Part shown: positions 1-58,475 of the stretch, piece by piece
Layout: each line of letters begins with the position of its first letter
Numbering within the stretch: the first letter of the stretch is position 1
Assembly: GCA_937922045.1 (NCBI GenBank)
Contig: CAKZXA010000108.1
Location: 1 to 58,475 of the forward strand
Direction of reading: 5' to 3'
Length of the DNA stretch: 58,475 nucleotides
Source of the DNA: an uncultured Acidimicrobiales bacterium
GTDB lineage: Bacteria; Actinomycetota; Acidimicrobiia; Acidimicrobiales; SZUA-35
Program-made: the position numbers and the translations under genes
Notes under the pieces: generated by a model
Databases searched by the model: none
Told to the model about the DNA's origin: nothing
The model's input: only the letters and a program-made list of their open reading frames with translations

Positions 1-139
1 CAGTCGCAGAGTTACCAGCAACCCGATCACCCAAAACCTTCGTAATGGCAGCAGTGAGAGTGGTCTTCCCATGATCAATATGACCCATAGTGCCAACATT
101 CACATGAGGCTTCGTACGCTCAAACTTTTCCTTAGCCAT
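1..139 (-). CDS. tuf: Elongation factor Tu, N-terminal fragment (cut by window edge)
   Basis: EF-Tu is the GTPase that brings aminoacyl-tRNA to the ribosome. Only the first 46 codons lie in the window. They begin [17 protein letters not shown] and include the G1 P-loop GHIDHGKT at residues 19-26, a hallmark of EF-Tu. The ATG start is at 139 and the gene continues beyond position 1. It follows fusA by about 100 bases on the same strand, the usual end of the str operon (rpsL-rpsG-fusA-tuf). The family assignment is certain; the completeness of the gene cannot be judged. Confidence 0.97.
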
Positions 140-238
140 GACGGCGCATTTCCTTTCGTATCCGGAACGAGCTGTTCTCGGTGTTGTTCTCTAGTGAAAC
201 GGGTCGACGGTTCGGCGGCGCCGAACGCGGGGTGACCC

Positions 239-2338
239 TTACTCGCCCCGGATGCGCCGGACGATTTCTTCCTGCACGGAGCCGGGAGTCTGCTGGTAGT
301 TGTGAAACTGCATGGTGTAGGTAGCGCGACCCTGCGTCTTGGACCGGAGATCGTTCGAGTAAGCGAACATCTCCGAGAGCGGGACTTCGGCACTTACAAC
401 CTGGTTGAGGCCACGGGCTTCCATCTGGCCGACCTTACCTCGACGTGAGTTAAGGTCGCCGATGACATCACCCATGTAGTCCTCGGGTGTTACAACTTCG
501 ACGGCCATGACAGGTTCGAGCAGCACCGGCTTCGCCTTGCGAGCCACCTGCTTAAACGCCATGTTGCCGGCGATCTTAAAGGCCATCTCCGACGAGTCAA
601 CATCGTGGTACTTGCCGTCGAGCAGCGTGACCTTGACATCGACCGTGGGGAAGCCGGCGAGCACACCGGTTGTCATGGCTTCTTTGATGCCATGACCGAC
701 CGACGGGATGTATTCCTTCGGAATACGACCGCCCGAGATCTTGTCGATAAATTCGTAGCCGCCACCAGCTTCGTTGGGCTCCATCATGATGGTTACCTCA
801 GCGAACTGACCCGAACCACCCGTTTGCTTCTTGTGGGTGTAGGTGTCTTTTTCGACCTTGCTGGTGATGGTTTCGCGGTAGGCCACCTGAGGCTTACCGA
901 CAGAAGCGTCGACCTTGAATTCACGCAGCATGCGGTCGACGAGCACCTCGAGGTGCAACTCGCCCATGCCGGCGATGATGGTCTGAGCGGTTTCTTCGTC
1001 CGTACGGACAGTAAAGGTTGGATCTTCGGCCGAAAGAGCCGTAAGCGCCTTGGCCATCTTGTCCTGATCGGCCTTCGTCTTCGGCTCAACCGCAACGTGG
1101 ATCACGGGATCAGGGAAGTCGAGCGACTCAAGAACAATGGCATTATCGGCATCGGTAAGCGTGTCGCCAGTGCGAACATCCTTGATACCGATAGCGGCCA
1201 TGATGTCGCCGGTCATGGCGATGTCACGGTCTTCCTGCTTGTTGGCGTGCATCTCCAACAAGCGACCCAGCCGCTCCTTGTTGCCGGTACGGGCATTGAG
1301 GAGCTGGCCGCCCTTGCCGAGCTCGCCGGAGTAGACCCGGAAGTAAGTGAGCCTGCCGACGTTGGGAGCCGTCATGATCTTGAAGGCCAGAGCCGAGAAC
1401 GGCTCCTTATCGTCGGGCTTGCGCTCGGTGTCTTCGCCGCCCTTGAGGGTGGTGCCCGACACTGGAGGCAGATCCAGCGGTGAAGGAAGGTAATCGACAA
1501 CAGCGTCGAGCAGGGGCTGTACACCCTTGTTCTTAAAGGCGGTGCCGCACAGAATCGGTACCAGATGGTTATCGATGGTGGCCTTGCGGAGCCCGGCTCG
1601 AAGATCTTCTTCGGAGAGTTCCTCAGACTCGAGGTACTTCTCCATAAGGTCTTCGTGGAGGCCAGCGACAGCCTCGACAAGAGCAGCCCGATATTCGGCG
1701 GCCTTGTCGGCCATGTCGGCGGGAATATCGACGATTTCGTAGGTTGCGCCGAGATCCTTCTCGTCGGTGGCCAATGGCCACACAAGAGCCTTCATCCGAA
1801 CGAGGTCGACGACCCCTTCGAAGGCGGCCTCGGTACCGATCGGAAGCTGAATGACAGCGATATCGGCGGTGAGACGTTCCTTGATCGTGTCGACGCAGAA
1901 GTAGAAATCAGCGCCGGTGCGGTCGAGCTTGTTGACGAAGCACATACGCGGCACGCCGTAGCGGTCGGCCTGGCGCCAAACCGTTTCGGACTGTGGCTCT
2001 ACGCCAGCAACGCCGTCAAAGACAGCAACGGCACCATCGAGGACACGCAATGAACGCTCCACCTCAACGGTGAAGTCGACGTGGCCCGGGGTGTCGATGA
2101 TGTTGATGCGGTGATCGTTCCAGAAACAGGTGGTAGCAGCCGAGGTGATCGTGATGCCACGCTCCTGCTCCTGTTCCATCCAGTCCATCGTGGCGCCACC
2201 ATCGTGAACTTCACCGATCTTGTAGTTCTTACCGGTGTAGAACAAGATGCGTTCAGTCGTGGTGGTCTTGCCAGCATCGATGTGCGCCATGATGCCGATG
2301 TTGCGGTAGTGCTCTAGTGGTGTCGGTCGATTTGACAT
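239..2338 (-). CDS. fusA: Translation elongation factor G
   Basis: EF-G is the cytoplasmic GTPase that drives ribosomal translocation and, with RRF, ribosome recycling. The 699-residue product has the normal family length. The P-loop AHIDAGKT lies at residues 18-25, the DTPGH G3 motif and NKLD G4 motif follow, and the C-terminal half carries the typical domain IV and V sequence. It sits 30 bases after rpsG and ahead of tuf, in normal str-operon order, so it is probably transcribed from upstream of rpsL. Nothing unusual was seen. Confidence 0.98.
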
Positions 2339-2368
2339 TGCGATCTGTTCCTCGTGCTCCTGTGCCGA

Positions 2369-2839
2369 CTACCAGCGGTAGTGGGCAAACGCCTTGTTCG
2401 ACTCAGCCATCTTGTGCAGATCCTCACGTCGTTTGACCGAGGCACCGATGCCGTTTGAGGCATCGAGAATCTCGTTGGCCAGACGCTCGGCCATCGTGCG
2501 CTCACGACGACTGCGGGAAAACTCGACCAACCAGCGGATGGCCAGGGTGGTGGCTCGACGAGGACGAACCTCGACCGGAACCTGATAGGTGGCACCACCG
2601 ACGCGGCGGCTGCGCACCTCAAGCTGAGGCCGGACGTTGTCGACGGCGCGCTTGAAAGCAGCGACAGGATCGCCACCAGTCTTTTCGCCAACGATGTCGA
2701 AGGCGCTGTACACGATCCGCTCAGCGGTCGTCTTCTTGCCCGAAAGCAAAACCTTGTTGACCAGCTGGGTTACGAGAACCGAGCGGTACACAGGGTCGGG
2801 GATGAGTTCACGGCGAGGCGCGGGTCCCTTACGAGGCAT
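2369..2839 (-). CDS. rpsG: 30S ribosomal protein S7
   Basis: S7 binds the 3' major domain of 16S rRNA and nucleates assembly of the small-subunit head. The 156-residue product starts [16 protein letters not shown] and ends AFAHYRW, which is typical for bacterial S7. It lies 13 bases downstream of rpsL and 30 bases upstream of fusA on the same strand, so it belongs to the str operon. Confidence 0.98.
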
Positions 2840-2852
2840 GACGTACTAGTCC

Positions 2853-3221
2853 TTAATCCTTCTTGGCGCCGTAGCGACTACGGGCTTGCTTACGGTCACG
2901 AACGCCAGCGGTATCGAGCGTTCCACGAACGATCTTGTAGCGGACGCCGGGAAGATCCTTCACTCGGCCACCGCGAACGAGCACGATTGAGTGCTCCTGC
3001 AGGTTGTGGCCTTCGCCGGGGATGTAGGCGGTTACTTCAATGCCGGTGGTAAGGCGCACACGAGCGACCTTACGAAGAGCCGAGTTCGGCTTCTTGGGCG
3101 TGAAGGTGTAAACGCGAGTACAAACCCCACGACGCTGAGGCGATCCCATGAGCGCAGGCGTCGTACCCTTCTTGGTCTTGTCTTGACGGCCCTTGCGGAC
3201 CAGCTGTTGAATTGTGGGCAC
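2853..3221 (-). CDS. rpsL: 30S ribosomal protein S12
   Basis: S12 sits in the decoding centre of the 30S subunit and influences translational accuracy and streptomycin response. The 122-residue protein starts [12 protein letters not shown] and contains the conserved loop [11 protein letters not shown] with the lysine whose substitution gives streptomycin resistance elsewhere; it is wild-type here. The start codon is GTG at 3221, preceded by an AAGAGG ribosome binding site. It is the first gene of the str operon. Normally rpoC would lie directly upstream; here about 17 kb of other genes intervene. Confidence 0.98.
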
Positions 3222-3547
3222 CAGGCACCTCTTAGACAGATTGCAGTTTGGTTTGCAGGGCTTTGCGTACGGTTTCTTGAAAAGGCGTTCTCAGCCGGAG
3301 TTATTTCGAGCTAGACGATGGACCAAGCAATGAGAGCGAATGGACCCATCACAGCTTCAAAGGTGGCGATCGAGTCGGGCAATGAAACCATGACACGATC
3401 GAGTCGTTCTCTGAGGCCTTTAGCGCGCGCTGCACCTGGGTGCATAGGGCGCCAGCTTGCTAGGCTACGAGCGCTTGTTGCCGTTCGCAACTGCGCTGAG
3501 AAATCTCAACGCGGCCTGGATCGACACTAGTCAAGGCTAGCGGCTCG
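3222..3547 (-). promoter_or_regulatory. rpsL leader / str operon promoter region (326 bases, no gene)
   Basis: This non-coding stretch lies upstream of rpsL and downstream of the 967-residue surface protein gene. Because the str operon is separated from rpoC, it must hold a promoter for rpsL-rpsG-fusA-tuf. The best candidate I can see on the minus strand is a TTGCGA box (3485-3490) and a TAGCCT box (3462-3467) with a 17-base spacer. It is a weak match and would leave a leader of about 230 bases. No clear terminator with a T-run was seen for the upstream gene. Confidence 0.35.
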
Positions 3548-6451
3548 CTAGTTGAGTACCGCTCCCAGCGTTGAATCCGTCTGACCAGCCTCTACGCATA
3601 CAAGGCGGTTCATCCAGGGCTGCGAGTTGTCGGCCCAGGTGCGCCCATCAGGGGCGATGTAGGTGAGCACATAGCATCCCGCCTCCACCGTGAACTCAAA
3701 GTTTCCGACACCGTCGGAGGTGGCATAGGTAAGCCACGTGCCTCGGGAGCCGTCACCACTGGCGCTGAACAGGTCGATACTCACGCCAGCAACAGCGCCA
3801 CCACCATCGCTGACCGCCCCGACCAAGACACCATCGGTGTCGGCCGCGCCACGATCAAGCGTGGCCGAAGCAGACGAATCGGTGCCACCCGCCTCGACAC
3901 AAAGGTAACGATTCAGCCACTGGCTCGACGATTCGACAAAGCGCTCACCAGCAGGAGCGATGAAGGTAGCGACGTAGCACCCACCCGACGCAAGCTCGAA
4001 TGAGTAGCCGCCAGCAGCATCCGTCGACGTGGAACGCAGATACCCGAGACGAGCACCGTCAACGTCCGAAGTGAACAGATCGACACTGATACCAGCAACG
4101 CCCGCACCCGCACGATCGAGAACCTGCGACGCGATCGTCGTCGACGTTCCGTTAATGAGGAGCTGCTCCGAAGCGGTTTCGGTGACACCATCGGCCACAC
4201 ACAGGCTCTGGTTTGCGTACTGACCTGACCCAAAGAGACCAGAGGCAGGGGCTACCCCGGTCATGACGTAGCAGCCGGCACCGACGTCGAAGCTGGCGAC
4301 ACCAGAAGCGTCGGTCGTCGATGAGGTGATCCACTGAATACGACCCTCGGAAAAGAGGTCGACGTTGACGCCAGCGACAGGATTACCGGCGAGGTCGACA
4401 ACACTCAGTGAAACAGTGGAATCGATCGAGGGTTGACCAGGACCGTCGCAGAGAGCGTCACGGGCAAAGCCATCTCGCCAATGCGAGACTTCATAACGAT
4501 CGGCAGGGCCAGCCGCAATCGACGTCGCCGTGTGGCCACCGAGATACGTCTTGACCACATCGGCCCCTGAACCGTTCACGGCAAAGACGTAGTATTCGGC
4601 AGCGGCGACATCAGACCAGCTGAGCGTGCCATCGCTCCAGCTACAGGTGAAGACTTCGCCCTGATAGGGAGTAGGCAAGGCTGGCATCGGCGGCGCCGCA
4701 AGCCTGGGAAGCGATGCCTGCGTCGAACCAACGTTGCCGGTACGCGATCCCGGCACCTGCTGCGTGCGACTCTCCGAGGTATTGCCCTCGGCGTCGATGA
4801 CGAGGGTCGTGAGCCACTCACCGGCGGTGATGAGATTGGACGACAAGCCAAAGTGACCCTGTGCGTCGGCTTCGACGGTGCCAATCCAGTAGCCGCCACG
4901 GGCGTTGGTGTTGTGACCGCTGGGTGAAAGACCGCTGATCAGAACCTCAACCTTGCAGCCGACACAGGCCCGGCCACCGACCTCGCCCAGACCGATGCCG
5001 TCGACAACGGCGTGGTTCAAAAGCCGATGTGGACCGTCGTCGCCATCTCCGCCGTCATTGGCGTTTGCACCATCGGGCGTTAGGTCGATCGAGGGGTCCG
5101 ATCCAGGGCTCACAAAAGTCATCTGCTGGAGCGGATTCCTCAGCGTCTGCTCCGGTGGATGGTTCGTGTGCACGTCATCGAACGATTCGTCGACTACCCA
5201 AACGAGCTCGGGACTGTTGCCGACAATGTTGTCGATGTAGAGGTTGTCGTGCCCATTCAGCCGAATTCCGGCCCGACCGTTGCCAGCCGAGTCGCCCTGG
5301 AGGCCGATGCCGATGCGGTTCCGAACAAACGTATTCGCACCACTGAAATTGTGACGGTGCTTCACCCCGTCCCACCGACTGTTGGTGATGACGTTGTCGG
5401 CGAAGTAGTTGTTCTTGGCGTCGTCCTTGATCAACACACCGTGAGTGTTCATCGAGTAGTCCGTCGTCGTGTTGCCATCAGCCAGCGTGCCGATGTAATT
5501 GCCGATCACCAGGTTGCCGGTAGCGGAGTGTGACAGATCCACCGCACCAGCATTACTTTCGGTCGGCTGAAGATTGCCGGAAATCAGGTTGCCTTCGCCA
5601 GGGTTGGGGCCACCGACGAGGTTGCCCCACGTCCACCATTGGAGGTCGACACCGATTCGCTGGTTGAGACGATCTGACAGGTCGGGCTTGAGACCGATGA
5701 CATTGTTTTGAATGACGTTTTCAGAGGTCTCACCATGATTGATGCGAATACCTTGAATCGTGTTTCCAGAGATCACGTTTCGATCGGCCAGCGCTGGGGT
5801 TCCGATGATGTTTCGGTCAGGACCCAGATTAATGGTCATTCCCCATTGCGAACCGGCCACAAAGTCGCCGGTAGCGCTTGGGCCGATGAAGTTGCCAACG
5901 ATTCGGTTGCCATCGGCCGCCTCGCCCACTATCTCAATGTTGACGTCGGCGCCGGAGATAGCCAGGCCACGAATAACGTTCTCAGCCGACTCAATCATGA
6001 TCGATCGGCGGCCCGTTGACCTCACCTCGATCATGATGTTGGCATTTGAACCTTGGGCCGCCGTGTTGACCGTGGCCCCAGGCTGGGTATAACCATCGAT
6101 CGTGGTACCACCGTAAGGGTCGACCAGATTAGGCAAGGCCGTACTGATACTGATGACCTTGCGGCCGCTACCGATCGCGAACTCGATGCGATCCGGACCC
6201 CGTACCGCATTTGATTGGCTGATGGCGGCCCGCAACGAGCAGGTTCCAGCCGATGTACGACAAACGCCATCGGTTAGATCGGCATCGTCTCGATCATCTG
6301 TGCTGTTCACCACCCAGAGGTGATCAGCTGCCTCTTGAGCAGAAACCGCTGGAGAGCCAGAAATGAGCAGGGTGAGGGCCAAGAAGGCCGCTGCCAACAC
6401 ACCGCTCAGATGCTTCAACCGAAAACGATGTCGCATACCCACAGTGTGCAT
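3548..6451 (-). CDS. Secreted beta-helix (CSLREA-type) protein with three Cna-B-like repeats
   Basis: This is a 967-residue exported protein. A signal peptide is visible in the first ~40 residues (basic start, then VLAAAFLALTLLI and an AVSA cleavage-like site). The motif CSLRAAISQSN near residue 72 marks the CSLREA-type N-terminal domain. The next ~350 residues show N-rich repeats such as NVISGN and NLISGN, typical of a right-handed parallel beta-helix. After a linker with a fibronectin-like stretch, three repeats follow, each with the pattern 'AGVxIDLFS ... AGCYVxTxxAP', typical of Cna-B/SdrD-like beta-sandwiches. No sortase signal or C-terminal membrane helix was seen. It is probably a surface or released adhesin or polysaccharide-binding protein; the substrate is unknown. 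A second ATG at codon 6 is an equally good start. Confidence 0.8.
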   Translation of the reverse strand: MHTVGMRHRFRLKHLSGVLAAAFLALTLLISGSPAVSAQEAADHLWVVNSTDDRDDADLTDGVCRTSAGTCSLRAAISQSNAVRGPDRIEFAIGSGRKVISISTALPNLVDPYGGTTIDGYTQPGATVNTAAQGSNANIMIEVRSTGRRSIMIESAENVIRGLAISGADVNIEIVGEAADGNRIVGNFIGPSATGDFVAGSQWGMTINLGPDRNIIGTPALADRNVISGNTIQGIRINHGETSENVIQNNVIGLKPDLSDRLNQRIGVDLQWWTWGNLVGGPNPGEGNLISGNLQPTESNAGAVDLSHSATGNLVIGNYIGTLADGNTTTDYSMNTHGVLIKDDAKNNYFADNVITNSRWDGVKHRHNFSGANTFVRNRIGIGLQGDSAGNGRAGIRLNGHDNLYIDNIVGNSPELVWVVDESFDDVHTNHPPEQTLRNPLQQMTFVSPGSDPSIDLTPDGANANDGGDGDDGPHRLLNHAVVDGIGLGEVGGRACVGCKVEVLISGLSPSGHNTNARGGYWIGTVEADAQGHFGLSSNLITAGEWLTTLVIDAEGNTSESRTQQVPGSRTGNVGSTQASLPRLAAPPMPALPTPYQGEVFTCSWSDGTLSWSDVAAAEYYVFAVNGSGADVVKTYLGGHTATSIAAGPADRYEVSHWRDGFARDALCDGPGQPSIDSTVSLSVVDLAGNPVAGVNVDLFSEGRIQWITSSTTDASGVASFDVGAGCYVMTGVAPASGLFGSGQYANQSLCVADGVTETASEQLLINGTSTTIASQVLDRAGAGVAGISVDLFTSDVDGARLGYLRSTSTDAAGGYSFELASGGCYVATFIAPAGERFVESSSQWLNRYLCVEAGGTDSSASATLDRGAADTDGVLVGAVSDGGGAVAGVSIDLFSASGDGSRGTWLTYATSDGVGNFEFTVEAGCYVLTYIAPDGRTWADNSQPWMNRLVCVEAGQTDSTLGAVLN

Positions 6452-6476
6452 GTTGTTGCATCGCTATGCAGCCGCT

Positions 6477-6504
6477 TGTAGGCCGTTTGGCACAATTGCC
6501 TACA
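6477..6504. terminator. Inverted repeat between enoyl-CoA hydratase and beta-helix protein genes
   Basis: TGTAGGC (6477-6483) pairs perfectly with GCCTACA (6498-6504) around a 14-base loop. It lies about 50 bases after the stop of the enoyl-CoA hydratase gene and about 25 bases before the start of the beta-helix protein gene. There is no T-run, so it could be a weak terminator or a regulator binding site. Confidence 0.35.
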
Positions 6505-6553
6505 GACCTTCGACCCGGACAAAATAGGCAGAATCACCCATACATCGCCCCAC

Positions 6554-7375
6554 TCAGGAATCGAAGTCGGGGGCCCGCTTCTCCTTGATCGCAGCCACGC
6601 CCTCTTTGACGTCGGCGCCCGAGAAACCGAGCATCTCCAGCGCAACCGACGCGTCGAAGGCTGGCCCGGCCATGAGCAACCAGTTGTTCAAGGCGAGCTT
6701 GGTCCAGCGGATGGCCTGTTGCGAACCCGCCGCAAGCCGACGCGCCACCTCGAAAGCCTTCTCGATCACCTGGTCATCGTCGACCACCATCGAGACAAGA
6801 CCTAAGCGTTCGGCCTCCTCGCCGTCCATAGGTTCGCAGGTCATGAGGTAGTACTTAGCCTTGGCCATTCCGCACAGCAGTGGCCAGATGATTACCGCAT
6901 GGTCGCCGGCGGCGACGCCGAGCTTGGTGTGACCATCGATGATGCGAGCCGATCGGCCACACACCGATATGTCGGCCAGCAAGGCCGTAGCCAGCCCGGC
7001 TCCTACCGCTACTTTTTCGATGCCGGACACGATCGGCTTCGAACAATTGATCATGTTGTAAACCAGATCGCGGGCCTCGCGCATCGATTCGGCGCGGTAG
7101 GCCGGGTCCTCGATGATGTTGTCGATCATGCCCAGGTCGCCACCGGCTGAAAACGCACCGTTGGCTCCGTGTACGACCACCACTTTCGTGTGAGGGTCGC
7201 GGTCGACTACCTGCCAGACGTCGGCCAGGTTGGCGTGCTTGGTCGCATCGACTGCGTTGAGTTTGCCCGGCGTGTCCAGCACTATTCGCAGGATGCCCGG
7301 TTCGGGCATGTCGATTCCCAAACCCTCAAAGTGGGCGTAGCGGGCGAGCGGATCGGCGGTCGTGTCATCAGCCAT
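6554..7375 (-). CDS. Enoyl-CoA hydratase/isomerase family protein
   Basis: Crotonase-fold enzymes act on acyl-CoA thioesters, commonly hydrating 2-enoyl-CoA in beta-oxidation. The 273-residue product has the normal length. The oxyanion-hole segment VHGANGAFSAGGDLGMI is clear, as is the second segment KPIVSGIEKVAVGAGLATAL. The usual catalytic glutamates of classical hydratases are not obvious at the expected positions, so the exact reaction (hydratase, isomerase or other crotonase activity) cannot be stated. No fatty-acid genes are adjacent. Family call firm, substrate unknown. Confidence 0.88.
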   Translation of the reverse strand: MADDTTADPLARYAHFEGLGIDMPEPGILRIVLDTPGKLNAVDATKHANLADVWQVVDRDPHTKVVVVHGANGAFSAGGDLGMIDNIIEDPAYRAESMREARDLVYNMINCSKPIVSGIEKVAVGAGLATALLADISVCGRSARIIDGHTKLGVAAGDHAVIIWPLLCGMAKAKYYLMTCEPMDGEEAERLGLVSMVVDDDQVIEKAFEVARRLAAGSQQAIRWTKLALNNWLLMAGPAFDASVALEMLGFSGADVKEGVAAIKEKRAPDFDS

Positions 7376-7424
7376 CAGCCGAAGCTAGTCGGCAGCGAGA
7401 CTCGACTTCAATTTTGCGTGAGCC

Positions 7425-8399
7425 TCAGGCCCCGCCCGCCCAACCTGAGAGCAGGGCCACGGCTGCGTAGCCGTTGAAAACCATGTGAGCGATAATGGCC
7501 GGCGCCAGCCGATCGGTGACGATGGTGACGATGGCCAGGATCAGCCCGATCACGAAGATGGTGCCGAGCAACACGATCGATGCTTGAAGCCCGCCACCGA
7601 TGAAGTGCGGCAGGGCGAAGACAAGGCTCGACAGGACGACGGCGGCTGCTGTTCCGGCTCGTTTCTCAATCGCCCGCAACGTGAGCCCGCGAAAGAAGAG
7701 TTCTTCACTGATCGGAGCGCCGACCACGACCGAAAAGACGATGACCCAAAGCCACGGCGATCCTTCACCGATCTCAAGGATCTGGGTGTTCTCCGCCGCC
7801 GATGCGTCGGAGAGGCCGGTGACGTTGGTGAGCAGCAGGGTTGTGACCGCGGCCGCAGCCAGACCGATGACACCGGTGCCGAAGCCGGTCCACAAGTCGG
7901 ACGGTTTGAATCGAAGCCGCCAGTCGGCGACCGGGCCGAAACCCTTCCACTTCGCCACCAGCATGGGCCATGCTCCCTGAAACAATTGCTGGCCAACCGC
8001 CGACATGCCGATGGCGGGCAAGAGCCGCGCGTCGGACGAAAAGTCGACGCCATCCGACAACATGTCGGTCAACTCGTCCAGGCCAACTCTCGAGAGCGGT
8101 AGGCCAACAATCATGCCCACACCGGCCCCCACCAGCGAGAAGAGGAACCCCAGAAGGGTGTCTCCCATGCCCCACCAGGGTCGATCCTTGCCTCCGACTG
8201 CACCTGTAGGTGTGTTTCGTTCGGCGCCCAGGCCGACCGGTGCATCGAGACTACCACCGACAGGCGGGTGAAAAGGCGGGCCGCCTGGTGCGTCATAGAG
8301 AGGGCCAGTGGGCGGCGATGGACGGGTCGCGTCGGGCCCGGGGCCGGGGCCGTAACCCATGTCCCGACCTGGCTCGTAAGGTGGTTGAGCGCCTGTCAT
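7425..8399 (-). CDS. CPBP-family intramembrane metalloprotease
   Basis: CPBP (CAAX protease and bacteriocin-processing) proteins are multi-spanning membrane metalloproteases. The 324-residue product has a proline- and glycine-rich soluble N-terminus of about 75 residues followed by several hydrophobic helices. The diagnostic motifs are present in order: SEELFFRG (EExxxR), ALPHF (FxxxH type) and HMVFNG (HxxxN type). It lies 16 bases downstream of the CoxE-like gene on the same strand and could be co-transcribed. Its substrate is unknown, and membership in the cox cluster is only positional. Confidence 0.85.
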   Translation of the reverse strand: MTGAQPPYEPGRDMGYGPGPGPDATRPSPPTGPLYDAPGGPPFHPPVGGSLDAPVGLGAERNTPTGAVGGKDRPWWGMGDTLLGFLFSLVGAGVGMIVGLPLSRVGLDELTDMLSDGVDFSSDARLLPAIGMSAVGQQLFQGAWPMLVAKWKGFGPVADWRLRFKPSDLWTGFGTGVIGLAAAAVTTLLLTNVTGLSDASAAENTQILEIGEGSPWLWVIVFSVVVGAPISEELFFRGLTLRAIEKRAGTAAAVVLSSLVFALPHFIGGGLQASIVLLGTIFVIGLILAIVTIVTDRLAPAIIAHMVFNGYAAVALLSGWAGGA

Positions 8400-8415
8400 G
8401 TCCGTGTCGCCTTCT

Positions 8416-9579
8416 CTAACGCTGACCGGCCAAAATCGTGGCCAGCTGTTCTAGTGAAGCGTAGGAGTGTCCCTCCACAAACCGGTCGAGGTGGGGCAGA
8501 GCCGCAGCCATCCCGGCGGCCAGAGGGGCGTAACCGGGAGTCGCCTTCAACGGGTTCACCCAAACCAATTCGTGGGTTACGCGATGCAGACGCTCCATTG
8601 CCGTGCCCAACACGAGAGGGTCGCCACGATCCCAGCCATCGCTCAGGATGACGACCACCGAGCCGCGAGCCATCCCCCTGATGCCCCACTCCTCGTTGAA
8701 TTCCGCAAGGCCCTCCCCCAGCCGGGTTCCGCCAGCCCAATCCTGAACCTTGGGCATAGCGAGAGTCAGAGCCTGGTCGGGGTCGCGGCTGTAAAGGAAG
8801 CGAGTGAGTCGAGTAAGGCGGGTTCCGAGCGCAAAGACTTCCACCCGCCCGCGGGCCACAACCGCGGCGTGAGCAAAGCGAACGAGGGCCCTGGCGTAGG
8901 CTTCCATCGAACCGGACACATCCAGCACCAATACCAGCCTGCGGGGGCGAGTGGCATCCTCGGTGTATGCCCGGTGCAGCGGCTCGCCTTGATGGCGCAG
9001 AGCGCGTTGCACCGTACGGCGAAGGTCGGGCCGGTCGCCCTTGGATGTAGCCCGGACCTGCCGACGGCTGCGCCGAGTGTGGGTTGTGAACTGGAGGCGA
9101 GACATCAGAGCCGTCAGCTCCGCAAGTTCTTCAGCGCTGCACTCGGCAAAGTCTTTGTCGGTCAAGACCTCGGTCCGGCTGAAACGCACCGGCTGAATCT
9201 CGCTGTCTTGCTCGTCCTCGCCGTCATCGTTGCCGTCGCCGCCTTCGTCGTCGCCGACGTCCAGGGCCAACGTGACCGATGGTGGTTTGCCTTCGAATCG
9301 GATTGTTTCGACGAACGTCTGCTGCCAATAAGCGGCGAAGACTCGATCGTAGATATCGATATCCTCAGGCCGGTGCAGCAGGGTTGAACGGCCGGCCCAG
9401 TACACGCCGGAGCGAGTCTCGACCCCGACCAGGCCCAGCGCCTGAACGTAGTTGATTGTGGCCGACGCCGGGACCCGTAACCCGGCTCGCCGTAAGGCCC
9501 GAGCGAAACCGACGGCCAGCGTTTCGCCAGCGGCCAGCGTCGTGGTCTCGGCGGCATCGTCGGGGGACCGCTCGCTCAA
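8416..9579 (-). CDS. coxE: CoxE-like VWA domain protein
   Basis: CoxE-like proteins pair with MoxR-type AAA+ ATPases; in carboxydotrophs CoxD/CoxE help mature the copper-molybdenum centre. The C-terminal half holds a VWA domain with the MIDAS motif LDVSGSM and the later SDGWDRGD loop. The N-terminal half is a charged helical region with an acidic stretch DEGGDGNDDGEDEQD. The frame is open upstream to 9741, but the better start is TTG at 9579: it overlaps the TGA stop of the MoxR gene (TTGA) and sits six bases after a GGAGG ribosome binding site, giving 387 residues. Translational coupling to the ATPase is therefore likely. Confidence 0.85.
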   Translation of the reverse strand: MSERSPDDAAETTTLAAGETLAVGFARALRRAGLRVPASATINYVQALGLVGVETRSGVYWAGRSTLLHRPEDIDIYDRVFAAYWQQTFVETIRFEGKPPSVTLALDVGDDEGGDGNDDGEDEQDSEIQPVRFSRTEVLTDKDFAECSAEELAELTALMSRLQFTTHTRRSRRQVRATSKGDRPDLRRTVQRALRHQGEPLHRAYTEDATRPRRLVLVLDVSGSMEAYARALVRFAHAAVVARGRVEVFALGTRLTRLTRFLYSRDPDQALTLAMPKVQDWAGGTRLGEGLAEFNEEWGIRGMARGSVVVILSDGWDRGDPLVLGTAMERLHRVTHELVWVNPLKATPGYAPLAAGMAAALPHLDRFVEGHSYASLEQLATILAGQR

Positions 9580-10499
9580 GCAGAGCCTCCACGAATCATG
9601 GCGGTGCGGACAAGGTCGGGCAGCCCCTGTTGGGTCACCCGCTCCTGATCCTCGCGATACTTCAACACGGTCCCGAGTGTGGCCTCGACCGAGGCCTCGT
9701 CGATCGCTACGCGACCTAGAGCGGCCAGAGACCTGGCCCAATCGATCGTTTCGGCCACACCGGGTGGCTTGTACAGACCCTGTCCTCGCATGGCTTCAGT
9801 GGCTGCTGCGACCTGGCGGATCAGGGGGGCTGCCACGCCCGGGGCCCGGAGCTGAATGATGGCGACCTCGCGCTCGAAAGTAGGGTGTTCCACCCAGTGA
9901 TAGAGGCATCGACGCTTCAGAGCGTCATGCACGTCGCGGGTGCGGTTGGAGGTCAGCACGACGAGCGGTGGATTCTCGGTCTTGATCTCGCCGAGCTCAG
10001 GAATGGTGATGCTGTAATCTGACAGCGCTTCGAGAAGGAACGCTTCGAACTCATCATCGGCCCGGTCGATCTCGTCGACGAGCAGTACCGGAGGCGGGCC
10101 CTCGTTGGGGCTGAGCGCTTCCAGCAAGGGTCGTCGAATGAGGAACCGTTCGTCGTACAACGCTGCTTCGAGCGAGGTGGAGTCGGTGGCCGATGCTTCA
10201 CCGGTGGCTTCAGCGGTTCGGAGATGGAGAAGCTGGCGGGTGTAGTCCCACTCGTACACCGCCTGTGAGGCATCGATGCCTTCGTAGCACTGCAGGCGAA
10301 TCAATCGACCGCCCAGCCATCGGCTGAGCACTTTGGCCACTTCGGTCTTGCCTACACCCGCCTCCCCTTCGAGAAAGAGGGGACGTCGCAGAGTGATCGC
10401 AAGAAAGATCGAGGTGGCCAGGCCATCATCGGCCAGGTACTCGTTTCCTTCAAGGCCAGCTTTGACGTCATCAACCGTGGTCGGCAGGGCGCTCATCAC
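9576..10499 (-). CDS. coxD: MoxR-family AAA+ ATPase (CoxD-like)
   Basis: MoxR ATPases act as chaperones that remodel metalloenzymes together with a VWA partner. The 307-residue product has Walker A GEAGVGKT at residues 45-52, Walker B VLLVDEID, sensor 1 LTSN and an arginine-finger region DALKRRC, all as expected. Its last codons overlap the start of the CoxE-like gene. It lies downstream of coxSLM, but a terminator-like hairpin at 10634-10682 separates it from coxM, so it may have its own promoter or depend on read-through. The CoxD role is inferred from domain and position. Confidence 0.88.
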   Translation of the reverse strand: MMSALPTTVDDVKAGLEGNEYLADDGLATSIFLAITLRRPLFLEGEAGVGKTEVAKVLSRWLGGRLIRLQCYEGIDASQAVYEWDYTRQLLHLRTAEATGEASATDSTSLEAALYDERFLIRRPLLEALSPNEGPPPVLLVDEIDRADDEFEAFLLEALSDYSITIPELGEIKTENPPLVVLTSNRTRDVHDALKRRCLYHWVEHPTFEREVAIIQLRAPGVAAPLIRQVAAATEAMRGQGLYKPPGVAETIDWARSLAALGRVAIDEASVEATLGTVLKYREDQERVTQQGLPDLVRTAMIRGGSA

Positions 10500-10633
10500 T
10501 CGCTCAAGGGTAGTCCCAGGCCCGACCGTCGGGGGAATCCGCCACGATCGCCGATCCGCAAGGCCGCCAGCAGGTCAGTGTCGTCGGCCCCTGTCGTCCC
10601 AGAGGAACCCGTTGCTACCTGCAAAAATGAAAC

Positions 10634-10682
10634 CGTTCGTGGGCTCACCCTGTTCCTCTCCCCAAGAGTGAGCCCACGAACG
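10634..10682 (-). terminator. Rho-independent terminator downstream of coxM
   Basis: The arms CGTTCGTGGGCTCA (10634-10647) and its perfect complement (10669-10682) form a 14-bp stem with a 21-base loop. Read on the minus strand the stem is followed by TTTCATTTTTG, a T-rich tract. It lies about 80 bases beyond the coxM stop, so it should end most coxSLM transcripts before the MoxR gene. The surrounding 260 bases (10500-10759) hold no gene. Confidence 0.7.
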
Positions 10683-10759
10683 ATCTACCAAGAAAGCATA
10701 ATCGCTCCCCCGTCAACGAGCACTACGACGTAAGGCAGGGCCCGGTTAAACGTGCTGTG

Positions 10760-11578
10760 CTAGCTAGCCTCGGTGAGCGCTCGCTTGACGAGGACCTGAG
10801 CGAGGTGAGCACGATACTCAGCATCACCATTCAGGTCTTCGGGAGGCGAGGTTCCCTCGGCTGCCTTCGCTGATGCCTCATCGATGCTGGCACCAGCGGC
10901 CAAAGCCGCCTCCACTGCCCCGGCCTGAATCGGGGTCGCCCCCATGTTCACCAGGGCGACCCGACTCTCACCATTGAGCACGGCGGCCACGCCGACGATG
11001 GCCCAGTCTTGAGCCCGCCGGTTGAACTTCTGGTATGACCACTTGGCGTTCGGCACCTTTGGTATCCGAACTTCGGTCATCAGCTCATCGGGGGCGAGGG
11101 CTGTTTCCAGGAAGCCGGTGAAGAAATCGCTGGCTGCGATCTCCCGTTCACCGGAAGGACCTCGAACCACTACCGAGCCGCCCAACGCGAGGAGGGCAGC
11201 GGGTAGATCCGACGCCGGGTCGCCGTGGGCTAAGGATCCGCCCAACGTGCCACGGTGACGAACCGCTGGATCCCCAACCTGGCCGGCCACGTGGGCCAGG
11301 ATCGGCGCCTGGGCCTTGACCAAGTCGCTGGTCTCCAACGCCCGATGCCGGGTAAGGGCACCGATTGCGATGTGCCCGCCGGAGTCATCGATGTAGCTCA
11401 GTTCGCTGATTCGACCGATGTCGACCACCACCGCTGGGGTGGCCAACCGGAACTTCATCAAGGGGATGAGACTATGACCGCCGGCCATCAGCTTTGCCTC
11501 GTCACCGTGTTCGGCCAAGGCGGCAAGAGCCGCATCAGCCGAGTCGACTTCAAGGTAATCAAAGGTTGCAGGAATCAT
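10760..11578 (-). CDS. coxM: Molybdenum hydroxylase FAD-binding subunit (CoxM-like)
   Basis: The medium subunit carries FAD and passes electrons from the iron-sulfur subunit to the acceptor. The 272-residue product shows the two FAD-binding motifs of the family: AGGHSLIPLMKFRLA near residue 32 and GTLGGSLAHGDPASDLPA near residue 110. It starts one base after the coxL stop, so the genes are a tightly spaced operon in order S-L-M. That order is the one reported for form II operons; form I CO dehydrogenases are M-S-L. Confidence 0.9.
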   Translation of the reverse strand: MIPATFDYLEVDSADAALAALAEHGDEAKLMAGGHSLIPLMKFRLATPAVVVDIGRISELSYIDDSGGHIAIGALTRHRALETSDLVKAQAPILAHVAGQVGDPAVRHRGTLGGSLAHGDPASDLPAALLALGGSVVVRGPSGEREIAASDFFTGFLETALAPDELMTEVRIPKVPNAKWSYQKFNRRAQDWAIVGVAAVLNGESRVALVNMGATPIQAGAVEAALAAGASIDEASAKAAEGTSPPEDLNGDAEYRAHLAQVLVKRALTEAS

Positions 11579-11579
11579 C

Positions 11580-13958
11580 TCAGCCCTCCCCGTTCTGTGC
11601 AGCCTTCGCCGCTTGGATCATGCGCCACACACGAGCAGGTGTGGCTGGCATTTCAATGTCGTCGATGCCGTAGGGGCGCAGAGCGTCGCAGACAGCGTTG
11701 ATGACTGCGGCAGCAGAGCCGATGGTTCCGGCCTCGCCGACACCTTTCACCCCCAAGGGGTTTGAGGTCGACGGGGTCACCGTCGACCCAAGCTTCATGA
11801 AGGGAACCTCCATGGCCGAAGGCACGAGGTAGTCGAGCAGCGACGGGTTACGGCAGTTGCCGTCCGAGTCGTAGCTCGCCTCCTCCCACAAGGCCTGGGC
11901 CACACCCTGCACGATGCCACCGTGGACCTGGCCTTCCACGATGAGTGGATTGACCTGGGTGCCACAGTCGTCGATGGCGATGTAGTCGATGAGTTCGACG
12001 CCGCCGGTGTCCTCGTCGACCTCGACAACGGCAACATGGGTGCCGAAGGGGAAGGCGAAGTTCGGCGGATCGAAACTGACCTGCTCCTGCAGGTTTGGCT
12101 CCATACCATCGGGTAAATTGTGGGCGGTGAAAGCGCCGAAAGCCACAGCCTGAATCGGTAGGGTCTTGTCGGGCGAACCCTTCACGGTGAACGAGCCAGC
12201 AGCGAAATCCAGATCGTCGGGATTGGCCTCCATCTGGTGGGCCGCGATCTCTCGCGCCTTGTCGACCACCTTGTCACACGCCATGGCGATGGCAACACCA
12301 CCGACAGAGAGTGAACGCGAGCCGTAGGTGTCGAGACCGAGAGGACTGATAGCCGTGTCGGAATGCAACACGGTGACGTCGTCGGGATCGATACCGAGCT
12401 TGTCGGCCACGATCATCGACCAGGAGGTCTCATGACCCTGACCGTGAGGTGTTGAACCTGAAACGACCTCGACCTTTCCGGTCGGCAGGAAGCGCACGAC
12501 GGCATGTTCCCAACCACCGGCCCCATAGTTAAGACCGGCGAGGGCCCGGCTGGGAGCGAGGCCGCAAATCTCGACGTAGGTGCAAAGACCGATGCCGAGA
12601 TGTTTGGTCTCCCCCGCCTCACGACGCCGAGTTTGTTCGGCCCGCAGGGCATTCATGTCGGCCATCTCCAGCGCTGCGTCGAGGTTCGGCGTATAGTTGC
12701 CGGAGTCGAACACGAGCGTTGAGGCGGTCTCCAAGTTTTCGAACTCCCGGCCACCGGCCAGATAGTTCCGACGACGGATCTCCTCGGGAGCAACCCCGAT
12801 CTTGTTCGCCAGCAGATCCATTGCTCGTTCGATGGCATACGACGCCTCGGGACGTCCTGCGCCACGGTAGGCGTCGGTCGGGGTGAGGTTCGTGAAGTAC
12901 CCGTCGCAGGTGAACCCAAAGGCCGGCACATCGTAGACACCGGTGTAGAGGAAGCTACCGAGCAGGGGAACACCAGGGGTGATCAGCATCATGTAGGCGC
13001 CCATGTCGGCGTCGAGATGAACCCTGACCCCTTGGAGCTTGCCTTCAGAATCGGCAGCCAGCTCGATCTTCTGCAGCTGACCTCGACCCTGATGGGTACT
13101 GAAAGCAGCCTCCGAGCGGGTTTCGGTCCAGCGCACCGCCCGACCGAGCTTGTTGGCCAACGTAACCGCCAAGAGTTCATCGGGGTTCACGTTGAGCTTG
13201 GCTCCAAAACCACCACCAACCGCGGGAGCGATGATGCGCAGCTTCGATTCCGGCAACCCGGTTGTGGCCGCGATCATCACCTTCAAGATGTGAGGGACCT
13301 GGGTTGCGCTGTAGAGCGTGATCTCGCCACCGGCCGGTGACGGAATCGCCAGCACGCCACGCGGCTCCATGGCCGTTGGGATCAGGCGCTGCTGGACGAA
13401 GTCGGCCTCAACGGTATGGACGGCATTGGCGAAGGCCGAATCGAGAGCCTCCGGGTCGGGTATCAACGCCCAGGTGTAGGCCTTGTTGGTGCTGTGTTCC
13501 GAATGGGCTGTGTCAGCCCCGTCTCGTGCCTGGGCCACGGAGGCTACGGCCTTCAACGGCTCATAGTCGACGACGACCTCTTCGGCTGCGTCGGCGGCAC
13601 CGTAGCGACTATCGGCGAGCACGACGGCGATGATCTCACCAACGTGATGAGCTTCGTCGGTTGCCGCCGGGTAGTGAGGCGGGTTGACCATGTCTTCGGT
13701 CACGGGCCAAGCGCAGGGCAGCGGAGCAGCCCACAGACCCATCTCGCTCAACTCGGTGCCGGTGTAGACGGCATGAACGCCGTCCATGGCTGCCGCAGCC
13801 GATGTATCGACGCCGGTAATACGGGCATGGGCCATGGTGGAGCGCACCATCCCCATCCAGAGCTCGCCGGGTACGTGGATGTCGTCCACGTACTTGCCTT
13901 CGCCGGTGAGCAGCTTCGGGTCTTCTTTGCGAAGTTTTCGGGTGCCTACAACGGTCAT
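11580..13958 (-). CDS. coxL: Molybdenum hydroxylase large subunit, form II CoxL-like
   Basis: This subunit binds the molybdopterin cytosine dinucleotide cofactor and holds the active site. The product is 792 residues when started at ATG 13958, which overlaps the coxS stop (ATGA) and follows an AAGGAGG ribosome binding site; a longer reading to 14036 lacks such support. Motifs GGGFGAKLN and the C-terminal [12 protein letters not shown] with the conserved glutamate are present. The active-site loop at residues 363-369 reads AYRGAGR, the signature of form II, not the AYXCSFR of true aerobic CO dehydrogenases. The cysteine that binds copper is absent, so CO oxidation is doubtful; the substrate may be another carbonyl or N-heterocycle. 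Confidence 0.92.
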
Positions 13959-14443
13959 GCGCCGCCTCCTTGTGCTGACTGCCCTGAGGCGCTGAGTACG
14001 GCTTTCACAATGTTGTGGTAGCCGGTGCAGCGGCAAAGATTGCCCTCAAGCCCTTCGCGCACCTCATGTTCGGAGGGTTTGGGGTTTTCGTTGAGCAGCG
14101 ACGTGGCCGCCATCACCATTCCCGGTGTGCAGTACCCACACTGCAGGCCATGGCATTCCATGAAGGCCTGCTGCATCGGGTGAAGCTCGCCGCTCACGGC
14201 CAGCCCTTCGATGGTGGTGATGTTTGCGCCGCGGGCCTGAGCGGCCAGCATGGTGCATGACTTGGCTGATTCCCCGTCAATGTGGATCGTGCACGCTCCG
14301 CATGAAGACGTGTCGCATCCAACGTTTGTGCCGGTGAGGCCTAGGTCGTCCCGCAGGAAATGCACCAGCAAGGTTCGCGGTTCGACGTCGGCAGAGTGGG
14401 ACTGTCCGTTGACAGTCATCTCGAGCCTTATCTTGTCCGACAA
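13955..14443 (-). CDS. coxS: Molybdenum hydroxylase 2Fe-2S subunit (CoxS-like)
   Basis: The small subunit carries two [2Fe-2S] clusters linking the molybdenum site to FAD. The 162-residue product has the plant-type ferredoxin motif CDTSSCGAC plus a later SC in the N-terminal half, and the helical C-terminal cluster motifs CGYCTPGM and LCRCTGY. It is the first gene of the S-L-M operon and overlaps coxL by four bases. No molybdenum cofactor biosynthesis genes are in the window. Confidence 0.92.
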
Positions 14444-14599
14444 GGTTTCCCCCTTCTATTCAGATGTTTGGCAGTTCAAAGACTCCCACATCAGAGCCTG
14501 CCGCGCCAGCACACTCGGGTTTGACCCCATCGATGACGAGGTGGTTCATGCCACCAATGGAGCGAAGGGGCCTCGTCCTAGGGAACCAGCCCTTGTTGA

Positions 14600-15286
14600 T
14601 CAGCCTGCTTCGGCCTCGACCAGGCTGCCGTTGGCAGCCAAGCTCCACATTGCTTGCGTGGTGGCTGGATCGAGTTCGCCGGAGGACCGGGCGATCACCT
14701 GATTGTCGGCGTCGAGGAACACCGCATAGGGGAAGCCACGACCGCCAGCAGCGGAGAACAGGGGGCTGCCCTCGGCGTCGCGAATGATCGGGCCCTCAAA
14801 CTCTTCGTTGTAGAACCAACGTGAAGGCGGGTTTCCGGATTCAGGACGGTAATCGGTGTTGACCGCGTAGATATCCATACCTTCAGGCACAGCCCCATCC
14901 TGCATGAGCCCAACAACCTGCGGCAGCTCGCGCCCACAGTGAGGACACCAGTGAGCGAGGAAGTAAACGGCCTTTGGGCGACCATCGTTTTCGATAGCGG
15001 TCGCTTGGTCGTTGAAGTCCGTGCCGGACATGGTCGGAAACGTCATGCCGATGGCGGGGTCTGCCGTTGGGTCGGTGCTGACGCCGGAGTTGAGCGGAAA
15101 GGCTGGAACCGCCTCACCGTCGATCTCAACCGGAGCCTGCGCATCGCCGGTCGGCGCTGTCTCGCGACTCGTAACGAAGAAGGCGACGCCAGCCAGGCCG
15201 ATGACCAGCAGGCCGACGATCAAGAGCATGAAGCCCTTGCCAGAATCGCTCGGGTTGTCGAGTTGAGGGGACTTTGTAGTTGCCAT
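14600..15286 (-). CDS. Membrane-anchored thioredoxin-like protein
   Basis: The 228-residue product has one N-terminal membrane helix (about residues 18-40, GFMLLIVGLLVIGLAGVAFF) and an extracytoplasmic thioredoxin-fold domain. The redox motif WCPHC has its cysteines at 114 and 117. The next gene downstream on the same strand's upstream side is a DsbB-like quinone-linked partner 45 bases away, so the two likely form an extracytoplasmic disulfide-forming pair, the thioredoxin-like protein as oxidant and DsbB as its re-oxidiser. The 156 bases between this gene and coxS hold no gene. Confidence 0.85.
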   Translation of the reverse strand: MATTKSPQLDNPSDSGKGFMLLIVGLLVIGLAGVAFFVTSRETAPTGDAQAPVEIDGEAVPAFPLNSGVSTDPTADPAIGMTFPTMSGTDFNDQATAIENDGRPKAVYFLAHWCPHCGRELPQVVGLMQDGAVPEGMDIYAVNTDYRPESGNPPSRWFYNEEFEGPIIRDAEGSPLFSAAGGRGFPYAVFLDADNQVIARSSGELDPATTQAMWSLAANGSLVEAEAG

Positions 15287-15331
15287 GGGGTGAATACCTG
15301 ACGTGAGAATCTGCAGAAAAACCTTGCGTAA

Positions 15332-15877
15332 CTAACTAGCCAGGCTATCCCGGCGGGACAGCCAATATGATGCGCCCACCAGAGCGGCAATGGCGGCGAA
15401 GCCAAAACCGGCCATGGTAGGAATGGTGATAAAGCCGAACTCGTTAATCCACTTCGATGAGCATGGTGTTGAATCGCTACACACGCCGCCTTCGATGATG
15501 TTGGCCTGTTCAAAGCGGTGAAAGATCGAGACGGGCAGACCGACGAAGGCCAGGATCCCAGCCACGCCAGCCCAGCGACGGTTCTTGGTGACGAGGGAGA
15601 CCACCAGCAGGATGGCCGACGGGTACATGAAGGCCCGCTGTACCCAGCAGAGGTTGCAGGGCTCGTAGTTGGCCACCTCAGACAGATAAAGGGAGCCCCC
15701 CATAGCGGTGAGAGCGACGGCGGCCGCAATCTCGGTGGTCAGCGGCCGCAGCCTGCGCAGGAGGCCAAACGAATCTCCGGTCATCATCGAGATCGCGACC
15801 AGCACAGCCGTGGCGATCGAGACGATCGACAACATTGCGAACAGCAACGTTAAGAAATCAGTAAACGTCTGGCTCAA
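15332..15877 (-). CDS. Disulfide bond formation protein DsbB/BdbC family
   Basis: DsbB-family proteins pass electrons from a thiol oxidoreductase to quinone. The 181-residue product has four to five membrane helices. The first redox pair is CNLC (cysteines 74 and 77) and the second pair is cysteines 133 and 139 in GGVCSDSTPC, the same two-loop arrangement as in the family. It precedes the thioredoxin-like gene and is probably co-transcribed with it. Role supported by motifs and by the neighbour. Confidence 0.88.
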   Translation of the reverse strand: MSQTFTDFLTLLFAMLSIVSIATAVLVAISMMTGDSFGLLRRLRPLTTEIAAAVALTAMGGSLYLSEVANYEPCNLCWVQRAFMYPSAILLVVSLVTKNRRWAGVAGILAFVGLPVSIFHRFEQANIIEGGVCSDSTPCSSKWINEFGFITIPTMAGFGFAAIAALVGASYWLSRRDSLAS

Positions 15878-16009
15878 GATCCCTCGCGCTTCAATAGTTT
15901 CTCGTGGCAGTTTTTCGTGGCGACGGAGCGGTCGCTTGAGTTCACGATATCGCTGCGCACCGTAGAACTCGTCACCTAAAGGTGGCTGAAAGCTTGCAGC
16001 ACACGTCCG

Positions 16010-16766
16010 TCAAGACACGAGATGTTGAGTGCCGACGAAGGCCGCCTCGGCGAAGGTCGATGCCTTACCGGACGAGGTCTGCACCACGATGGCCGGCAGC
16101 GGGCGGCCAGAGGTATCGGCGGCGGAAATGACAAGCCGATCCCGACCGTTGGCGACCATCGCCACGGGCTGCCATCCGCCATCGGCGTCTCCGAAGCTCG
16201 CAGCCAGCGTTTCTCGGCCGTTAACAGGATTGAGCCGATAGAGGCCGTAAGCCACGTTCGGATCGCCTGTCTCCGGCCGGAGCCCGTAGATCACCCGGCC
16301 AATCAGTGAAACGTGAGTAAAGGCGCTGTCGAGCGGCCCTGTCAACACCGTGCGGCTGTGTTCCTCGCCGGTCTCAAGATCCAGCAAGCACTGTCGGCGG
16401 CTCACCCAACGGTGAGGCGGGGACGGCACCGACCAGCTCCAGCGATTCGGCCGCGTCGACGTTGACGATCTCGCGCGGACCGCTGGAACCGTCAAACCAC
16501 AGCACACCGCCGGGCCTGTCATCACGCCCTTCGGGTCGTTGATAAACCAACCCTTCGCCGGTGTCTGCAGCCAACGCCACTGGCCCCTGAACGATACGTT
16601 GCCTTTCTCCTTGCTCGTCGACGATCGCAACCCCATCGTCAGCCCAGGACAGGGAACCCACCGGCTCGATACCCTCCGGCGCTACTCGCAGGCCTGAAGA
16701 GGATCGTGATGGTGTATACGTCCATGGCGATGTCCGGCCCACGGCCACGCCCACCAACTCCCTCAT
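16010..16766 (-). pseudogene. Frameshifted gene for a possible beta-propeller-like protein
   Basis: Two overlapping reading frames on the minus strand make sense only when joined. The first (16766 to about 16400) reads ...AVDEQGER-like repeats such as GSLSWADDGVAIVDEQ and GLVYQRPEG. The second (about 16420 to 16010) continues with LLDLETGEEHSRTVL and YGLYRLNPVNGRETL. Short beta-strand repeats of this type suggest a WD40/TolB-like propeller. The switch lies within about 16374-16420. No signal peptide or good ribosome binding site is seen at the 5' end, where a stop lies just upstream of the first ATG. It may be a decaying gene or a sequencing frameshift; no reliable function. Confidence 0.45.
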
Positions 16767-16845
16767 AGAACGAATGCGCTGCCATCAAAACTAGTCCGCT
16801 ACGCGGTCGATCTGGGGTCGCCCCCACAAAGCCCCACTACTGGCC

Positions 16846-17388
16846 CTAGGTCGTGCAGAAACTCCAGTCGGTGTTGGCTGGTGCCGGGTCGAAGTACCGC
16901 TGGATATCCCGGTCGCGCTCAAGGCGAGCGCTGAACCGAATCTTTGACCAGCCGCCAAGCGCGTCGCCAAACATGCCGGTCAGACTCTCCAACGGGTACT
17001 GGAGACAGAGGATCACCGGGTCTTCGCCCGGCACGAAACCATCGGCATAGGTCACCGCCACCAACACATCACCCGGCGGGTCGATGTGGGTCCGCATGTG
17101 GCAAGCTATCGCCGCCGTCTCAACCGTTGGCTGCACAGGGTCAAACGAATCACCGGTAAAGCAGATGGGATCATCGAGGTAGCTTGAGGATGTGATTGAG
17201 CGGGTCGCTACCCCGGCCTCCTGCTGGAAGTTGAAGCGTGTCACCATCGCAAACCCGAGGTCGATGATGCCGCCGATGAAAATGAGAAGGATCGGCAGGG
17301 CCAAAACGAATTCAACCATGCCAGCACCCCGCTCATCCGGCCGGACCGCACCCTTCGCCTGAGACTGGCGCTTTCGGAGGTTAGACAC
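16846..17388 (-). CDS. TadE-like pilus/secretion pseudopilin protein
   Basis: TadE-like proteins are single-pass, prepilin-like components of Flp (tight adherence) systems. The product has a short basic N-terminus, then ERGAGMVEFVLALPILLIFIGGI with the conserved glutamate inside the hydrophobic helix, and an extracytoplasmic domain with several cysteines. The frame is open to 17484, but a GTG at 17388 overlapping the stop of the upstream TadE-like gene gives 180 residues and a natural operon overlap. No Tad ATPase, platform protein or prepilin peptidase is in the window. Confidence 0.72.
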   Translation of the reverse strand: MSNLRKRQSQAKGAVRPDERGAGMVEFVLALPILLIFIGGIIDLGFAMVTRFNFQQEAGVATRSITSSSYLDDPICFTGDSFDPVQPTVETAAIACHMRTHIDPPGDVLVAVTYADGFVPGEDPVILCLQYPLESLTGMFGDALGGWSKIRFSARLERDRDIQRYFDPAPANTDWSFCTT

Positions 17389-17929
17389 AGTAACTCCAGC
17401 TGGTGGCGGCGCCACCGATGGGTTCGAAGTAATCAGCAAGAGGCTGTTCGAGGTATTCGAGCTGTACTTCCATTCGCTCCGCATACCAGCGCTCGGGCAA
17501 GATCAGATCGAAGAACCCGCTGGCACTGCCGATCTTTGTTTGAGCACAAACGATGATGGTGGGCGCTATCTCGTCTTCGTCATTGTCGATGACACCGACA
17601 AGTGTCTCCGGGCCAAGACCAATCCGAGCCTCGATGGCGCAGACGGCGGCTCGCGCTGCGTGCTGTCGGGCCGCCGCGTCACCGACGACATCCTCAGGCA
17701 CCGGCGTCGTGCAGCCCTCATCCGCACCAACCCGCCCTACCGACAAAGCCCTGCTGGCGCTCGTCAAGCCTTGGGTTAGGGCTTGCTCGCGATAGAGAAT
17801 CACACCGATGTCGGCAATGAAGGTCATCAGGAGCAACAGGATCGGCAAAACGAGCGCCACCTCGACCAGCACTGACCCTCGATCGGCCTCGGAGGAACGT
17901 CGTCGCCATACCTCATTCTCTGTCCTCAC
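17381..17929 (-). CDS. TadE-like protein
   Basis: The 182-residue product begins with a charged segment and then DRGSVLVEVALVLPILLLLM, a TadE-type hydrophobic helix with the conserved glutamate next to the small-residue cleavage region. The rest is predicted extracytoplasmic with paired cysteines. It is the first of two paralogous TadE-like genes that overlap by eight bases, and is divergent from the TadG-like gene with an 88-base intergenic region that must hold both promoters. Likely a minor pseudopilin; no direct evidence for its partner. Confidence 0.75.
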   Translation of the reverse strand: MRTENEVWRRRSSEADRGSVLVEVALVLPILLLLMTFIADIGVILYREQALTQGLTSASRALSVGRVGADEGCTTPVPEDVVGDAAARQHAARAAVCAIEARIGLGPETLVGVIDNDEDEIAPTIIVCAQTKIGSASGFFDLILPERWYAERMEVQLEYLEQPLADYFEPIGGAATSWSYCV

Positions 17930-18017
17930 ACCTGAAGTGTCGGCGCTCCCCGGCCAGAGCTTAAGGGGAGATGCTACTCAAGGGATAGTCGATCAGCCCG
18001 ATAAAGAAGACATATCT

Positions 18018-20000
18018 ATGATCTATCCGGCGACTAGCCAGGCGACCAAAGGTTCGAGGCATGAGCTCAGAGTCGATGAATCAGGGGCCATCCTCTGGAT
18101 CTCTTTGGCGTTGCTGGTGCCGCTGATCGTGATCGCCGCCTTCGTGCTCGACCTGGCCAGCGCCTACCTCAATCGAACCGAACTCCAACAAACAGTGGAT
18201 ATCGCCGCCCTTGCCGCCGCTCAGGATCTGCCCGACACGGCCGCCGCAGTCTCCTCCGTGAAGGCTTACGCGCTCGACAACTACGGCTTTACCGAAACCG
18301 ATTGGCAGAACTGCAGCGACCCCGAACCGTTGGAAATCACCGTGCCGACCGGTCACGCCTGCATCACCTTCAGCGCCAACTTCACCAAGGTCCGGGTCCA
18401 GCTGCCCCCCACCGACGTGCCGACGGCGTTCGCCCGCCTCATCGGGCATGAAAGCTTTACCGTGGGCGCCGCAGCCACCGCTGGCACCTTCAGTCCCGCT
18501 GACCAGATCCAGGTCCTGCCAGCAACGGTGACCGCCCAGATGGGAACCGGACTCCTCTGCATTGAAAACGCGGGCAACAACGTCGACTGCGGCAACCGCA
18601 CCTCCGGCAACTTCGGCAGTATCAACGCCCCACGACTCGAGGTGTTGGTTCCAGCCAGCGGCTCCGATTTTGATGAACTCGCCATCAACTATGCGATGAA
18701 CCTGGACCACGGTATCGAGCCTTGGGATGGTACGGCGTCGCGAGTTTGCGACGGCAAAATCGTTTCACCATGCCTGGCCTCAAGCACGCAAGGTCAGATG
18801 CCAAACCACCTCGTCATCAGCACCGGCAACGACATTCGTCCCGTGACCGAAGGGTATGTGACCGGCTTCACCACCGAAGTGGTCGACCACGGCATCTTGT
18901 CGTTCTGCGGTCGCCTGACCAGGCCTGATCTCTCCAACGAAACGGTGCTCGATACCTACCCCGGCGACTGTCTCAAGGCCGGCGAGCCCACAATGCAGCT
19001 CCTGGGCAACACCATCAACGGACGCCACATCTACTACTGGATGAAAGACCATGCTCGTGCTGCGTTCTACCCCGAGGTCGTCGCTCTCGGCTACAGCGAT
19101 GAGTCCCCCCAGCTCGTGTCGACCAACCCCGTGTTTCATGCGGGCGATGCCCGGCTTGACTGCTTCGTTGCCGGCTATCGCTGGGATCCTGCCACAACAG
19201 CTGAGACCATCCCTCACTGTCTGGGAACCACTGCCCAAACCGTTGAAGACGATTTCGAGGTCGTTGGTTCGTTGAGCAACAGCACCGGTTCTGAGCCATG
19301 GCTCGGCGATTGGACACCGGTTGGAACGCCCGCAACCGTTGACGTGTACAACGGCGCCATCGTCTACGAGACCTTCCGAAACTCGGACCAGGGATCGTGG
19401 CAGCGATCCTTCGACGCTTCAACCGCCATGGCTTCAAACGCCGATCTCACCGTCGAGCTCGGCTACAACCACAACCGGTTCGGAAACGTCGACGGTCGCA
19501 TGTACGTTTACGCCGTTAATGAAGCGGGATCCAGCCAGCTGCTCTTGGTCAACGATGGCACAACGGCAGCCCAGCCACTGTTGACAGTTTCCGTGCCGCA
19601 TTCGTTCCTCACGCCGACGATGACGATCGAGGTCGATTTCGTCAATCTCGCCAACAGGTACAACGCCAACGGCTCCGATTTCATGTCGCTGCATTTCATC
19701 CGGATCAGCTGGGATGCCTACAACTCCTCGCCGGCTACGCCGATCTTCAAGGGCGAAATGACCAATGACCCCCGCTATTCGGTAATCCCCCGGGTTTCGA
19801 GCTGGGCCACCAATGGCGACCACGCTGCACCCCTCGATGGGTTCTGGTCGGCCTACACCTACAACATCTACGCCACCAACACCAAGGTGGCTGGCTTCGA
19901 TGGGTGGGTTATGGACCCGGGTCTGATTGAGAACTACGAACCATCCTCAAATATGAGCTTCGGGTTCTCGCCTACGCCTCGCGTCCAGCTGGTGGACTAG
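18018..20000 (+). CDS. TadG-like protein with large extracellular domain
   Basis: The N-terminus (about residues 14-45) reads ESGAILWISLALLVPLIVIAAFVLDLASAYLNRTELQQ, shown here in part only as ESGAILWISLALL, which is the TadG-like helix followed by the TELQQTVDIAALAAAQ segment common to TadG. The remaining ~580 residues are extracytoplasmic, with several cysteines and a C-terminal part that looks like a beta-sandwich (VYNGAIVYETF...). The start chosen is ATG 18018, preceded by AAGAAGA; the frame is open to 17808 but that part overlaps the divergent TadE gene and lacks protein character. 660 residues. Probably a minor pilus or surface component; exact role unknown. Confidence 0.72.
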   Translation: MIYPATSQATKGSRHELRVDESGAILWISLALLVPLIVIAAFVLDLASAYLNRTELQQTVDIAALAAAQDLPDTAAAVSSVKAYALDNYGFTETDWQNCSDPEPLEITVPTGHACITFSANFTKVRVQLPPTDVPTAFARLIGHESFTVGAAATAGTFSPADQIQVLPATVTAQMGTGLLCIENAGNNVDCGNRTSGNFGSINAPRLEVLVPASGSDFDELAINYAMNLDHGIEPWDGTASRVCDGKIVSPCLASSTQGQMPNHLVISTGNDIRPVTEGYVTGFTTEVVDHGILSFCGRLTRPDLSNETVLDTYPGDCLKAGEPTMQLLGNTINGRHIYYWMKDHARAAFYPEVVALGYSDESPQLVSTNPVFHAGDARLDCFVAGYRWDPATTAETIPHCLGTTAQTVEDDFEVVGSLSNSTGSEPWLGDWTPVGTPATVDVYNGAIVYETFRNSDQGSWQRSFDASTAMASNADLTVELGYNHNRFGNVDGRMYVYAVNEAGSSQLLLVNDGTTAAQPLLTVSVPHSFLTPTMTIEVDFVNLANRYNANGSDFMSLHFIRISWDAYNSSPATPIFKGEMTNDPRYSVIPRVSSWATNGDHAAPLDGFWSAYTYNIYATNTKVAGFDGWVMDPGLIENYEPSSNMSFGFSPTPRVQLVD

Positions 20001-20011
20001 CACAAAACGTT

Positions 20012-20048
20012 GTGCGCCCTCCACCTCTTACGAGGATGAAGGGCGCAC
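20012..20048. terminator. Bidirectional terminator hairpin between tadG-like gene and rpoC
   Basis: GTGCGCCCT (20012-20020) pairs with AGGGCGCAC (20040-20048), and the loop contains a smaller stem CCTC/GAGG. The hairpin lies 11 bases after the TadG-like stop and 36 bases after the rpoC stop, between convergent genes, so it can end transcripts from both sides. There is no strong T-run. Confidence 0.6.
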
Positions 20049-20083
20049 GACAAGGCTTGCTTGTTGCACTACTGGCCTGTTCC

Positions 20084-24067
<3,984 letters not shown>

Positions 24068-24081
24068 GTAGTGTCCTCCGA

Positions 24082-27000
24082 TCAGCGGCGTGCGCCAGCG
24101 GCGCGCGCAGCATCGTCTTCATCTGATCCCTTTTCGGGGCGACTCAGGTCGATCCCCAACTCTTCGGCGGTACGGAACAGTTCGTCGTCCATCTCCCGCA
24201 TCTCAATCTCTGCCCCGTCCTCGGCCAGTACCTCAACGTTGAGGCACAGAGCCTGCATCTCCTTGATGAGAACCTTGAAGCTCTCGGGGATGCCTGGTTC
24301 AGGGATGTTCTCGCCCTTAACAATGGCCTCATAGACCTTGACCCGGCCCAACACATCGTCGGACTTGATGGTCAACAGTTCCTGGAGGCAGTAGGCGGCG
24401 CCGTATGCTTCGAGCGCCCACACTTCCATCTCACCGAAGCGCTGGCCACCGAACTGAGCCTTACCACCAAGCGGCTGCTGGGTGATCATGGAGTACGGAC
24501 CGGTGGAACGGGCGTGAATCTTGTCGTCAACCAAGTGAGACAGCTTCAGGATGTACATGATCCCGACCATCACCGGATTGTCGAACGCCACGCCGGTTCG
24601 ACCGTCGTAGAGCACGGCCTTGCCGTCGGGCTGAATCAGCCGTTCGCCGTCGAGGGCTTCAGGGTTCAAGTTCAGGAAGATTTCCTGAATGGTTGGGTGC
24701 TTGCCCGCAAGCTCCACCTCGTCCCACTTGGCCCCGTCGAACACGGGGGTGGATACGAGGGTTGCCGGCGTGGTGAAGGGGCGAGTCTTGTTTTCGGTAT
24801 TACGTACCGGATCCTCGCCGACCTTCTGGCCCTTGACATTCCAGCCCCATCGAGCCGCGTAGCCGAGGTGCGATTCGAGCACCTGACCCACGTTCATACG
24901 CGACGGGACACCCAGAGGGTTAAGGATGATGTCGACGGGAGTGCCGTCGGCCATATACGGCATGTCTTCTACCGGCATGATGCGGGAGATGACGCCCTTG
25001 TTGCCGTGGCGTCCGGCCAGCTTGTCGCCAACCGAAATCTTCCGCTTCTGAGCCACATAGACCCGCACCAGCTGGTTCACACCAGGGGGCAGCTCATGGC
25101 TGTCGTCCCGGTTGAAGACCTTGACGTCGATGACCTTGCCGGTTTCACCGTGAGGCACCTTAAGCGAGGTGTCTCGAACTTCGCGAGCCTTCTCGCCGAA
25201 GATGGCCCGAAGGAGGCGTTCCTCTGGCGTGAGCTCGGTCTCGCCCTTAGGGGTGACCTTGCCGACCAGCACATCGCCGGGACCAACATCAGCACCAACG
25301 CGGACGATGCCGCGCTCGTCGAGGTCGGCCAGGATATCTTCGGAGAGGTTCGGGATGTCCCGAGTGATCTCCTCAGGTCCGAGCTTGGTGTCCCGGGCGT
25401 CGATCTCATGCTCTTTAATATGGATCGACGTCAGCACATCGTCTTTTTGGAGACGCTCGGAGAGGATGATCGCATCCTCAAAGTTGTAACCCTCCCACGG
25501 CATGAAGGCGACGACAAGATTCTTGCCGAGCGCCAGCTCACCGTTATCGGTGGAGGGCCCATCAGCTAGGAGTTCACCGGCCTTGAAGGTGTCACCTGCA
25601 CTCACTCGTGCCTTTTGGTTAATGCAGGTGTCCTGATTGGAGCGGGCGAACTTCAGCAGACGGTAAACCTTCTTACCGGTCTTCTTGTACTCGACCGTGA
25701 GATTGCGGCCGTCGGCTTGGATGACAACGCCATCCTCCTCGGCCACGAGAGTGTCGGCCGCGTCGGCCGCCGCTCGCTTCTCAATGCCGGTACCAATATA
25801 AGGTGCCTCCGCGGTGAGCAAAGGAACAGCCTGACGCTGCATGTTGGCGCCCATGAGGGCGCGGTTTGCGTCGTCGTGCTCCAGGAAGGGAATGAGGCCG
25901 GTGCCGATCGAAACGATCTGTTTCGGCGACACGTCCATCATCTGGACCTCGTCGGCCGGAACCTGACTGATCTCGGTGGTAGCACCGAAGAACACATCTC
26001 GTTCCAGCTGCAACTTCAGGTCTCGCAGCGAAGCGGCCTGCGGCGAGCGCCGAGCCAGAATACGGTCGTCGAGGAACGTGCCGTCTTCGTTGACCTTGGC
26101 GTTGGCCTGAGCAACGACGTACTCCTCTTCCTCATCGGCGGTAAGGAAAACGATCTCGTCGCTGACCTTGCCGTCGTTGACCTTACGGTACGGAGTTTCG
26201 AGGAACCCGAAGTCGTTCACCCTGGCGTAGCTCGACAGATAGCCGATCAGGCCGATGTTCGGACCCTCGGGCGTTTCGATTGGGCACATCCGGCCGTAGT
26301 GCGAGAAGTGAACGTCTCGTACTTCGAAACCGGCGCGTTCACGGCTCAGACCACCAGGGCCAAGCGCCGAAAGACGCCGGCGGTGAGTGAGGCCGGAAAG
26401 TGGGTTGACCTGGTCCATGAACTGGGACAGCTGTGAGGTTCCGAAGAACTCCTTGATAGCGGCCACAACCGGACGAATATTGATCAGGGTCTGAGGCGTG
26501 ATGGCCTCGACGTCCTGGGTGGTCATGCGCTCGCGCACCACCCGCTCCATGCGGGACAGGCCGATACGCACCTGGTTCTGAATCAACTCGCCCACCGAAC
26601 GAACGCGGCGGTTGGCGAAGTGGTCCTGGTCGTCGAGTCGGTAGCCCGGCTCAGCGATCATGAGGTGCAGCAGGTAGGTGGAAGCGGCGAGTACTTCGCA
26701 GCGACTCAGCACCGGCTGATCGATCTCTGGCTTGTCCAGATCGAGCATCGGGAACAGCTTCTCGAGCTTGCCGATCTCAGGACCGAGCTTACGATTCAGC
26801 TTGTAGCGCCCGACCCGTGAAAGGTCGTAGCGACGGTTCTCGAAGAAGGCGTTACGCATGTAGGTGCGAGCTGCTTCGAGGGTAGGTGGCTCGCCCGGAC
26901 GGGCTCGCTTGTAGATTTCGACGAGGGCTTCATCCTGGGTTGGAGCAATCTCGCGATCCTTTTCCCATTGCCCTTCGAGGAATTCATAGTGGCGCACGAA

Positions 27001-27666
27001 TGCTTCGAGGAAGCCAGGGGCGTTCTCCTCGTCGTACCCAAGGGCGCGGAGCAAGGTGAACAGCGACAAGCGACGCTTGCGAGCCACCCGCACGCCGGCG
27101 GTTGGATCCTTACCCGGCTTCTGCTCGACATCGAACTCGATCCACTCGCCTCGATAGGGGTGGATGGTGCCAGTGACCATCTGGTGCTTGGCAAGGTTAC
27201 GCAGACGGAAACGCTCACCAGGCTGAAAAATCACACCGGGTGAACGAACGAGCTGCGATACGACGACACGCTCGGTGCCGTTGATCACAAACGTTCCCTT
27301 GTCGGTCATCAAGGGGAAATCGCCCATAAAGACGGTTTGTTCCTTGATTTCACCGGTCTGGGCATTGATGAACCGGGCCCGAACAAAAATCGGGGCCGAG
27401 TACGTCATGTCCTTTTCTTTGCATTCTTCCACCGAGAATTTCGGATACGGCTTCAGATCCTCATCGTGAGGGTCGTACTCCAGCTCCAGTTGGAGAGTCT
27501 CAGTAAAGTCCTTAATCGGACTTATGTCTTGGAAAGCGTCTGCGAGTCCCTGCTCCAGAAACCAGGTGAACGAATCACGCTGGACGGCAATCAAATCAGG
27601 AAGTTCAATGGCTTCCTGAAGATTACCGAAGGAGTAGCGGTCGCGAGCAACAGTACGTGCAGGCAA
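24082..27666 (-). CDS. rpoB: DNA-directed RNA polymerase subunit beta
   Basis: RpoB contributes the other half of the catalytic cleft and the rifampicin pocket. The 1194-residue product starts at TTG 27666 ([15 protein letters not shown]). The rifampicin region reads [20 protein letters not shown], where valine stands at the place of asparagine 518 (E. coli numbering) and arginine at lysine 527. The remaining contacts (S512, Q513, D516, H526, R529) are unchanged. Late conserved motifs such as [21 protein letters not shown] are intact. It has its own sigma-70 promoter about 155 bases upstream and no link to rplL, which is almost 10 kb away. Confidence 0.99.
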
Positions 27667-27821
27667 GGGGCACCACCATCAGTTTTAGGCACGAGCTACG
27701 AAACGTGCGTGAACGCGGTGAAACGGCACCCCAAAAATATCGGTGGTGTGAGACAAGCGAGCATGCACGGCCTTACTAGGATATCGGTCGCTTTGCCGCT
27801 CACAACCACATTTTGCAGGGA

Positions 27822-27850
27822 ATAGTACGAGTTTTCTTGTCGAAGGTCAA
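27822..27850 (-). promoter_or_regulatory. Sigma-70-type promoter of rpoBC
   Basis: On the minus strand TTGACC (27845-27850) and TACTAT (27822-27827) are separated by exactly 17 bases, a strong housekeeping-type promoter. Transcription should begin near 27815, giving a leader of about 150 bases before the TTG start of rpoB. It provides rpoBC with its own promoter at the junction with the mycofactocin cluster. Confidence 0.75.
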
Positions 27851-27904
27851 GGATTGATGTCGACAGATCTCGGTTTCGTCTCACGAACATCTCAGCTAGA
27901 GGTC

Positions 27905-27927
27905 GCCTGATACCTGCTCGATCAGGC
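27905..27927 (-). terminator. Hairpin after mftD
   Basis: GCCTGAT (27905-27911) and ATCAGGC (27921-27927) form a 7-bp stem with a 9-base loop, 37 bases beyond the mftD stop and upstream of the rpoB promoter. No T-run follows, so it is a weak or factor-dependent terminator candidate that could insulate rpoB from the mycofactocin operon. Confidence 0.4.
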
Positions 27928-27963
27928 ATGGTAGCGGGGTCGGAGCTCAAGCGGTGCGTTTGA

Positions 27964-29151
27964 CTAGGATTTTCGAGGATCACCCAAACCGGTGAAAAAA
28001 TTGGGGTCACGAATAACGATATCTTCGGGTGTCAGACCCTTGAGATCGCTTTTTCCGAGGCCGAGCATCGCGGAATCGATGCCGTTTCGCAAAACATCGA
28101 GCACATTCTCCACGCCAGCCTGCCCATTTGCGGCCAAGCCCCAAAGGTAGGCACGACCGATCATCACCGCCCTCGCCCCGAAGGCAACGGCTTTGACCAC
28201 ATCGCTTCCTCGACGGATACCACCATCGAGCACAACCTCGATCTCGTCGCCAACCGCAGCAACCACCGCAGGCAGTGCCCGAATGGTGGCCGGCGTGCCG
28301 TCCAGATTGTTGCCACCATGGTTGGACACCGACAGGGCGGTCATTCCCGCTTGCACCGCCCGGCGGGCATCGTCGGGCCGCATGATGCCCTTGACCATCA
28401 TCGGGCCACCCCACGCTTCGGCCAACCACGCCAAGTCATCCCACGTCGGCGGGGCCGTCTGCATCCATTCACCGTAGGCACCGAAAAAGGTCGGAGCCTC
28501 CTGGCCAGGCAGGGCCATGTTGGGTGCTAGCAGTGTGGGCAACTCGCGTCGTTTCAGATAGGTCCACAACCAGCGGGGACGAACGAGCGCTTCGGGGGCG
28601 TGGCGAGCCATCGCCTTCAGGTCGATTTTGTCGGGAATCTGAGGGCTTCCCCAGTCGCGGCTGTGGGTAAAGGTCCAGTCAAGGGTGACGATGGCACCAG
28701 CCGCTCCCGCATCCCTTGCGCGCTGCATCCGCGTCTCCATATCGTCGCGCCCGCCCGACCAGTAGAGCTGGATGAAGGTCTGGGGATTTGCCTCGATCAC
28801 CTCTTCAATAGGTTTGGAAGCGAACGAACTCAAACCGATCACCGTGCCACGAGCAGCAGCAGCCCTGGCTACCGCCACCTCGCCATCGGGGTGTACGGCC
28901 TGGACGCCGGTCGGCGACATGATCACCGGCATCGAAATCGGTTGGCCCATGAGGGTGGTCGACAGGTCACGCTCAGCCGACAGATCAGCAACCCGAGGAA
29001 CGAATCCAAGTTCATCGAACGCAGCACAGTTGTCTTCGAGGGTCAGGCCTCGCTCAGCCCCAGCCCAAAGGGCATTGTAGACCGACGATGGCAACCTACG
29101 TTTTGCCTGCTCGCGTGCAACCGCGACGCTCTCGAACCAATCATTTGCCAT
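27964..29151 (-). CDS. mftD: Pre-mycofactocin synthase MftD
   Basis: MftD is an FMN enzyme of the lactate-dehydrogenase/glycolate-oxidase family that oxidatively deaminates AHDP, the product released by MftE, to pre-mycofactocin. The 395-residue product has the FMN-site motifs SNHGGNNLDG, DGGIRRGSDVVKA and GRAYLWGL. The N-terminal part WFESVAVAREQAKRRLP is typical of MftD. It is the last gene of the cluster, 15 bases after mftF. In mycobacteria mftD sits between mftC and mftE; here it has moved to the end. Confidence 0.92.
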   Translation of the reverse strand: MANDWFESVAVAREQAKRRLPSSVYNALWAGAERGLTLEDNCAAFDELGFVPRVADLSAERDLSTTLMGQPISMPVIMSPTGVQAVHPDGEVAVARAAAARGTVIGLSSFASKPIEEVIEANPQTFIQLYWSGGRDDMETRMQRARDAGAAGAIVTLDWTFTHSRDWGSPQIPDKIDLKAMARHAPEALVRPRWLWTYLKRRELPTLLAPNMALPGQEAPTFFGAYGEWMQTAPPTWDDLAWLAEAWGGPMMVKGIMRPDDARRAVQAGMTALSVSNHGGNNLDGTPATIRALPAVVAAVGDEIEVVLDGGIRRGSDVVKAVAFGARAVMIGRAYLWGLAANGQAGVENVLDVLRNGIDSAMLGLGKSDLKGLTPEDIVIRDPNFFTGLGDPRKS

Positions 29152-29166
29152 CCAGGTCCGCCTTTC

Positions 29167-30693
29167 TCAAAGAGTTTCGTCTACCCAGCCACAGTCGCTT
29201 TTGGGCGACAGAAGCCGAGCAATCGTTCTGGGCACACCAAGGCTAGATGGATCGAGGCGTGGTGTCAGAACCGACCACCGACGAAGAGCAACCGCACCCC
29301 GCCACACACCTACTCCGTAGGCCGCCTCTTCCACCATATGAACAACGGTGGCGGTTGCTTTCTGGCTCACCGTGCCGGGCCGTTTCACTGCCTCGATGAC
29401 AGGCCGAGCCGCTATGGTCGCCGCCAAACGCCAACGCGTCGCCGCGCTGAAACCACCAAACGGCGTCAACGTGATCAAGGCAACGAGCGGTGTCCAGAAC
29501 TGATTCAGGTACCGACTCAGACCTAGCCCGGTCTGTACCACTCCCTCAGCCACCGCCTTGGCTGTTCCGTCCGTTGGAAGATCGGAGCGACGCAGTTGAG
29601 CTCGGAGAGAAGTAACCATCACCCCATACAAGGCCAAGGCCGACGCTGGCCGGCCCGCGAGAAACGCTACTGCGGTCGCGGTTGGCATCATCAGCAGCCG
29701 AAGTGGGTCTACCGTGCCCGGGTGGCGTTGGTCGAGGTCGGCTGCCGATCTCCCGTAACGAAACCGACGGGCGAGCAGGGCCGGCCAGGTGTCGAGCTCG
29801 TGATGAACAATCTCGACACTCGGGTCATAGCGAACCCGACCATCGCCAAGTCGCCAGACGAGGTCGACGTCTTCGCCGTAGCGAAGCGCAGGATCGAAGA
29901 CCGCTCCGTCTCCAAGGTCAGCGAGGGCGGCGGTGCGAACGAGCAGTGCAGCGGTGGGAACGTAGGGCACCGCTCGGCCGGGAGCGACCAGCGACGGATT
30001 CGGTCCCATGTCGAGGGGACAAAAAGACGAAGCGTACCGCTGGGCCGATGTTCGCTGACCCCGGCCAACGATGCGCGGCGCCACCGCGGCCAGGCTCTTG
30101 TGATCTGATGGCTGCGGGTCGAGAACCGTGAGATGCCGCAGGAGGCGAGCCAGCCAACCGGTGCTGTGGGGAACCTCGCAATCACTATCCAGAAACAAGA
30201 TGTAGGGTGTGGAAGCTTCGCACAGTCCGGTGTTTCGGGCCGCCGATGGGCCACCAGAGGCGGGCCGTGTGACCACCGTGACGGTGCCATGGCGCCGGGC
30301 CATCGCAGACAGGTTGTCGGCTTCGGTCTTTCCGGAGCCATCGTCGACCACGATCACCGGCACATCCGGCTCGGACGCGTTAAGGCTGTGGAGCAGACGA
30401 TCGACGCCAGCCGAGCGGTCCTTGACCGGGATCACGATCGTCACGCCGTCGATGAGAGCCGACGGCACCGGCTCGGCATGGGCCAGGCCAGCGGCGACGA
30501 GCCGACGACCCAAGGTGCGAGCCCGGTCGCTCAACGTCTCGCCTTGTTCACCCATCAGTTCGTCGAGGGCGGCGACACCAGCACCACTCAAACGCAGGAA
30601 TCGCCGCGGGTGCCCGCCAAAGAGAAGGTCGGGCCGCAACCGTCGAGTCGTCCTATCGAGCTCGAAATGAGCATAAGCCACCGAAGAGGTCAT
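29167..30693 (-). CDS. mftF: Mycofactocin glycosyltransferase MftF
   Basis: MftF is a family 2 glycosyltransferase that adds a beta-1,4-glucan chain to the mycofactocin core. The 508-residue product has an N-terminal domain of about 80 residues, then the GT2 domain beginning DGVTIVIPVKDRSAGVDRLL with the motif VDDGSG, and the DSDCEVP segment standing for the DxD sugar-nucleotide site. C-terminal hydrophobic stretches (TATAVAFLAGRPASALALYG and later) suggest membrane association. It lies 14 bases after the SDR gene and before mftD. Confidence 0.92.
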   Translation of the reverse strand: MTSSVAYAHFELDRTTRRLRPDLLFGGHPRRFLRLSGAGVAALDELMGEQGETLSDRARTLGRRLVAAGLAHAEPVPSALIDGVTIVIPVKDRSAGVDRLLHSLNASEPDVPVIVVDDGSGKTEADNLSAMARRHGTVTVVTRPASGGPSAARNTGLCEASTPYILFLDSDCEVPHSTGWLARLLRHLTVLDPQPSDHKSLAAVAPRIVGRGQRTSAQRYASSFCPLDMGPNPSLVAPGRAVPYVPTAALLVRTAALADLGDGAVFDPALRYGEDVDLVWRLGDGRVRYDPSVEIVHHELDTWPALLARRFRYGRSAADLDQRHPGTVDPLRLLMMPTATAVAFLAGRPASALALYGVMVTSLRAQLRRSDLPTDGTAKAVAEGVVQTGLGLSRYLNQFWTPLVALITLTPFGGFSAATRWRLAATIAARPVIEAVKRPGTVSQKATATVVHMVEEAAYGVGVWRGAVALRRWSVLTPRLDPSSLGVPRTIARLLSPKSDCGWVDETL

Positions 30694-30707
30694 CGAGTTG
30701 CCACGGT

Positions 30708-31526
30708 CTACAAGCTCAATCCGCCATCGGCGGCGAGCGTCTGTCCGGTAATCGCCGACGAGTCGGGCCCGGCGACGAAGGCGATAACAGCCGCCACCTC
30801 AGCGGGTTCGAGGATACGGCCGACCGCCTGATGGGATGCGAACTCACTGGTGTCGTCGAGATCGTAGAGTCGGGCCGAGTGCTCCAGCATCGCCGTTTCG
30901 GTCGAGCCTGGACTGACGGCGTTGGCGGTCACCCCTGTTCCGCCGAGCTCGACCGCTAGGGAACGGACAAGGCCAGAGACCCCAGCCTTCGACGCGCTAT
31001 AGGCCGCCAACTTCGGCAAGCCTCGAGCAGCAGCGGCCGAGGCCACGGCGATGAACCGGCCTTGGCGAGGCTCGGGGGTGGCGAGCAGTGCGGGGATGGC
31101 AGCCCTGGCCAGATGCATGATGCCAAAAAGATTGATCTCGACGATTGTGCGCTCATGGTCAATCGGCAGTTCCCAACCATCGACACCGCCTCCGATAACC
31201 CCGGCGCAACCAATAGCGGCGTCGAGACGGCCAAATCGATCAACTGTTTCCGCCACCGCATCGACGAGATCAGAGGCACGGCGAACATCGACCACCTTCG
31301 TGGCCACCACGCCCGGTGGGCTGGCTCGACCGGCCACGGCCGCCAGCTCGTTGGCGGTGCCAAGCGGGTAGCCCAGTTGGGTCAATGATGGGTCGGTTTC
31401 GCCGTCGAGATCGACGGCCATGACCGCCCAGCCCGCGACCGCAAGCAGCTCTACACAGGCGGCCCCGATCCCCCGAGCCGCTCCGGTGACGAGAGCGACA
31501 CGAGGTTGCTGGTCAACCTGGGTCAT
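30708..31526 (-). CDS. Mycofactocin-coupled SDR family oxidoreductase
   Basis: Short-chain dehydrogenases in mycofactocin clusters are nicotinoproteins whose tightly held NAD(P) is thought to be recycled by mycofactocin. The 272-residue product has the cofactor motif TGAARGIG near residue 15, the catalytic serine in VASAAAARG and YSASK with the tyrosine and lysine. Compared with free SDRs, the region after strand 2 has an insertion (residues about 45-75), consistent with the mycofactocin-dependent subfamily. It overlaps mftE (ATGA) and lies inside the cluster between mftE and mftF. The substrate alcohol or carbonyl is unknown. Confidence 0.88.
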   Translation of the reverse strand: MTQVDQQPRVALVTGAARGIGAACVELLAVAGWAVMAVDLDGETDPSLTQLGYPLGTANELAAVAGRASPPGVVATKVVDVRRASDLVDAVAETVDRFGRLDAAIGCAGVIGGGVDGWELPIDHERTIVEINLFGIMHLARAAIPALLATPEPRQGRFIAVASAAAARGLPKLAAYSASKAGVSGLVRSLAVELGGTGVTANAVSPGSTETAMLEHSARLYDLDDTSEFASHQAVGRILEPAEVAAVIAFVAGPDSSAITGQTLAADGGLSL

Positions 31527-32275
31527 GACTTCTCAGGCAACATATTCTCAGGCGACATGGCCGATACTCGTCTGGCTATCGCCTCAACGATCCGATCGAT
31601 CATCTCGTCCATGAGCACCCGGCCGTGCTCGGCTGTCGCCAGCGTTGGATCGCCGAGCACTCCCGATGGGCTAACGGCCCGCACCCCGCCCGAGCGCATA
31701 GCCGGAAGGAGCTCGGCCAGTGAGCCCGTATGGCCAACGGTGGCAAGATCAAGCGACACTTCGCCCGGGCGGAGATAGAGCTGGATCGAGGTTTCGGTGG
31801 CACCGGCATGGAGATCGCCGCCCCAGTCCGGTTCGATCAGCATCACCGTCGGCGACTCGGCCTCCAAGGTGGCCATGGCTCGGCGCAGAGCTTCGGCGTT
31901 GCCCCCGTGACCTGAAATCAACACGACCAAGCCAAAAGTGGAGCGAGCAGAACGCACAAGTTCCACGACTATCTGCTCGGTGGCGGCCTGCCCAATAGAG
32001 AGTGTGCCAGCAAAGCCCTCGTGCTCACCGCTCGATCCGTAGGGCAGTGCCGGCGCCACAAGCAGATCGAGAACTCCAGCCTCCTGGCGTTCAACACCAT
32101 CGGCTAGCACCCTCTCCGCGATCCCGAGCGACAGTGCTACCGCTATGTCGGTATCGGTAGACAGGGGCAGGTGGGGTCCGTGTTGTTCGGTTGAGCCGAC
32201 GGGGATGACGAGTACAGCACCAGCCTCAGCCCTGGCTTTCACCTCGGGCGAGGAGAGACCGCTGAGCTGGATCAA
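31523..32275 (-). CDS. mftE: Mycofactocin precursor peptidase MftE
   Basis: MftE is a creatininase-family metallopeptidase that cuts the modified MftA to release the C-terminal AHDP unit. The 250-residue product shows the family's metal-ligand motif STEQHGPHLPLSTDTDIA near residue 30 and SGHGGNAEALR in the middle. The start is TTG at 32275, overlapping the mftC stop (TTGA). It overlaps the SDR gene by four bases at its end, so translation is coupled along this stretch. Confidence 0.92.
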   Translation of the reverse strand: MIQLSGLSSPEVKARAEAGAVLVIPVGSTEQHGPHLPLSTDTDIAVALSLGIAERVLADGVERQEAGVLDLLVAPALPYGSSGEHEGFAGTLSIGQAATEQIVVELVRSARSTFGLVVLISGHGGNAEALRRAMATLEAESPTVMLIEPDWGGDLHAGATETSIQLYLRPGEVSLDLATVGHTGSLAELLPAMRSGGVRAVSPSGVLGDPTLATAEHGRVLMDEMIDRIVEAIARRVSAMSPENMLPEKS

Positions 32276-33474
32276 GGACGGACTGCGGGCTCAAAACCGG
32301 CGAGGGGGCTTTCATCGCAAGCTCGGTCTGGCCTGGTTTGACGGCTCTGACGACCCATCATCACGGGCACAGGTTTTGAGTGATCGACGCTGGGCCGTGG
32401 CACACCGGCAGCGCCAGCGCCGCTTCCGGCCGCCACCAGAGCGGTTTCGCCGTAGCCCTTGACACATTCAGGATCAGGACCATCGAGGGGCAAGCCGGTG
32501 AAGAACTTGGCGGCCATACACCCACCGCGGCACGTGTCGAAAGCATCGCACGAGCTACAGGCCCCACCTTCTAATGGCGCTAATGGAACCCGGAGTGACT
32601 CGAAAAGCTCAGAATGCTTCCACACCTGCTCGAACCCACCTGGCGATCGAACGTTGCCAGCCAGAAACTCGTCATGGATCGTGAAGGGGCAGGCGTACAC
32701 ATCGCCAACGGGGTCGATCAAGCAAACGACACGTCCAGCTCCGCAAAGGTTGAGGCCAGCGAGCGGATCGCCAAATGCGGCGAGGTGAAAGAAGGAGTCT
32801 CCGGTCAGCACGTTCTCGCCATTGGCCATCAGCCAGTCGTACAGCTCCCGCTGCTGGTCGGCGGTCGGGTGCAGATCGTCCCACACATCGACCGCCCGCC
32901 CCGAGGGGCGAAGCCGGGTGATGCGGAGCTGGGCCTTGTAGTGATCGGCGATCGCCTTGAACCGATCGAGCTGGCCGATGTTCTCCCGAGTGGTAACGAC
33001 GGAGATCTTGAAGTTCTCGACCCCGGCCGCCTTGAGGTTGTCCATGGCGGTCATGGCCATGTCGAAGGTGCCCTCGCCCCGAATCGGGTCGTTTACGTCG
33101 GGGGTGGCACCATCGAGGGAAATCTGTACGTCGACATAATCGCTCGCCGCCAACCTGCGGGCAACGTCGAGCGTGATCTTAGACCCGTTGGTCGAGAACT
33201 TGACGCCGACATGGTGAGCGGTGGCGTAGTCGACCAGCTCCCAGAAGTCTCTGCGCACCGTTGGCTCGCCGCCGCCGATGTTCACGTAGAACACCTGCAT
33301 CCGCTCGAGCTCATCGATGATGGCTTTGCATTCCTCGGTGGACAGTTCATTGGGATCGCGGCGCCCTGAACTCGAAAGACAATGCACGCATTCGAGGTTG
33401 CAGGCGTACGTCAGCTCCCAGGTGAGACAGATCGGAGCTTCCAATCCAAGCTGGAATTCATCGACCAGTTTCAT
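32272..33474 (-). CDS. mftC: Mycofactocin radical SAM maturase MftC
   Basis: MftC uses S-adenosylmethionine and an iron-sulfur cluster to decarboxylate the C-terminal tyrosine of MftA and then link it to the preceding valine. The 400-residue product has the radical-SAM motif CNLECVHC (cysteines 25, 29, 32) and a SPASM domain with cysteines in CGAGRVVC, YACPF, CSSC, DTCRGGC and PEC. The C-terminal ~50 residues after the SPASM domain look poorly structured. It follows mftB by 71 bases. Confidence 0.95.
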   Translation of the reverse strand: MKLVDEFQLGLEAPICLTWELTYACNLECVHCLSSSGRRDPNELSTEECKAIIDELERMQVFYVNIGGGEPTVRRDFWELVDYATAHHVGVKFSTNGSKITLDVARRLAASDYVDVQISLDGATPDVNDPIRGEGTFDMAMTAMDNLKAAGVENFKISVVTTRENIGQLDRFKAIADHYKAQLRITRLRPSGRAVDVWDDLHPTADQQRELYDWLMANGENVLTGDSFFHLAAFGDPLAGLNLCGAGRVVCLIDPVGDVYACPFTIHDEFLAGNVRSPGGFEQVWKHSELFESLRVPLAPLEGGACSSCDAFDTCRGGCMAAKFFTGLPLDGPDPECVKGYGETALVAAGSGAGAAGVPRPSVDHSKPVPVMMGRQSRQTRPDRACDESPLAGFEPAVRP

Positions 33475-33545
33475 CCGTCACGCTTCCCTTGTTCGTCGAG
33501 GCCTTCATCGATTTTCTCACCATTACCTTCAGCCGGGATTCACTT

Positions 33546-33857
33546 TTAGCTGGGTTTCCCAGCCGGGATTCTCGGCTGGATCATGCCGCTCGCCGCCAGA
33601 GCCACAAGTGCTCCGACGATGGCGGGCCGTCGCTCAGCAGGGATCTCTGCCTTATCGAGCGCATCGTCGACCGTAGGGCACTCCACCAACAGCCTTACCA
33701 CCGCCAGGAGGTCGGGAGCTTTCACAAAGGAGAGCTGCCGAGTGCCGAAATGGTAGAGCAGGCCGCCGAAGCGTTCCGGACGAATCTGGACGCGTTCGTC
33801 CAAGGTCCACGGCCCTTCCAGAGTGGGGGGCGCGGTGTCGTCGGCCACAGGAGCCAC
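33546..33857 (-). CDS. mftB: Mycofactocin chaperone MftB
   Basis: MftB is the RiPP recognition element protein that binds the MftA leader and presents it to MftC. The 103-residue product begins at GTG 33857 and shows the winged-helix-like segment RPERFGGLLYHFGTRQLSFVKAP, characteristic of the family, followed by helical sequence. It lies 36 bases after mftA and before mftC, the same order as in characterised clusters. Confidence 0.9.
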   Translation of the reverse strand: MAPVADDTAPPTLEGPWTLDERVQIRPERFGGLLYHFGTRQLSFVKAPDLLAVVRLLVECPTVDDALDKAEIPAERRPAIVGALVALAASGMIQPRIPAGKPS

Positions 33858-33893
33858 GGTGTTCGCTTGATCCGTTGTCGTGATCAGCGACGT

Positions 33894-34037
33894 CTAGTAG
33901 ACGCCGCACATCCCGTCGATGGAGACTTCCTCCACCAACAACTCTTCTTCCACCAACACGGTCGATTCGGTATCGACCGACGCCTCGGAGGCTGAGCCGT
34001 CCGTTGTCGCCATTTCCACGTCAGGTTGTTCGATCAT
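33894..34037 (-). CDS. mftA: Mycofactocin precursor peptide MftA
   Basis: This 47-residue peptide is the substrate from which the cofactor is made. It ends in IDGMCGVY: the terminal valine and tyrosine become the redox-active ring. The leader is acidic (ESTVLVEEELLVEEVS) and is what MftB binds. The ATG is at 34037 and the TAG stop at 33894-33896. A TACGCT hexamer ends seven bases before the A of the ATG, so the mRNA could be leaderless; an AGGA also lies directly before the start. It is too short for most gene finders. Confidence 0.95.
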   Translation of the reverse strand: MIEQPDVEMATTDGSASEASVDTESTVLVEEELLVEEVSIDGMCGVY

Positions 34038-34248
34038 GGTCCTAGCGTAGCTCGCGGCACAGCGCCGAACGAAGCCGGGGCGAGCAACCCCGCACAGAGC
34101 GGCCTAGCTACACCTCGGCAATTTCGACTGCGACCGAGCCGCCTGCTAGCGTCACGAAGGCAGGCGGCAACGAGGATGGGCGGCGAGTCTGTCCATCTCT
34201 GTTGACCCAACACCTAACAACGCCAAAGATCGAATCGGGGGATTCACC
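34038..34248. promoter_or_regulatory. Divergent promoter region between mftA and alcohol dehydrogenase
   Basis: This 211-base gap drives the mycofactocin operon leftward and the alcohol dehydrogenase operon rightward. On the plus strand TTGACC (34202-34207) and AAAGAT (34225-34230) have a 17-base spacer and precede a GGGGGA ribosome binding site. On the minus strand TACGCT lies just before mftA. No MftR-type TetR gene lies next to it and I see no clear TetR palindrome, so regulation is open. Confidence 0.45.
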
Positions 34249-35406
34249 ATGAAGACACGTGCAGCCATCCTTTGGGAACTCGACAGCCCATGGAGCGTCG
34301 AAGAGATCACGCTCGATCCACCAAAGGCGGGCGAAGTACTCATCAAGCTCGTCGGATCAGGGCTCTGCCATTCAGACGAGCACCTCGTCACCGGCGACAT
34401 CAGCTTCACCCCAGAGCAGGAAACCGAAATGGGGATCCAGCTTTTTCCCATCATCGGTGGACATGAGGGGGCTGGCGAGGTCATCGAGGTGGGCGAAGGT
34501 GTAACCAGCGTGAAGCCTGGCGACCATGTGGTCCTCGGCTTCATTCCGAGCTGCGGCCGATGCCCATCATGTTCAACCGGTAACCAGAACCTGTGTGATC
34601 TCGGCGAGTTCCTGCTTGCCGGCAAGCAGGTCACCGATTTCACCTCCCGCCACCATTCCTCCAGCGGCCAAGACCTCGGCATCATGTGCTGCATCGGCAC
34701 CTTTGGCGAATACACGGTTTGCTCCGAAGCATCGTGCATCAAGATCGAGCCCGATATCCCACTCGACAAGGCCGCTCTCGTCGGCTGTGGCGTTACCACC
34801 GGTTGGGGTTCAGCCACCTACGCGGCCGACGTGAAATCAGGCGAAACCGTCGTGATCGTCGGCTGTGGCGGTGTGGGTATGAACGCCGTCCAGGGTGCAG
34901 CTATGGCTGGCGCCGCCCACGTTATTGCGCTCGACACCGATGAATCCAAGCGAGAGCGGGCCGCCACCTTTGGTGCCACCCATGCCGTTGGCTCATTCGA
35001 GGAAGCCACCGAGCTCATCGGTGAACTCACCTACGGCGCTATGGCCAACAAGGCCATCATCACGGTGGGCGAAGGCGACGGCAATCTCATCGCCCCGACC
35101 ATGGCTCTCATCGGCAAGGGCGGGCGAACCGTCCACACGTCGGTGGCTCCCATCAGCGATGTCGACGTGCAACTCAGCCTTTTCGACCTCACCCTGATGC
35201 AGAAGGAACTGGTGGGTTCGATTTTCGGCTCGGCCAATCCACGCCGAGACATTCCACGCCTGCTGCGCATGTATCAAGAGGGCAGCCTCAAACTCGACGA
35301 ATTGATCACCCAGACCTACACCTTGGACGACATCAACGTCGGCTACCAAGACATGCGCGATGGCAAGAACATCCGCGGCATGGTGATGCACAGCCACGCT
35401 TCATAG
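34249..35406 (+). CDS. NDMA-dependent (mycofactocin-associated) alcohol dehydrogenase
   Basis: This zinc-dependent medium-chain dehydrogenase belongs to the type whose NAD cofactor is not exchanged and which needs an artificial acceptor (NDMA) in vitro; mycofactocin is thought to be the natural acceptor. The 385-residue product has the catalytic zinc ligands in GLCHSDEH and GGHEGAGE, the structural zinc cysteines in CGRCPSCSTGNQNLC and the coenzyme motif GCGGVGMNAV. It is divergent from mftA and the first gene of an operon with a MoxR ATPase (12 bases) and a VWA protein. Confidence 0.92.
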   Translation: MKTRAAILWELDSPWSVEEITLDPPKAGEVLIKLVGSGLCHSDEHLVTGDISFTPEQETEMGIQLFPIIGGHEGAGEVIEVGEGVTSVKPGDHVVLGFIPSCGRCPSCSTGNQNLCDLGEFLLAGKQVTDFTSRHHSSSGQDLGIMCCIGTFGEYTVCSEASCIKIEPDIPLDKAALVGCGVTTGWGSATYAADVKSGETVVIVGCGGVGMNAVQGAAMAGAAHVIALDTDESKRERAATFGATHAVGSFEEATELIGELTYGAMANKAIITVGEGDGNLIAPTMALIGKGGRTVHTSVAPISDVDVQLSLFDLTLMQKELVGSIFGSANPRRDIPRLLRMYQEGSLKLDELITQTYTLDDINVGYQDMRDGKNIRGMVMHSHAS

Positions 35407-35418
35407 TCGGCCTTCATC

Positions 35419-36306
35419 TTGAATCCCCCCACGGCTCAGGCCGCAACAGATCGTTCCATCGTTGGCCGCCAACGCGAGACCGAACTCGTGTTGGCGGCCC
35501 TCGAGGCTTCCTGCCATGTGGTGCTTGAGGGTCCGCCCGGCACAGGTAAGTCAACGCTGCTGCGATCGGTCGCGGCCCAGACGGACACATCGTTCGTCTT
35601 CGTCGAAGGCAACGCCGAGCTGACCCCCGGCCGTCTGGTCGGACATTTCGACCCGGCTCAGGTCTTGACCAAGGGCTATGACCCGTCGGTCTTTATCGAT
35701 GGGCCACTCGTCACCGCCCTACGGGACGGCGCCCTTCTCTATGTTGAGGAGATCAACCGGGTTCCGGAGGAAACGCTCAACCTCCTGATCACGGTGATGT
35801 CGGAGGGCGAGCTCATGGTTCCGAGGCTCGGCCTCCTCAAGGCTGATCCTTCGTTCAGGCTTGTGGCCGCCATGAATCCCTTCGATTCGGTCGGCACTGC
35901 GCGCATCTCCGGCGCCATCTACGACCGGGTCTGCCGGATCGTCATGAACTACCAAGACGGCTCCGACGAAGTCGCCATCGTGGCCCAAACCCACCCCGAA
36001 GCCGAGGCCGACTTCGTGGCAAAAGTTGTCGAGGTGGTCAGAGCAACTCGCGTCCACCCCGAACTGCGCATGGGATCATCGGTGCGCGGGGCTATCGATC
36101 TGGTTGCTATCGCATCGAGGCTCGCCGAGCGCCGAGGCCAGGCTTCAAACGATCCGGTCGGCGGCCTGGATGCAGCCTTGGTCGCTCTCAGCGGACGGGT
36201 GCGGCCGTTCGAGGGAGGGGCGCGCTCGGTCGAGTCGATCATCAGCGACCTTTGGCACGCCACCTTTGGCACCTCCGCCGCAGAGGACCCGCCGGGAAAA
36301 GGCTAG
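35419..36306 (+). CDS. MoxR-family AAA+ ATPase next to mycofactocin cluster
   Basis: This 295-residue ATPase has Walker A GPPGTGKST (residues 38-46), Walker B ALLYVEEINR, a sensor segment VAAMNPFD and an arginine-rich RISGAIYDRVCR, with an overall likeness to MoxR and magnesium-chelatase I subunits. It begins 12 bases after the alcohol dehydrogenase stop (TTG start, no strong ribosome binding site) and overlaps the VWA gene. MoxR-VWA pairs usually activate a metalloenzyme, so the zinc alcohol dehydrogenase upstream is a plausible client; that is inference from gene order. Confidence 0.86.
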   Translation: MNPPTAQAATDRSIVGRQRETELVLAALEASCHVVLEGPPGTGKSTLLRSVAAQTDTSFVFVEGNAELTPGRLVGHFDPAQVLTKGYDPSVFIDGPLVTALRDGALLYVEEINRVPEETLNLLITVMSEGELMVPRLGLLKADPSFRLVAAMNPFDSVGTARISGAIYDRVCRIVMNYQDGSDEVAIVAQTHPEAEADFVAKVVEVVRATRVHPELRMGSSVRGAIDLVAIASRLAERRGQASNDPVGGLDAALVALSGRVRPFEGGARSVESIISDLWHATFGTSAAEDPPGKG

Positions 36307-37271
36307 ACGCCCCGTGGGGACCCTCGGGGCTGACGCTCGACCAGGTGGTCGAAGGCGCTGAAGCGTCGGAGATGGTGGCCGAACAGCAACGGCAAACCAC
36401 CTCGCGTCGAAACCTATCCAAGCACGACCACTTCGACGAGGTGAGTCCTGAGGTCGGCGTGCTGGACGAGTCCGCCTTTACCGACCTCCACGAGACCGAG
36501 CCAGACGAGGCTCTCTCGATGTTGTCGGATCTCACCGCTGCCACCGATCAGCGACTGCGCGAATTGGCACGCCGTCTGGCCGGACGCCTAGTGCTGGAGC
36601 TCGGCCGAACCGGACCGCTCGAAACACGCGGCGTTGGGCGGCTTCGGTCGGTCCGATTCGACGGATCACCCAGCGATCTCGACCTGGAAGCCAGTCTCGA
36701 AGCTATTCAGCAGGCCCAAGCGACAGGGGAGGCGGTGAATGTCGATGACCTCTACCTCAGCCGGTGGGCCCGTCCGGCGACCGCCATCTGCCTGCTGGTC
36801 GACCGAAGCGGTTCGATGGGTGGTGAGCGTTTAGCCACCGCGGCCGTGGCGGTGGCCGCCTGCGCCTGGCGAGCGCCGGATGATCACAGTGTCGTCGCCT
36901 TTTCCGACAAGGCCATCGTGGTCAAGAGCCAGGAAGTATCGCGCCCACCCGACAAGGTGGTCGACGACGTTCTGAGCTTGCGAGGCCACGGGCCGACCGA
37001 CCTCGCCCTCGCCCTAACAACCGCCTTCGATCAGCTGGCCAGGTCGAAGGCGAAGCGACGCCTCGTCGTGCTCCTGTCTGACTGTCGGCCAACAGCGGGC
37101 TCAGACCCCATCCTGACCGCCGCCCGACTCGACGAGCTGTGTATCATCGCTCCCTCTTCCGACGCCGAGGATGCGCAGGAATTCGCAACCACGGTGGGAG
37201 CTCGGATAGGGCTACTCAGCGGGCCGTCAGCCATTCCGTCGGTCCTCACCGAACTGCTCAATCCGAGCTAG
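36252..37271 (+). CDS. VWA domain protein, partner of MoxR ATPase
   Basis: The C-terminal ~190 residues are a VWA domain with the MIDAS motif LVDRSGSMGG and the later threonine in GHGPTD. The N-terminal part is acidic and helical and shares features with magnesium-chelatase D and CoxE-type proteins. The open frame gives 339 residues from ATG 36252, overlapping the ATPase gene by 55 bases; the true start may be a later GTG near 36345 or ATG 36372. It forms a unit with the ATPase. A hairpin terminator follows 12 bases after the stop. Confidence 0.8.
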   Translation: MARHLWHLRRRGPAGKRLDAPWGPSGLTLDQVVEGAEASEMVAEQQRQTTSRRNLSKHDHFDEVSPEVGVLDESAFTDLHETEPDEALSMLSDLTAATDQRLRELARRLAGRLVLELGRTGPLETRGVGRLRSVRFDGSPSDLDLEASLEAIQQAQATGEAVNVDDLYLSRWARPATAICLLVDRSGSMGGERLATAAVAVAACAWRAPDDHSVVAFSDKAIVVKSQEVSRPPDKVVDDVLSLRGHGPTDLALALTTAFDQLARSKAKRRLVVLLSDCRPTAGSDPILTAARLDELCIIAPSSDAEDAQEFATTVGARIGLLSGPSAIPSVLTELLNPS

Positions 37272-37283
37272 TCCGAACGCGAA

Positions 37284-37310
37284 AGAGGCAGGCCCATCGG
37301 GCCCGCCTCT
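37284..37310. terminator. Bidirectional terminator between VWA gene and rplL
   Basis: AGAGGC and GGCCC (37284-37295) pair with GGGCC and GCCTCT (37299-37310), with one A/C mismatch and a 3-base loop. It lies between the convergent VWA gene and rplL. Just beyond it, AACGCTGTTCT occurs twice (37314-37324 and 37326-37336). On the minus strand it would end the rplJL transcript. Confidence 0.65.
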
Positions 37311-37363
37311 CGCAACGCTGTTCTAAACGCTGTTCTCAGCTCCGTTGAGGAGCCGATGATCGA

Positions 37364-37732
37364 TTACTTGAGGTCGGCGGAACCGCCAGCCTCTTCGATC
37401 TTGGCCTTTGCGGCTTCAGCGTCTTCCTTCTTGGCGCCTTCGAGCACGGCGTTGGGGGCACCCTCAACCATGTCTTTGGCTTCCTTGAGGCCAAGGCCGG
37501 TGAGCTCGCGCACAGCCTTGATGACCTGGATCTTCTTGTCGCCAGCGGCGGTGAGAACGACGTCGAATTCGGTCTGCTCTTCCGCTGCTTCGGCGGCGGC
37601 AGCCGGAGCAGCAGCAACGGCCATCGGGGCCGACGCTTCAACGCCGAACTTCTCTTCGAAGTCGGTGAGGAGCTCGGAGAGCTCCAGAACGCTCATGCTG
37701 GCAATCGCTTCGAGAATTTCTTCCTTACCCAT
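37364..37732 (-). CDS. rplL: 50S ribosomal protein L7/L12
   Basis: L7/L12 forms the stalk that recruits translation factors. The 122-residue product has the N-terminal dimerisation helix, an alanine-rich hinge ([13 protein letters not shown]) and the C-terminal factor-binding domain with [17 protein letters not shown]. Its ATG overlaps the rplJ stop by one base (TAATG), so the two are translationally coupled. Confidence 0.97.
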
Positions 37733-38418
37733 TATTCCTCTTCTCCATCTGTTGAGGCCTCAGCCTCATCGTTCTGCATTCCAGTGTCGCTGCTTTCGTC
37801 GTTCGCATCAGTAGCGTCGACCGCTGCAGCTTCGGGGGCGCCGGAGGCACCACCGTCATCGCTAGCGGGGGCCCCAGGGGCTCCGCCTTCATCGATAAGT
37901 GCTTGGAGCCCGTAGGCAAAGTTTCGGGGAACAGCCTGTAGCAGACTGGCGAACTGCTGCATGGGGGCGGCCATGAGGCCAGCCAACTTGGCGAGCAGTA
38001 CTTCCCGAGGCTCGATCTCGGCCAGCTGGCGGATGCCATCAGCGTCGATCGGATTGCCTTCGAAATACCCTCCCTTGAGCACGAGGTTCGGATTGGCCTT
38101 AGAAAAGTCCTTCAGCACCTTGGCCACCGTGACTACATCACCGGGCTCCCCATCAGGGGTGTTTTCGGTGAAGGCCAAAGCGGTCGGGCCGACGAGCTCA
38201 TTTTCAAGGTCGAGTCCGGCCTCGGCGGCAGCACGTCGTACCAGGGTGTTTTTATACACCTTGTAACGGCCACCAACGGGACGAAGAGCACCGCGCAGTT
38301 CCTGAAGCTGGGCCACGGAGAGACCTCGGTACTCGGTAACCATTACCGCCGAAGACTCTTCCAGCCGTTGCTTCACCTCTGCTACGAGCGCAACCTTCTC
38401 TGGTTTCGGGTTTTCCAT
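37732..38418 (-). CDS. rplJ: 50S ribosomal protein L10 with acidic C-terminal tail
   Basis: L10 anchors the L7/L12 stalk to 23S rRNA. The best start is ATG 38418, seven bases after a GGAGGTG ribosome binding site, giving 228 residues; the open frame reaches 38502 but without support. The core ([19 protein letters not shown] to the [11 protein letters not shown] segment) is normal. The protein is about 50 residues longer than usual because of a C-terminal tail rich in A, D, E and S ending EASTDGEEE. Such a tail next to the stalk-binding helix is unusual for E. coli-type L10, though extensions occur in some actinobacteria. Confidence 0.95.
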
Positions 38419-38702
38419 CGCACCTCCTTCCATTGAGTTGGATCGGATGTTTACTTGGTATTCGTGGTTGCTCGACGCCCTTTCGCCGATCAACCACTCC
38501 AAGCAAGATCCCGACCCTGCGACACGATGTGCCGTTGGATGAGGTGCGTTAGAGCAGATGGATCGCCTGTATCAGGATTTCTGGGCCGCCGTTGCCGGCT
38601 GCCCCACCTGAGGTCTCGGGCGAGATAGGTTCGATTTGCCGTATCGACTCCGCCGTTGCCGGTGGAACCGAACAAATACCAATCGACTACGCTACCGCCG
38701 GA
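38419..38702 (-). promoter_or_regulatory. rplJ leader region (284 bases)
   Basis: This gap between the ArsR gene and rplJ must hold the promoter and leader of rplJL, since rplA no longer lies upstream. In many bacteria this leader carries an L10-binding autoregulatory RNA. I see a 13-base sequence, CCGCCGTTGCCGG, repeated exactly at 38586-38598 and 38650-38662, and a CGAGACCTCAGG segment that could be part of a kink-turn. I cannot fold it reliably and did not find a strong -10/-35 pair. Confidence 0.4.
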
Positions 38703-39032
38703 TCACTCGGCTACCACCCGGCCGCTCTCGGCCACACCAGCCAAGCGATCGAGCCGACGCGTCCAGAGACTGCGATGCTCGGCCGCCCAGGCATCAAGCT
38801 GGTCGAGGCCAGTGATGTCGGCTCGGTACCGGGTCTCGCGACCGACGCGTTCGGCGGTGGCGAGGCCACTTTGGGCCAACATCGCGAGATGCTTGGCCAC
38901 CGCCTGGCGCGAAATAGCGAGCTCACCCGACAGAGCGGTGGCGGTTGCTGGGCTCTGACGAACCAGCAGCTCGAAGACGGTGCGCCGCGTTGGATCGGCC
39001 AGCGCGGCGAAGGTTTGATCCGCCTGCGACAT
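38703..39032 (-). CDS. ArsR-family winged-helix transcriptional regulator
   Basis: The 109-residue product is a winged helix repressor of ArsR type: ALADPTRRTVFELLV, then the recognition helix region ELAISRQAVAKHLAMLAQSGL and wing GRETRYRAD. No cysteine metal-binding motif is present, so a metal sensor role is unlikely. The start ATG follows the TAA of the SRPBCC gene directly, so the two are one operon. ArsR-SRPBCC pairs of this type are common in actinobacteria. Two palindromes upstream of the pair are probable binding sites. Confidence 0.87.
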   Translation of the reverse strand: MSQADQTFAALADPTRRTVFELLVRQSPATATALSGELAISRQAVAKHLAMLAQSGLATAERVGRETRYRADITGLDQLDAWAAEHRSLWTRRLDRLAGVAESGRVVAE

Positions 39033-39458
39033 TTATCGGACCAGGGAGACGAGAGACGCCATCGGCCGAGTTGAGCCCAGCAATGGCGGCACACGACGCA
39101 TCGATGGCTGCTCGATCACCGTGATAAGCGTGTGAAGGTGGCCATCATCGACAGGCAGTGGAACAAGCTCGATAGCCACCTCGGTGGGCGGGGTCGGGCC
39201 CTCGGGCTCACCGAGTGGGCGCCATACCCAACGAAGGGAGCGGCCAGGGTCGATCTCGGTGACGACACCGATCTTGGGCTGGCCAGACTCGACGTCGACC
39301 GCGATGAGGAGGCCGCCCTCGCTGACATCGATGGTACTTCCCTCCCCCATCCATTGTTCAAACCCCTCGGGACTGGTGAGTTCGATCCACACATCGGACG
39401 GCGTCGAGAGGATCTGACGCTTAGCGGAAGGGGTTGGACGGCTGATCGGGTCGCTCAT
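39033..39458 (-). CDS. SRPBCC (AHSA1-like) domain protein
   Basis: SRPBCC proteins have a deep hydrophobic ligand pocket; those encoded beside ArsR regulators have no settled function. The product, 141 residues from ATG 39458, shows AHSA1-like segments: VWIELTSPEGFEQWMGEGS and GRSLRWVWRP followed by an alternating strand pattern to the end. An earlier in-frame ATG (39518) would add 20 residues running across the operator region, which makes it less likely. It is the first gene of the operon with the ArsR regulator. Confidence 0.78.
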   Translation of the reverse strand: MSDPISRPTPSAKRQILSTPSDVWIELTSPEGFEQWMGEGSTIDVSEGGLLIAVDVESGQPKIGVVTEIDPGRSLRWVWRPLGEPEGPTPPTEVAIELVPLPVDDGHLHTLITVIEQPSMRRVPPLLGSTRPMASLVSLVR

Positions 39459-39473
39459 CAAAACAGAATATAT

Positions 39474-39540
39474 GCAACCATTGAGTTGCGCAACAAGATC
39501 TGGCCTGTCACAATCCAAACACGCAACTTTTAAGTTGCGT
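39474..39540. promoter_or_regulatory. Paired ArsR-type operator palindromes
   Basis: Two related inverted repeats lie between the SRPBCC-ArsR operon and divergent clpP. The first is GCAAC-6-GTTGC (39474-39478 and 39485-39489). The second is a near-perfect ACGCAACTT-2-AAGTTGCGT (39521-39529 and 39532-39540). Both share the GCAAC/GTTGC core, so the adjacent ArsR protein is the obvious candidate ligand. The second site lies 56 bases before the clpP start. Confidence 0.65.
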
Positions 39541-39595
39541 GTTCATGCATTCGCCCGCCGACGGCGATTGCGCCCATCCAACAAAGGAGCAACCC

Positions 39596-40249
39596 GTGAC
39601 CGGCTACCTCGTACCAACCGTGATCGAAAAAACATCGAACGGTGAACGCGCCTTCGACCTCTACTCCCGCCTGCTCGTCGACCGAGTCATCTTCCTCGGC
39701 ACCCAGATCGACGATGCCAGCGCGAACCTCATCATCGGGCAACTGCTACACCTGGAAGCTCAGGACGCCGAGCGCGACATCTCGCTCTACATCAACAGTC
39801 CGGGCGGTTCGGTTACCGCTGGCTTTGGCATCTACGACACGATGCAGTACGTCGCCCCCGACGTGGCCACGATCTGTGTCGGCCAGGCCGCATCCTGGGC
39901 TGCAATACTTCTGGCCTCAGGCGCGCCAGGCAAGCGCCATGCGTTGCCAAACTCCCGTGTCCTCATCCATCAGCCGCACGGTGGCGCCCAGGGCCAGACC
40001 AGTGACATGGAGATCCAGGTCGAAGAGATGAAGCTAGCCCGGCAACGCTCCGAACAGCTCCTGGCGTACCACACCGGTCAACCGATCGAACGCATTGCGG
40101 CCGACATCGAGCGCGACTACATCGTGCGGGGCGACGAGGCGGTTAGCTACGGCCTCGTCGACGAGATCATCGAGCGCCGACGCCAGCTCAAGGTAGAGCC
40201 GGGCTTTGCCCTGGTGACCACAACGGACGAAGAGTCCGAAGATGAGTAG
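39596..40249 (+). CDS. clpP: ATP-dependent Clp protease proteolytic subunit
   Basis: ClpP forms the barrel-shaped serine protease that degrades substrates unfolded by ClpX or ClpC. The start chosen is GTG 39596, nine bases after an AAGGAG site (217 residues); an earlier ATG at 39545 lacks this. The catalytic triad is visible: serine 100 in GQAAS, histidine 125 in HQPHGG and aspartate 174 in ERDY. After the serine the usual MGA is WAA, a mild deviation. The C-terminus is acidic (TTDEESEDE). The normal neighbours tig and clpX are absent. Divergent from the ArsR operon. Confidence 0.9.
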
Positions 40250-40285
40250 GTTCCGACCGCCACCGATCAGGCGTGTCGAAAGGTG

Positions 40286-41239
40286 TTAAGCGTCGGCCGC
40301 TACCCGGATTTCCCCAACCTGCGTCCCAGCCCAGTTTGTGAGCGACTCGGGCCCAGCGGTGACCACACCAAGACGATCGAGCAGGTGGCGTACCGCTGCT
40401 CCCGACGCCCGGTGGGCACCATCGCGAGCCTTGACGGCAACACCAAGACCCTCGTGAACGACGAGCGCACAGAAAACGCCTTCGGCGCCGCCCTTGGCTG
40501 CAGTAGCTCGACTCGCCTGCGCCATGATTTCGGTACTGGTCCGCTCGCTACCAGCCACATAGAAAGGTTCGGCCATCATCGACTCGACCAATCGACGGCC
40601 GAGCGGATGATCGGCGAGCTTGGCCCATCCGTGCGCCAACGACCGGAGTGGCACCGTCCATACCGGGATGCCGCACCCATCGGTACCGGGCACCTGGCCG
40701 CTCAACGAGACCTCACAAAAGGATTCGATGGCCGGGGTGATGTGGTCGGCGTGCAAGGGGTGCGTCGGGTTTATATAGCCCGCCGGTTCAAGACCGAGAT
40801 GTTGGCATACGGTCAGAAAGCCGGTGTGCTTACCAGAGCAATTGTTGTAGCGAGCATCTGGCTTGATTCCAGCGGCAACCAAGGCCTTGCTGGCTGGGTC
40901 ATACGACGGGTAGTGCGATCCGCATTCAAAGGCCGAAACATCCAGCCCGATACGGTCGAGCCATGCAGTTACCGCTTCGACATGCGCTGGTTCAGCGTTG
41001 TGTGAGGCACAAGACAACGCCATCTCCATCGCCGAAAGATCGAAGGCATCCGCCGCCCCAGACTCCACCAACGGAATGGCCTGGATCGGCTTGATTGCCG
41101 AGCGAGGCATCACGCCGCGTTCGGCATCGCCCCAAAAAGAAACGACAGAACCCGAGGCATCAACCACCACCGCATCCACATCGTGGACACTTTCGACGGC
41201 ATCACCTCGGGTTATTTCGACCCTCAACGGGGCGTTCAT
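40286..41239 (-). CDS. Asparaginase (asparaginase II family)
   Basis: The 317-residue product matches the asparaginase II family (distinct from the classical AnsA/AnsB fold), which hydrolyses L-asparagine to aspartate and ammonia. Visible motifs are AIKPIQAIPLVESGAAD, SCASHNAEPAHV, NCSGKHTGFL and DGCGIPVW. It lies between rplA and clpP, convergent with clpP (36 bases) and 27 bases upstream of the rplA end region is not shared, so it has no clear operon partner. Family call firm; activity not shown. Confidence 0.85.
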   Translation of the reverse strand: MNAPLRVEITRGDAVESVHDVDAVVVDASGSVVSFWGDAERGVMPRSAIKPIQAIPLVESGAADAFDLSAMEMALSCASHNAEPAHVEAVTAWLDRIGLDVSAFECGSHYPSYDPASKALVAAGIKPDARYNNCSGKHTGFLTVCQHLGLEPAGYINPTHPLHADHITPAIESFCEVSLSGQVPGTDGCGIPVWTVPLRSLAHGWAKLADHPLGRRLVESMMAEPFYVAGSERTSTEIMAQASRATAAKGGAEGVFCALVVHEGLGVAVKARDGAHRASGAAVRHLLDRLGVVTAGPESLTNWAGTQVGEIRVAADA

Positions 41240-41266
41240 TTGAATAGTCCTGAAACAAGCGGCCGG

Positions 41267-41977
41267 TTAGGCCGGGTTGACTTCGAGTTCAGAGAGGCGA
41301 GTAGGGTCGAGCTTGACGCCAGGACCCATCGTTGAAGACATCGTCATCTTCTTGATGTAGCGACCCTTGGCCGATGCGGGCCTTGCCCGGTTGATCTCCT
41401 CGATCAGCGTGGCCAGGTTGTTGCTCAAGCCAGCCTCGTCGAACGATGCCTTGCCAACCGAGACATGCACGCTGCCGTGCTTGTCGGTGCGGTACTCGAT
41501 GGTGCCGCCCTTGAACTTTTCGACGGCTTCAGCCGGATGAGGGGTGACGGTGCCCGTCTTCGGGTTTGGCATCAAGCCGCGAGGACCGAGGACACGGCCC
41601 AGCTTGCCAACCTGCGGCATCAGCTCGGGCGTAGCGATTGCGAGATCGAAGTCGAGCATGCCGCCTTCTACTTCCGCTACCAGTTCTTCGCCGCCAACCA
41701 TGTCGGCGCCAGCGGCCGTTGCAGCCTCAGCAGCCTCGCCGGTTGCGAAGACAGCTACCCGAACATCCTTGCCGGTTCCGGCTGGAAGGGCGACGGTGCC
41801 ACGCACGATCTGATCGGCCTTGCGGGGATCGACTCCCAGCACCATGACAACGTCGATCGACTCGTCAAACTTGGCGCCAGCGAGCCGCTTTACCAGCTCG
41901 ATCGCTTCGCTCGGAGCGTGCAACCGATCACGGTCATAGCGCTTCGTCGCGTCTGAGTATCGTTTACCTTTCGCCAT
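41267..41977 (-). CDS. rplA: 50S ribosomal protein L1
   Basis: L1 binds 23S rRNA at the E-site stalk and, in many bacteria, its own mRNA. The 236-residue product starts MAKGKRYSDATKRYDRDRL and contains FDESIDVVMVLGVDPRKADQ and LGPRGLMPNPKTGTVT, all typical. It lies 155 bases after rplK, a wider gap than usual that contains a strong hairpin. The downstream rplJ is separated by about 2.9 kb. Confidence 0.97.
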   Translation of the reverse strand: MAKGKRYSDATKRYDRDRLHAPSEAIELVKRLAGAKFDESIDVVMVLGVDPRKADQIVRGTVALPAGTGKDVRVAVFATGEAAEAATAAGADMVGGEELVAEVEGGMLDFDLAIATPELMPQVGKLGRVLGPRGLMPNPKTGTVTPHPAEAVEKFKGGTIEYRTDKHGSVHVSVGKASFDEAGLSNNLATLIEEINRARPASAKGRYIKKMTMSSTMGPGVKLDPTRLSELEVNPA

Positions 41978-42069
41978 TTCAGGCTCCCTCTTACCTAGGG
42001 CCGCCGGGCGAGGTAGTCCCGGTCAGCGGTTTGACTAAAAATGTTCGCTCTTGCGTCTGTCTTGGGTGC

Positions 42070-42094
42070 GCCATTTCGCCTCAGGCGAAATGGC
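42070..42094 (-). ncRNA. Strong hairpin in the rplK-rplA intercistronic mRNA
   Basis: GCCATTTCGCC (42070-42080) and its exact complement (42084-42094) form an 11-bp stem with a 3-base loop, between rplK and rplA. There is no T-run directly after it. It could be an attenuator, an mRNA-processing or stability element, or an L1-related control site. The right arm GGCGAAATGGC resembles the start of rplA, which begins ATGGCGAAAGG. Confidence 0.5.
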
Positions 42095-42132
42095 GAGTTC
42101 GGCTGAGGGCTCCTGGCCCGAAACCGATACGT

Positions 42133-42561
42133 CTAGCCCGAGACCGATACGCCCATCTGGCGTGCGGTGCCAGCCACCTGCTTCTTGGCGGCGTCGATGT
42201 CGTAGGCGTTGAGGTCGGGCATTTTGGCTTCGGCAATCTCGGTCAGCTGCGCATCGGTGATGCTGCCAGCCGGTTCCCGCAGCGGATCGGCCGCGCCCTT
42301 CGAAAGCTTTGCCGCCTTCTTGATCAGCTCGGAGGTCGGCGGTGTCTTCAGGATGAAACTGAAGGTGCGATCCTCAAAGATGGTGATCTCTACCGGAACG
42401 ACGTTGCCACGCTGCGACTCGGTGCGCGCGTTGTAGTCCTTGCAGAAGTCCATGATGGACAGGCCATAAGGACCGAGGGCGGTACCCACAGGAGGAGCCG
42501 GCGAGGCCTGGCCTGCCGGAATCTGGATTTTTACGACCGCTAGTACTTGCTTCTTGGCCAT
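42133..42561 (-). CDS. rplK: 50S ribosomal protein L11
   Basis: L11 binds the GTPase-associated region of 23S rRNA. The 142-residue product starts [30 protein letters not shown], given here only in part as [17 protein letters not shown], which is the conserved N-terminal signature. The C-terminal rRNA-binding domain is normal. It follows nusG by 147 bases, which include a perfect 9-bp hairpin. Confidence 0.97.
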
Positions 42562-42594
42562 CGGACTTTCTTTCGACGTGTTTCGTCTGGTCTC

Positions 42595-42616
42595 TCGCCC
42601 AACCGGTGTTGGGCGA
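42595..42616 (-). ncRNA. Hairpin in the rplK leader
   Basis: TCGCCCAAC (42595-42603) pairs perfectly with GTTGGGCGA (42608-42616) around a 4-base loop, 34 bases upstream of the rplK start. The rest of the nusG-rplK gap contains TTGTTGCTC twice. This may be part of the ribosomal-protein feedback element usually located in this leader; structure not verified. Confidence 0.4.
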
Positions 42617-42708
42617 CTCTCGAACTTTTCTCTTCAGCTACTGCGCCAGAAGAGCAACAAAGAAGTGTGCCCGGCGCTAGCCGGAGCAACAACCCTGCGC
42701 CCGGCTTG

Positions 42709-43569
42709 TTAGATTTTGCCGACTTCGGCGAACTGCAATTCGACCGGTGTCTCCCGGCCGAAGATATTGACCAGCACCTTGAGCTTGAGCTGATCTTCGT
42801 TGATCTCCACGATCTCGCCCTGGAAATCGGCGAAGGGGCCTTCCTTGACCCGAACCGATTCGCCCATCTGGTATTCGAGGCGAGGGCGGCCCTTGCGAGC
42901 GGTGTCGTCACCGTCTTCTTTGACCGACAGGAAGTTCTCGACATCGCGCCGTGGCAGCGGGGAAGGCTTGTTGCCTGCACCGATGAAGCCGGTGACTCCT
43001 GGGGTGTTGCGAACAACGAACCATGAGTCGTCGTCGAGGCGCAGACGGCACAGAAGGTAGCCGGGGAACACCTTTTTCTGGACGACGACCTTCTTACCGT
43101 TCTTGAATTCGACCACATCTTCGAGCGGGATGACCACTTCGAAGATGCGCTCTTCCATGTTCATCGACTGGGTGCGGGCAAGCAGGTTGTTGCGAACCTT
43201 GTTCTCGTAACCCGACTGCGTATGGATCACATACCAACGGCCGGGGCGATCGTAGGGCGACTCACGACGCTTTGGCGCTTCTTCTTCCTCAGCCTCGTCG
43301 CCATCGGCGTCGGCGGGTTCCCCCGCGTCAGCGGCCGGGTCGCCGGCAGCTGCCTCAGCGGCGGCGATTTCCTCCGGCGAGTCGCTTACCGAAATATCGG
43401 CGGCCGAAACGGCATCGCTAACAGCGCTGTCGTTGGTGTCAGCATCGGTGTCGGCGGCGTCAGCCTCGGCTGCGTCAGTGTCTTCAACTCGGACCTCTTC
43501 GGTCGTAGCTTCCTCGACTACCTCTTCGGCGACCGCGGCTTCCGGTGCATTTTCGGTGATGTCACTCAT
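42709..43569 (-). CDS. nusG: Transcription termination/antitermination factor NusG
   Basis: NusG binds RNA polymerase and links transcription to Rho or ribosomes. The 286-residue product has a ~105-residue acidic N-terminal extension (rich in A, D, E) not present in E. coli NusG but known in other actinobacteria. The NGN domain begins [15 protein letters not shown] and the KOW domain reads [20 protein letters not shown]. It lies 18 bases after secE and upstream of rplK, in standard order. Confidence 0.96.
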
Positions 43570-43587
43570 GTAGTTCTCAGCTCTTTC

Positions 43588-43896
43588 TTAACCTGCGCTT
43601 CTGCCCGAACGGAGCAGAGCCAAGAATCCCTCGGCGAAGACCCAATCGAGCAAAGCGATCAGACCGGTGACGAAAGCAAATGTGATGATGACGACGATGG
43701 TGTACTTGATCAGCTCCGGCCGCGTGGGCCAGAGGACGCGGCGCATCTCGCCTTGAACTTCCGAGACATACGCACGCGGCGTAACACGTTCGGTTGCCAC
43801 CGGACGCTGATCTCGTTTGGTTGCTATGGGATTGCCCTCGCTATCCATCTGCCCTTGGCGTTGCAGATAGCGGCGCTGTTCCCGATTCATCGCCAT
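43588..43896 (-). CDS. secE: Preprotein translocase subunit SecE
   Basis: SecE clamps the SecY channel. The 102-residue product has a basic cytoplasmic N-terminus, the amphipathic segment YVSEVQGEMRRVLWPTRPELIKYT and a single C-terminal membrane helix (VVIITFAFVTGLIALLDWVF). This is the single-helix form found in most bacteria. It sits between tRNA-Trp and nusG, as is common. Confidence 0.95.
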   Translation of the reverse strand: MAMNREQRRYLQRQGQMDSEGNPIATKRDQRPVATERVTPRAYVSEVQGEMRRVLWPTRPELIKYTIVVIITFAFVTGLIALLDWVFAEGFLALLRSGRSAG

Positions 43897-44012
43897 GTTA
43901 ATAATCCTTGTCGAAAGTACTTTCGGTGACGGACAGCGACCGAGGCAAATGACTGCCTATCGGCCCTTGGTTTTGTAACGCTGGCCTGTTCGTCACCGAG
44001 AGTCTTGAAATG

Positions 44013-44085
44013 CAGGGCAGGAGGGATTTGAACCCCCAACCGTCGGTTTTGGAGACCGGTGCTCTGCCAATTGAGCTACTGCCCT
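44013..44085 (-). tRNA. tRNA-Trp (anticodon CCA)
   Basis: The 7-bp acceptor AGGGCAG/CTGCCCT is perfect. The D arm GCTC...GAGC, an anticodon loop CTCCAAA with anticodon CCA, and a T arm with TTCAAAT fold normally; the anticodon stem has one terminal mismatch. The CCA tail is not encoded. It lies 117 bases upstream of secE on the same strand, the usual tRNA-Trp-secE-nusG arrangement. Confidence 0.95.
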
Positions 44086-44171
44086 TGGGGACATACTGAG
44101 GCTAGCAGGCTTCTCGTCCGGTTCCGAGCGCGAGTCATGAACTGAAACGAGCCAATGTGCTGGGGTTGGGC

Positions 44172-44588
44172 CTAGCTGGCCAACCTCTGCTTGGCCGCTA
44201 GCCTCGAGGCGATCACGAAAGCCCCTGCTGTCACCCCGGTTGCAGCGGCGGCGATCCCGCCGATGTAGGCCGCCTTGCGATTCTTGTAGTTGATCCGATG
44301 GAGTCGTCGAACGCTGGCCGGCGGACGTACAGCGGCGAGGACTTCTTCCAGTAAGAACTCGTCAGGAATCATCAGCTCGCCCCGAAGAGAGGACAGCGCT
44401 CGCAACAGCTTGCGGTACTGGGCCAACTCGGCTTGGCAGCGCAAACAGCTTGTGATGTGTCGACCAGCTATCGAGTTGGCGTTGGCGGCGATCGTGTCGG
44501 AGGGAATGTCGGCCAGCTCGGCGAGCTGGAGAGCAAAGATCTCGCATTCGCCCTTGGTGGTGTTGACGGTGGTGGTCTCAGATGGCAC
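44172..44588 (-). CDS. Zinc-binding anti-sigma factor
   Basis: The 138-residue product has the HxxxCxxC zinc motif HITSCLRC in its cytoplasmic N-terminal half, typical of ZAS anti-sigma factors, and a single membrane helix near the C-terminus (IGGIAAAATGVTAGAFVIA). The start is GTG 44588, overlapping the end of the ECF sigma gene and preceded by a GAGGAG site at the right distance. It should hold the upstream-encoded sigma factor at the membrane and release it on stress. A longer open frame to 44735 lies inside the sigma gene. Confidence 0.82.
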   Translation of the reverse strand: MPSETTTVNTTKGECEIFALQLAELADIPSDTIAANANSIAGRHITSCLRCQAELAQYRKLLRALSSLRGELMIPDEFLLEEVLAAVRPPASVRRLHRINYKNRKAAYIGGIAAAATGVTAGAFVIASRLAAKQRLAS

Positions 44589-45165
44589 GGGCCTGCTCCT
44601 CTCCCAGCGGGTAGAGCCTTTCTCGTAGGCGTCGACGGGCCCGGTGCAACCGCACCTTGGCCGCTGATTCGGTGATATCGAGCTGCTCTGCGATCGACTC
44701 GTGGGGCAGGTCGTAGATATCGCGCAATACGACAACGGCCCGCAGTTTTGGGGGAAGCTGCATCAGGGCTTCGATCAGATGATTCCGAAGATCACCGAGA
44801 TCGGCCTGTCGGCCTGGATCACGCTCGGCGGCGGTATCGGCGATGTCGACATCGTCGGGCCATGGCTCATGACGATGTTTTCCACGGCGACCGATGTAGG
44901 TGCTCGCGCAGTTTGCAGTGATCCGATGCAGCCATGTGGAAAGCTGAGCGTCACCGCGAAACTTTTTGAGCCCTTTCAGGGCTCGGAGATACGTTTCCTG
45001 CACCACGTCCCGTGCGTCCTCCTCGTCGCCAACCAAACGGTAGGCGAGGGTGTAGGTGTCGGCGTAGGTGTGCCGGACCAAAGCCTCGAAAGCCCTCTGG
45101 TCACCACCTTTTGCTTCCTCAATGAGTTCGTCAAGTTTTTCTGCTTCCACCTGATTTGACCTCAT
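44578..45165 (-). CDS. ECF RNA polymerase sigma factor
   Basis: The product contains sigma-70 region 2 (AFEALVRHTYADTYTLAYRLVGDEEDARDVVQETYLRAL in this area, with DVVQETYLRAL as the core) and region 4 (ALMQLPPKLRAVVVLRDIYDLPHESIAEQLDITESAAKVRLHRARRRL; core SAAKVRLHRAR). The start is uncertain: ATG 45165 gives 195 residues, while ATG 45249 or 45300 would add 28-45 residues of low-complexity sequence. None has a clean ribosome binding site. It overlaps the anti-sigma gene, and is divergent from htpX, so the regulon may include membrane-protein quality control. Confidence 0.86.
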   Translation of the reverse strand: MRSNQVEAEKLDELIEEAKGGDQRAFEALVRHTYADTYTLAYRLVGDEEDARDVVQETYLRALKGLKKFRGDAQLSTWLHRITANCASTYIGRRGKHRHEPWPDDVDIADTAAERDPGRQADLGDLRNHLIEALMQLPPKLRAVVVLRDIYDLPHESIAEQLDITESAAKVRLHRARRRLRERLYPLGEEQARAI

Positions 45166-45340
45166 CTTCGACGTTCGGGTTACGTTTCCCGACGATCTTT
45201 CGCCCGGCGTCGGCGCGAACAGGTCAGTCGCCGACGAATGTTTGTTCATCCTACTTCGGGCATGAGACCGATACGACACCGATCTGTAACACTGATTCAT
45301 CGCTCAGATTGCCCCTTTGGCCTCGCCGCGACCTCGAGCA

Positions 45341-45373
45341 CCATCCCTGCGCCATCCCCGTGCCATCCCCGTG
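45341..45373 (+). repeat. Three 11-base direct repeats upstream of htpX
   Basis: CCATCCCTGCG, CCATCCCCGTG and CCATCCCCGTG follow each other without gaps at 45341-45351, 45352-45362 and 45363-45373. The period of 11 matches one DNA turn. They end 29 bases before the htpX ATG. A TAGATT box at 45391-45396 would place the transcription start about at the ATG, so the repeats would cover the -35 area, as expected for an activator site. Confidence 0.6.
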
Positions 45374-45402
45374 CATTCGCTCCAGCCGGATAGATTGACC
45401 TC

Positions 45403-46260
45403 ATGAAAAACGGAGTGAAGACAGCGGTGTTGTTGGCCATGATGGCTGGCCTACTCATGCTGTTCGGCGAACTACTCGGTGGCCAGAGCGGCCTTACGTT
45501 CGCTTTCCTGATTTCGCTGGTGATGATCGGCGGTTCGTACTTCTTCAGCGACAAGCTGGCGATCCGTTCGGCGCGGGCGGTCGAGGTCGACCAAGCCCAG
45601 CTGCCGGAGTACTACCACATCATGCAGGAGCTAACCCAGCTCAACGACATGCCGATGCCTCGCCTCTACGTCTCCCCCGAGCAACAGCCAAACGCCTTCG
45701 CCACCGGGCGTGGGCCGAAGCACGCCGCGGTCTGCGTGACCGAGGGTCTTCTGAAAACCCTGTCATGGGATGAGATTCGTGGTGTTCTGGCTCACGAGCT
45801 GGCCCACATACGAAACCGAGACATCTTGACCGGGTCGGTCGCCGCCATGATCGCCACCACCATTAGCTATGCGGCTCGTATGGCCATGTGGGGTTCGATG
45901 GGGCGCCGAGGCAATGATCGAAACGACGGCAACCCTCTGATCGGCTTGGCCTTCGCCATCCTCGCTCCCATGGCTGCTGGCCTGATCCAAATGGCGATCA
46001 GCCGTAGCCGAGAATACGAAGCAGATCGCCGAGCGGCGATCATGCTGAATGACGGGGAGCCCCTGGCCAGCGCGTTGGAGAAGCTTCACGGCTACTCTCA
46101 ACAGATCCCCTCGGCGGTGCCGCCACCTCAAGCCAGCCACTACATCATCAACCCGCTGGCCAATCGAAAAGTGACAATGTCGAACCTCTTCGCTACCCAC
46201 CCGGAAGCCGAGGAACGCGTTGCTCGACTACGATCGGGCGAGTGGCGCGAAGGCGTCTAG
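45403..46260 (+). CDS. htpX: Membrane zinc metalloprotease HtpX (M48 family)
   Basis: HtpX degrades misfolded membrane proteins. The 285-residue product has two N-terminal membrane helices, the zinc motif HELAHI (H131, E132, H135), two more hydrophobic segments and the third ligand in SREYEADRRA. The C-terminal NPLANRKVTMSNLFATHPEAEERVARL part is typical. No ribosome binding site is visible before the ATG, in keeping with a leaderless mRNA. It is divergent from the ECF sigma/anti-sigma pair. Confidence 0.93.
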   Translation: MKNGVKTAVLLAMMAGLLMLFGELLGGQSGLTFAFLISLVMIGGSYFFSDKLAIRSARAVEVDQAQLPEYYHIMQELTQLNDMPMPRLYVSPEQQPNAFATGRGPKHAAVCVTEGLLKTLSWDEIRGVLAHELAHIRNRDILTGSVAAMIATTISYAARMAMWGSMGRRGNDRNDGNPLIGLAFAILAPMAAGLIQMAISRSREYEADRRAAIMLNDGEPLASALEKLHGYSQQIPSAVPPPQASHYIINPLANRKVTMSNLFATHPEAEERVARLRSGEWREGV

Positions 46261-46372
46261 GTCCACACCGCCACACACGGCAGCATGCACCACCAGACAT
46301 GCACGCCGAATACCGCAGAGTTCGCCGATCACGTGTCGAAACGATCGGCTAGACCAAGACCTGGGAGAGGGG

Positions 46373-46401
46373 CTGGGAGCGGCTCTGCGAGTCGCTCCCA
46401 G
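46373..46401. repeat. Inverted repeat in htpX-yajQ intergenic region
   Basis: CTGGGAGCG (46373-46381) and CGCTCCCAG (46393-46401) pair perfectly, and the loop has a further CTC/GAG stem. It lies 113 bases after the htpX stop, and may be a terminator of htpX. No T-run. The whole gap is 320 bases (46261-46580) with no gene. Confidence 0.5.
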
Positions 46402-46492
46402 CGACGCGCTCGACGTTATCGACCGACCGCTTATGTAGCGGGTGAAGTCTCCGATAGAGAAGCGGCGCTCGAACCATAACGGTGCGGGCACA

Positions 46493-46543
46493 CCTTCGGT
46501 CCTCGGGGGATTCGCAGCGGCGGCGACTCCCCGAGGACGAAGG
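46493..46543. terminator. Bidirectional terminator between htpX and yajQ
   Basis: CCTTCG and TCCTCGGGG (46493-46508, with one bulged G) pair with CCCCGAGGA and CGAAGG (46529-46543). This 15-bp hairpin lies 38 bases beyond the yajQ stop and can serve both convergent genes. Confidence 0.65.
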
Positions 46544-46580
46544 ACATTGCGACCGTACGTGAAACGCCTGGGTCGAGCGA

Positions 46581-47075
46581 CTAGTCCCGGAAGTTCTCGA
46601 ACTGGAGCGGCAGCTCGAGGTCGGCTTCACGGAGCGATGCGATCACGTCTTGTAGAGCGTCACGCTTCTTGGCGCTGACCCTCACCTGATCGCCTTGGGT
46701 CTGCGACTGGATCCCCTTGAGTTTGAGATCCTTAATGTGGACGTTGATCTTCTTGGCCAGCTCCGAGCTGATTCCGGCCTTGAGCGAGATGGTCAGGCGC
46801 GCCCGTCCACCGGCCGCGTCCTCGATCTCGCCGAACTCGAGCGATTTGAGCGAGATCTTGCGCTTGATCATCTTTTCTTCCATTACCTGACGCAAGGCAA
46901 ACATCCGATCCTGGCTCGCGGTTTCGAGCTTGATGACCATGTCCTTGTCGTTCAGTTCGACGACCGAATTGGTGTCTTTGAAGTCGTAACGGTTCGCCAC
47001 CTCGCGACTGGCCTGATCGACCGCGTTGCGAACCTCTTGCATATCTATCTCGGAGACAACATCGAAGCTAGGCAT
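46581..47075 (-). CDS. yajQ: YajQ-family nucleotide-binding protein
   Basis: YajQ is a small two-domain cytoplasmic protein; some members bind c-di-GMP or RNA. The 164-residue product begins MPSFDVVSEIDMQEVRNAVDQ with the family motifs NRYDFKDT and KRKISLKSLE, and ends with LREADLELPLQFENFRD. Length and sequence are typical. It lies 18 bases after the lipoprotein gene on the same strand. Confidence 0.93.
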   Translation of the reverse strand: MPSFDVVSEIDMQEVRNAVDQASREVANRYDFKDTNSVVELNDKDMVIKLETASQDRMFALRQVMEEKMIKRKISLKSLEFGEIEDAAGGRARLTISLKAGISSELAKKINVHIKDLKLKGIQSQTQGDQVRVSAKKRDALQDVIASLREADLELPLQFENFRD

Positions 47076-47093
47076 GCCCCAAAAGCTAGCGCG

Positions 47094-47942
47094 TCAGCCG
47101 ACGGGCACCTCGTCGACCTCGGGCAGATCCTCGTACCTGATCGCGTCGAGATGGACCGGCGCCGACGCCTCACCCACCGGTAGATCTACGAAATAGGAGG
47201 GCACTAACCAGAACACCCCGTTGCTGCGATCAAGAAAGACCCGACCTCCGCGTGAAACCGAACCTTCGTCCAGCAAGCCATCAACGGGACGCGTGCCGAA
47301 CGCTTCCTCAGGCGTCAACAGAGGAACCTCACCCCGCTCGACGACCTCGAGCCCCCAGTAACCTCGGGCCGACCGGACCACACCATCGGGCCCACCGAAC
47401 ACGATGGTCCATTCCAGGCTCGACGGAACACCGTTGAACTTCTGCAAGGCCGAAACCTCTATCGAACGACCCCGGGTATCTCCGTAGGTATAGGCATAGG
47501 GCGCCTGGACCTCCAGATCCACCTCCGGGTCGAGCCCAAGACTGCGCCAACGATCCAGCGCCCAGGCCACAGCCTCGTCCTCGGTGAACTCGACCGGTTC
47601 ACACTCGCGGCACGAACGGTCACGATTCTCGCCACTGTTTCCATACGACCACTCGCGAACATTTTGCAGGCCGTAGGAGATCATCGAGTTATTCGGCCCT
47701 CGCAACAGCACGCTGCGGCCATCGAAGAAAGGTTCCATCTCAGAGCGATCAAACGGGTAGTCGAACGCATCCAACACCGCTGGCATCTGGGCCTCAGCTG
47801 CCGCCCTGTCGTCGTCGTAGGCAACCGGCGAAATCGTGAACACCGGCGCCCATTCACGCCCCTCACCAAACGCCGCCGTCTCATCGCCGCTACAGCCAGC
47901 GATCAGAATCGCTGCGGCCAGGCCGACGAGGAAACGTCTCAC
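47094..47942 (-). CDS. Predicted lipoprotein coupled to a large unknown protein
   Basis: The 282-residue product has a short signal peptide with the lipobox LIAGC (cysteine 17). I do not recognise the mature part; it has pairs of cysteines (CRECE) and strand-rich sequence such as LEWTIVFGGPDGVV and a repeat-like PVYFVDLP-type end. Its start overlaps the stop of the 774-residue gene by four bases (ATGA), so the two are coupled. It could be a surface partner or protector of that protein; no function can be assigned. Confidence 0.7.
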   Translation of the reverse strand: MRRFLVGLAAAILIAGCSGDETAAFGEGREWAPVFTISPVAYDDDRAAAEAQMPAVLDAFDYPFDRSEMEPFFDGRSVLLRGPNNSMISYGLQNVREWSYGNSGENRDRSCRECEPVEFTEDEAVAWALDRWRSLGLDPEVDLEVQAPYAYTYGDTRGRSIEVSALQKFNGVPSSLEWTIVFGGPDGVVRSARGYWGLEVVERGEVPLLTPEEAFGTRPVDGLLDEGSVSRGGRVFLDRSNGVFWLVPSYFVDLPVGEASAPVHLDAIRYEDLPEVDEVPVG

Positions 47943-50263
47943 GGTTCGAACCTTACCGTTACGTCATCGGGGAGCCATGGGGCGTTGCCTTCGACGGTGA
48001 AGTCGTCGACCGACTCGAACAAGGCCGGATCACCGTGCATCTGGTGGAACCAGTTTGCGATGTAGTGCATACGAGATTCAGGGTTCGACCAGTCGATGGC
48101 CCCCGTCCCAGCGAGGTGGCCATCGGCGGTGAAGTCGTCCTCTCGAAAGTAGTGCCCACCGGCAACCAGGTCTTCGTGCCCGCCTTCAGCCTCCCACTCA
48201 ACGGCAGAGCCGGGAAACGGGTCGACTCCCAAACCTGGACTGGGATCGGAGACACCATAGATGCGGTCCAGAACGATGTCGGCGTCGGGATCTGGTCCTC
48301 GACCGACCACCAGGTCACCGATTCTGATGGTCTGGTTTCGATGATCGGCCGGGTTCAGATCGGTGGGCATGTCGAGGTTGCTGATCAGGCTGCCCTGGGG
48401 GTCGCGGATGGCGATGTCACGATCGAGGCGGAACCGTTCACCGTCGAGACCAAGATCGACCCCCGCCATCGATGTTGCGATCGTGCTATCGCCACCCAGC
48501 AGGAAGGCAAGCGGCTCCGAAGCTCCCTGCACGATGCCGTCATCGGCGATCGACAGGTCCCAGATGTCGTTCAGAAAGTGATCGATGCCGCCTTGTTCGT
48601 AGGTGCCGAGGAGAGCGGATCCCACGAAGGCGAGTCGCTGGCGTTCCACCGGATCTTCGGTGGTTGCCGCGGCATGGTAGAACAGCAGGCCATCTCGCAG
48701 TTCGCCCGACCCTTCGGGAAACAGCGGGCGGCCGTTGGCATCCTCAGAGAGAAGATAGTTTCTGGTGAATGATCGATGGTCGGCTCCTTCACGAGTTTCG
48801 CTCTGGTCGATCATCATGGCGAAGGCTGGCGCGATCGTGCCGAAGATCCACTGGTTGCCATCGGCGGCTTGCTGGCGGGTGCTATCGCTCGTGGTTAGTG
48901 GGCCGGGGATGTCTTGTGAGTTGTCGATGATGCTCCCCACCTCGTCAGAGGCCGAGGCTCCGAAGTAGGCCCAGTTGGCGCCGCTGTGGTTGGGCGACAA
49001 CGGGTTGGTGGGATCGATCACAAACGGCGTCGGGTTCAACACCAGGTTCATTTCGCGCGCAAGCTCGCCGTAGTACAGGTTGAACAGGCTGTTGCGATCG
49101 GCGTTCTGCGTTTCGGGAAGGCGCGACACGATGACGACCTCGTCGGTAAGCGAGTCAGCGGCCAGGAGAGCGGCTGAGGACGTGGCTCGAAAGCCTTCGG
49201 TGCCCACCGCCTTGAAGTCGAGACCGGACGTGCGCCCCGTGCGATCGTCTTGAGTGCCTGGCAGGGCGAGAACGAACTGGCGCGCCGCCTCAGGATCGTG
49301 AGCGAACGCGTGCTGGTTGAAGGCGTTGGCATGCACATCATTCCAGGTGTTTGGCTGGTCGAGAACAGCTTCTCGAATCTCCGCGTTTTCAGCCAGGATC
49401 GCGTTGAGGCTCGCATAGGTAGCTTCTGACCCACCAACCATCTCGTAGTAGTCGGGGTTCTCGACCAAGTAAGCGGCCGAACCACGGATCGGGTTGGGGA
49501 AGTTCGGCGCCCCGGCCACCACCGAGGCGTCGCCAAGACCGCTAAACCCATAGGTGCCGAGAAAGTGAGCCAGGATGAGCAAGGCGTCGTCACCAGCGAG
49601 CGCCGCTGCGCCGTCCGAGCCGTTCGGATAGGCGCGATCGATCAGTTCCGGATGTTCGCCCCTGCTGGCCTGCACGAGAAGATACAAGGCCAACATCTCT
49701 TGATAGACGTCGCTGCCAATGTTCTCGCCAGCCAGGAGATCGTTGACCGGATCGGGCACCTCGCACCGCCCAGCGGTGTCGGCGAGGGCCCGGGCGAAGA
49801 GCTCGTCGAGCCGTCCGCTGTTGGCCGAGTTCAACAGCAGAGCTGCGACTTCGCTGCTGCCATCGGCTAGTTCGAGGAGCAAACGCTCACGAGCCTCGAC
49901 CAGTACCTTGCGCCGATGCACCTCCTGGGGAGGAAGCCCTGCGAGGTCAAGGGTCAACTGCTCGATTGCGAAGACCAGGCCAGCATCAGCGTGCTCGGCT
50001 TCGTTGGCGGTTTTGTCGAGCGTGTCGCCGTCCTGGGCGTAGGCCGCGGCTACAGATCTGAGTTCGACTCGAATCTGCTCGGATCGCATAGAAACGCTGG
50101 CGACGTTCAGCCGAACATCTCGTGGGTTGAGCCGCACCCCAGCGAGCTGGGACCGACAACGCAGGCCCAGCGCCTCGTAGTCGGTTCCGATGATGCGAAA
50201 CACCTCGGCGGCAGCCCTGAGCTCTGTGGGGGCAATGGTTATCGCTGCGGCTCCGTGGCTCAT
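47939..50263 (-). CDS. Large protein with WXG100-like helical N-terminus (unknown function)
   Basis: The 774-residue product starts at ATG 50263 after an AGGAGA site. The first ~130 residues are alpha-helical with heptad-like hydrophobics and the stretch LRSVAAAYAQDGDTLDKTANEA, resembling ESX/WXG100-type substrates, although no WXG motif is present. A long mixed domain follows without known motifs; it is rich in D, G and N with a possible metal-rich C-terminal part (GHEDLVAGGHYFREDD, MHYIANWFHQMHGD). No signal peptide is present. I do not recognise a family. It could be a secreted effector or structural protein; no ESX machinery lies in the window. Confidence 0.6.
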   Translation of the reverse strand: MSHGAAAITIAPTELRAAAEVFRIIGTDYEALGLRCRSQLAGVRLNPRDVRLNVASVSMRSEQIRVELRSVAAAYAQDGDTLDKTANEAEHADAGLVFAIEQLTLDLAGLPPQEVHRRKVLVEARERLLLELADGSSEVAALLLNSANSGRLDELFARALADTAGRCEVPDPVNDLLAGENIGSDVYQEMLALYLLVQASRGEHPELIDRAYPNGSDGAAALAGDDALLILAHFLGTYGFSGLGDASVVAGAPNFPNPIRGSAAYLVENPDYYEMVGGSEATYASLNAILAENAEIREAVLDQPNTWNDVHANAFNQHAFAHDPEAARQFVLALPGTQDDRTGRTSGLDFKAVGTEGFRATSSAALLAADSLTDEVVIVSRLPETQNADRNSLFNLYYGELAREMNLVLNPTPFVIDPTNPLSPNHSGANWAYFGASASDEVGSIIDNSQDIPGPLTTSDSTRQQAADGNQWIFGTIAPAFAMMIDQSETREGADHRSFTRNYLLSEDANGRPLFPEGSGELRDGLLFYHAAATTEDPVERQRLAFVGSALLGTYEQGGIDHFLNDIWDLSIADDGIVQGASEPLAFLLGGDSTIATSMAGVDLGLDGERFRLDRDIAIRDPQGSLISNLDMPTDLNPADHRNQTIRIGDLVVGRGPDPDADIVLDRIYGVSDPSPGLGVDPFPGSAVEWEAEGGHEDLVAGGHYFREDDFTADGHLAGTGAIDWSNPESRMHYIANWFHQMHGDPALFESVDDFTVEGNAPWLPDDVTVRFEP

Positions 50264-50433
50264 CGGGTCTCCTGAGGATGCAATGGTCGTTTCCTCATCA
50301 ACCTCAAACTCGGCCGTCCGTTACGAAATATCCCGACGAGATTAGGGCCGGAAATGCGGGAGCTTTGACTCGGATTTCCGATACGCTCAATGTCTGCTGA
50401 GACCGGCTCGACCGGTTCGCACAGATGATGCAC

Positions 50434-50515
50434 GGGTCGGTGCCCGAGTGGCCAAAGGGAGCGGACTGTAAATCCGCCGGCATCGCCTACGTAGGTTCAA
50501 ATCCTACCCGGCCCA
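50434..50515 (+). tRNA. tRNA-Tyr (anticodon GTA)
   Basis: The acceptor GGGTCGG/CCGGCCC pairs with one T-G. The anticodon loop CTGTAAA gives GTA, and the longer variable arm marks a class II tRNA, as expected for tyrosine. The T arm has TTCAAAT and discriminator A; CCA is not encoded. A TTGACT box at 50365-50370 is a possible -35. The surrounding gap 50264-50654 holds no protein gene. Confidence 0.95.
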
Positions 50516-50528
50516 CACGTCAGGATTA

Positions 50529-50573
50529 ACGAACGATGCCCCCGGACCAAGGTTCGGGGGCATCGTCGTTCGT
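50529..50573 (+). terminator. Hairpin after tRNA-Tyr
   Basis: GATGCCCCCG (50535-50544) and CGGGGGCATC (50555-50564) form a 10-bp stem, extended by ACGAAC/GTTCGT with a 3-base bulge. It lies 14 bases after the tRNA and very probably ends its transcript. Confidence 0.7.
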
Positions 50574-50654
50574 CGCCATGGCCAGTGGCGCTGTCGCGAC
50601 AATTCCTCACCGCGGCACGTCTCTTGAGTCGAATCCATATTTGGGAGAAGAAAC

Positions 50655-51209
50655 ATGTCTGCAGGTCGAATGATTTCATCACTACTAGGTTCGTTGGGCG
50701 GAAGTGCACTCGGCGGCATGGTTGGCGGCCGCACCGGCCGCATGATCGGCGCAGCCGCCGGTTCGATGCTGGCCCGACAGGTCTCTGGTGGCGGCGGTAT
50801 GGGCTCACTGCTCGGGTCGCTAGGAGGCGGCGGCGACGAGAACCAAGGCGGCCAAATGGCCCCTGAGATGCCTGAAGAAGAGGCTCGACTGCTGATTCGA
50901 GCCATGTGTTCGGCAGCCAAGGCCGATGGCCATGTCGACGAAGACGAGATGCGGCGGATCGTGGGCGAGATGGGCGAACTCGATCCCGATGACGAAGAAT
51001 TCCTCCGCGGCGAATTGTCGAGTCCGCTCGATATCGATGGCCTCGTGCGAGATGTCCCTGCCGGCATGGGCAACGACGTCTATGTCGCCTCGTTGCTAGC
51101 CGTCGATCTCGACTCCCAGGAAGAGCAGGACTACCTGGCCTCGCTCGGCAAGGCTCTCGGCATCGACGAGAACACTCGGCGCTCCATCCACGACGCCGTG
51201 ACAGCCTAG
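50655..51209 (+). CDS. TerB-like/DUF533 family protein
   Basis: The 184-residue product has a glycine-rich N-terminal ~65 residues with amphipathic sequence (LGSLGGSALGGMVGGRTGRM) and a helical C-terminal domain with EEARLLIRAMCSAAKADGHVDEDEMRRI, an acidic TerB-like motif. This matches the DUF533/TerB family, which is linked to membranes and tellurite-type stress, but the biochemical role is not known. The neighbours give no further clue. Confidence 0.75.
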   Translation: MSAGRMISSLLGSLGGSALGGMVGGRTGRMIGAAAGSMLARQVSGGGGMGSLLGSLGGGGDENQGGQMAPEMPEEEARLLIRAMCSAAKADGHVDEDEMRRIVGEMGELDPDDEEFLRGELSSPLDIDGLVRDVPAGMGNDVYVASLLAVDLDSQEEQDYLASLGKALGIDENTRRSIHDAVTA

Positions 51210-51223
51210 GCGCTTCTTCAGGT

Positions 51224-51742
51224 TCAAAGCATGCGCTGCATGAGCGCTACGTCATGCCAGCGTCCAAATTTGCGCGCTACCTGGCGTTCGATACCCACCA
51301 GCTCAAACCCATGGCGTCGGTGCAGGGCAATCGACGGCTCTTGCATACCGACGATGCGGGCGAAGAGGGCATGAAAGCCTCGGGTAGCGGCGGCTTCGAT
51401 CAGCTCACCGAGCAGCTCATACCCCACACCTCGACCGTGATGCCCACGGTCGACGTAGATCGAGTTCTCGACCGAGGTCCGGTAGCCGGGCCGGTCTCGG
51501 TAGAAACTGAGCGACCCGAAGCCGATCACCTCGCCATCGAGTTCGGCGACCAGAACTGCGAGTCCGCCCGACCGGTCGCGTATCCACGCCTTCTGCTCAT
51601 CGATCGAGCGGGGGACCAAGTCCAGCGTGACCGCGGTTTCGCTCACCTCGGGGTTGTAGATGCGGCACAAGGCTGCCGCATCGTTTTCGGTGGCCAAACG
51701 GATCTTCAAGCCGTTCGGTTCTTTTGTTTGAGAACCGCTCAT
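51224..51742 (-). CDS. GNAT-family N-acetyltransferase
   Basis: The 172-residue product has the GNAT acetyl-CoA site DRGHHGRGVGYELLGELI and the strand-helix ends FARIVGMQEPSIALHRRHGFE. The pattern YNPEVSETAVTLD near the start resembles phosphinothricin-acetyltransferase-like and YncA proteins, which acetylate amino-acid-like or toxic amines. Convergent with the TerB-like gene, and no functional partner nearby. Substrate unknown. Confidence 0.84.
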   Translation of the reverse strand: MSGSQTKEPNGLKIRLATENDAAALCRIYNPEVSETAVTLDLVPRSIDEQKAWIRDRSGGLAVLVAELDGEVIGFGSLSFYRDRPGYRTSVENSIYVDRGHHGRGVGYELLGELIEAAATRGFHALFARIVGMQEPSIALHRRHGFELVGIERQVARKFGRWHDVALMQRML

Positions 51743-51885
51743 CGGTTATCTAGTTCCGTCCATTGGGCTCGCTGCTACCTCTCAACCCTACGGTTTCTCA
51801 CCATGGGTAGAATCTTGCGACCATAAGTGCAGCTCGTCCGGGCGACCCGGTCAAGCTGGTTAAACCCGACCACCAGGAGCAACCC

Positions 51886-52860
51886 ATGTTCAGTGCCGAT
51901 ACCGACAAGTTTCGCTTCGACGAGTTCGCCTCGACGTTCGACGGAGAGCGGGTATTCATCACCGGCGCTGGCAAGGATGGAGGCATCGGCCAGGCCTTTG
52001 CTCTGGCCGCCGCCATGAACGGGGCCGAGTCGGTCGGTGTGCACTTTCATCGCAGCTATCAGGATGGGTTTGACCTGGTGGCGAAGCTAGCCGAGATGGG
52101 CGTCAATGCTTTTCCGGTTCAGGCCGACGTCACCAACTCCCGCGATCTGTGGGCCTCACGCAGCTACGTGATCGAACAGATGGACGGCAAACCGCCGAGC
52201 CTTTTGATCTGCAACTCCGGTCTGACCGAATCGGGCTACTCCTTTGGGCGAGCGCTGCGACCGAAGGAAGATGAGCCCATGGCCATGCGCCGGGCCCGGG
52301 TGCGGCAACACTTCATCGATTCGCTTGAAGATTCACAGCGAGTGCTCGACACGAAGATCGACGGCTTCCTCGCCTCAACCCATCTGTGGGCAGGCGAGGC
52401 CGTCTACCACGAATCACCGCTGAGAATCGTGTATGTGTCGTCTCGCCAGGCCATCGATCCTGGTCCTGCGGTGCCGGGCTATGCCATCTCCAATTGGGCG
52501 GTTTTGCAGCTGCCAAAGGTGCTGGAGGTAAACCTCGGACGAAGCGCTGAGTATGTGTCGGCCTTCAGTGTGCTCTTTCCCTTCATCCGCACCGGCATGA
52601 CCGACGAATACGCCGAGAACGACAAAGTTTTCGGCCGTTGGCAGCCCCGGATGTTGGAGACTTACGAATGCGCCGAAGCGTTCTCGCAGCTGCTCTCGAG
52701 GTCTACCGAGGAGCTGAACAACGGCATGTTCGAGCTGATGGTCGATCCAGTGGGCGAAGGAGCGGCTGATGGTGTGGCCGTGACGTGGAAGCAGGTGATC
52801 TTCGACGTGCAGGAAAACGAGCTCGGTTGGAGCGCAGACAGCCCTCGAACCTACGAATAG
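51886..52860 (+). CDS. SDR family protein with altered catalytic motif
   Basis: The 324-residue product has a Rossmann fold with the cofactor motif GAGKDGGIG (similar to enoyl-ACP-reductase-like and long SDRs) and the serine segment VYVSSRQ. The catalytic motif reads YAISN where YxxxK is normal: lysine is replaced by asparagine (codon AAT). Extra sequence between residues 100 and 150 (RPKEDEPMAMRRARVR) makes it longer than a typical ~250-residue SDR. It could be inactive, use another base, or serve a non-enzymatic role. Start ATG is preceded by GGAG. Confidence 0.78.
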   Translation: MFSADTDKFRFDEFASTFDGERVFITGAGKDGGIGQAFALAAAMNGAESVGVHFHRSYQDGFDLVAKLAEMGVNAFPVQADVTNSRDLWASRSYVIEQMDGKPPSLLICNSGLTESGYSFGRALRPKEDEPMAMRRARVRQHFIDSLEDSQRVLDTKIDGFLASTHLWAGEAVYHESPLRIVYVSSRQAIDPGPAVPGYAISNWAVLQLPKVLEVNLGRSAEYVSAFSVLFPFIRTGMTDEYAENDKVFGRWQPRMLETYECAEAFSQLLSRSTEELNNGMFELMVDPVGEGAADGVAVTWKQVIFDVQENELGWSADSPRTYE

Positions 52861-52953
52861 GCGACCGGCACCCATCGCACGGTGTTTCGCAAGGGATCTG
52901 GATGCAAAGAAGCGTAAAGAAAAGTGGACTGATCCGCCGTTTTTCTAACCCCG

Positions 52954-52989
52954 GTCGATGATTGCGAATACGTCGATGATTGCGAATAC
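52954..52989. repeat. 18-base tandem duplication
   Basis: GTCGATGATTGCGAATAC occurs twice head to tail at 52954-52971 and 52972-52989, in the 249-base gap between the SDR gene and the tail-anchored protein gene. It is a recent-looking duplication with no clear role; it could double a regulator site for the downstream gene. Confidence 0.6.
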
Positions 52990-53109
52990 ACTGTCAGCCA
53001 CAGATGTTGAATCGGGTTGTTCCAGCTGGGAGTTTACTCGAATCAACGCAAGGCTGATCGTCGAGATCCGGCGTTCGCAGCTGCAGGCGCGCGATAGGAA
53101 GAGTGCACG

Positions 53110-54684
53110 TTGACCGAGCTTGAATTCAACGGAGTCGAACCTTCCAGCGCGACCGAGGCCGGGGCCACCATCGTTGGTATCGAGTTCGCGTCGAACTATG
53201 TACGCGGCGTGATGTTGGAAAGTTCCGACGGCGAGTCGCTCATTACCGCCGTCGCCGAAGCAGAGATCATCTCCCCAGTCGGTCACGGCCCGCGCGGCCC
53301 CTTCGATTCGGCCCTCGTCGGCCCTGCTCTCGATGAGCTGATCGGCCTCCTCAACATCAATATTTCACAGCCGCCGCAGGTGGCGGTGAGTTTTGGGCCT
53401 AGCTACGCAGGGGTTGGCAGTGGCCCATCGCTTCCGCCCTGGCTGCAGCAGCAGGCGTCGCTTCTGGCTGAGTCTCTCATCTGTGCTGGCGATCTCGGTG
53501 TTGCCTTTGCCCCACGCAGTGCGGTGGAGTCGGTTGGCGAGGCGGTGGCCGCCAGCGGTCTACACCTGTCCCGGCTCGATCTGGCACCGGTTGCCGCCGC
53601 CCGCGTGCTCGACATGATGAATGTCGACACCCTCACGGTCGGCTCTGGCCGCGGCTGGCAGGCTCGCCTCCGAGATGCCGAGGTGTTGGAAGCCTTGGAA
53701 GTGGTTTCTGTTGACGTCGATGCACCGCTACTCGTGATCGACGAAAACAATGACGGCCAACCCGTGAGTGCCTACTTCGAAGTTGGGCTGGGAGCCAATC
53801 TTGTAATCGACGACCCGGACCTCGGGCAATACGCGGCTGCCGCTGGCGCAGCCCTCGGTTTGTATTATTCCAGCCCGGCTGATCTCCTAACCGGCGAGCT
53901 CATCGACCGGGGTGGACCGAGGCAAGTCCTTGAAACACCGGACAGCACTGAACTGTCAACACCGTGGGGTCAACGGGTAGCGGGGGCGACAGCTCGCACC
54001 ACGCTCAACCTGCAACGGCATCCAGCTTCTGGAGGCCTTGGGTCGGCCTTTGGCCACAGCCTTACGCACACTGAGCCGATCGATTTACTCGACCTCGGCC
54101 CAGAACCACAAGCCGTCGAGCCCCAACTGGTCGACGGTGACATCGAACTCGTCGACCCCGACATCGAAACAGCGGAGGCCGAAGACATCGAGATCGCGGA
54201 GGCCGAAGACATCGAGTCGGCAGTCGAGGATGCAACCGACGGTGACCTCGATCCGGAGACATCAGGAGACGAGTCTGATGTCGAGGACGTAGCTGATGTC
54301 GAGGACGTAGCTGTCGATGACCACGAAACACCCGTGCTCGAAGGCGAGGCTGCGAGTTCCGAACGTCGGCTACCGGTGATCGACCTACGAAGCCATGGTG
54401 GAACCAACGCAGCCAATGAGCCGGCGGGCTCCGAAACGGCGGGCGTATCGGGCCAGGGTGTGTTCGCTGACACCGACATGGCTGATGTCGGGCTGCTCGA
54501 CGGTGACGGACTCATCCAAGCCGAGGACCTCGGCCACGACGATCCAATCACGCAGTTCAGCCCAGACGAGAACCAGCAACAAACGCTTTCCAAGGCCGAC
54601 GGCTTGCTCCGCAATCGAGTCATCCTGCTCGTGCTAGCGCTCGTCGTCGTGGCGCTCCTGGTCTACAACTTCGTCTTATCCTAA
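53110..54684 (+). CDS. Tail-anchored protein with actin-fold (PilM-like) N-terminal domain
   Basis: The 524-residue product has no signal peptide but a single membrane helix at the extreme C-terminus (VILLVLALVVVALLVYNFVL), so it is a tail-anchored protein with a cytoplasmic body. The N-terminal ~250 residues, starting IVGIEFASNYVRGVMLE, and the later YFEVGLGANLVI resemble the PilM/ASKHA actin-like fold. A strongly acidic linker follows with two internal duplications. Start is TTG 53110 with AGGAAGAG upstream. Probably a scaffold for an assembly at the inner membrane; the Tad genes are far away, so a link is not supported. Confidence 0.65.
   Translation: MTELEFNGVEPSSATEAGATIVGIEFASNYVRGVMLESSDGESLITAVAEAEIISPVGHGPRGPFDSALVGPALDELIGLLNINISQPPQVAVSFGPSYAGVGSGPSLPPWLQQQASLLAESLICAGDLGVAFAPRSAVESVGEAVAASGLHLSRLDLAPVAAARVLDMMNVDTLTVGSGRGWQARLRDAEVLEALEVVSVDVDAPLLVIDENNDGQPVSAYFEVGLGANLVIDDPDLGQYAAAAGAALGLYYSSPADLLTGELIDRGGPRQVLETPDSTELSTPWGQRVAGATARTTLNLQRHPASGGLGSAFGHSLTHTEPIDLLDLGPEPQAVEPQLVDGDIELVDPDIETAEAEDIEIAEAEDIESAVEDATDGDLDPETSGDESDVEDVADVEDVAVDDHETPVLEGEAASSERRLPVIDLRSHGGTNAANEPAGSETAGVSGQGVFADTDMADVGLLDGDGLIQAEDLGHDDPITQFSPDENQQQTLSKADGLLRNRVILLVLALVVVALLVYNFVLS
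54172..54312 (+). repeat. Two in-frame tandem repeats in acidic linker
   Basis: GCGGAGGCCGAAGACATCGA(G) occurs at 54172-54192 and 54196-54216 (period 24), and GATGTCGAGGACGTAGCT at 54277-54294 and 54295-54312 (period 18). Both keep the reading frame and add acidic residues (AEAEDIE and DVEDVA) to the linker of the tail-anchored protein. They look like slippage-type expansions. Confidence 0.7.
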
Positions 54685-54686
54685 GC

Positions 54687-54704
54687 AGCGTGCCCATCGG
54701 CACG
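54687..54704. terminator. Hairpin between tail-anchored protein and VOC genes
   Basis: GCGTGCC (54687-54693) and GGCACGC (54698-54704) form a 7-bp stem with a 4-base loop, two bases after the upstream stop and 30 before the VOC stop, between convergent genes. Confidence 0.55.
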
Positions 54705-54733
54705 CCTGGGCCCGTCAGATCCTGCCGTCGGCT

Positions 54734-55714
54734 CTAGAATCCGTCGGCCGGTTGGACGAGTCCGAACTTTACGCCCTGGTCGTCGGTGCAATCGACGACG
54801 ATTCCCTGGGGCGTGTCCATTGGATCTGAGGCGTCGCCGCCGGCAGTGCGTATTGCTTCTGCGGTGCTGGCAGCGTCGTCTACTCGGAAGTAGAAGTCGA
54901 CCCTGTCGCCGTGGCGACCTGCGCCGATACCGCCATCGGTGACCATGTTCTCAGCGTGCATTCCGCCCTCGCTGCCCTCGGAGCCGAAGTCCCAACCGAA
55001 GAGGGCTGAGTAGAAGGCTCTGCCAGCAGCACCATCTTGGACCGGAAGCGACCAATAGAAGAGATCGCCGTGGCTCGATCCCTTCTGGGGGTTCCGGGCG
55101 TACTCGGCGTAGTCGCCTTCGCCCGGCTGTTGCAGGCTGAACGACGTTCCTTGATCGTCGCGGCAGCGGGCCATGGCACCGGGGTCGAAATACTCGATGT
55201 CGCCCTCGACGGTGCCTCCCAGTTCGACCACTCGGGCGGTGGCGGCTTCAATATCGTCGACGGCAATGTAGACCGTGCGTTCATCGGGCGAGGTGGCCGA
55301 TGGGTTCAACCCACCAGCGGGAGTGACCGCTGGGATGTGGCCTCCGAGCGAACCGCCTTCGACCTCCCAACCGAACACGGCACCGTAGAAGGCCTTTGAT
55401 CGCTCAAGATCCGGGGCGGGCACGGTGAAGTAGAACAGGTTGGACACACCACCGGTGGCATCGGTGATCCATCCAGGTGTCGGGCGGCTCGCTGTCTCGG
55501 TCGTTGATTCAGTCGTCGATTCAGTGTCTGACTTTGTGTCTGATTTTGTGGTTGCCATGAGTCTGGTTTCCTCTCGGGTTGCTTGTGTCGTGTTTGCTTG
55601 CGCTTGATCGATTAGTCGTTGTTTGAGTTGGGCGGCGAAGCGGGCTCGAGGTTCCATTGGTCTGTCGGTGTTGGCGAGGGCGTTGAAGGGGTCGGTGGCA
55701 TCTGGTTCAGCCAT
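54734..55714 (-). CDS. Two-domain VOC (glyoxalase-fold) protein with ECF-linked N-terminus
   Basis: The product contains two VOC units: one with VSNLFYFTVPAPDLERSKAFYGAVFGWEVEG and a second with DLFYWSLPVQDGAAGRAFYSALFGWDFGS (given here in part). VOC proteins bind small molecules or metals; the substrate is unknown. The N-terminal ~60 residues (DPFNALANTDRPMEPRARFA) are separate and followed by a TKSDTKSDTESTTES low-complexity stretch. Start ATG 55714 overlaps the sigma factor stop region and follows GGAAGGAGATGATC. Encoded in one operon with the ECF sigma factor, so it may report a signal to it, but that is inference. Confidence 0.75.
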   Translation of the reverse strand: MAEPDATDPFNALANTDRPMEPRARFAAQLKQRLIDQAQANTTQATREETRLMATTKSDTKSDTESTTESTTETASRPTPGWITDATGGVSNLFYFTVPAPDLERSKAFYGAVFGWEVEGGSLGGHIPAVTPAGGLNPSATSPDERTVYIAVDDIEAATARVVELGGTVEGDIEYFDPGAMARCRDDQGTSFSLQQPGEGDYAEYARNPQKGSSHGDLFYWSLPVQDGAAGRAFYSALFGWDFGSEGSEGGMHAENMVTDGGIGAGRHGDRVDFYFRVDDAASTAEAIRTAGGDASDPMDTPQGIVVDCTDDQGVKFGLVQPADGF

Positions 55715-56270
55715 GATCATCTCCTTCCGGGTAGGCGGCACGGAAGGCGGCCTTGGCTCGTGTCAGCAGGGCTTCGGTTGCTCCGGGGGTGCGGCCCAGG
55801 TGCTGAGCGACCTCACCGACGGGGAGACCATCGAGGTAGCGGAGGCTCAGGGCGGAGCGGTGGGCGGTGGAGAGTTCGGCGAGGGTGGTGTGGGCCAGGT
55901 GAATATCGAGAACGGCGTCCCACTGTCCGCTACCCGTCGCGGCTGTGGCGGAGGGGCTGGTTGGATTGGTGCCGGTGTGGGTGTTGGTCGCGGCTTTAGC
56001 CATGCGACGTTCCTCTCGCTCGAGGGAACGCCAGTGATCGGCCACCTTGTGACGGGCGATGCCGATAAGCCAGGCGATTGTGATGTTGACGACAATGCCA
56101 CGCTGGATGGTGTCCATTGCCGCAACAAAGGTTTCGGCGGTAACGTCTTCGGCTGCGATGGTGCTGGCGACGCGGCGGTTGACGTAACCATAGACCTCTG
56201 GCAGCGCCTCGTCGTAGAGGCCGAGGTAGTCGTCGATCTTTTGGGAGATCGTGGCGTCAGCTCCGGTCAC
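55707..56270 (-). CDS. ECF-type RNA polymerase sigma factor, partner of VOC protein
   Basis: The product has sigma-70 region 2-like VYGYVNRRVASTIAAEDVTAETFVAA with ITIAWLIGIARHKVADHWR, and region 4 LSLRYLDGLPVGEVAQHLGRTPGATEALLTRAKAAF. The start chosen is GTG 56270, five bases after GGAG, giving 187 residues; the frame is open to 56351 but overlaps the MerR promoter region. It precedes and overlaps the VOC gene. No anti-sigma factor is adjacent, so the VOC protein could take that role. Confidence 0.82.
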   Translation of the reverse strand: MTGADATISQKIDDYLGLYDEALPEVYGYVNRRVASTIAAEDVTAETFVAAMDTIQRGIVVNITIAWLIGIARHKVADHWRSLEREERRMAKAATNTHTGTNPTSPSATAATGSGQWDAVLDIHLAHTTLAELSTAHRSALSLRYLDGLPVGEVAQHLGRTPGATEALLTRAKAAFRAAYPEGDDHG

Positions 56271-56354
56271 AGCTACTCCATCGTCGCGCAGTATGAAAAC
56301 CCGACGCTTCAAGAAGCAAAAAGATCGCGAAAAGATCGCTGTGTCCACCAATCC

Positions 56355-56385
56355 TTGACCTGGAGCGCACTCCAGGTTGTTGAAT
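56355..56385 (+). promoter_or_regulatory. MerR-type operator-promoter
   Basis: TTGACC (56355-56360) and TTGAAT (56380-56385) are separated by 19 bases, the long spacer typical of MerR-regulated promoters. The spacer carries the palindrome ACCTGGAG-4-CTCCAGGT (56358-56377). Transcription should start near 56392, at the ATG of the MerR gene, so the mRNA is probably leaderless. Confidence 0.75.
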
Positions 56386-56392
56386 GGAAACC

Positions 56393-56788
56393 ATGAGCAG
56401 CGAAGACCTCTCCCCCGCCCAGATGTCGACGAGGACCGGTGTCACGATCGACACCTTGCGGTACTACGAGCGCGAGGGCCTCCTGGGCTCTGTGGGCCGG
56501 GCCGACAATGGCCATCGTCGCTATAGCCAGGACGATGTGTCGTGGGTTGAGGCTTTGCGATGCCTGCGCGACACCGGCATGACGATCGAGCAACTTCGCC
56601 ACTACTGCAACCTGAGTGCCGAGGGGCCGACGACCGGACCGGAGCGACACCAGATCCTCGTCGAGCATCGTGCGACGGTTGAGGAACAGATCGCCGACCG
56701 ACGTAACGCCCTGCGATTGATCGACCACAAGCTGTCGTTCTACGCGGCGGAAACCATACCTACTACAGCCTCTGAGGAGACCCGATGA
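56393..56788 (+). CDS. MerR-family transcriptional regulator
   Basis: The 131-residue product has an N-terminal MerR winged helix ([21 protein letters not shown], then [18 protein letters not shown]) and a dimerisation coiled coil ([24 protein letters not shown]). No cysteine effector motif is present, so it is not a classical metal sensor. The start ATG 56393 is placed at the predicted transcription start; an earlier ATG at 56384 lies within the -10 box. It overlaps the aldo-keto reductase gene (ATGA), which it should regulate. Confidence 0.85.
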
Positions 56789-57652
56789 GCTTTGGAGCAA
56801 CGACTACTGAACCCTACGTGCAGATTGGACGCAGCGGCTTGTTCGTCTACCGGGTTGGCCTCGGCACCATGCAGTTCGGTTGGTCGGTCGATGAGGAGCG
56901 ATCGTTCGAAGTGCTCGATGCCTACCGCGATCTCGGCGGCAACTTCATCGATACCGCCGACTGCTAGAGCTCGTGGTCGGCCACGATGGGCGGCCCAGCC
57001 AACGATGGTGGCGTGTCGGAGGAGATCGTTGGCCGCTGGCTGGCCAAGCGCAACAACCGTGATTCGATGGTGATCGCAACCAAGGTCAGAGCAGCGATGG
57101 GCGAGCAATTCAGCGACCATCGGGGAACGGCAGCCCAGCGCGAAGGCTTGTCGAGGCGGTGGATTCTGAAGGCGTGCGAAGACAGCCTTCGCCGACTGGG
57201 CACTGATCACATCGACCTCTACCAGGCCCATTTCATCGACCCGCTCGTGCCTATCGAGGAGACTATGTCGGCCTTCACCGACCTGATCCGTCAGGGCAAG
57301 GTTCGCTACGTGGGGTGCTCGAATTACAGCGCCTGGCGACTCGTCGAAGCCCTGTGGGCGGCCGACAAACAGAATCTGGAGCCCTTCATCTCGGTGCAGC
57401 CGGAGTACAACATGCTTGGCCCAAACCGAGCCGACGTGGAGAGTGAGTTGGCGCCGATGTGTGTGCAGCACGCCGCGTTCGACTGGTTGCGTTCGAAAAC
57501 CCCGGGTGAGCGCCCCGATCGTGGGGGCTAACAGCCCAGAACAGCTTCGTGGAGCCATCGGCGAGCTCGACAAGCGACTTTCTTCGGATTCGCTCGCTCG
57601 GCTCGATGATGTGTCGGCGTTCCGCCGTAGCCGGGCCTCACTGGAGACCTAG
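56785..57652 (+). pseudogene. Decayed aldo-keto reductase
   Basis: The reading frame starts [32 protein letters not shown] and continues as a clear NADPH-dependent aldo-keto reductase. It has three lesions. First, a TAG stop at 56965-56967 after FIDTADC sits exactly where the catalytic tyrosine codon belongs. Second, the sequence jumps from ELAPMCVQH directly to AAFDWLRSK, losing several tens of residues of the barrel. Third, a frameshift near 57500 moves the C-terminal [18 protein letters not shown] part to another frame, ending at 57652. The gene overlaps the MerR stop by four bases and was presumably its target. Confidence 0.85.
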
Positions 57653-57801
57653 TCACCGAAGCGCTTCGAACAGAGAGGCGAAGAGTCGGGCCGGTCGGCA
57701 TCGGTTGACCGGGCAGCAGTTGGAGGAATCTGTGGCAAATCGGTTTGATGCTCCCGGCAATCGTGGCAGACTCTAGGGCGGCCCTTCTTTGGACCGCAGT
57801 T

Positions 57802-57877
57802 GCCTCCTTAGCTCAGTCGGTAGAGCGTCTCCATGGTAAGGAGAAGGTCAACAGTTCAATTCTGTTAGGAGGCTCCA
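57802..57877 (+). tRNA. tRNA-Thr (anticodon GGT)
   Basis: The acceptor GCCTCCT/AGGAGGC is perfect, D arm GCTC...GAGC, anticodon stem TCTCC/GGAGA with loop ATGGTAA giving anticodon GGT, and T arm with TTCAATT. Discriminator T and the encoded CCA at 57875-57877 complete the 76-base gene. A threonine tRNA with encoded CCA contrasts with the other two tRNAs here. Confidence 0.94.
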
Positions 57878-57881
57878 CTGG

Positions 57882-57919
57882 AACCCGCTTGAGGCCATTG
57901 CGCTCAGGCGGGTTTTCTT
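57882..57919 (+). terminator. Rho-independent terminator of tRNA-Thr
   Basis: AACCCGC (57882-57888) pairs with GCGGGTT (57908-57914), with an inner GAG/CTC stem, followed by TTTTCTT. It lies five bases after the tRNA. Confidence 0.8.
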
Positions 57920-57976
57920 GTGCCAGCGCTTCGGTGGTCGGCGGGCAGATGGTCGTCACGGAGTCATTGGTCTGAG

Positions 57977-58282
57977 TCATTGGTCCGCTTGATCTGGAAA
58001 TCCTTCTGGCCAGATGTCAAATGCATAGATGACAACAGCTTCGGGGCGGGGGTCCAAATCATCGTTGGTGGCGAAGATGCGAAAGGCTCCAACAGTAATG
58101 CCTTCGACAGTCAATCGTCCTCCACCGCCGTGGTTGGGGAGCGACTCCCAAATCCCTGGCCGCGAAAGCACCGTCATCACTGCAGGAAGATCGAATCTCC
58201 AAAACAGTCGCGCAGCGGCCTCGTCCAGTTGAGCATGAATGTCGTCCTCGGCGACCGACGCGAGTCGGACGGGACGCATCAC
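57977..58282 (-). CDS. Small protein, possible RelE/ParE-like toxin
   Basis: The 101-residue product begins MMRPVRLASVAEDDIHAQLDEAAARLFWRF and ends AVVIYAFDIWPEGFPDQADQ. The helix-then-strand order, the basic N-terminus and size fit RelE/ParE-type toxins, but I see no conserved catalytic residues and cannot name a family. It overlaps by four bases (ATGA) the upstream 64-residue gene, the classic toxin-antitoxin arrangement. The pair lies beside tRNA-Thr, though no integrase is present. Confidence 0.45.
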   Translation of the reverse strand: MMRPVRLASVAEDDIHAQLDEAAARLFWRFDLPAVMTVLSRPGIWESLPNHGGGGRLTVEGITVGAFRIFATNDDLDPRPEAVVIYAFDIWPEGFPDQADQ

Positions 58283-58473
58283 CTCGTGGTTGCCTCGATA
58301 CGTCGCTGTTCTAACTCATCGAGGCTACGACGTCCGATGGCTCGTACGGACAACTCATCCTCTTGTACAATCCGCAGACGGTCGGCTTGATGTTCAATGT
58401 CCTCCGCCGTCGGAGAGTCAGGCAGAAGGTCCCCCCTGCGATCCGTGACCGGTTGAGCAGCTGGTGTTTCCAT
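58279..58473 (-). CDS. Small protein, possible antitoxin
   Basis: The 64-residue product (METPAAQPVTDRRGDLLP, then SPTAEDIEHQADRLRIVQEDELSVRAIGRRSLDELEQRR in part) is charged and helical, as expected for an antitoxin, with no clear DNA-binding fold. The reading frame reaches position 58473 near the window edge; the start, and possibly more of the protein, may lie beyond. It is the first gene of the pair, the usual order for type II systems. Confidence 0.4.
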   Translation of the reverse strand: METPAAQPVTDRRGDLLPDSPTAEDIEHQADRLRIVQEDELSVRAIGRRSLDELEQRRIEATTR

Positions 58474-58475
58474 GC

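Follow-up and report, generated by a model that had tools for sequence, protein, structure and literature searches.

A mycofactocin locus between rplL and rpoB of an uncultured Acidimicrobiales bacterium carries a MoxR−VWA gene pair that looks like a helper of mycofactocin-dependent dehydrogenases

The window, by which we mean the whole stretch of 58,475 nucleotides analysed here, carries the genes for mycofactocin, a peptide-derived electron carrier known from many actinobacteria. Protein families were called with NCBIfam profiles, and scores are given in bits against the curated cut-offs. All on the minus strand lie mftA (33894..34037; 47 a.a., C-terminus IDGMCGVY; TIGR03969, 47.4 against 25), encoding the mycofactocin precursor; mftB (33546..33857; 103 a.a. 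from a GTG start; TIGR03967, 96.1 against 33), the peptide chaperone; mftC (32272..33474; 400 a.a.; TIGR03962, 635.4 against 265), the radical SAM/SPASM maturase with its cysteine motifs; mftE (31523..32275; 250 a.a. from a TTG start; TIGR03964, 260.5 against 172), a creatininase-family peptidase; an SDR gene (30708..31526; 272 a.a.); mftF (29167..30693; 508 a.a.; TIGR03965, 303.6 against 280), a glycosyltransferase; and mftD (27964..29151; 395 a.a.; TIGR03966, 673.2 against 470.85), the premycofactocin synthase, a flavin protein. With 334.8 against 250 (TIGR04504) and 306.0 against 265 (NF040491), the embedded SDR is, by profile score, a member of the named mycofactocin-coupled family. All six biosynthetic families, MftA to MftF, score above cut-off and are linked inside 6.1 kb. 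The mftC-mftE and mftE-SDR junctions are 4-nt overlaps (TTGA and ATGA), and the SDR-mftF and mftF-mftD gaps measure 14 and 15 nt. A preliminary description of this DNA had reported a complete cluster with these genes in these places, mftD last and an SDR between mftE and mftF, the C-E-SDR overlaps, and a difference from the mycobacterial A-B-C-D-E-F order; the coordinates and the profile searches it had suggested (TIGR03962, TIGR03969 and related families) bear this out, and the MftA VY terminus and MftC SPASM cysteines are both present.

In MftC, the radical SAM motif CNLECVHC spans residues 25−32 and the SPASM motif CSSCDAFDTCRGGC residues 306−319, with the spacing C-x2-C-x5-C-x3-C. The seven motif cysteines, together with C16, C244, C251, C262 and C337, were kept in 112/112 rows of an alignment of the window protein with 111 loci, at least two rows being second copies of an included locus. 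An adjacent MftR, already reported missing, was not found above cut-off even in a genome-wide profile search (best 101.2 against 224.9 bits); MftR is common but not universal, and is no requirement for the mycofactocin system (Haft 2011). The genome-wide search for MftG with TIGR04542 likewise gave nothing above cut-off. Its five sub-cut-off places came from three ORFs, none of them MftG; the best of these is a choline dehydrogenase, which scored 334.1 against 387.45 bits with the main MftG model, TIGR03970, applied to those three ORFs. MftG occurs in about 75% of MftC genomes (PMC11778925).

The preliminary description had presented the cluster as rearranged. The order itself stands, but not its special status: among 80 named loci, which are the best of at least 583 matches to the window MftC and no random draw, 12 have the order B-C-E-SDR-F-D on one strand (L007, L008, L009, L011, L012, L014, L015, L016, L030, L034, L047 and L079), and we rejected gene order as a novelty on this ground. 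The 12 hosts are Frankiales/Frankiaceae bins, Dactylosporangium, Amycolatopsis, Nocardia, Jatrophihabitans and a Streptosporangiaceae bin. In the same best 80 of at least 583 matches, 19 loci have a C-D-E-F type order and 41 keep mftB to mftF all on one strand.

The extent given earlier, 27964−34037, is right as to the genes but ends too early, since a divergent dehydrogenase−MoxR−VWA operon (34249−37271) is part of the locus; both this operon and the placement of the locus between rplL and rpoB had been overlooked. The 211 nt that separate mftA from the divergent dehydrogenase gene (34038..34248) gave no promoter-like match in a promoter scan and nothing clear in an operator search. On the plus strand follow an NDMA-dependent, mycofactocin-linked Zn alcohol dehydrogenase (34249..35406; 385 a.a.; TIGR03989, 563.0 against 440), a MoxR-type AAA+ ATPase (35419..36306; 295 a.a.; AAA_5/AAA_3) and a VWA protein (36252..37271; up to 339 a.a.; VWA_2, VWA_CoxE). 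Genome-wide, two proteins exceed the cut-off of TIGR03989 and none that of TIGR03971.

The closest solved sequences to MoxR are midasin, CbbQ and NorQ. Its Walker A, sensor and arginine motifs (GPPGT[GS]K[ST], MNP[FY]D and DR..R) are kept in nearly all of 73 aligned rows, and its Walker B motif (YVEEINR) has Glu-Glu in place of Asp-Glu in 73/73; because of this replacement of the Asp, ATPase activity is not certain. The VWA protein has the MIDAS residues (DRSGS, T, D), and in the DxSxS-T-D columns of 68 rows D, S, S and T are conserved to 100% and the last D to 97%. The best PDB matches of its predicted structure are NorD chains in NorQD complexes (ranks 1−4 and 11), although the model is weak (mean pLDDT 64.8, pTM 0.56, N-terminus of low confidence) and many unrelated VWA folds match it too. 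A role of MoxR in defence was considered and rejected, PADLOC giving weak matches only.

The whole locus, mft genes and divergent operon, sits between rplL (37364..37732, minus strand; TIGR00855, 153.8 against 84.4) at its upstream border and rpoB (24082..27666, minus strand; named by homology and context, with N-terminal parts 92−96% identical in relatives) at its downstream border. In relatives of its own genus, 0.3−2.1 kb separate rplL from the rpoB that follows, and this interval is free of mft genes. A probable rpoB promoter, TTGACC-17-TACTAT (27822..27850, minus strand), was the one match of a scan that expects 1.5 by chance; about 195−230 nt before rpoB, this promoter included, align with five same-genus relatives, and the rpoB promoter region was probably kept downstream of the insert. 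The case for a unique insertion site is weakened by the range of rplL-rpoB distances in the family, 0.3 to 15.7 kb. Base composition (0.61−0.65 G+C against about 0.60) is not telling.

As to origin, a position of the window MftC inside its own family's clade was rejected in a careful tree (p = 0.0014; G019, of the same family, groups elsewhere and was left out of the tested clade), so the mft core is not the family's own version. A grouping with relatives of the order was not rejected (p = 0.78 in a quick tree, 0.22 in the careful one), while in the careful tree itself the window MftC branches with the named loci (100/99). For MftD there is a weakly supported grouping (82/91) with two members of the same family, G020 and G028, and the larger dehydrogenase tree joins the window enzyme to G052, G012 and G030, which belong to its own order and family (98). 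An earlier quick tree and a small dehydrogenase tree had pointed to the Frankiales; a simple Frankiales transfer of the mft core was set aside in view of the larger dehydrogenase tree and the clade tests. The core may be of foreign origin or a deep branch of the order, and the MftC tree is compatible with both.

We compared the surroundings of MoxR in other genomes, annotating loci by tblastn with the window proteins, so that distant genes may be missed. The VWA gene adjoins MoxR in 29/29 relatives' loci, where MoxR is directly preceded by a gene homologous to the window dehydrogenase in 17, by mftE in 11 and by nothing recognised in one. In 26 further phylum loci the preceding gene is again such a dehydrogenase homologue in 18, an SDR in four, a second MoxR in two and nothing recognised in two. 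Nine dehydrogenases leading to MoxR (seven SDRs and two Zn-ADHs), to which the NCBIfam check was limited, all score above a mycofactocin-coupled or NDMA-dependent cut-off. Among the named loci, again the best 80 of at least 583 MftC matches, MoxR lies within the mft operon in 18, directly behind an SDR in 17 of these.

MoxR also co-occurs with mycofactocin. In 61 related genomes, with MoxR scored at E <= 1e-60 and MftC at its curated cut-off, 32 have both MftC and MoxR, 27 neither and two one alone (Fisher, p = 4.8e-15); when each genus contributes a single count per state, the figures are 13/24/1/1 (p = 2.3e-8). The CoxD-like MoxR paralogue of the same window, present in 59/61 of these genomes, has no association with MftC (p = 0.21). 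In an even phylum sample of 296 genomes, 36 have MftC, 24 MoxR and 21 both (p = 1.3e-19), where absences are less sure because up to eight MoxR and six MftC first-look candidates were scored per genome. A MoxR match without MftC was seen in G012 among the related genomes and in G091, G102 and G231 in the phylum sample, the matches in G091 and G102 being weak and without a dehydrogenase. Since 15/36 MftC-bearing genomes of the phylum sample have no MoxR match, mycofactocin in general does not depend on the pair, and eight genomes of one family (f57) with MftC and no MoxR match show that the module is not universal. This family may be Mycobacteriaceae; if so, the lack of the pair there would account for its having escaped mycobacterial studies. 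Taken together, co-occurrence and neighbourhood, both read from genome sequences, place MoxR−VWA among the working components of the mycofactocin machinery in this bacterial order and in several other actinobacterial groups. In the open literature that we searched, no paper connects mycofactocin to MoxR or VWA proteins, and the motor-protein gene pair that the locus also carries looks like a so far unreported helper of mycofactocin-dependent dehydrogenases.

The locus probably both makes and uses mycofactocin, with MoxR−VWA as a part of the system that is most likely NorQ/NorD-like. By homology to families of established role, MftB would present MftA to MftC, MftE would cut, MftD oxidise and MftF glycosylate. 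From their families, the alcohol dehydrogenase of the divergent operon and the SDR inside the cluster would be nicotinoproteins handing electrons from alcohols on to mycofactocin. For the mechanism, as distinct from the association, we infer from NorQ/NorD that the VWA protein docks onto the dehydrogenase via its MIDAS site and that the MoxR ring spends ATP on loosening it, after which a cofactor such as bound NAD or zinc could be inserted or exchanged, or mycofactocin could gain access. MoxR−VWA would then be an ATP-driven remodeller of mycofactocin-coupled nicotinoproteins. More tentatively, it may be a dedicated cofactor loader or reactivase that opens enzymes of the two unrelated folds, SDR and Zn-ADH, and inserts or renews buried NAD or admits mycofactocin. 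In that case mycofactocin systems would have a new accessory module which mycobacteria lack, and which work on the model organisms would for that reason have missed. To our knowledge, it is not settled how nicotinoproteins acquire the NAD that they do not exchange, or by what route mycofactocin gets to it; a pair that co-occurs with MftC and lies directly behind dehydrogenase genes is a concrete candidate for this question.

The pair could instead serve biosynthesis, for instance by placing a metal in MftE or acting on MftF or MftD, which we consider unlikely. The 11/29 relatives' loci with mftE directly upstream of MoxR and the 15/29 with mftF after the VWA gene fit this idea, as does metal insertion, the role of known MoxR−VWA pairs (PMC13036017, PMC9976466). 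However, a dehydrogenase occupies the upstream position in 17/29 and 22/26 loci, and an SDR in 17/18 of the operons from the best 80 of at least 583 matches; these enzymes come from two unrelated folds, and the 15 MftC-bearing genomes lacking a MoxR match manage without the pair.

It is very improbable that MoxR−VWA matures, in CoxD/CoxE fashion, the CO-dehydrogenase-type molybdenum hydroxylase found beside mftABC in many relatives: a large subunit homologous to window positions 11580−14036 lies beside mftC in 14/32 relatives' loci (two identified), but the window enzyme has its own AAA−CoxE pair adjoining it (8416−10499), with the mft-linked pair about 20 kb off, and some mft operons that give no Mo-hydroxylase match, such as L017, L018 and L143, have MoxR−VWA as well. 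A further reading, that the mft cluster is ordinary though rearranged and that the operon next to it is an unrelated hitchhiker, draws on the common gene order and the various inserts, 0.3 to 15.7 kb, in the family's rplL-rpoB gap, but is likewise very improbable, already disfavoured by the MftC-MoxR co-occurrence across genera and opposed by the conserved dehydrogenase−MoxR−VWA neighbourhood in distant groups.

Compared with known systems, the locus shares with mycobacterial mftA-F all six families above cut-off, the MftA VY end and the MftC cysteine motifs. It differs in its A-B-C-E-SDR-F-D order, in its divergent dehydrogenase−MoxR−VWA operon, in having no MftR above cut-off and no MftG found with TIGR04542 genome-wide, and in lying between rplL and rpoB; the mycobacterial cluster is, we presume, located near tuf and rpsJ. 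The Amycolatopsis, Dactylosporangium, Nocardia terrae and other loci with the B-C-E-SDR-F-D order (12 of the best 80 of at least 583 matches) resemble it in that order but show MoxR in 0/12 of their flanks, covering up to 10 kb and in some cases ended by the contig. Arthrobacter, Microbacteriaceae, Jiangella and some Streptomyces have MoxR−VWA inside the mft operon, but mostly with three to five tandem SDRs before MoxR and then D-E-F, and with only 44−50% (MoxR) and 32−36% (VWA) identity to the window proteins. CoxD/CoxE of aerobic CO dehydrogenase likewise pair an AAA protein with a CoxE-type VWA protein, whereas the window already has a separate CoxE-like pair (8416−10499), with Walker B VDE. 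NorQ/NorD, which serve iron insertion into nitric oxide reductase, share the pairing of MoxR AAA+ and VWA genes, and the weak VWA model is nearest NorD; in contrast, the window VWA protein is shorter, its MoxR has Glu for Asp in Walker B, and the target is a different one.

Translation of the minus strand between 27964 and 34037, combined with an NCBIfam scan, identified MftA, MftB, MftC, MftE, an SDR (TIGR04504), MftF and MftD; all seven score higher than the curated cut-offs of their families. The seven-gene mycofactocin cluster of the preliminary description is thus complete; the MftA end (IDGMCGVY), the radical SAM and SPASM cysteines of MftC and the TTGA and ATGA overlaps were also seen as claimed. 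MftR and MftG are, as described, not neighbours of the cluster, and profile searches of the whole genome (4.88 Mb, 128 contigs, 96.9% complete) found no MftR above cut-off and no MftG above that of TIGR04542; the five places matched by this MftG profile fall in three ORFs, encoding a choline dehydrogenase, a disulfide-reductase-type flavoprotein and a sarcosine-oxidase-like protein. The same genome contains one MftC, no TIGR03971 SDR and two TIGR03989 dehydrogenases above cut-off, one of them adjoining mftA. The other (G000:C25:11421-12518, 495.9 bits) had no MoxR match in the three neighbouring ORFs examined. The mft families are already described, with MftD, MftE and MftR reported in most, not all, systems (Haft 2011); MftG was reported in 234 of 311 mftC genomes, with what substitutes for it in the remainder left open there (PMC11778925).

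The preliminary description had presented the gene order, with its embedded SDR, as a rearrangement. The order was read correctly but is not unusual: among the named loci (the 80 best of at least 583 from a scan with the window MftC, one genome per species), B-C-E-SDR-F-D occurs in 12, and we rejected it as a special feature. Another 19 show C-D-(SDR)-E-F, and in 41 mftB, C, D, E and F all lie on one strand.

In a careful tree of 39 rows, the window MftC grouped with named loci of distant Actinobacteria (support 100/99). Forcing it into the clade of its own family was rejected (p = 0.0014), whereas joining it to all order relatives was not (p = 0.22). The core is therefore not the usual version of its family, and a placement among order relatives would still be allowed by the tree test. 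The dehydrogenase clusters with homologues from its order and family (G052, G012 and G030), and the MoxR and VWA proteins with those of order relatives. Members of the same genus carry mftABC at other sites with different neighbours, and MftD mostly on other contigs. MftD passed the cut-off in 23 of 61 related genomes, versus 33 for MftC, and mostly lay on a different contig from it.

Divergently from mftA, at a distance of 211 nt, lies an NDMA-dependent alcohol dehydrogenase gene (TIGR03989, 563.0 bits versus a cut-off of 440), the first of a mycofactocin-linked plus-strand operon (34249-37271). A MoxR-type AAA+ ATPase gene (35419-36306) follows after 12 nt and is overlapped by a VWA gene (36252-37271). 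Since only 92 nt separate the VWA gene from rplL (37364-37732) and 297 nt separate mftD from rpoB (24082-27666), the mft genes and the operon fill the rplL-rpoB gap (9.7 kb). Among same-genus genomes in which both rplL and rpoB were seen (G001, G002, G005, G007-G011), this gap spans 333 to ~2140 nt, and the window mft genes were not found in it in any of the eight. In the wider family it reaches 3.3 kb (G019), 6.7 kb (G024) and 15.7 kb (G017), indicating that the gap often acquires DNA; across the family loci L208-L221, its range is 0.3-15.7 kb. The ~195-230 nt 5' of rpoB, which include TTGACC-17-TACTAT, align with five same-genus relatives (scores 42-86 versus shuffle maxima of 16-21), and the segment after rplL gave no alignment (scores 8-10). 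This places the insert 5' of a conserved, probable rpoB promoter region, and rpoBC may be expressed independently of mft. G011, with 4% contamination, also has a second rpoB-like N-terminus, 85% identical (G011:C9:1539-2123).

The presence of the MoxR-VWA pair follows that of MftC. Among 61 relatives, MftC (TIGR03962 above cut-off) and MoxR (window MoxR at E ≤ 1e-60) each occurred in 33; 32 genomes had both, 27 neither, one MoxR alone (G012) and one MftC alone (G057; Fisher 4.8e-15). When each genus contributed each state only once, the numbers were 13, 24, 1 and 1 (p = 2.3e-8), and two genera (g2 and g11) contain members with both beside members without either. As a control, the CoxD-like MoxR paralogue (9576-10499) was present in 59 of the 61 and showed no association with MftC across them (p = 0.21). 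An even draw of 296 genomes from the phylum, with MoxR at E ≤ 1e-50, gave 36 with MftC, 24 with MoxR and 21 with both (p = 1.3e-19); three had MoxR without MftC (G091, G102 and G231) and 15 MftC without MoxR, including all eight genomes of family f57 and four of f22. The two genes lay within 30 kb on one contig in 16 of 31 other both-positive relatives, and within 25 kb in 15 of 20 such phylum genomes.

The paralogue belongs to a cox-like group downstream of rpoC (8416-14036), with a CoxE-type VWA protein (8416-9741), a flavin subunit (10760-11578) and a Mo-hydroxylase large subunit (11580-14036). Such a large subunit, of the CO-dehydrogenase type, adjoins mftC in 14 of 32 relatives' loci (L116, L117, L119-L123, L127, L128, L130, L134-L136 and L146), and in L123 the next two genes encode OYE oxidoreductases of the mycofactocin system (TIGR03996 and TIGR03997). 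Near the str and rpoC genes, 3548-6451 and 17808-20000 encode a large SdrD_B and carboxypeptidase-regulatory-like protein and a TadE/G-like protein.

The pair also sits behind dehydrogenases. The MoxR search in relatives gave 38 places, 30 with loci; in all 29 annotated ones, excluding the window, a VWA gene adjoins MoxR, with mftF 3' of it in 15, and the pattern is mftE-[dehydrogenase]-MoxR-VWA-mftF. Immediately 5' of MoxR, 17 of these loci carry a gene homologous to the window dehydrogenase and 11 carry mftE; in one, nothing there was recognised. The phylum sample adds 26 loci, in which the gene at this position is again a homologue of that dehydrogenase (18), an SDR (4), another MoxR (2) or unrecognised (2); L268, L270, L275 and L276 (G112 and G295) have two SDRs, two tandem MoxR genes and a VWA gene, in this order. 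MoxR lies within the mft operon in 18 of the 80 named loci, preceded by SDRs in 17 and mftC in one, with VWA in 15 and a contig end near MoxR in the other three. A profile scan of nine MoxR-preceding dehydrogenases placed seven of them, all SDRs, above the cut-off of TIGR03971 or TIGR04504, and the other two, Zn-ADHs, above that of TIGR03989. The position before MoxR-VWA is thus shared by mycofactocin-coupled enzymes with two unrelated folds.

By analogy, we infer that MoxR-VWA remodels mycofactocin-coupled nicotinoproteins, an action by which their cofactor would be loaded or renewed. Because mftE directly adjoins MoxR in those 11 loci, the main alternative is that the pair serves mycofactocin biosynthesis. 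Some dispensable stress role may also be considered. In the open full-text literature, mycofactocin was not linked with von Willebrand proteins, nor nicotinoprotein with MoxR, and mycofactocin and MoxR met only in one paper, in unrelated lines of an expression table. Mycofactocin was also absent from the 20 listed of 44 open papers that combine two or more of mycofactocin, MoxR and VWA.

A role of MoxR-VWA in nicotinoprotein remodelling would have a counterpart among known systems. The MoxR protein has Walker A, MNP[FY]D and DR..R motifs (73-row alignment), and its Walker B is Glu-Glu in 73/73 rows versus Asp-Glu in the paralogue; in the VWA protein, D, S, S and T occur in all of 68 rows and the last D in 97%. 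The solved sequences nearest to MoxR are midasin (1.4e-41) and CbbQ/NorQ (about 1e-11). NorD chains of NorQD complexes were the best matches (ranks 1-4 and 11) of a weak VWA model (pLDDT 64.8). NorQD is described as remodelling nitric oxide reductase so that iron can be inserted; in that account a finger of the VWA protein sits in the pore of the MoxR protein, and the MIDAS docks on the target (PMC13036017; PMC9976466).
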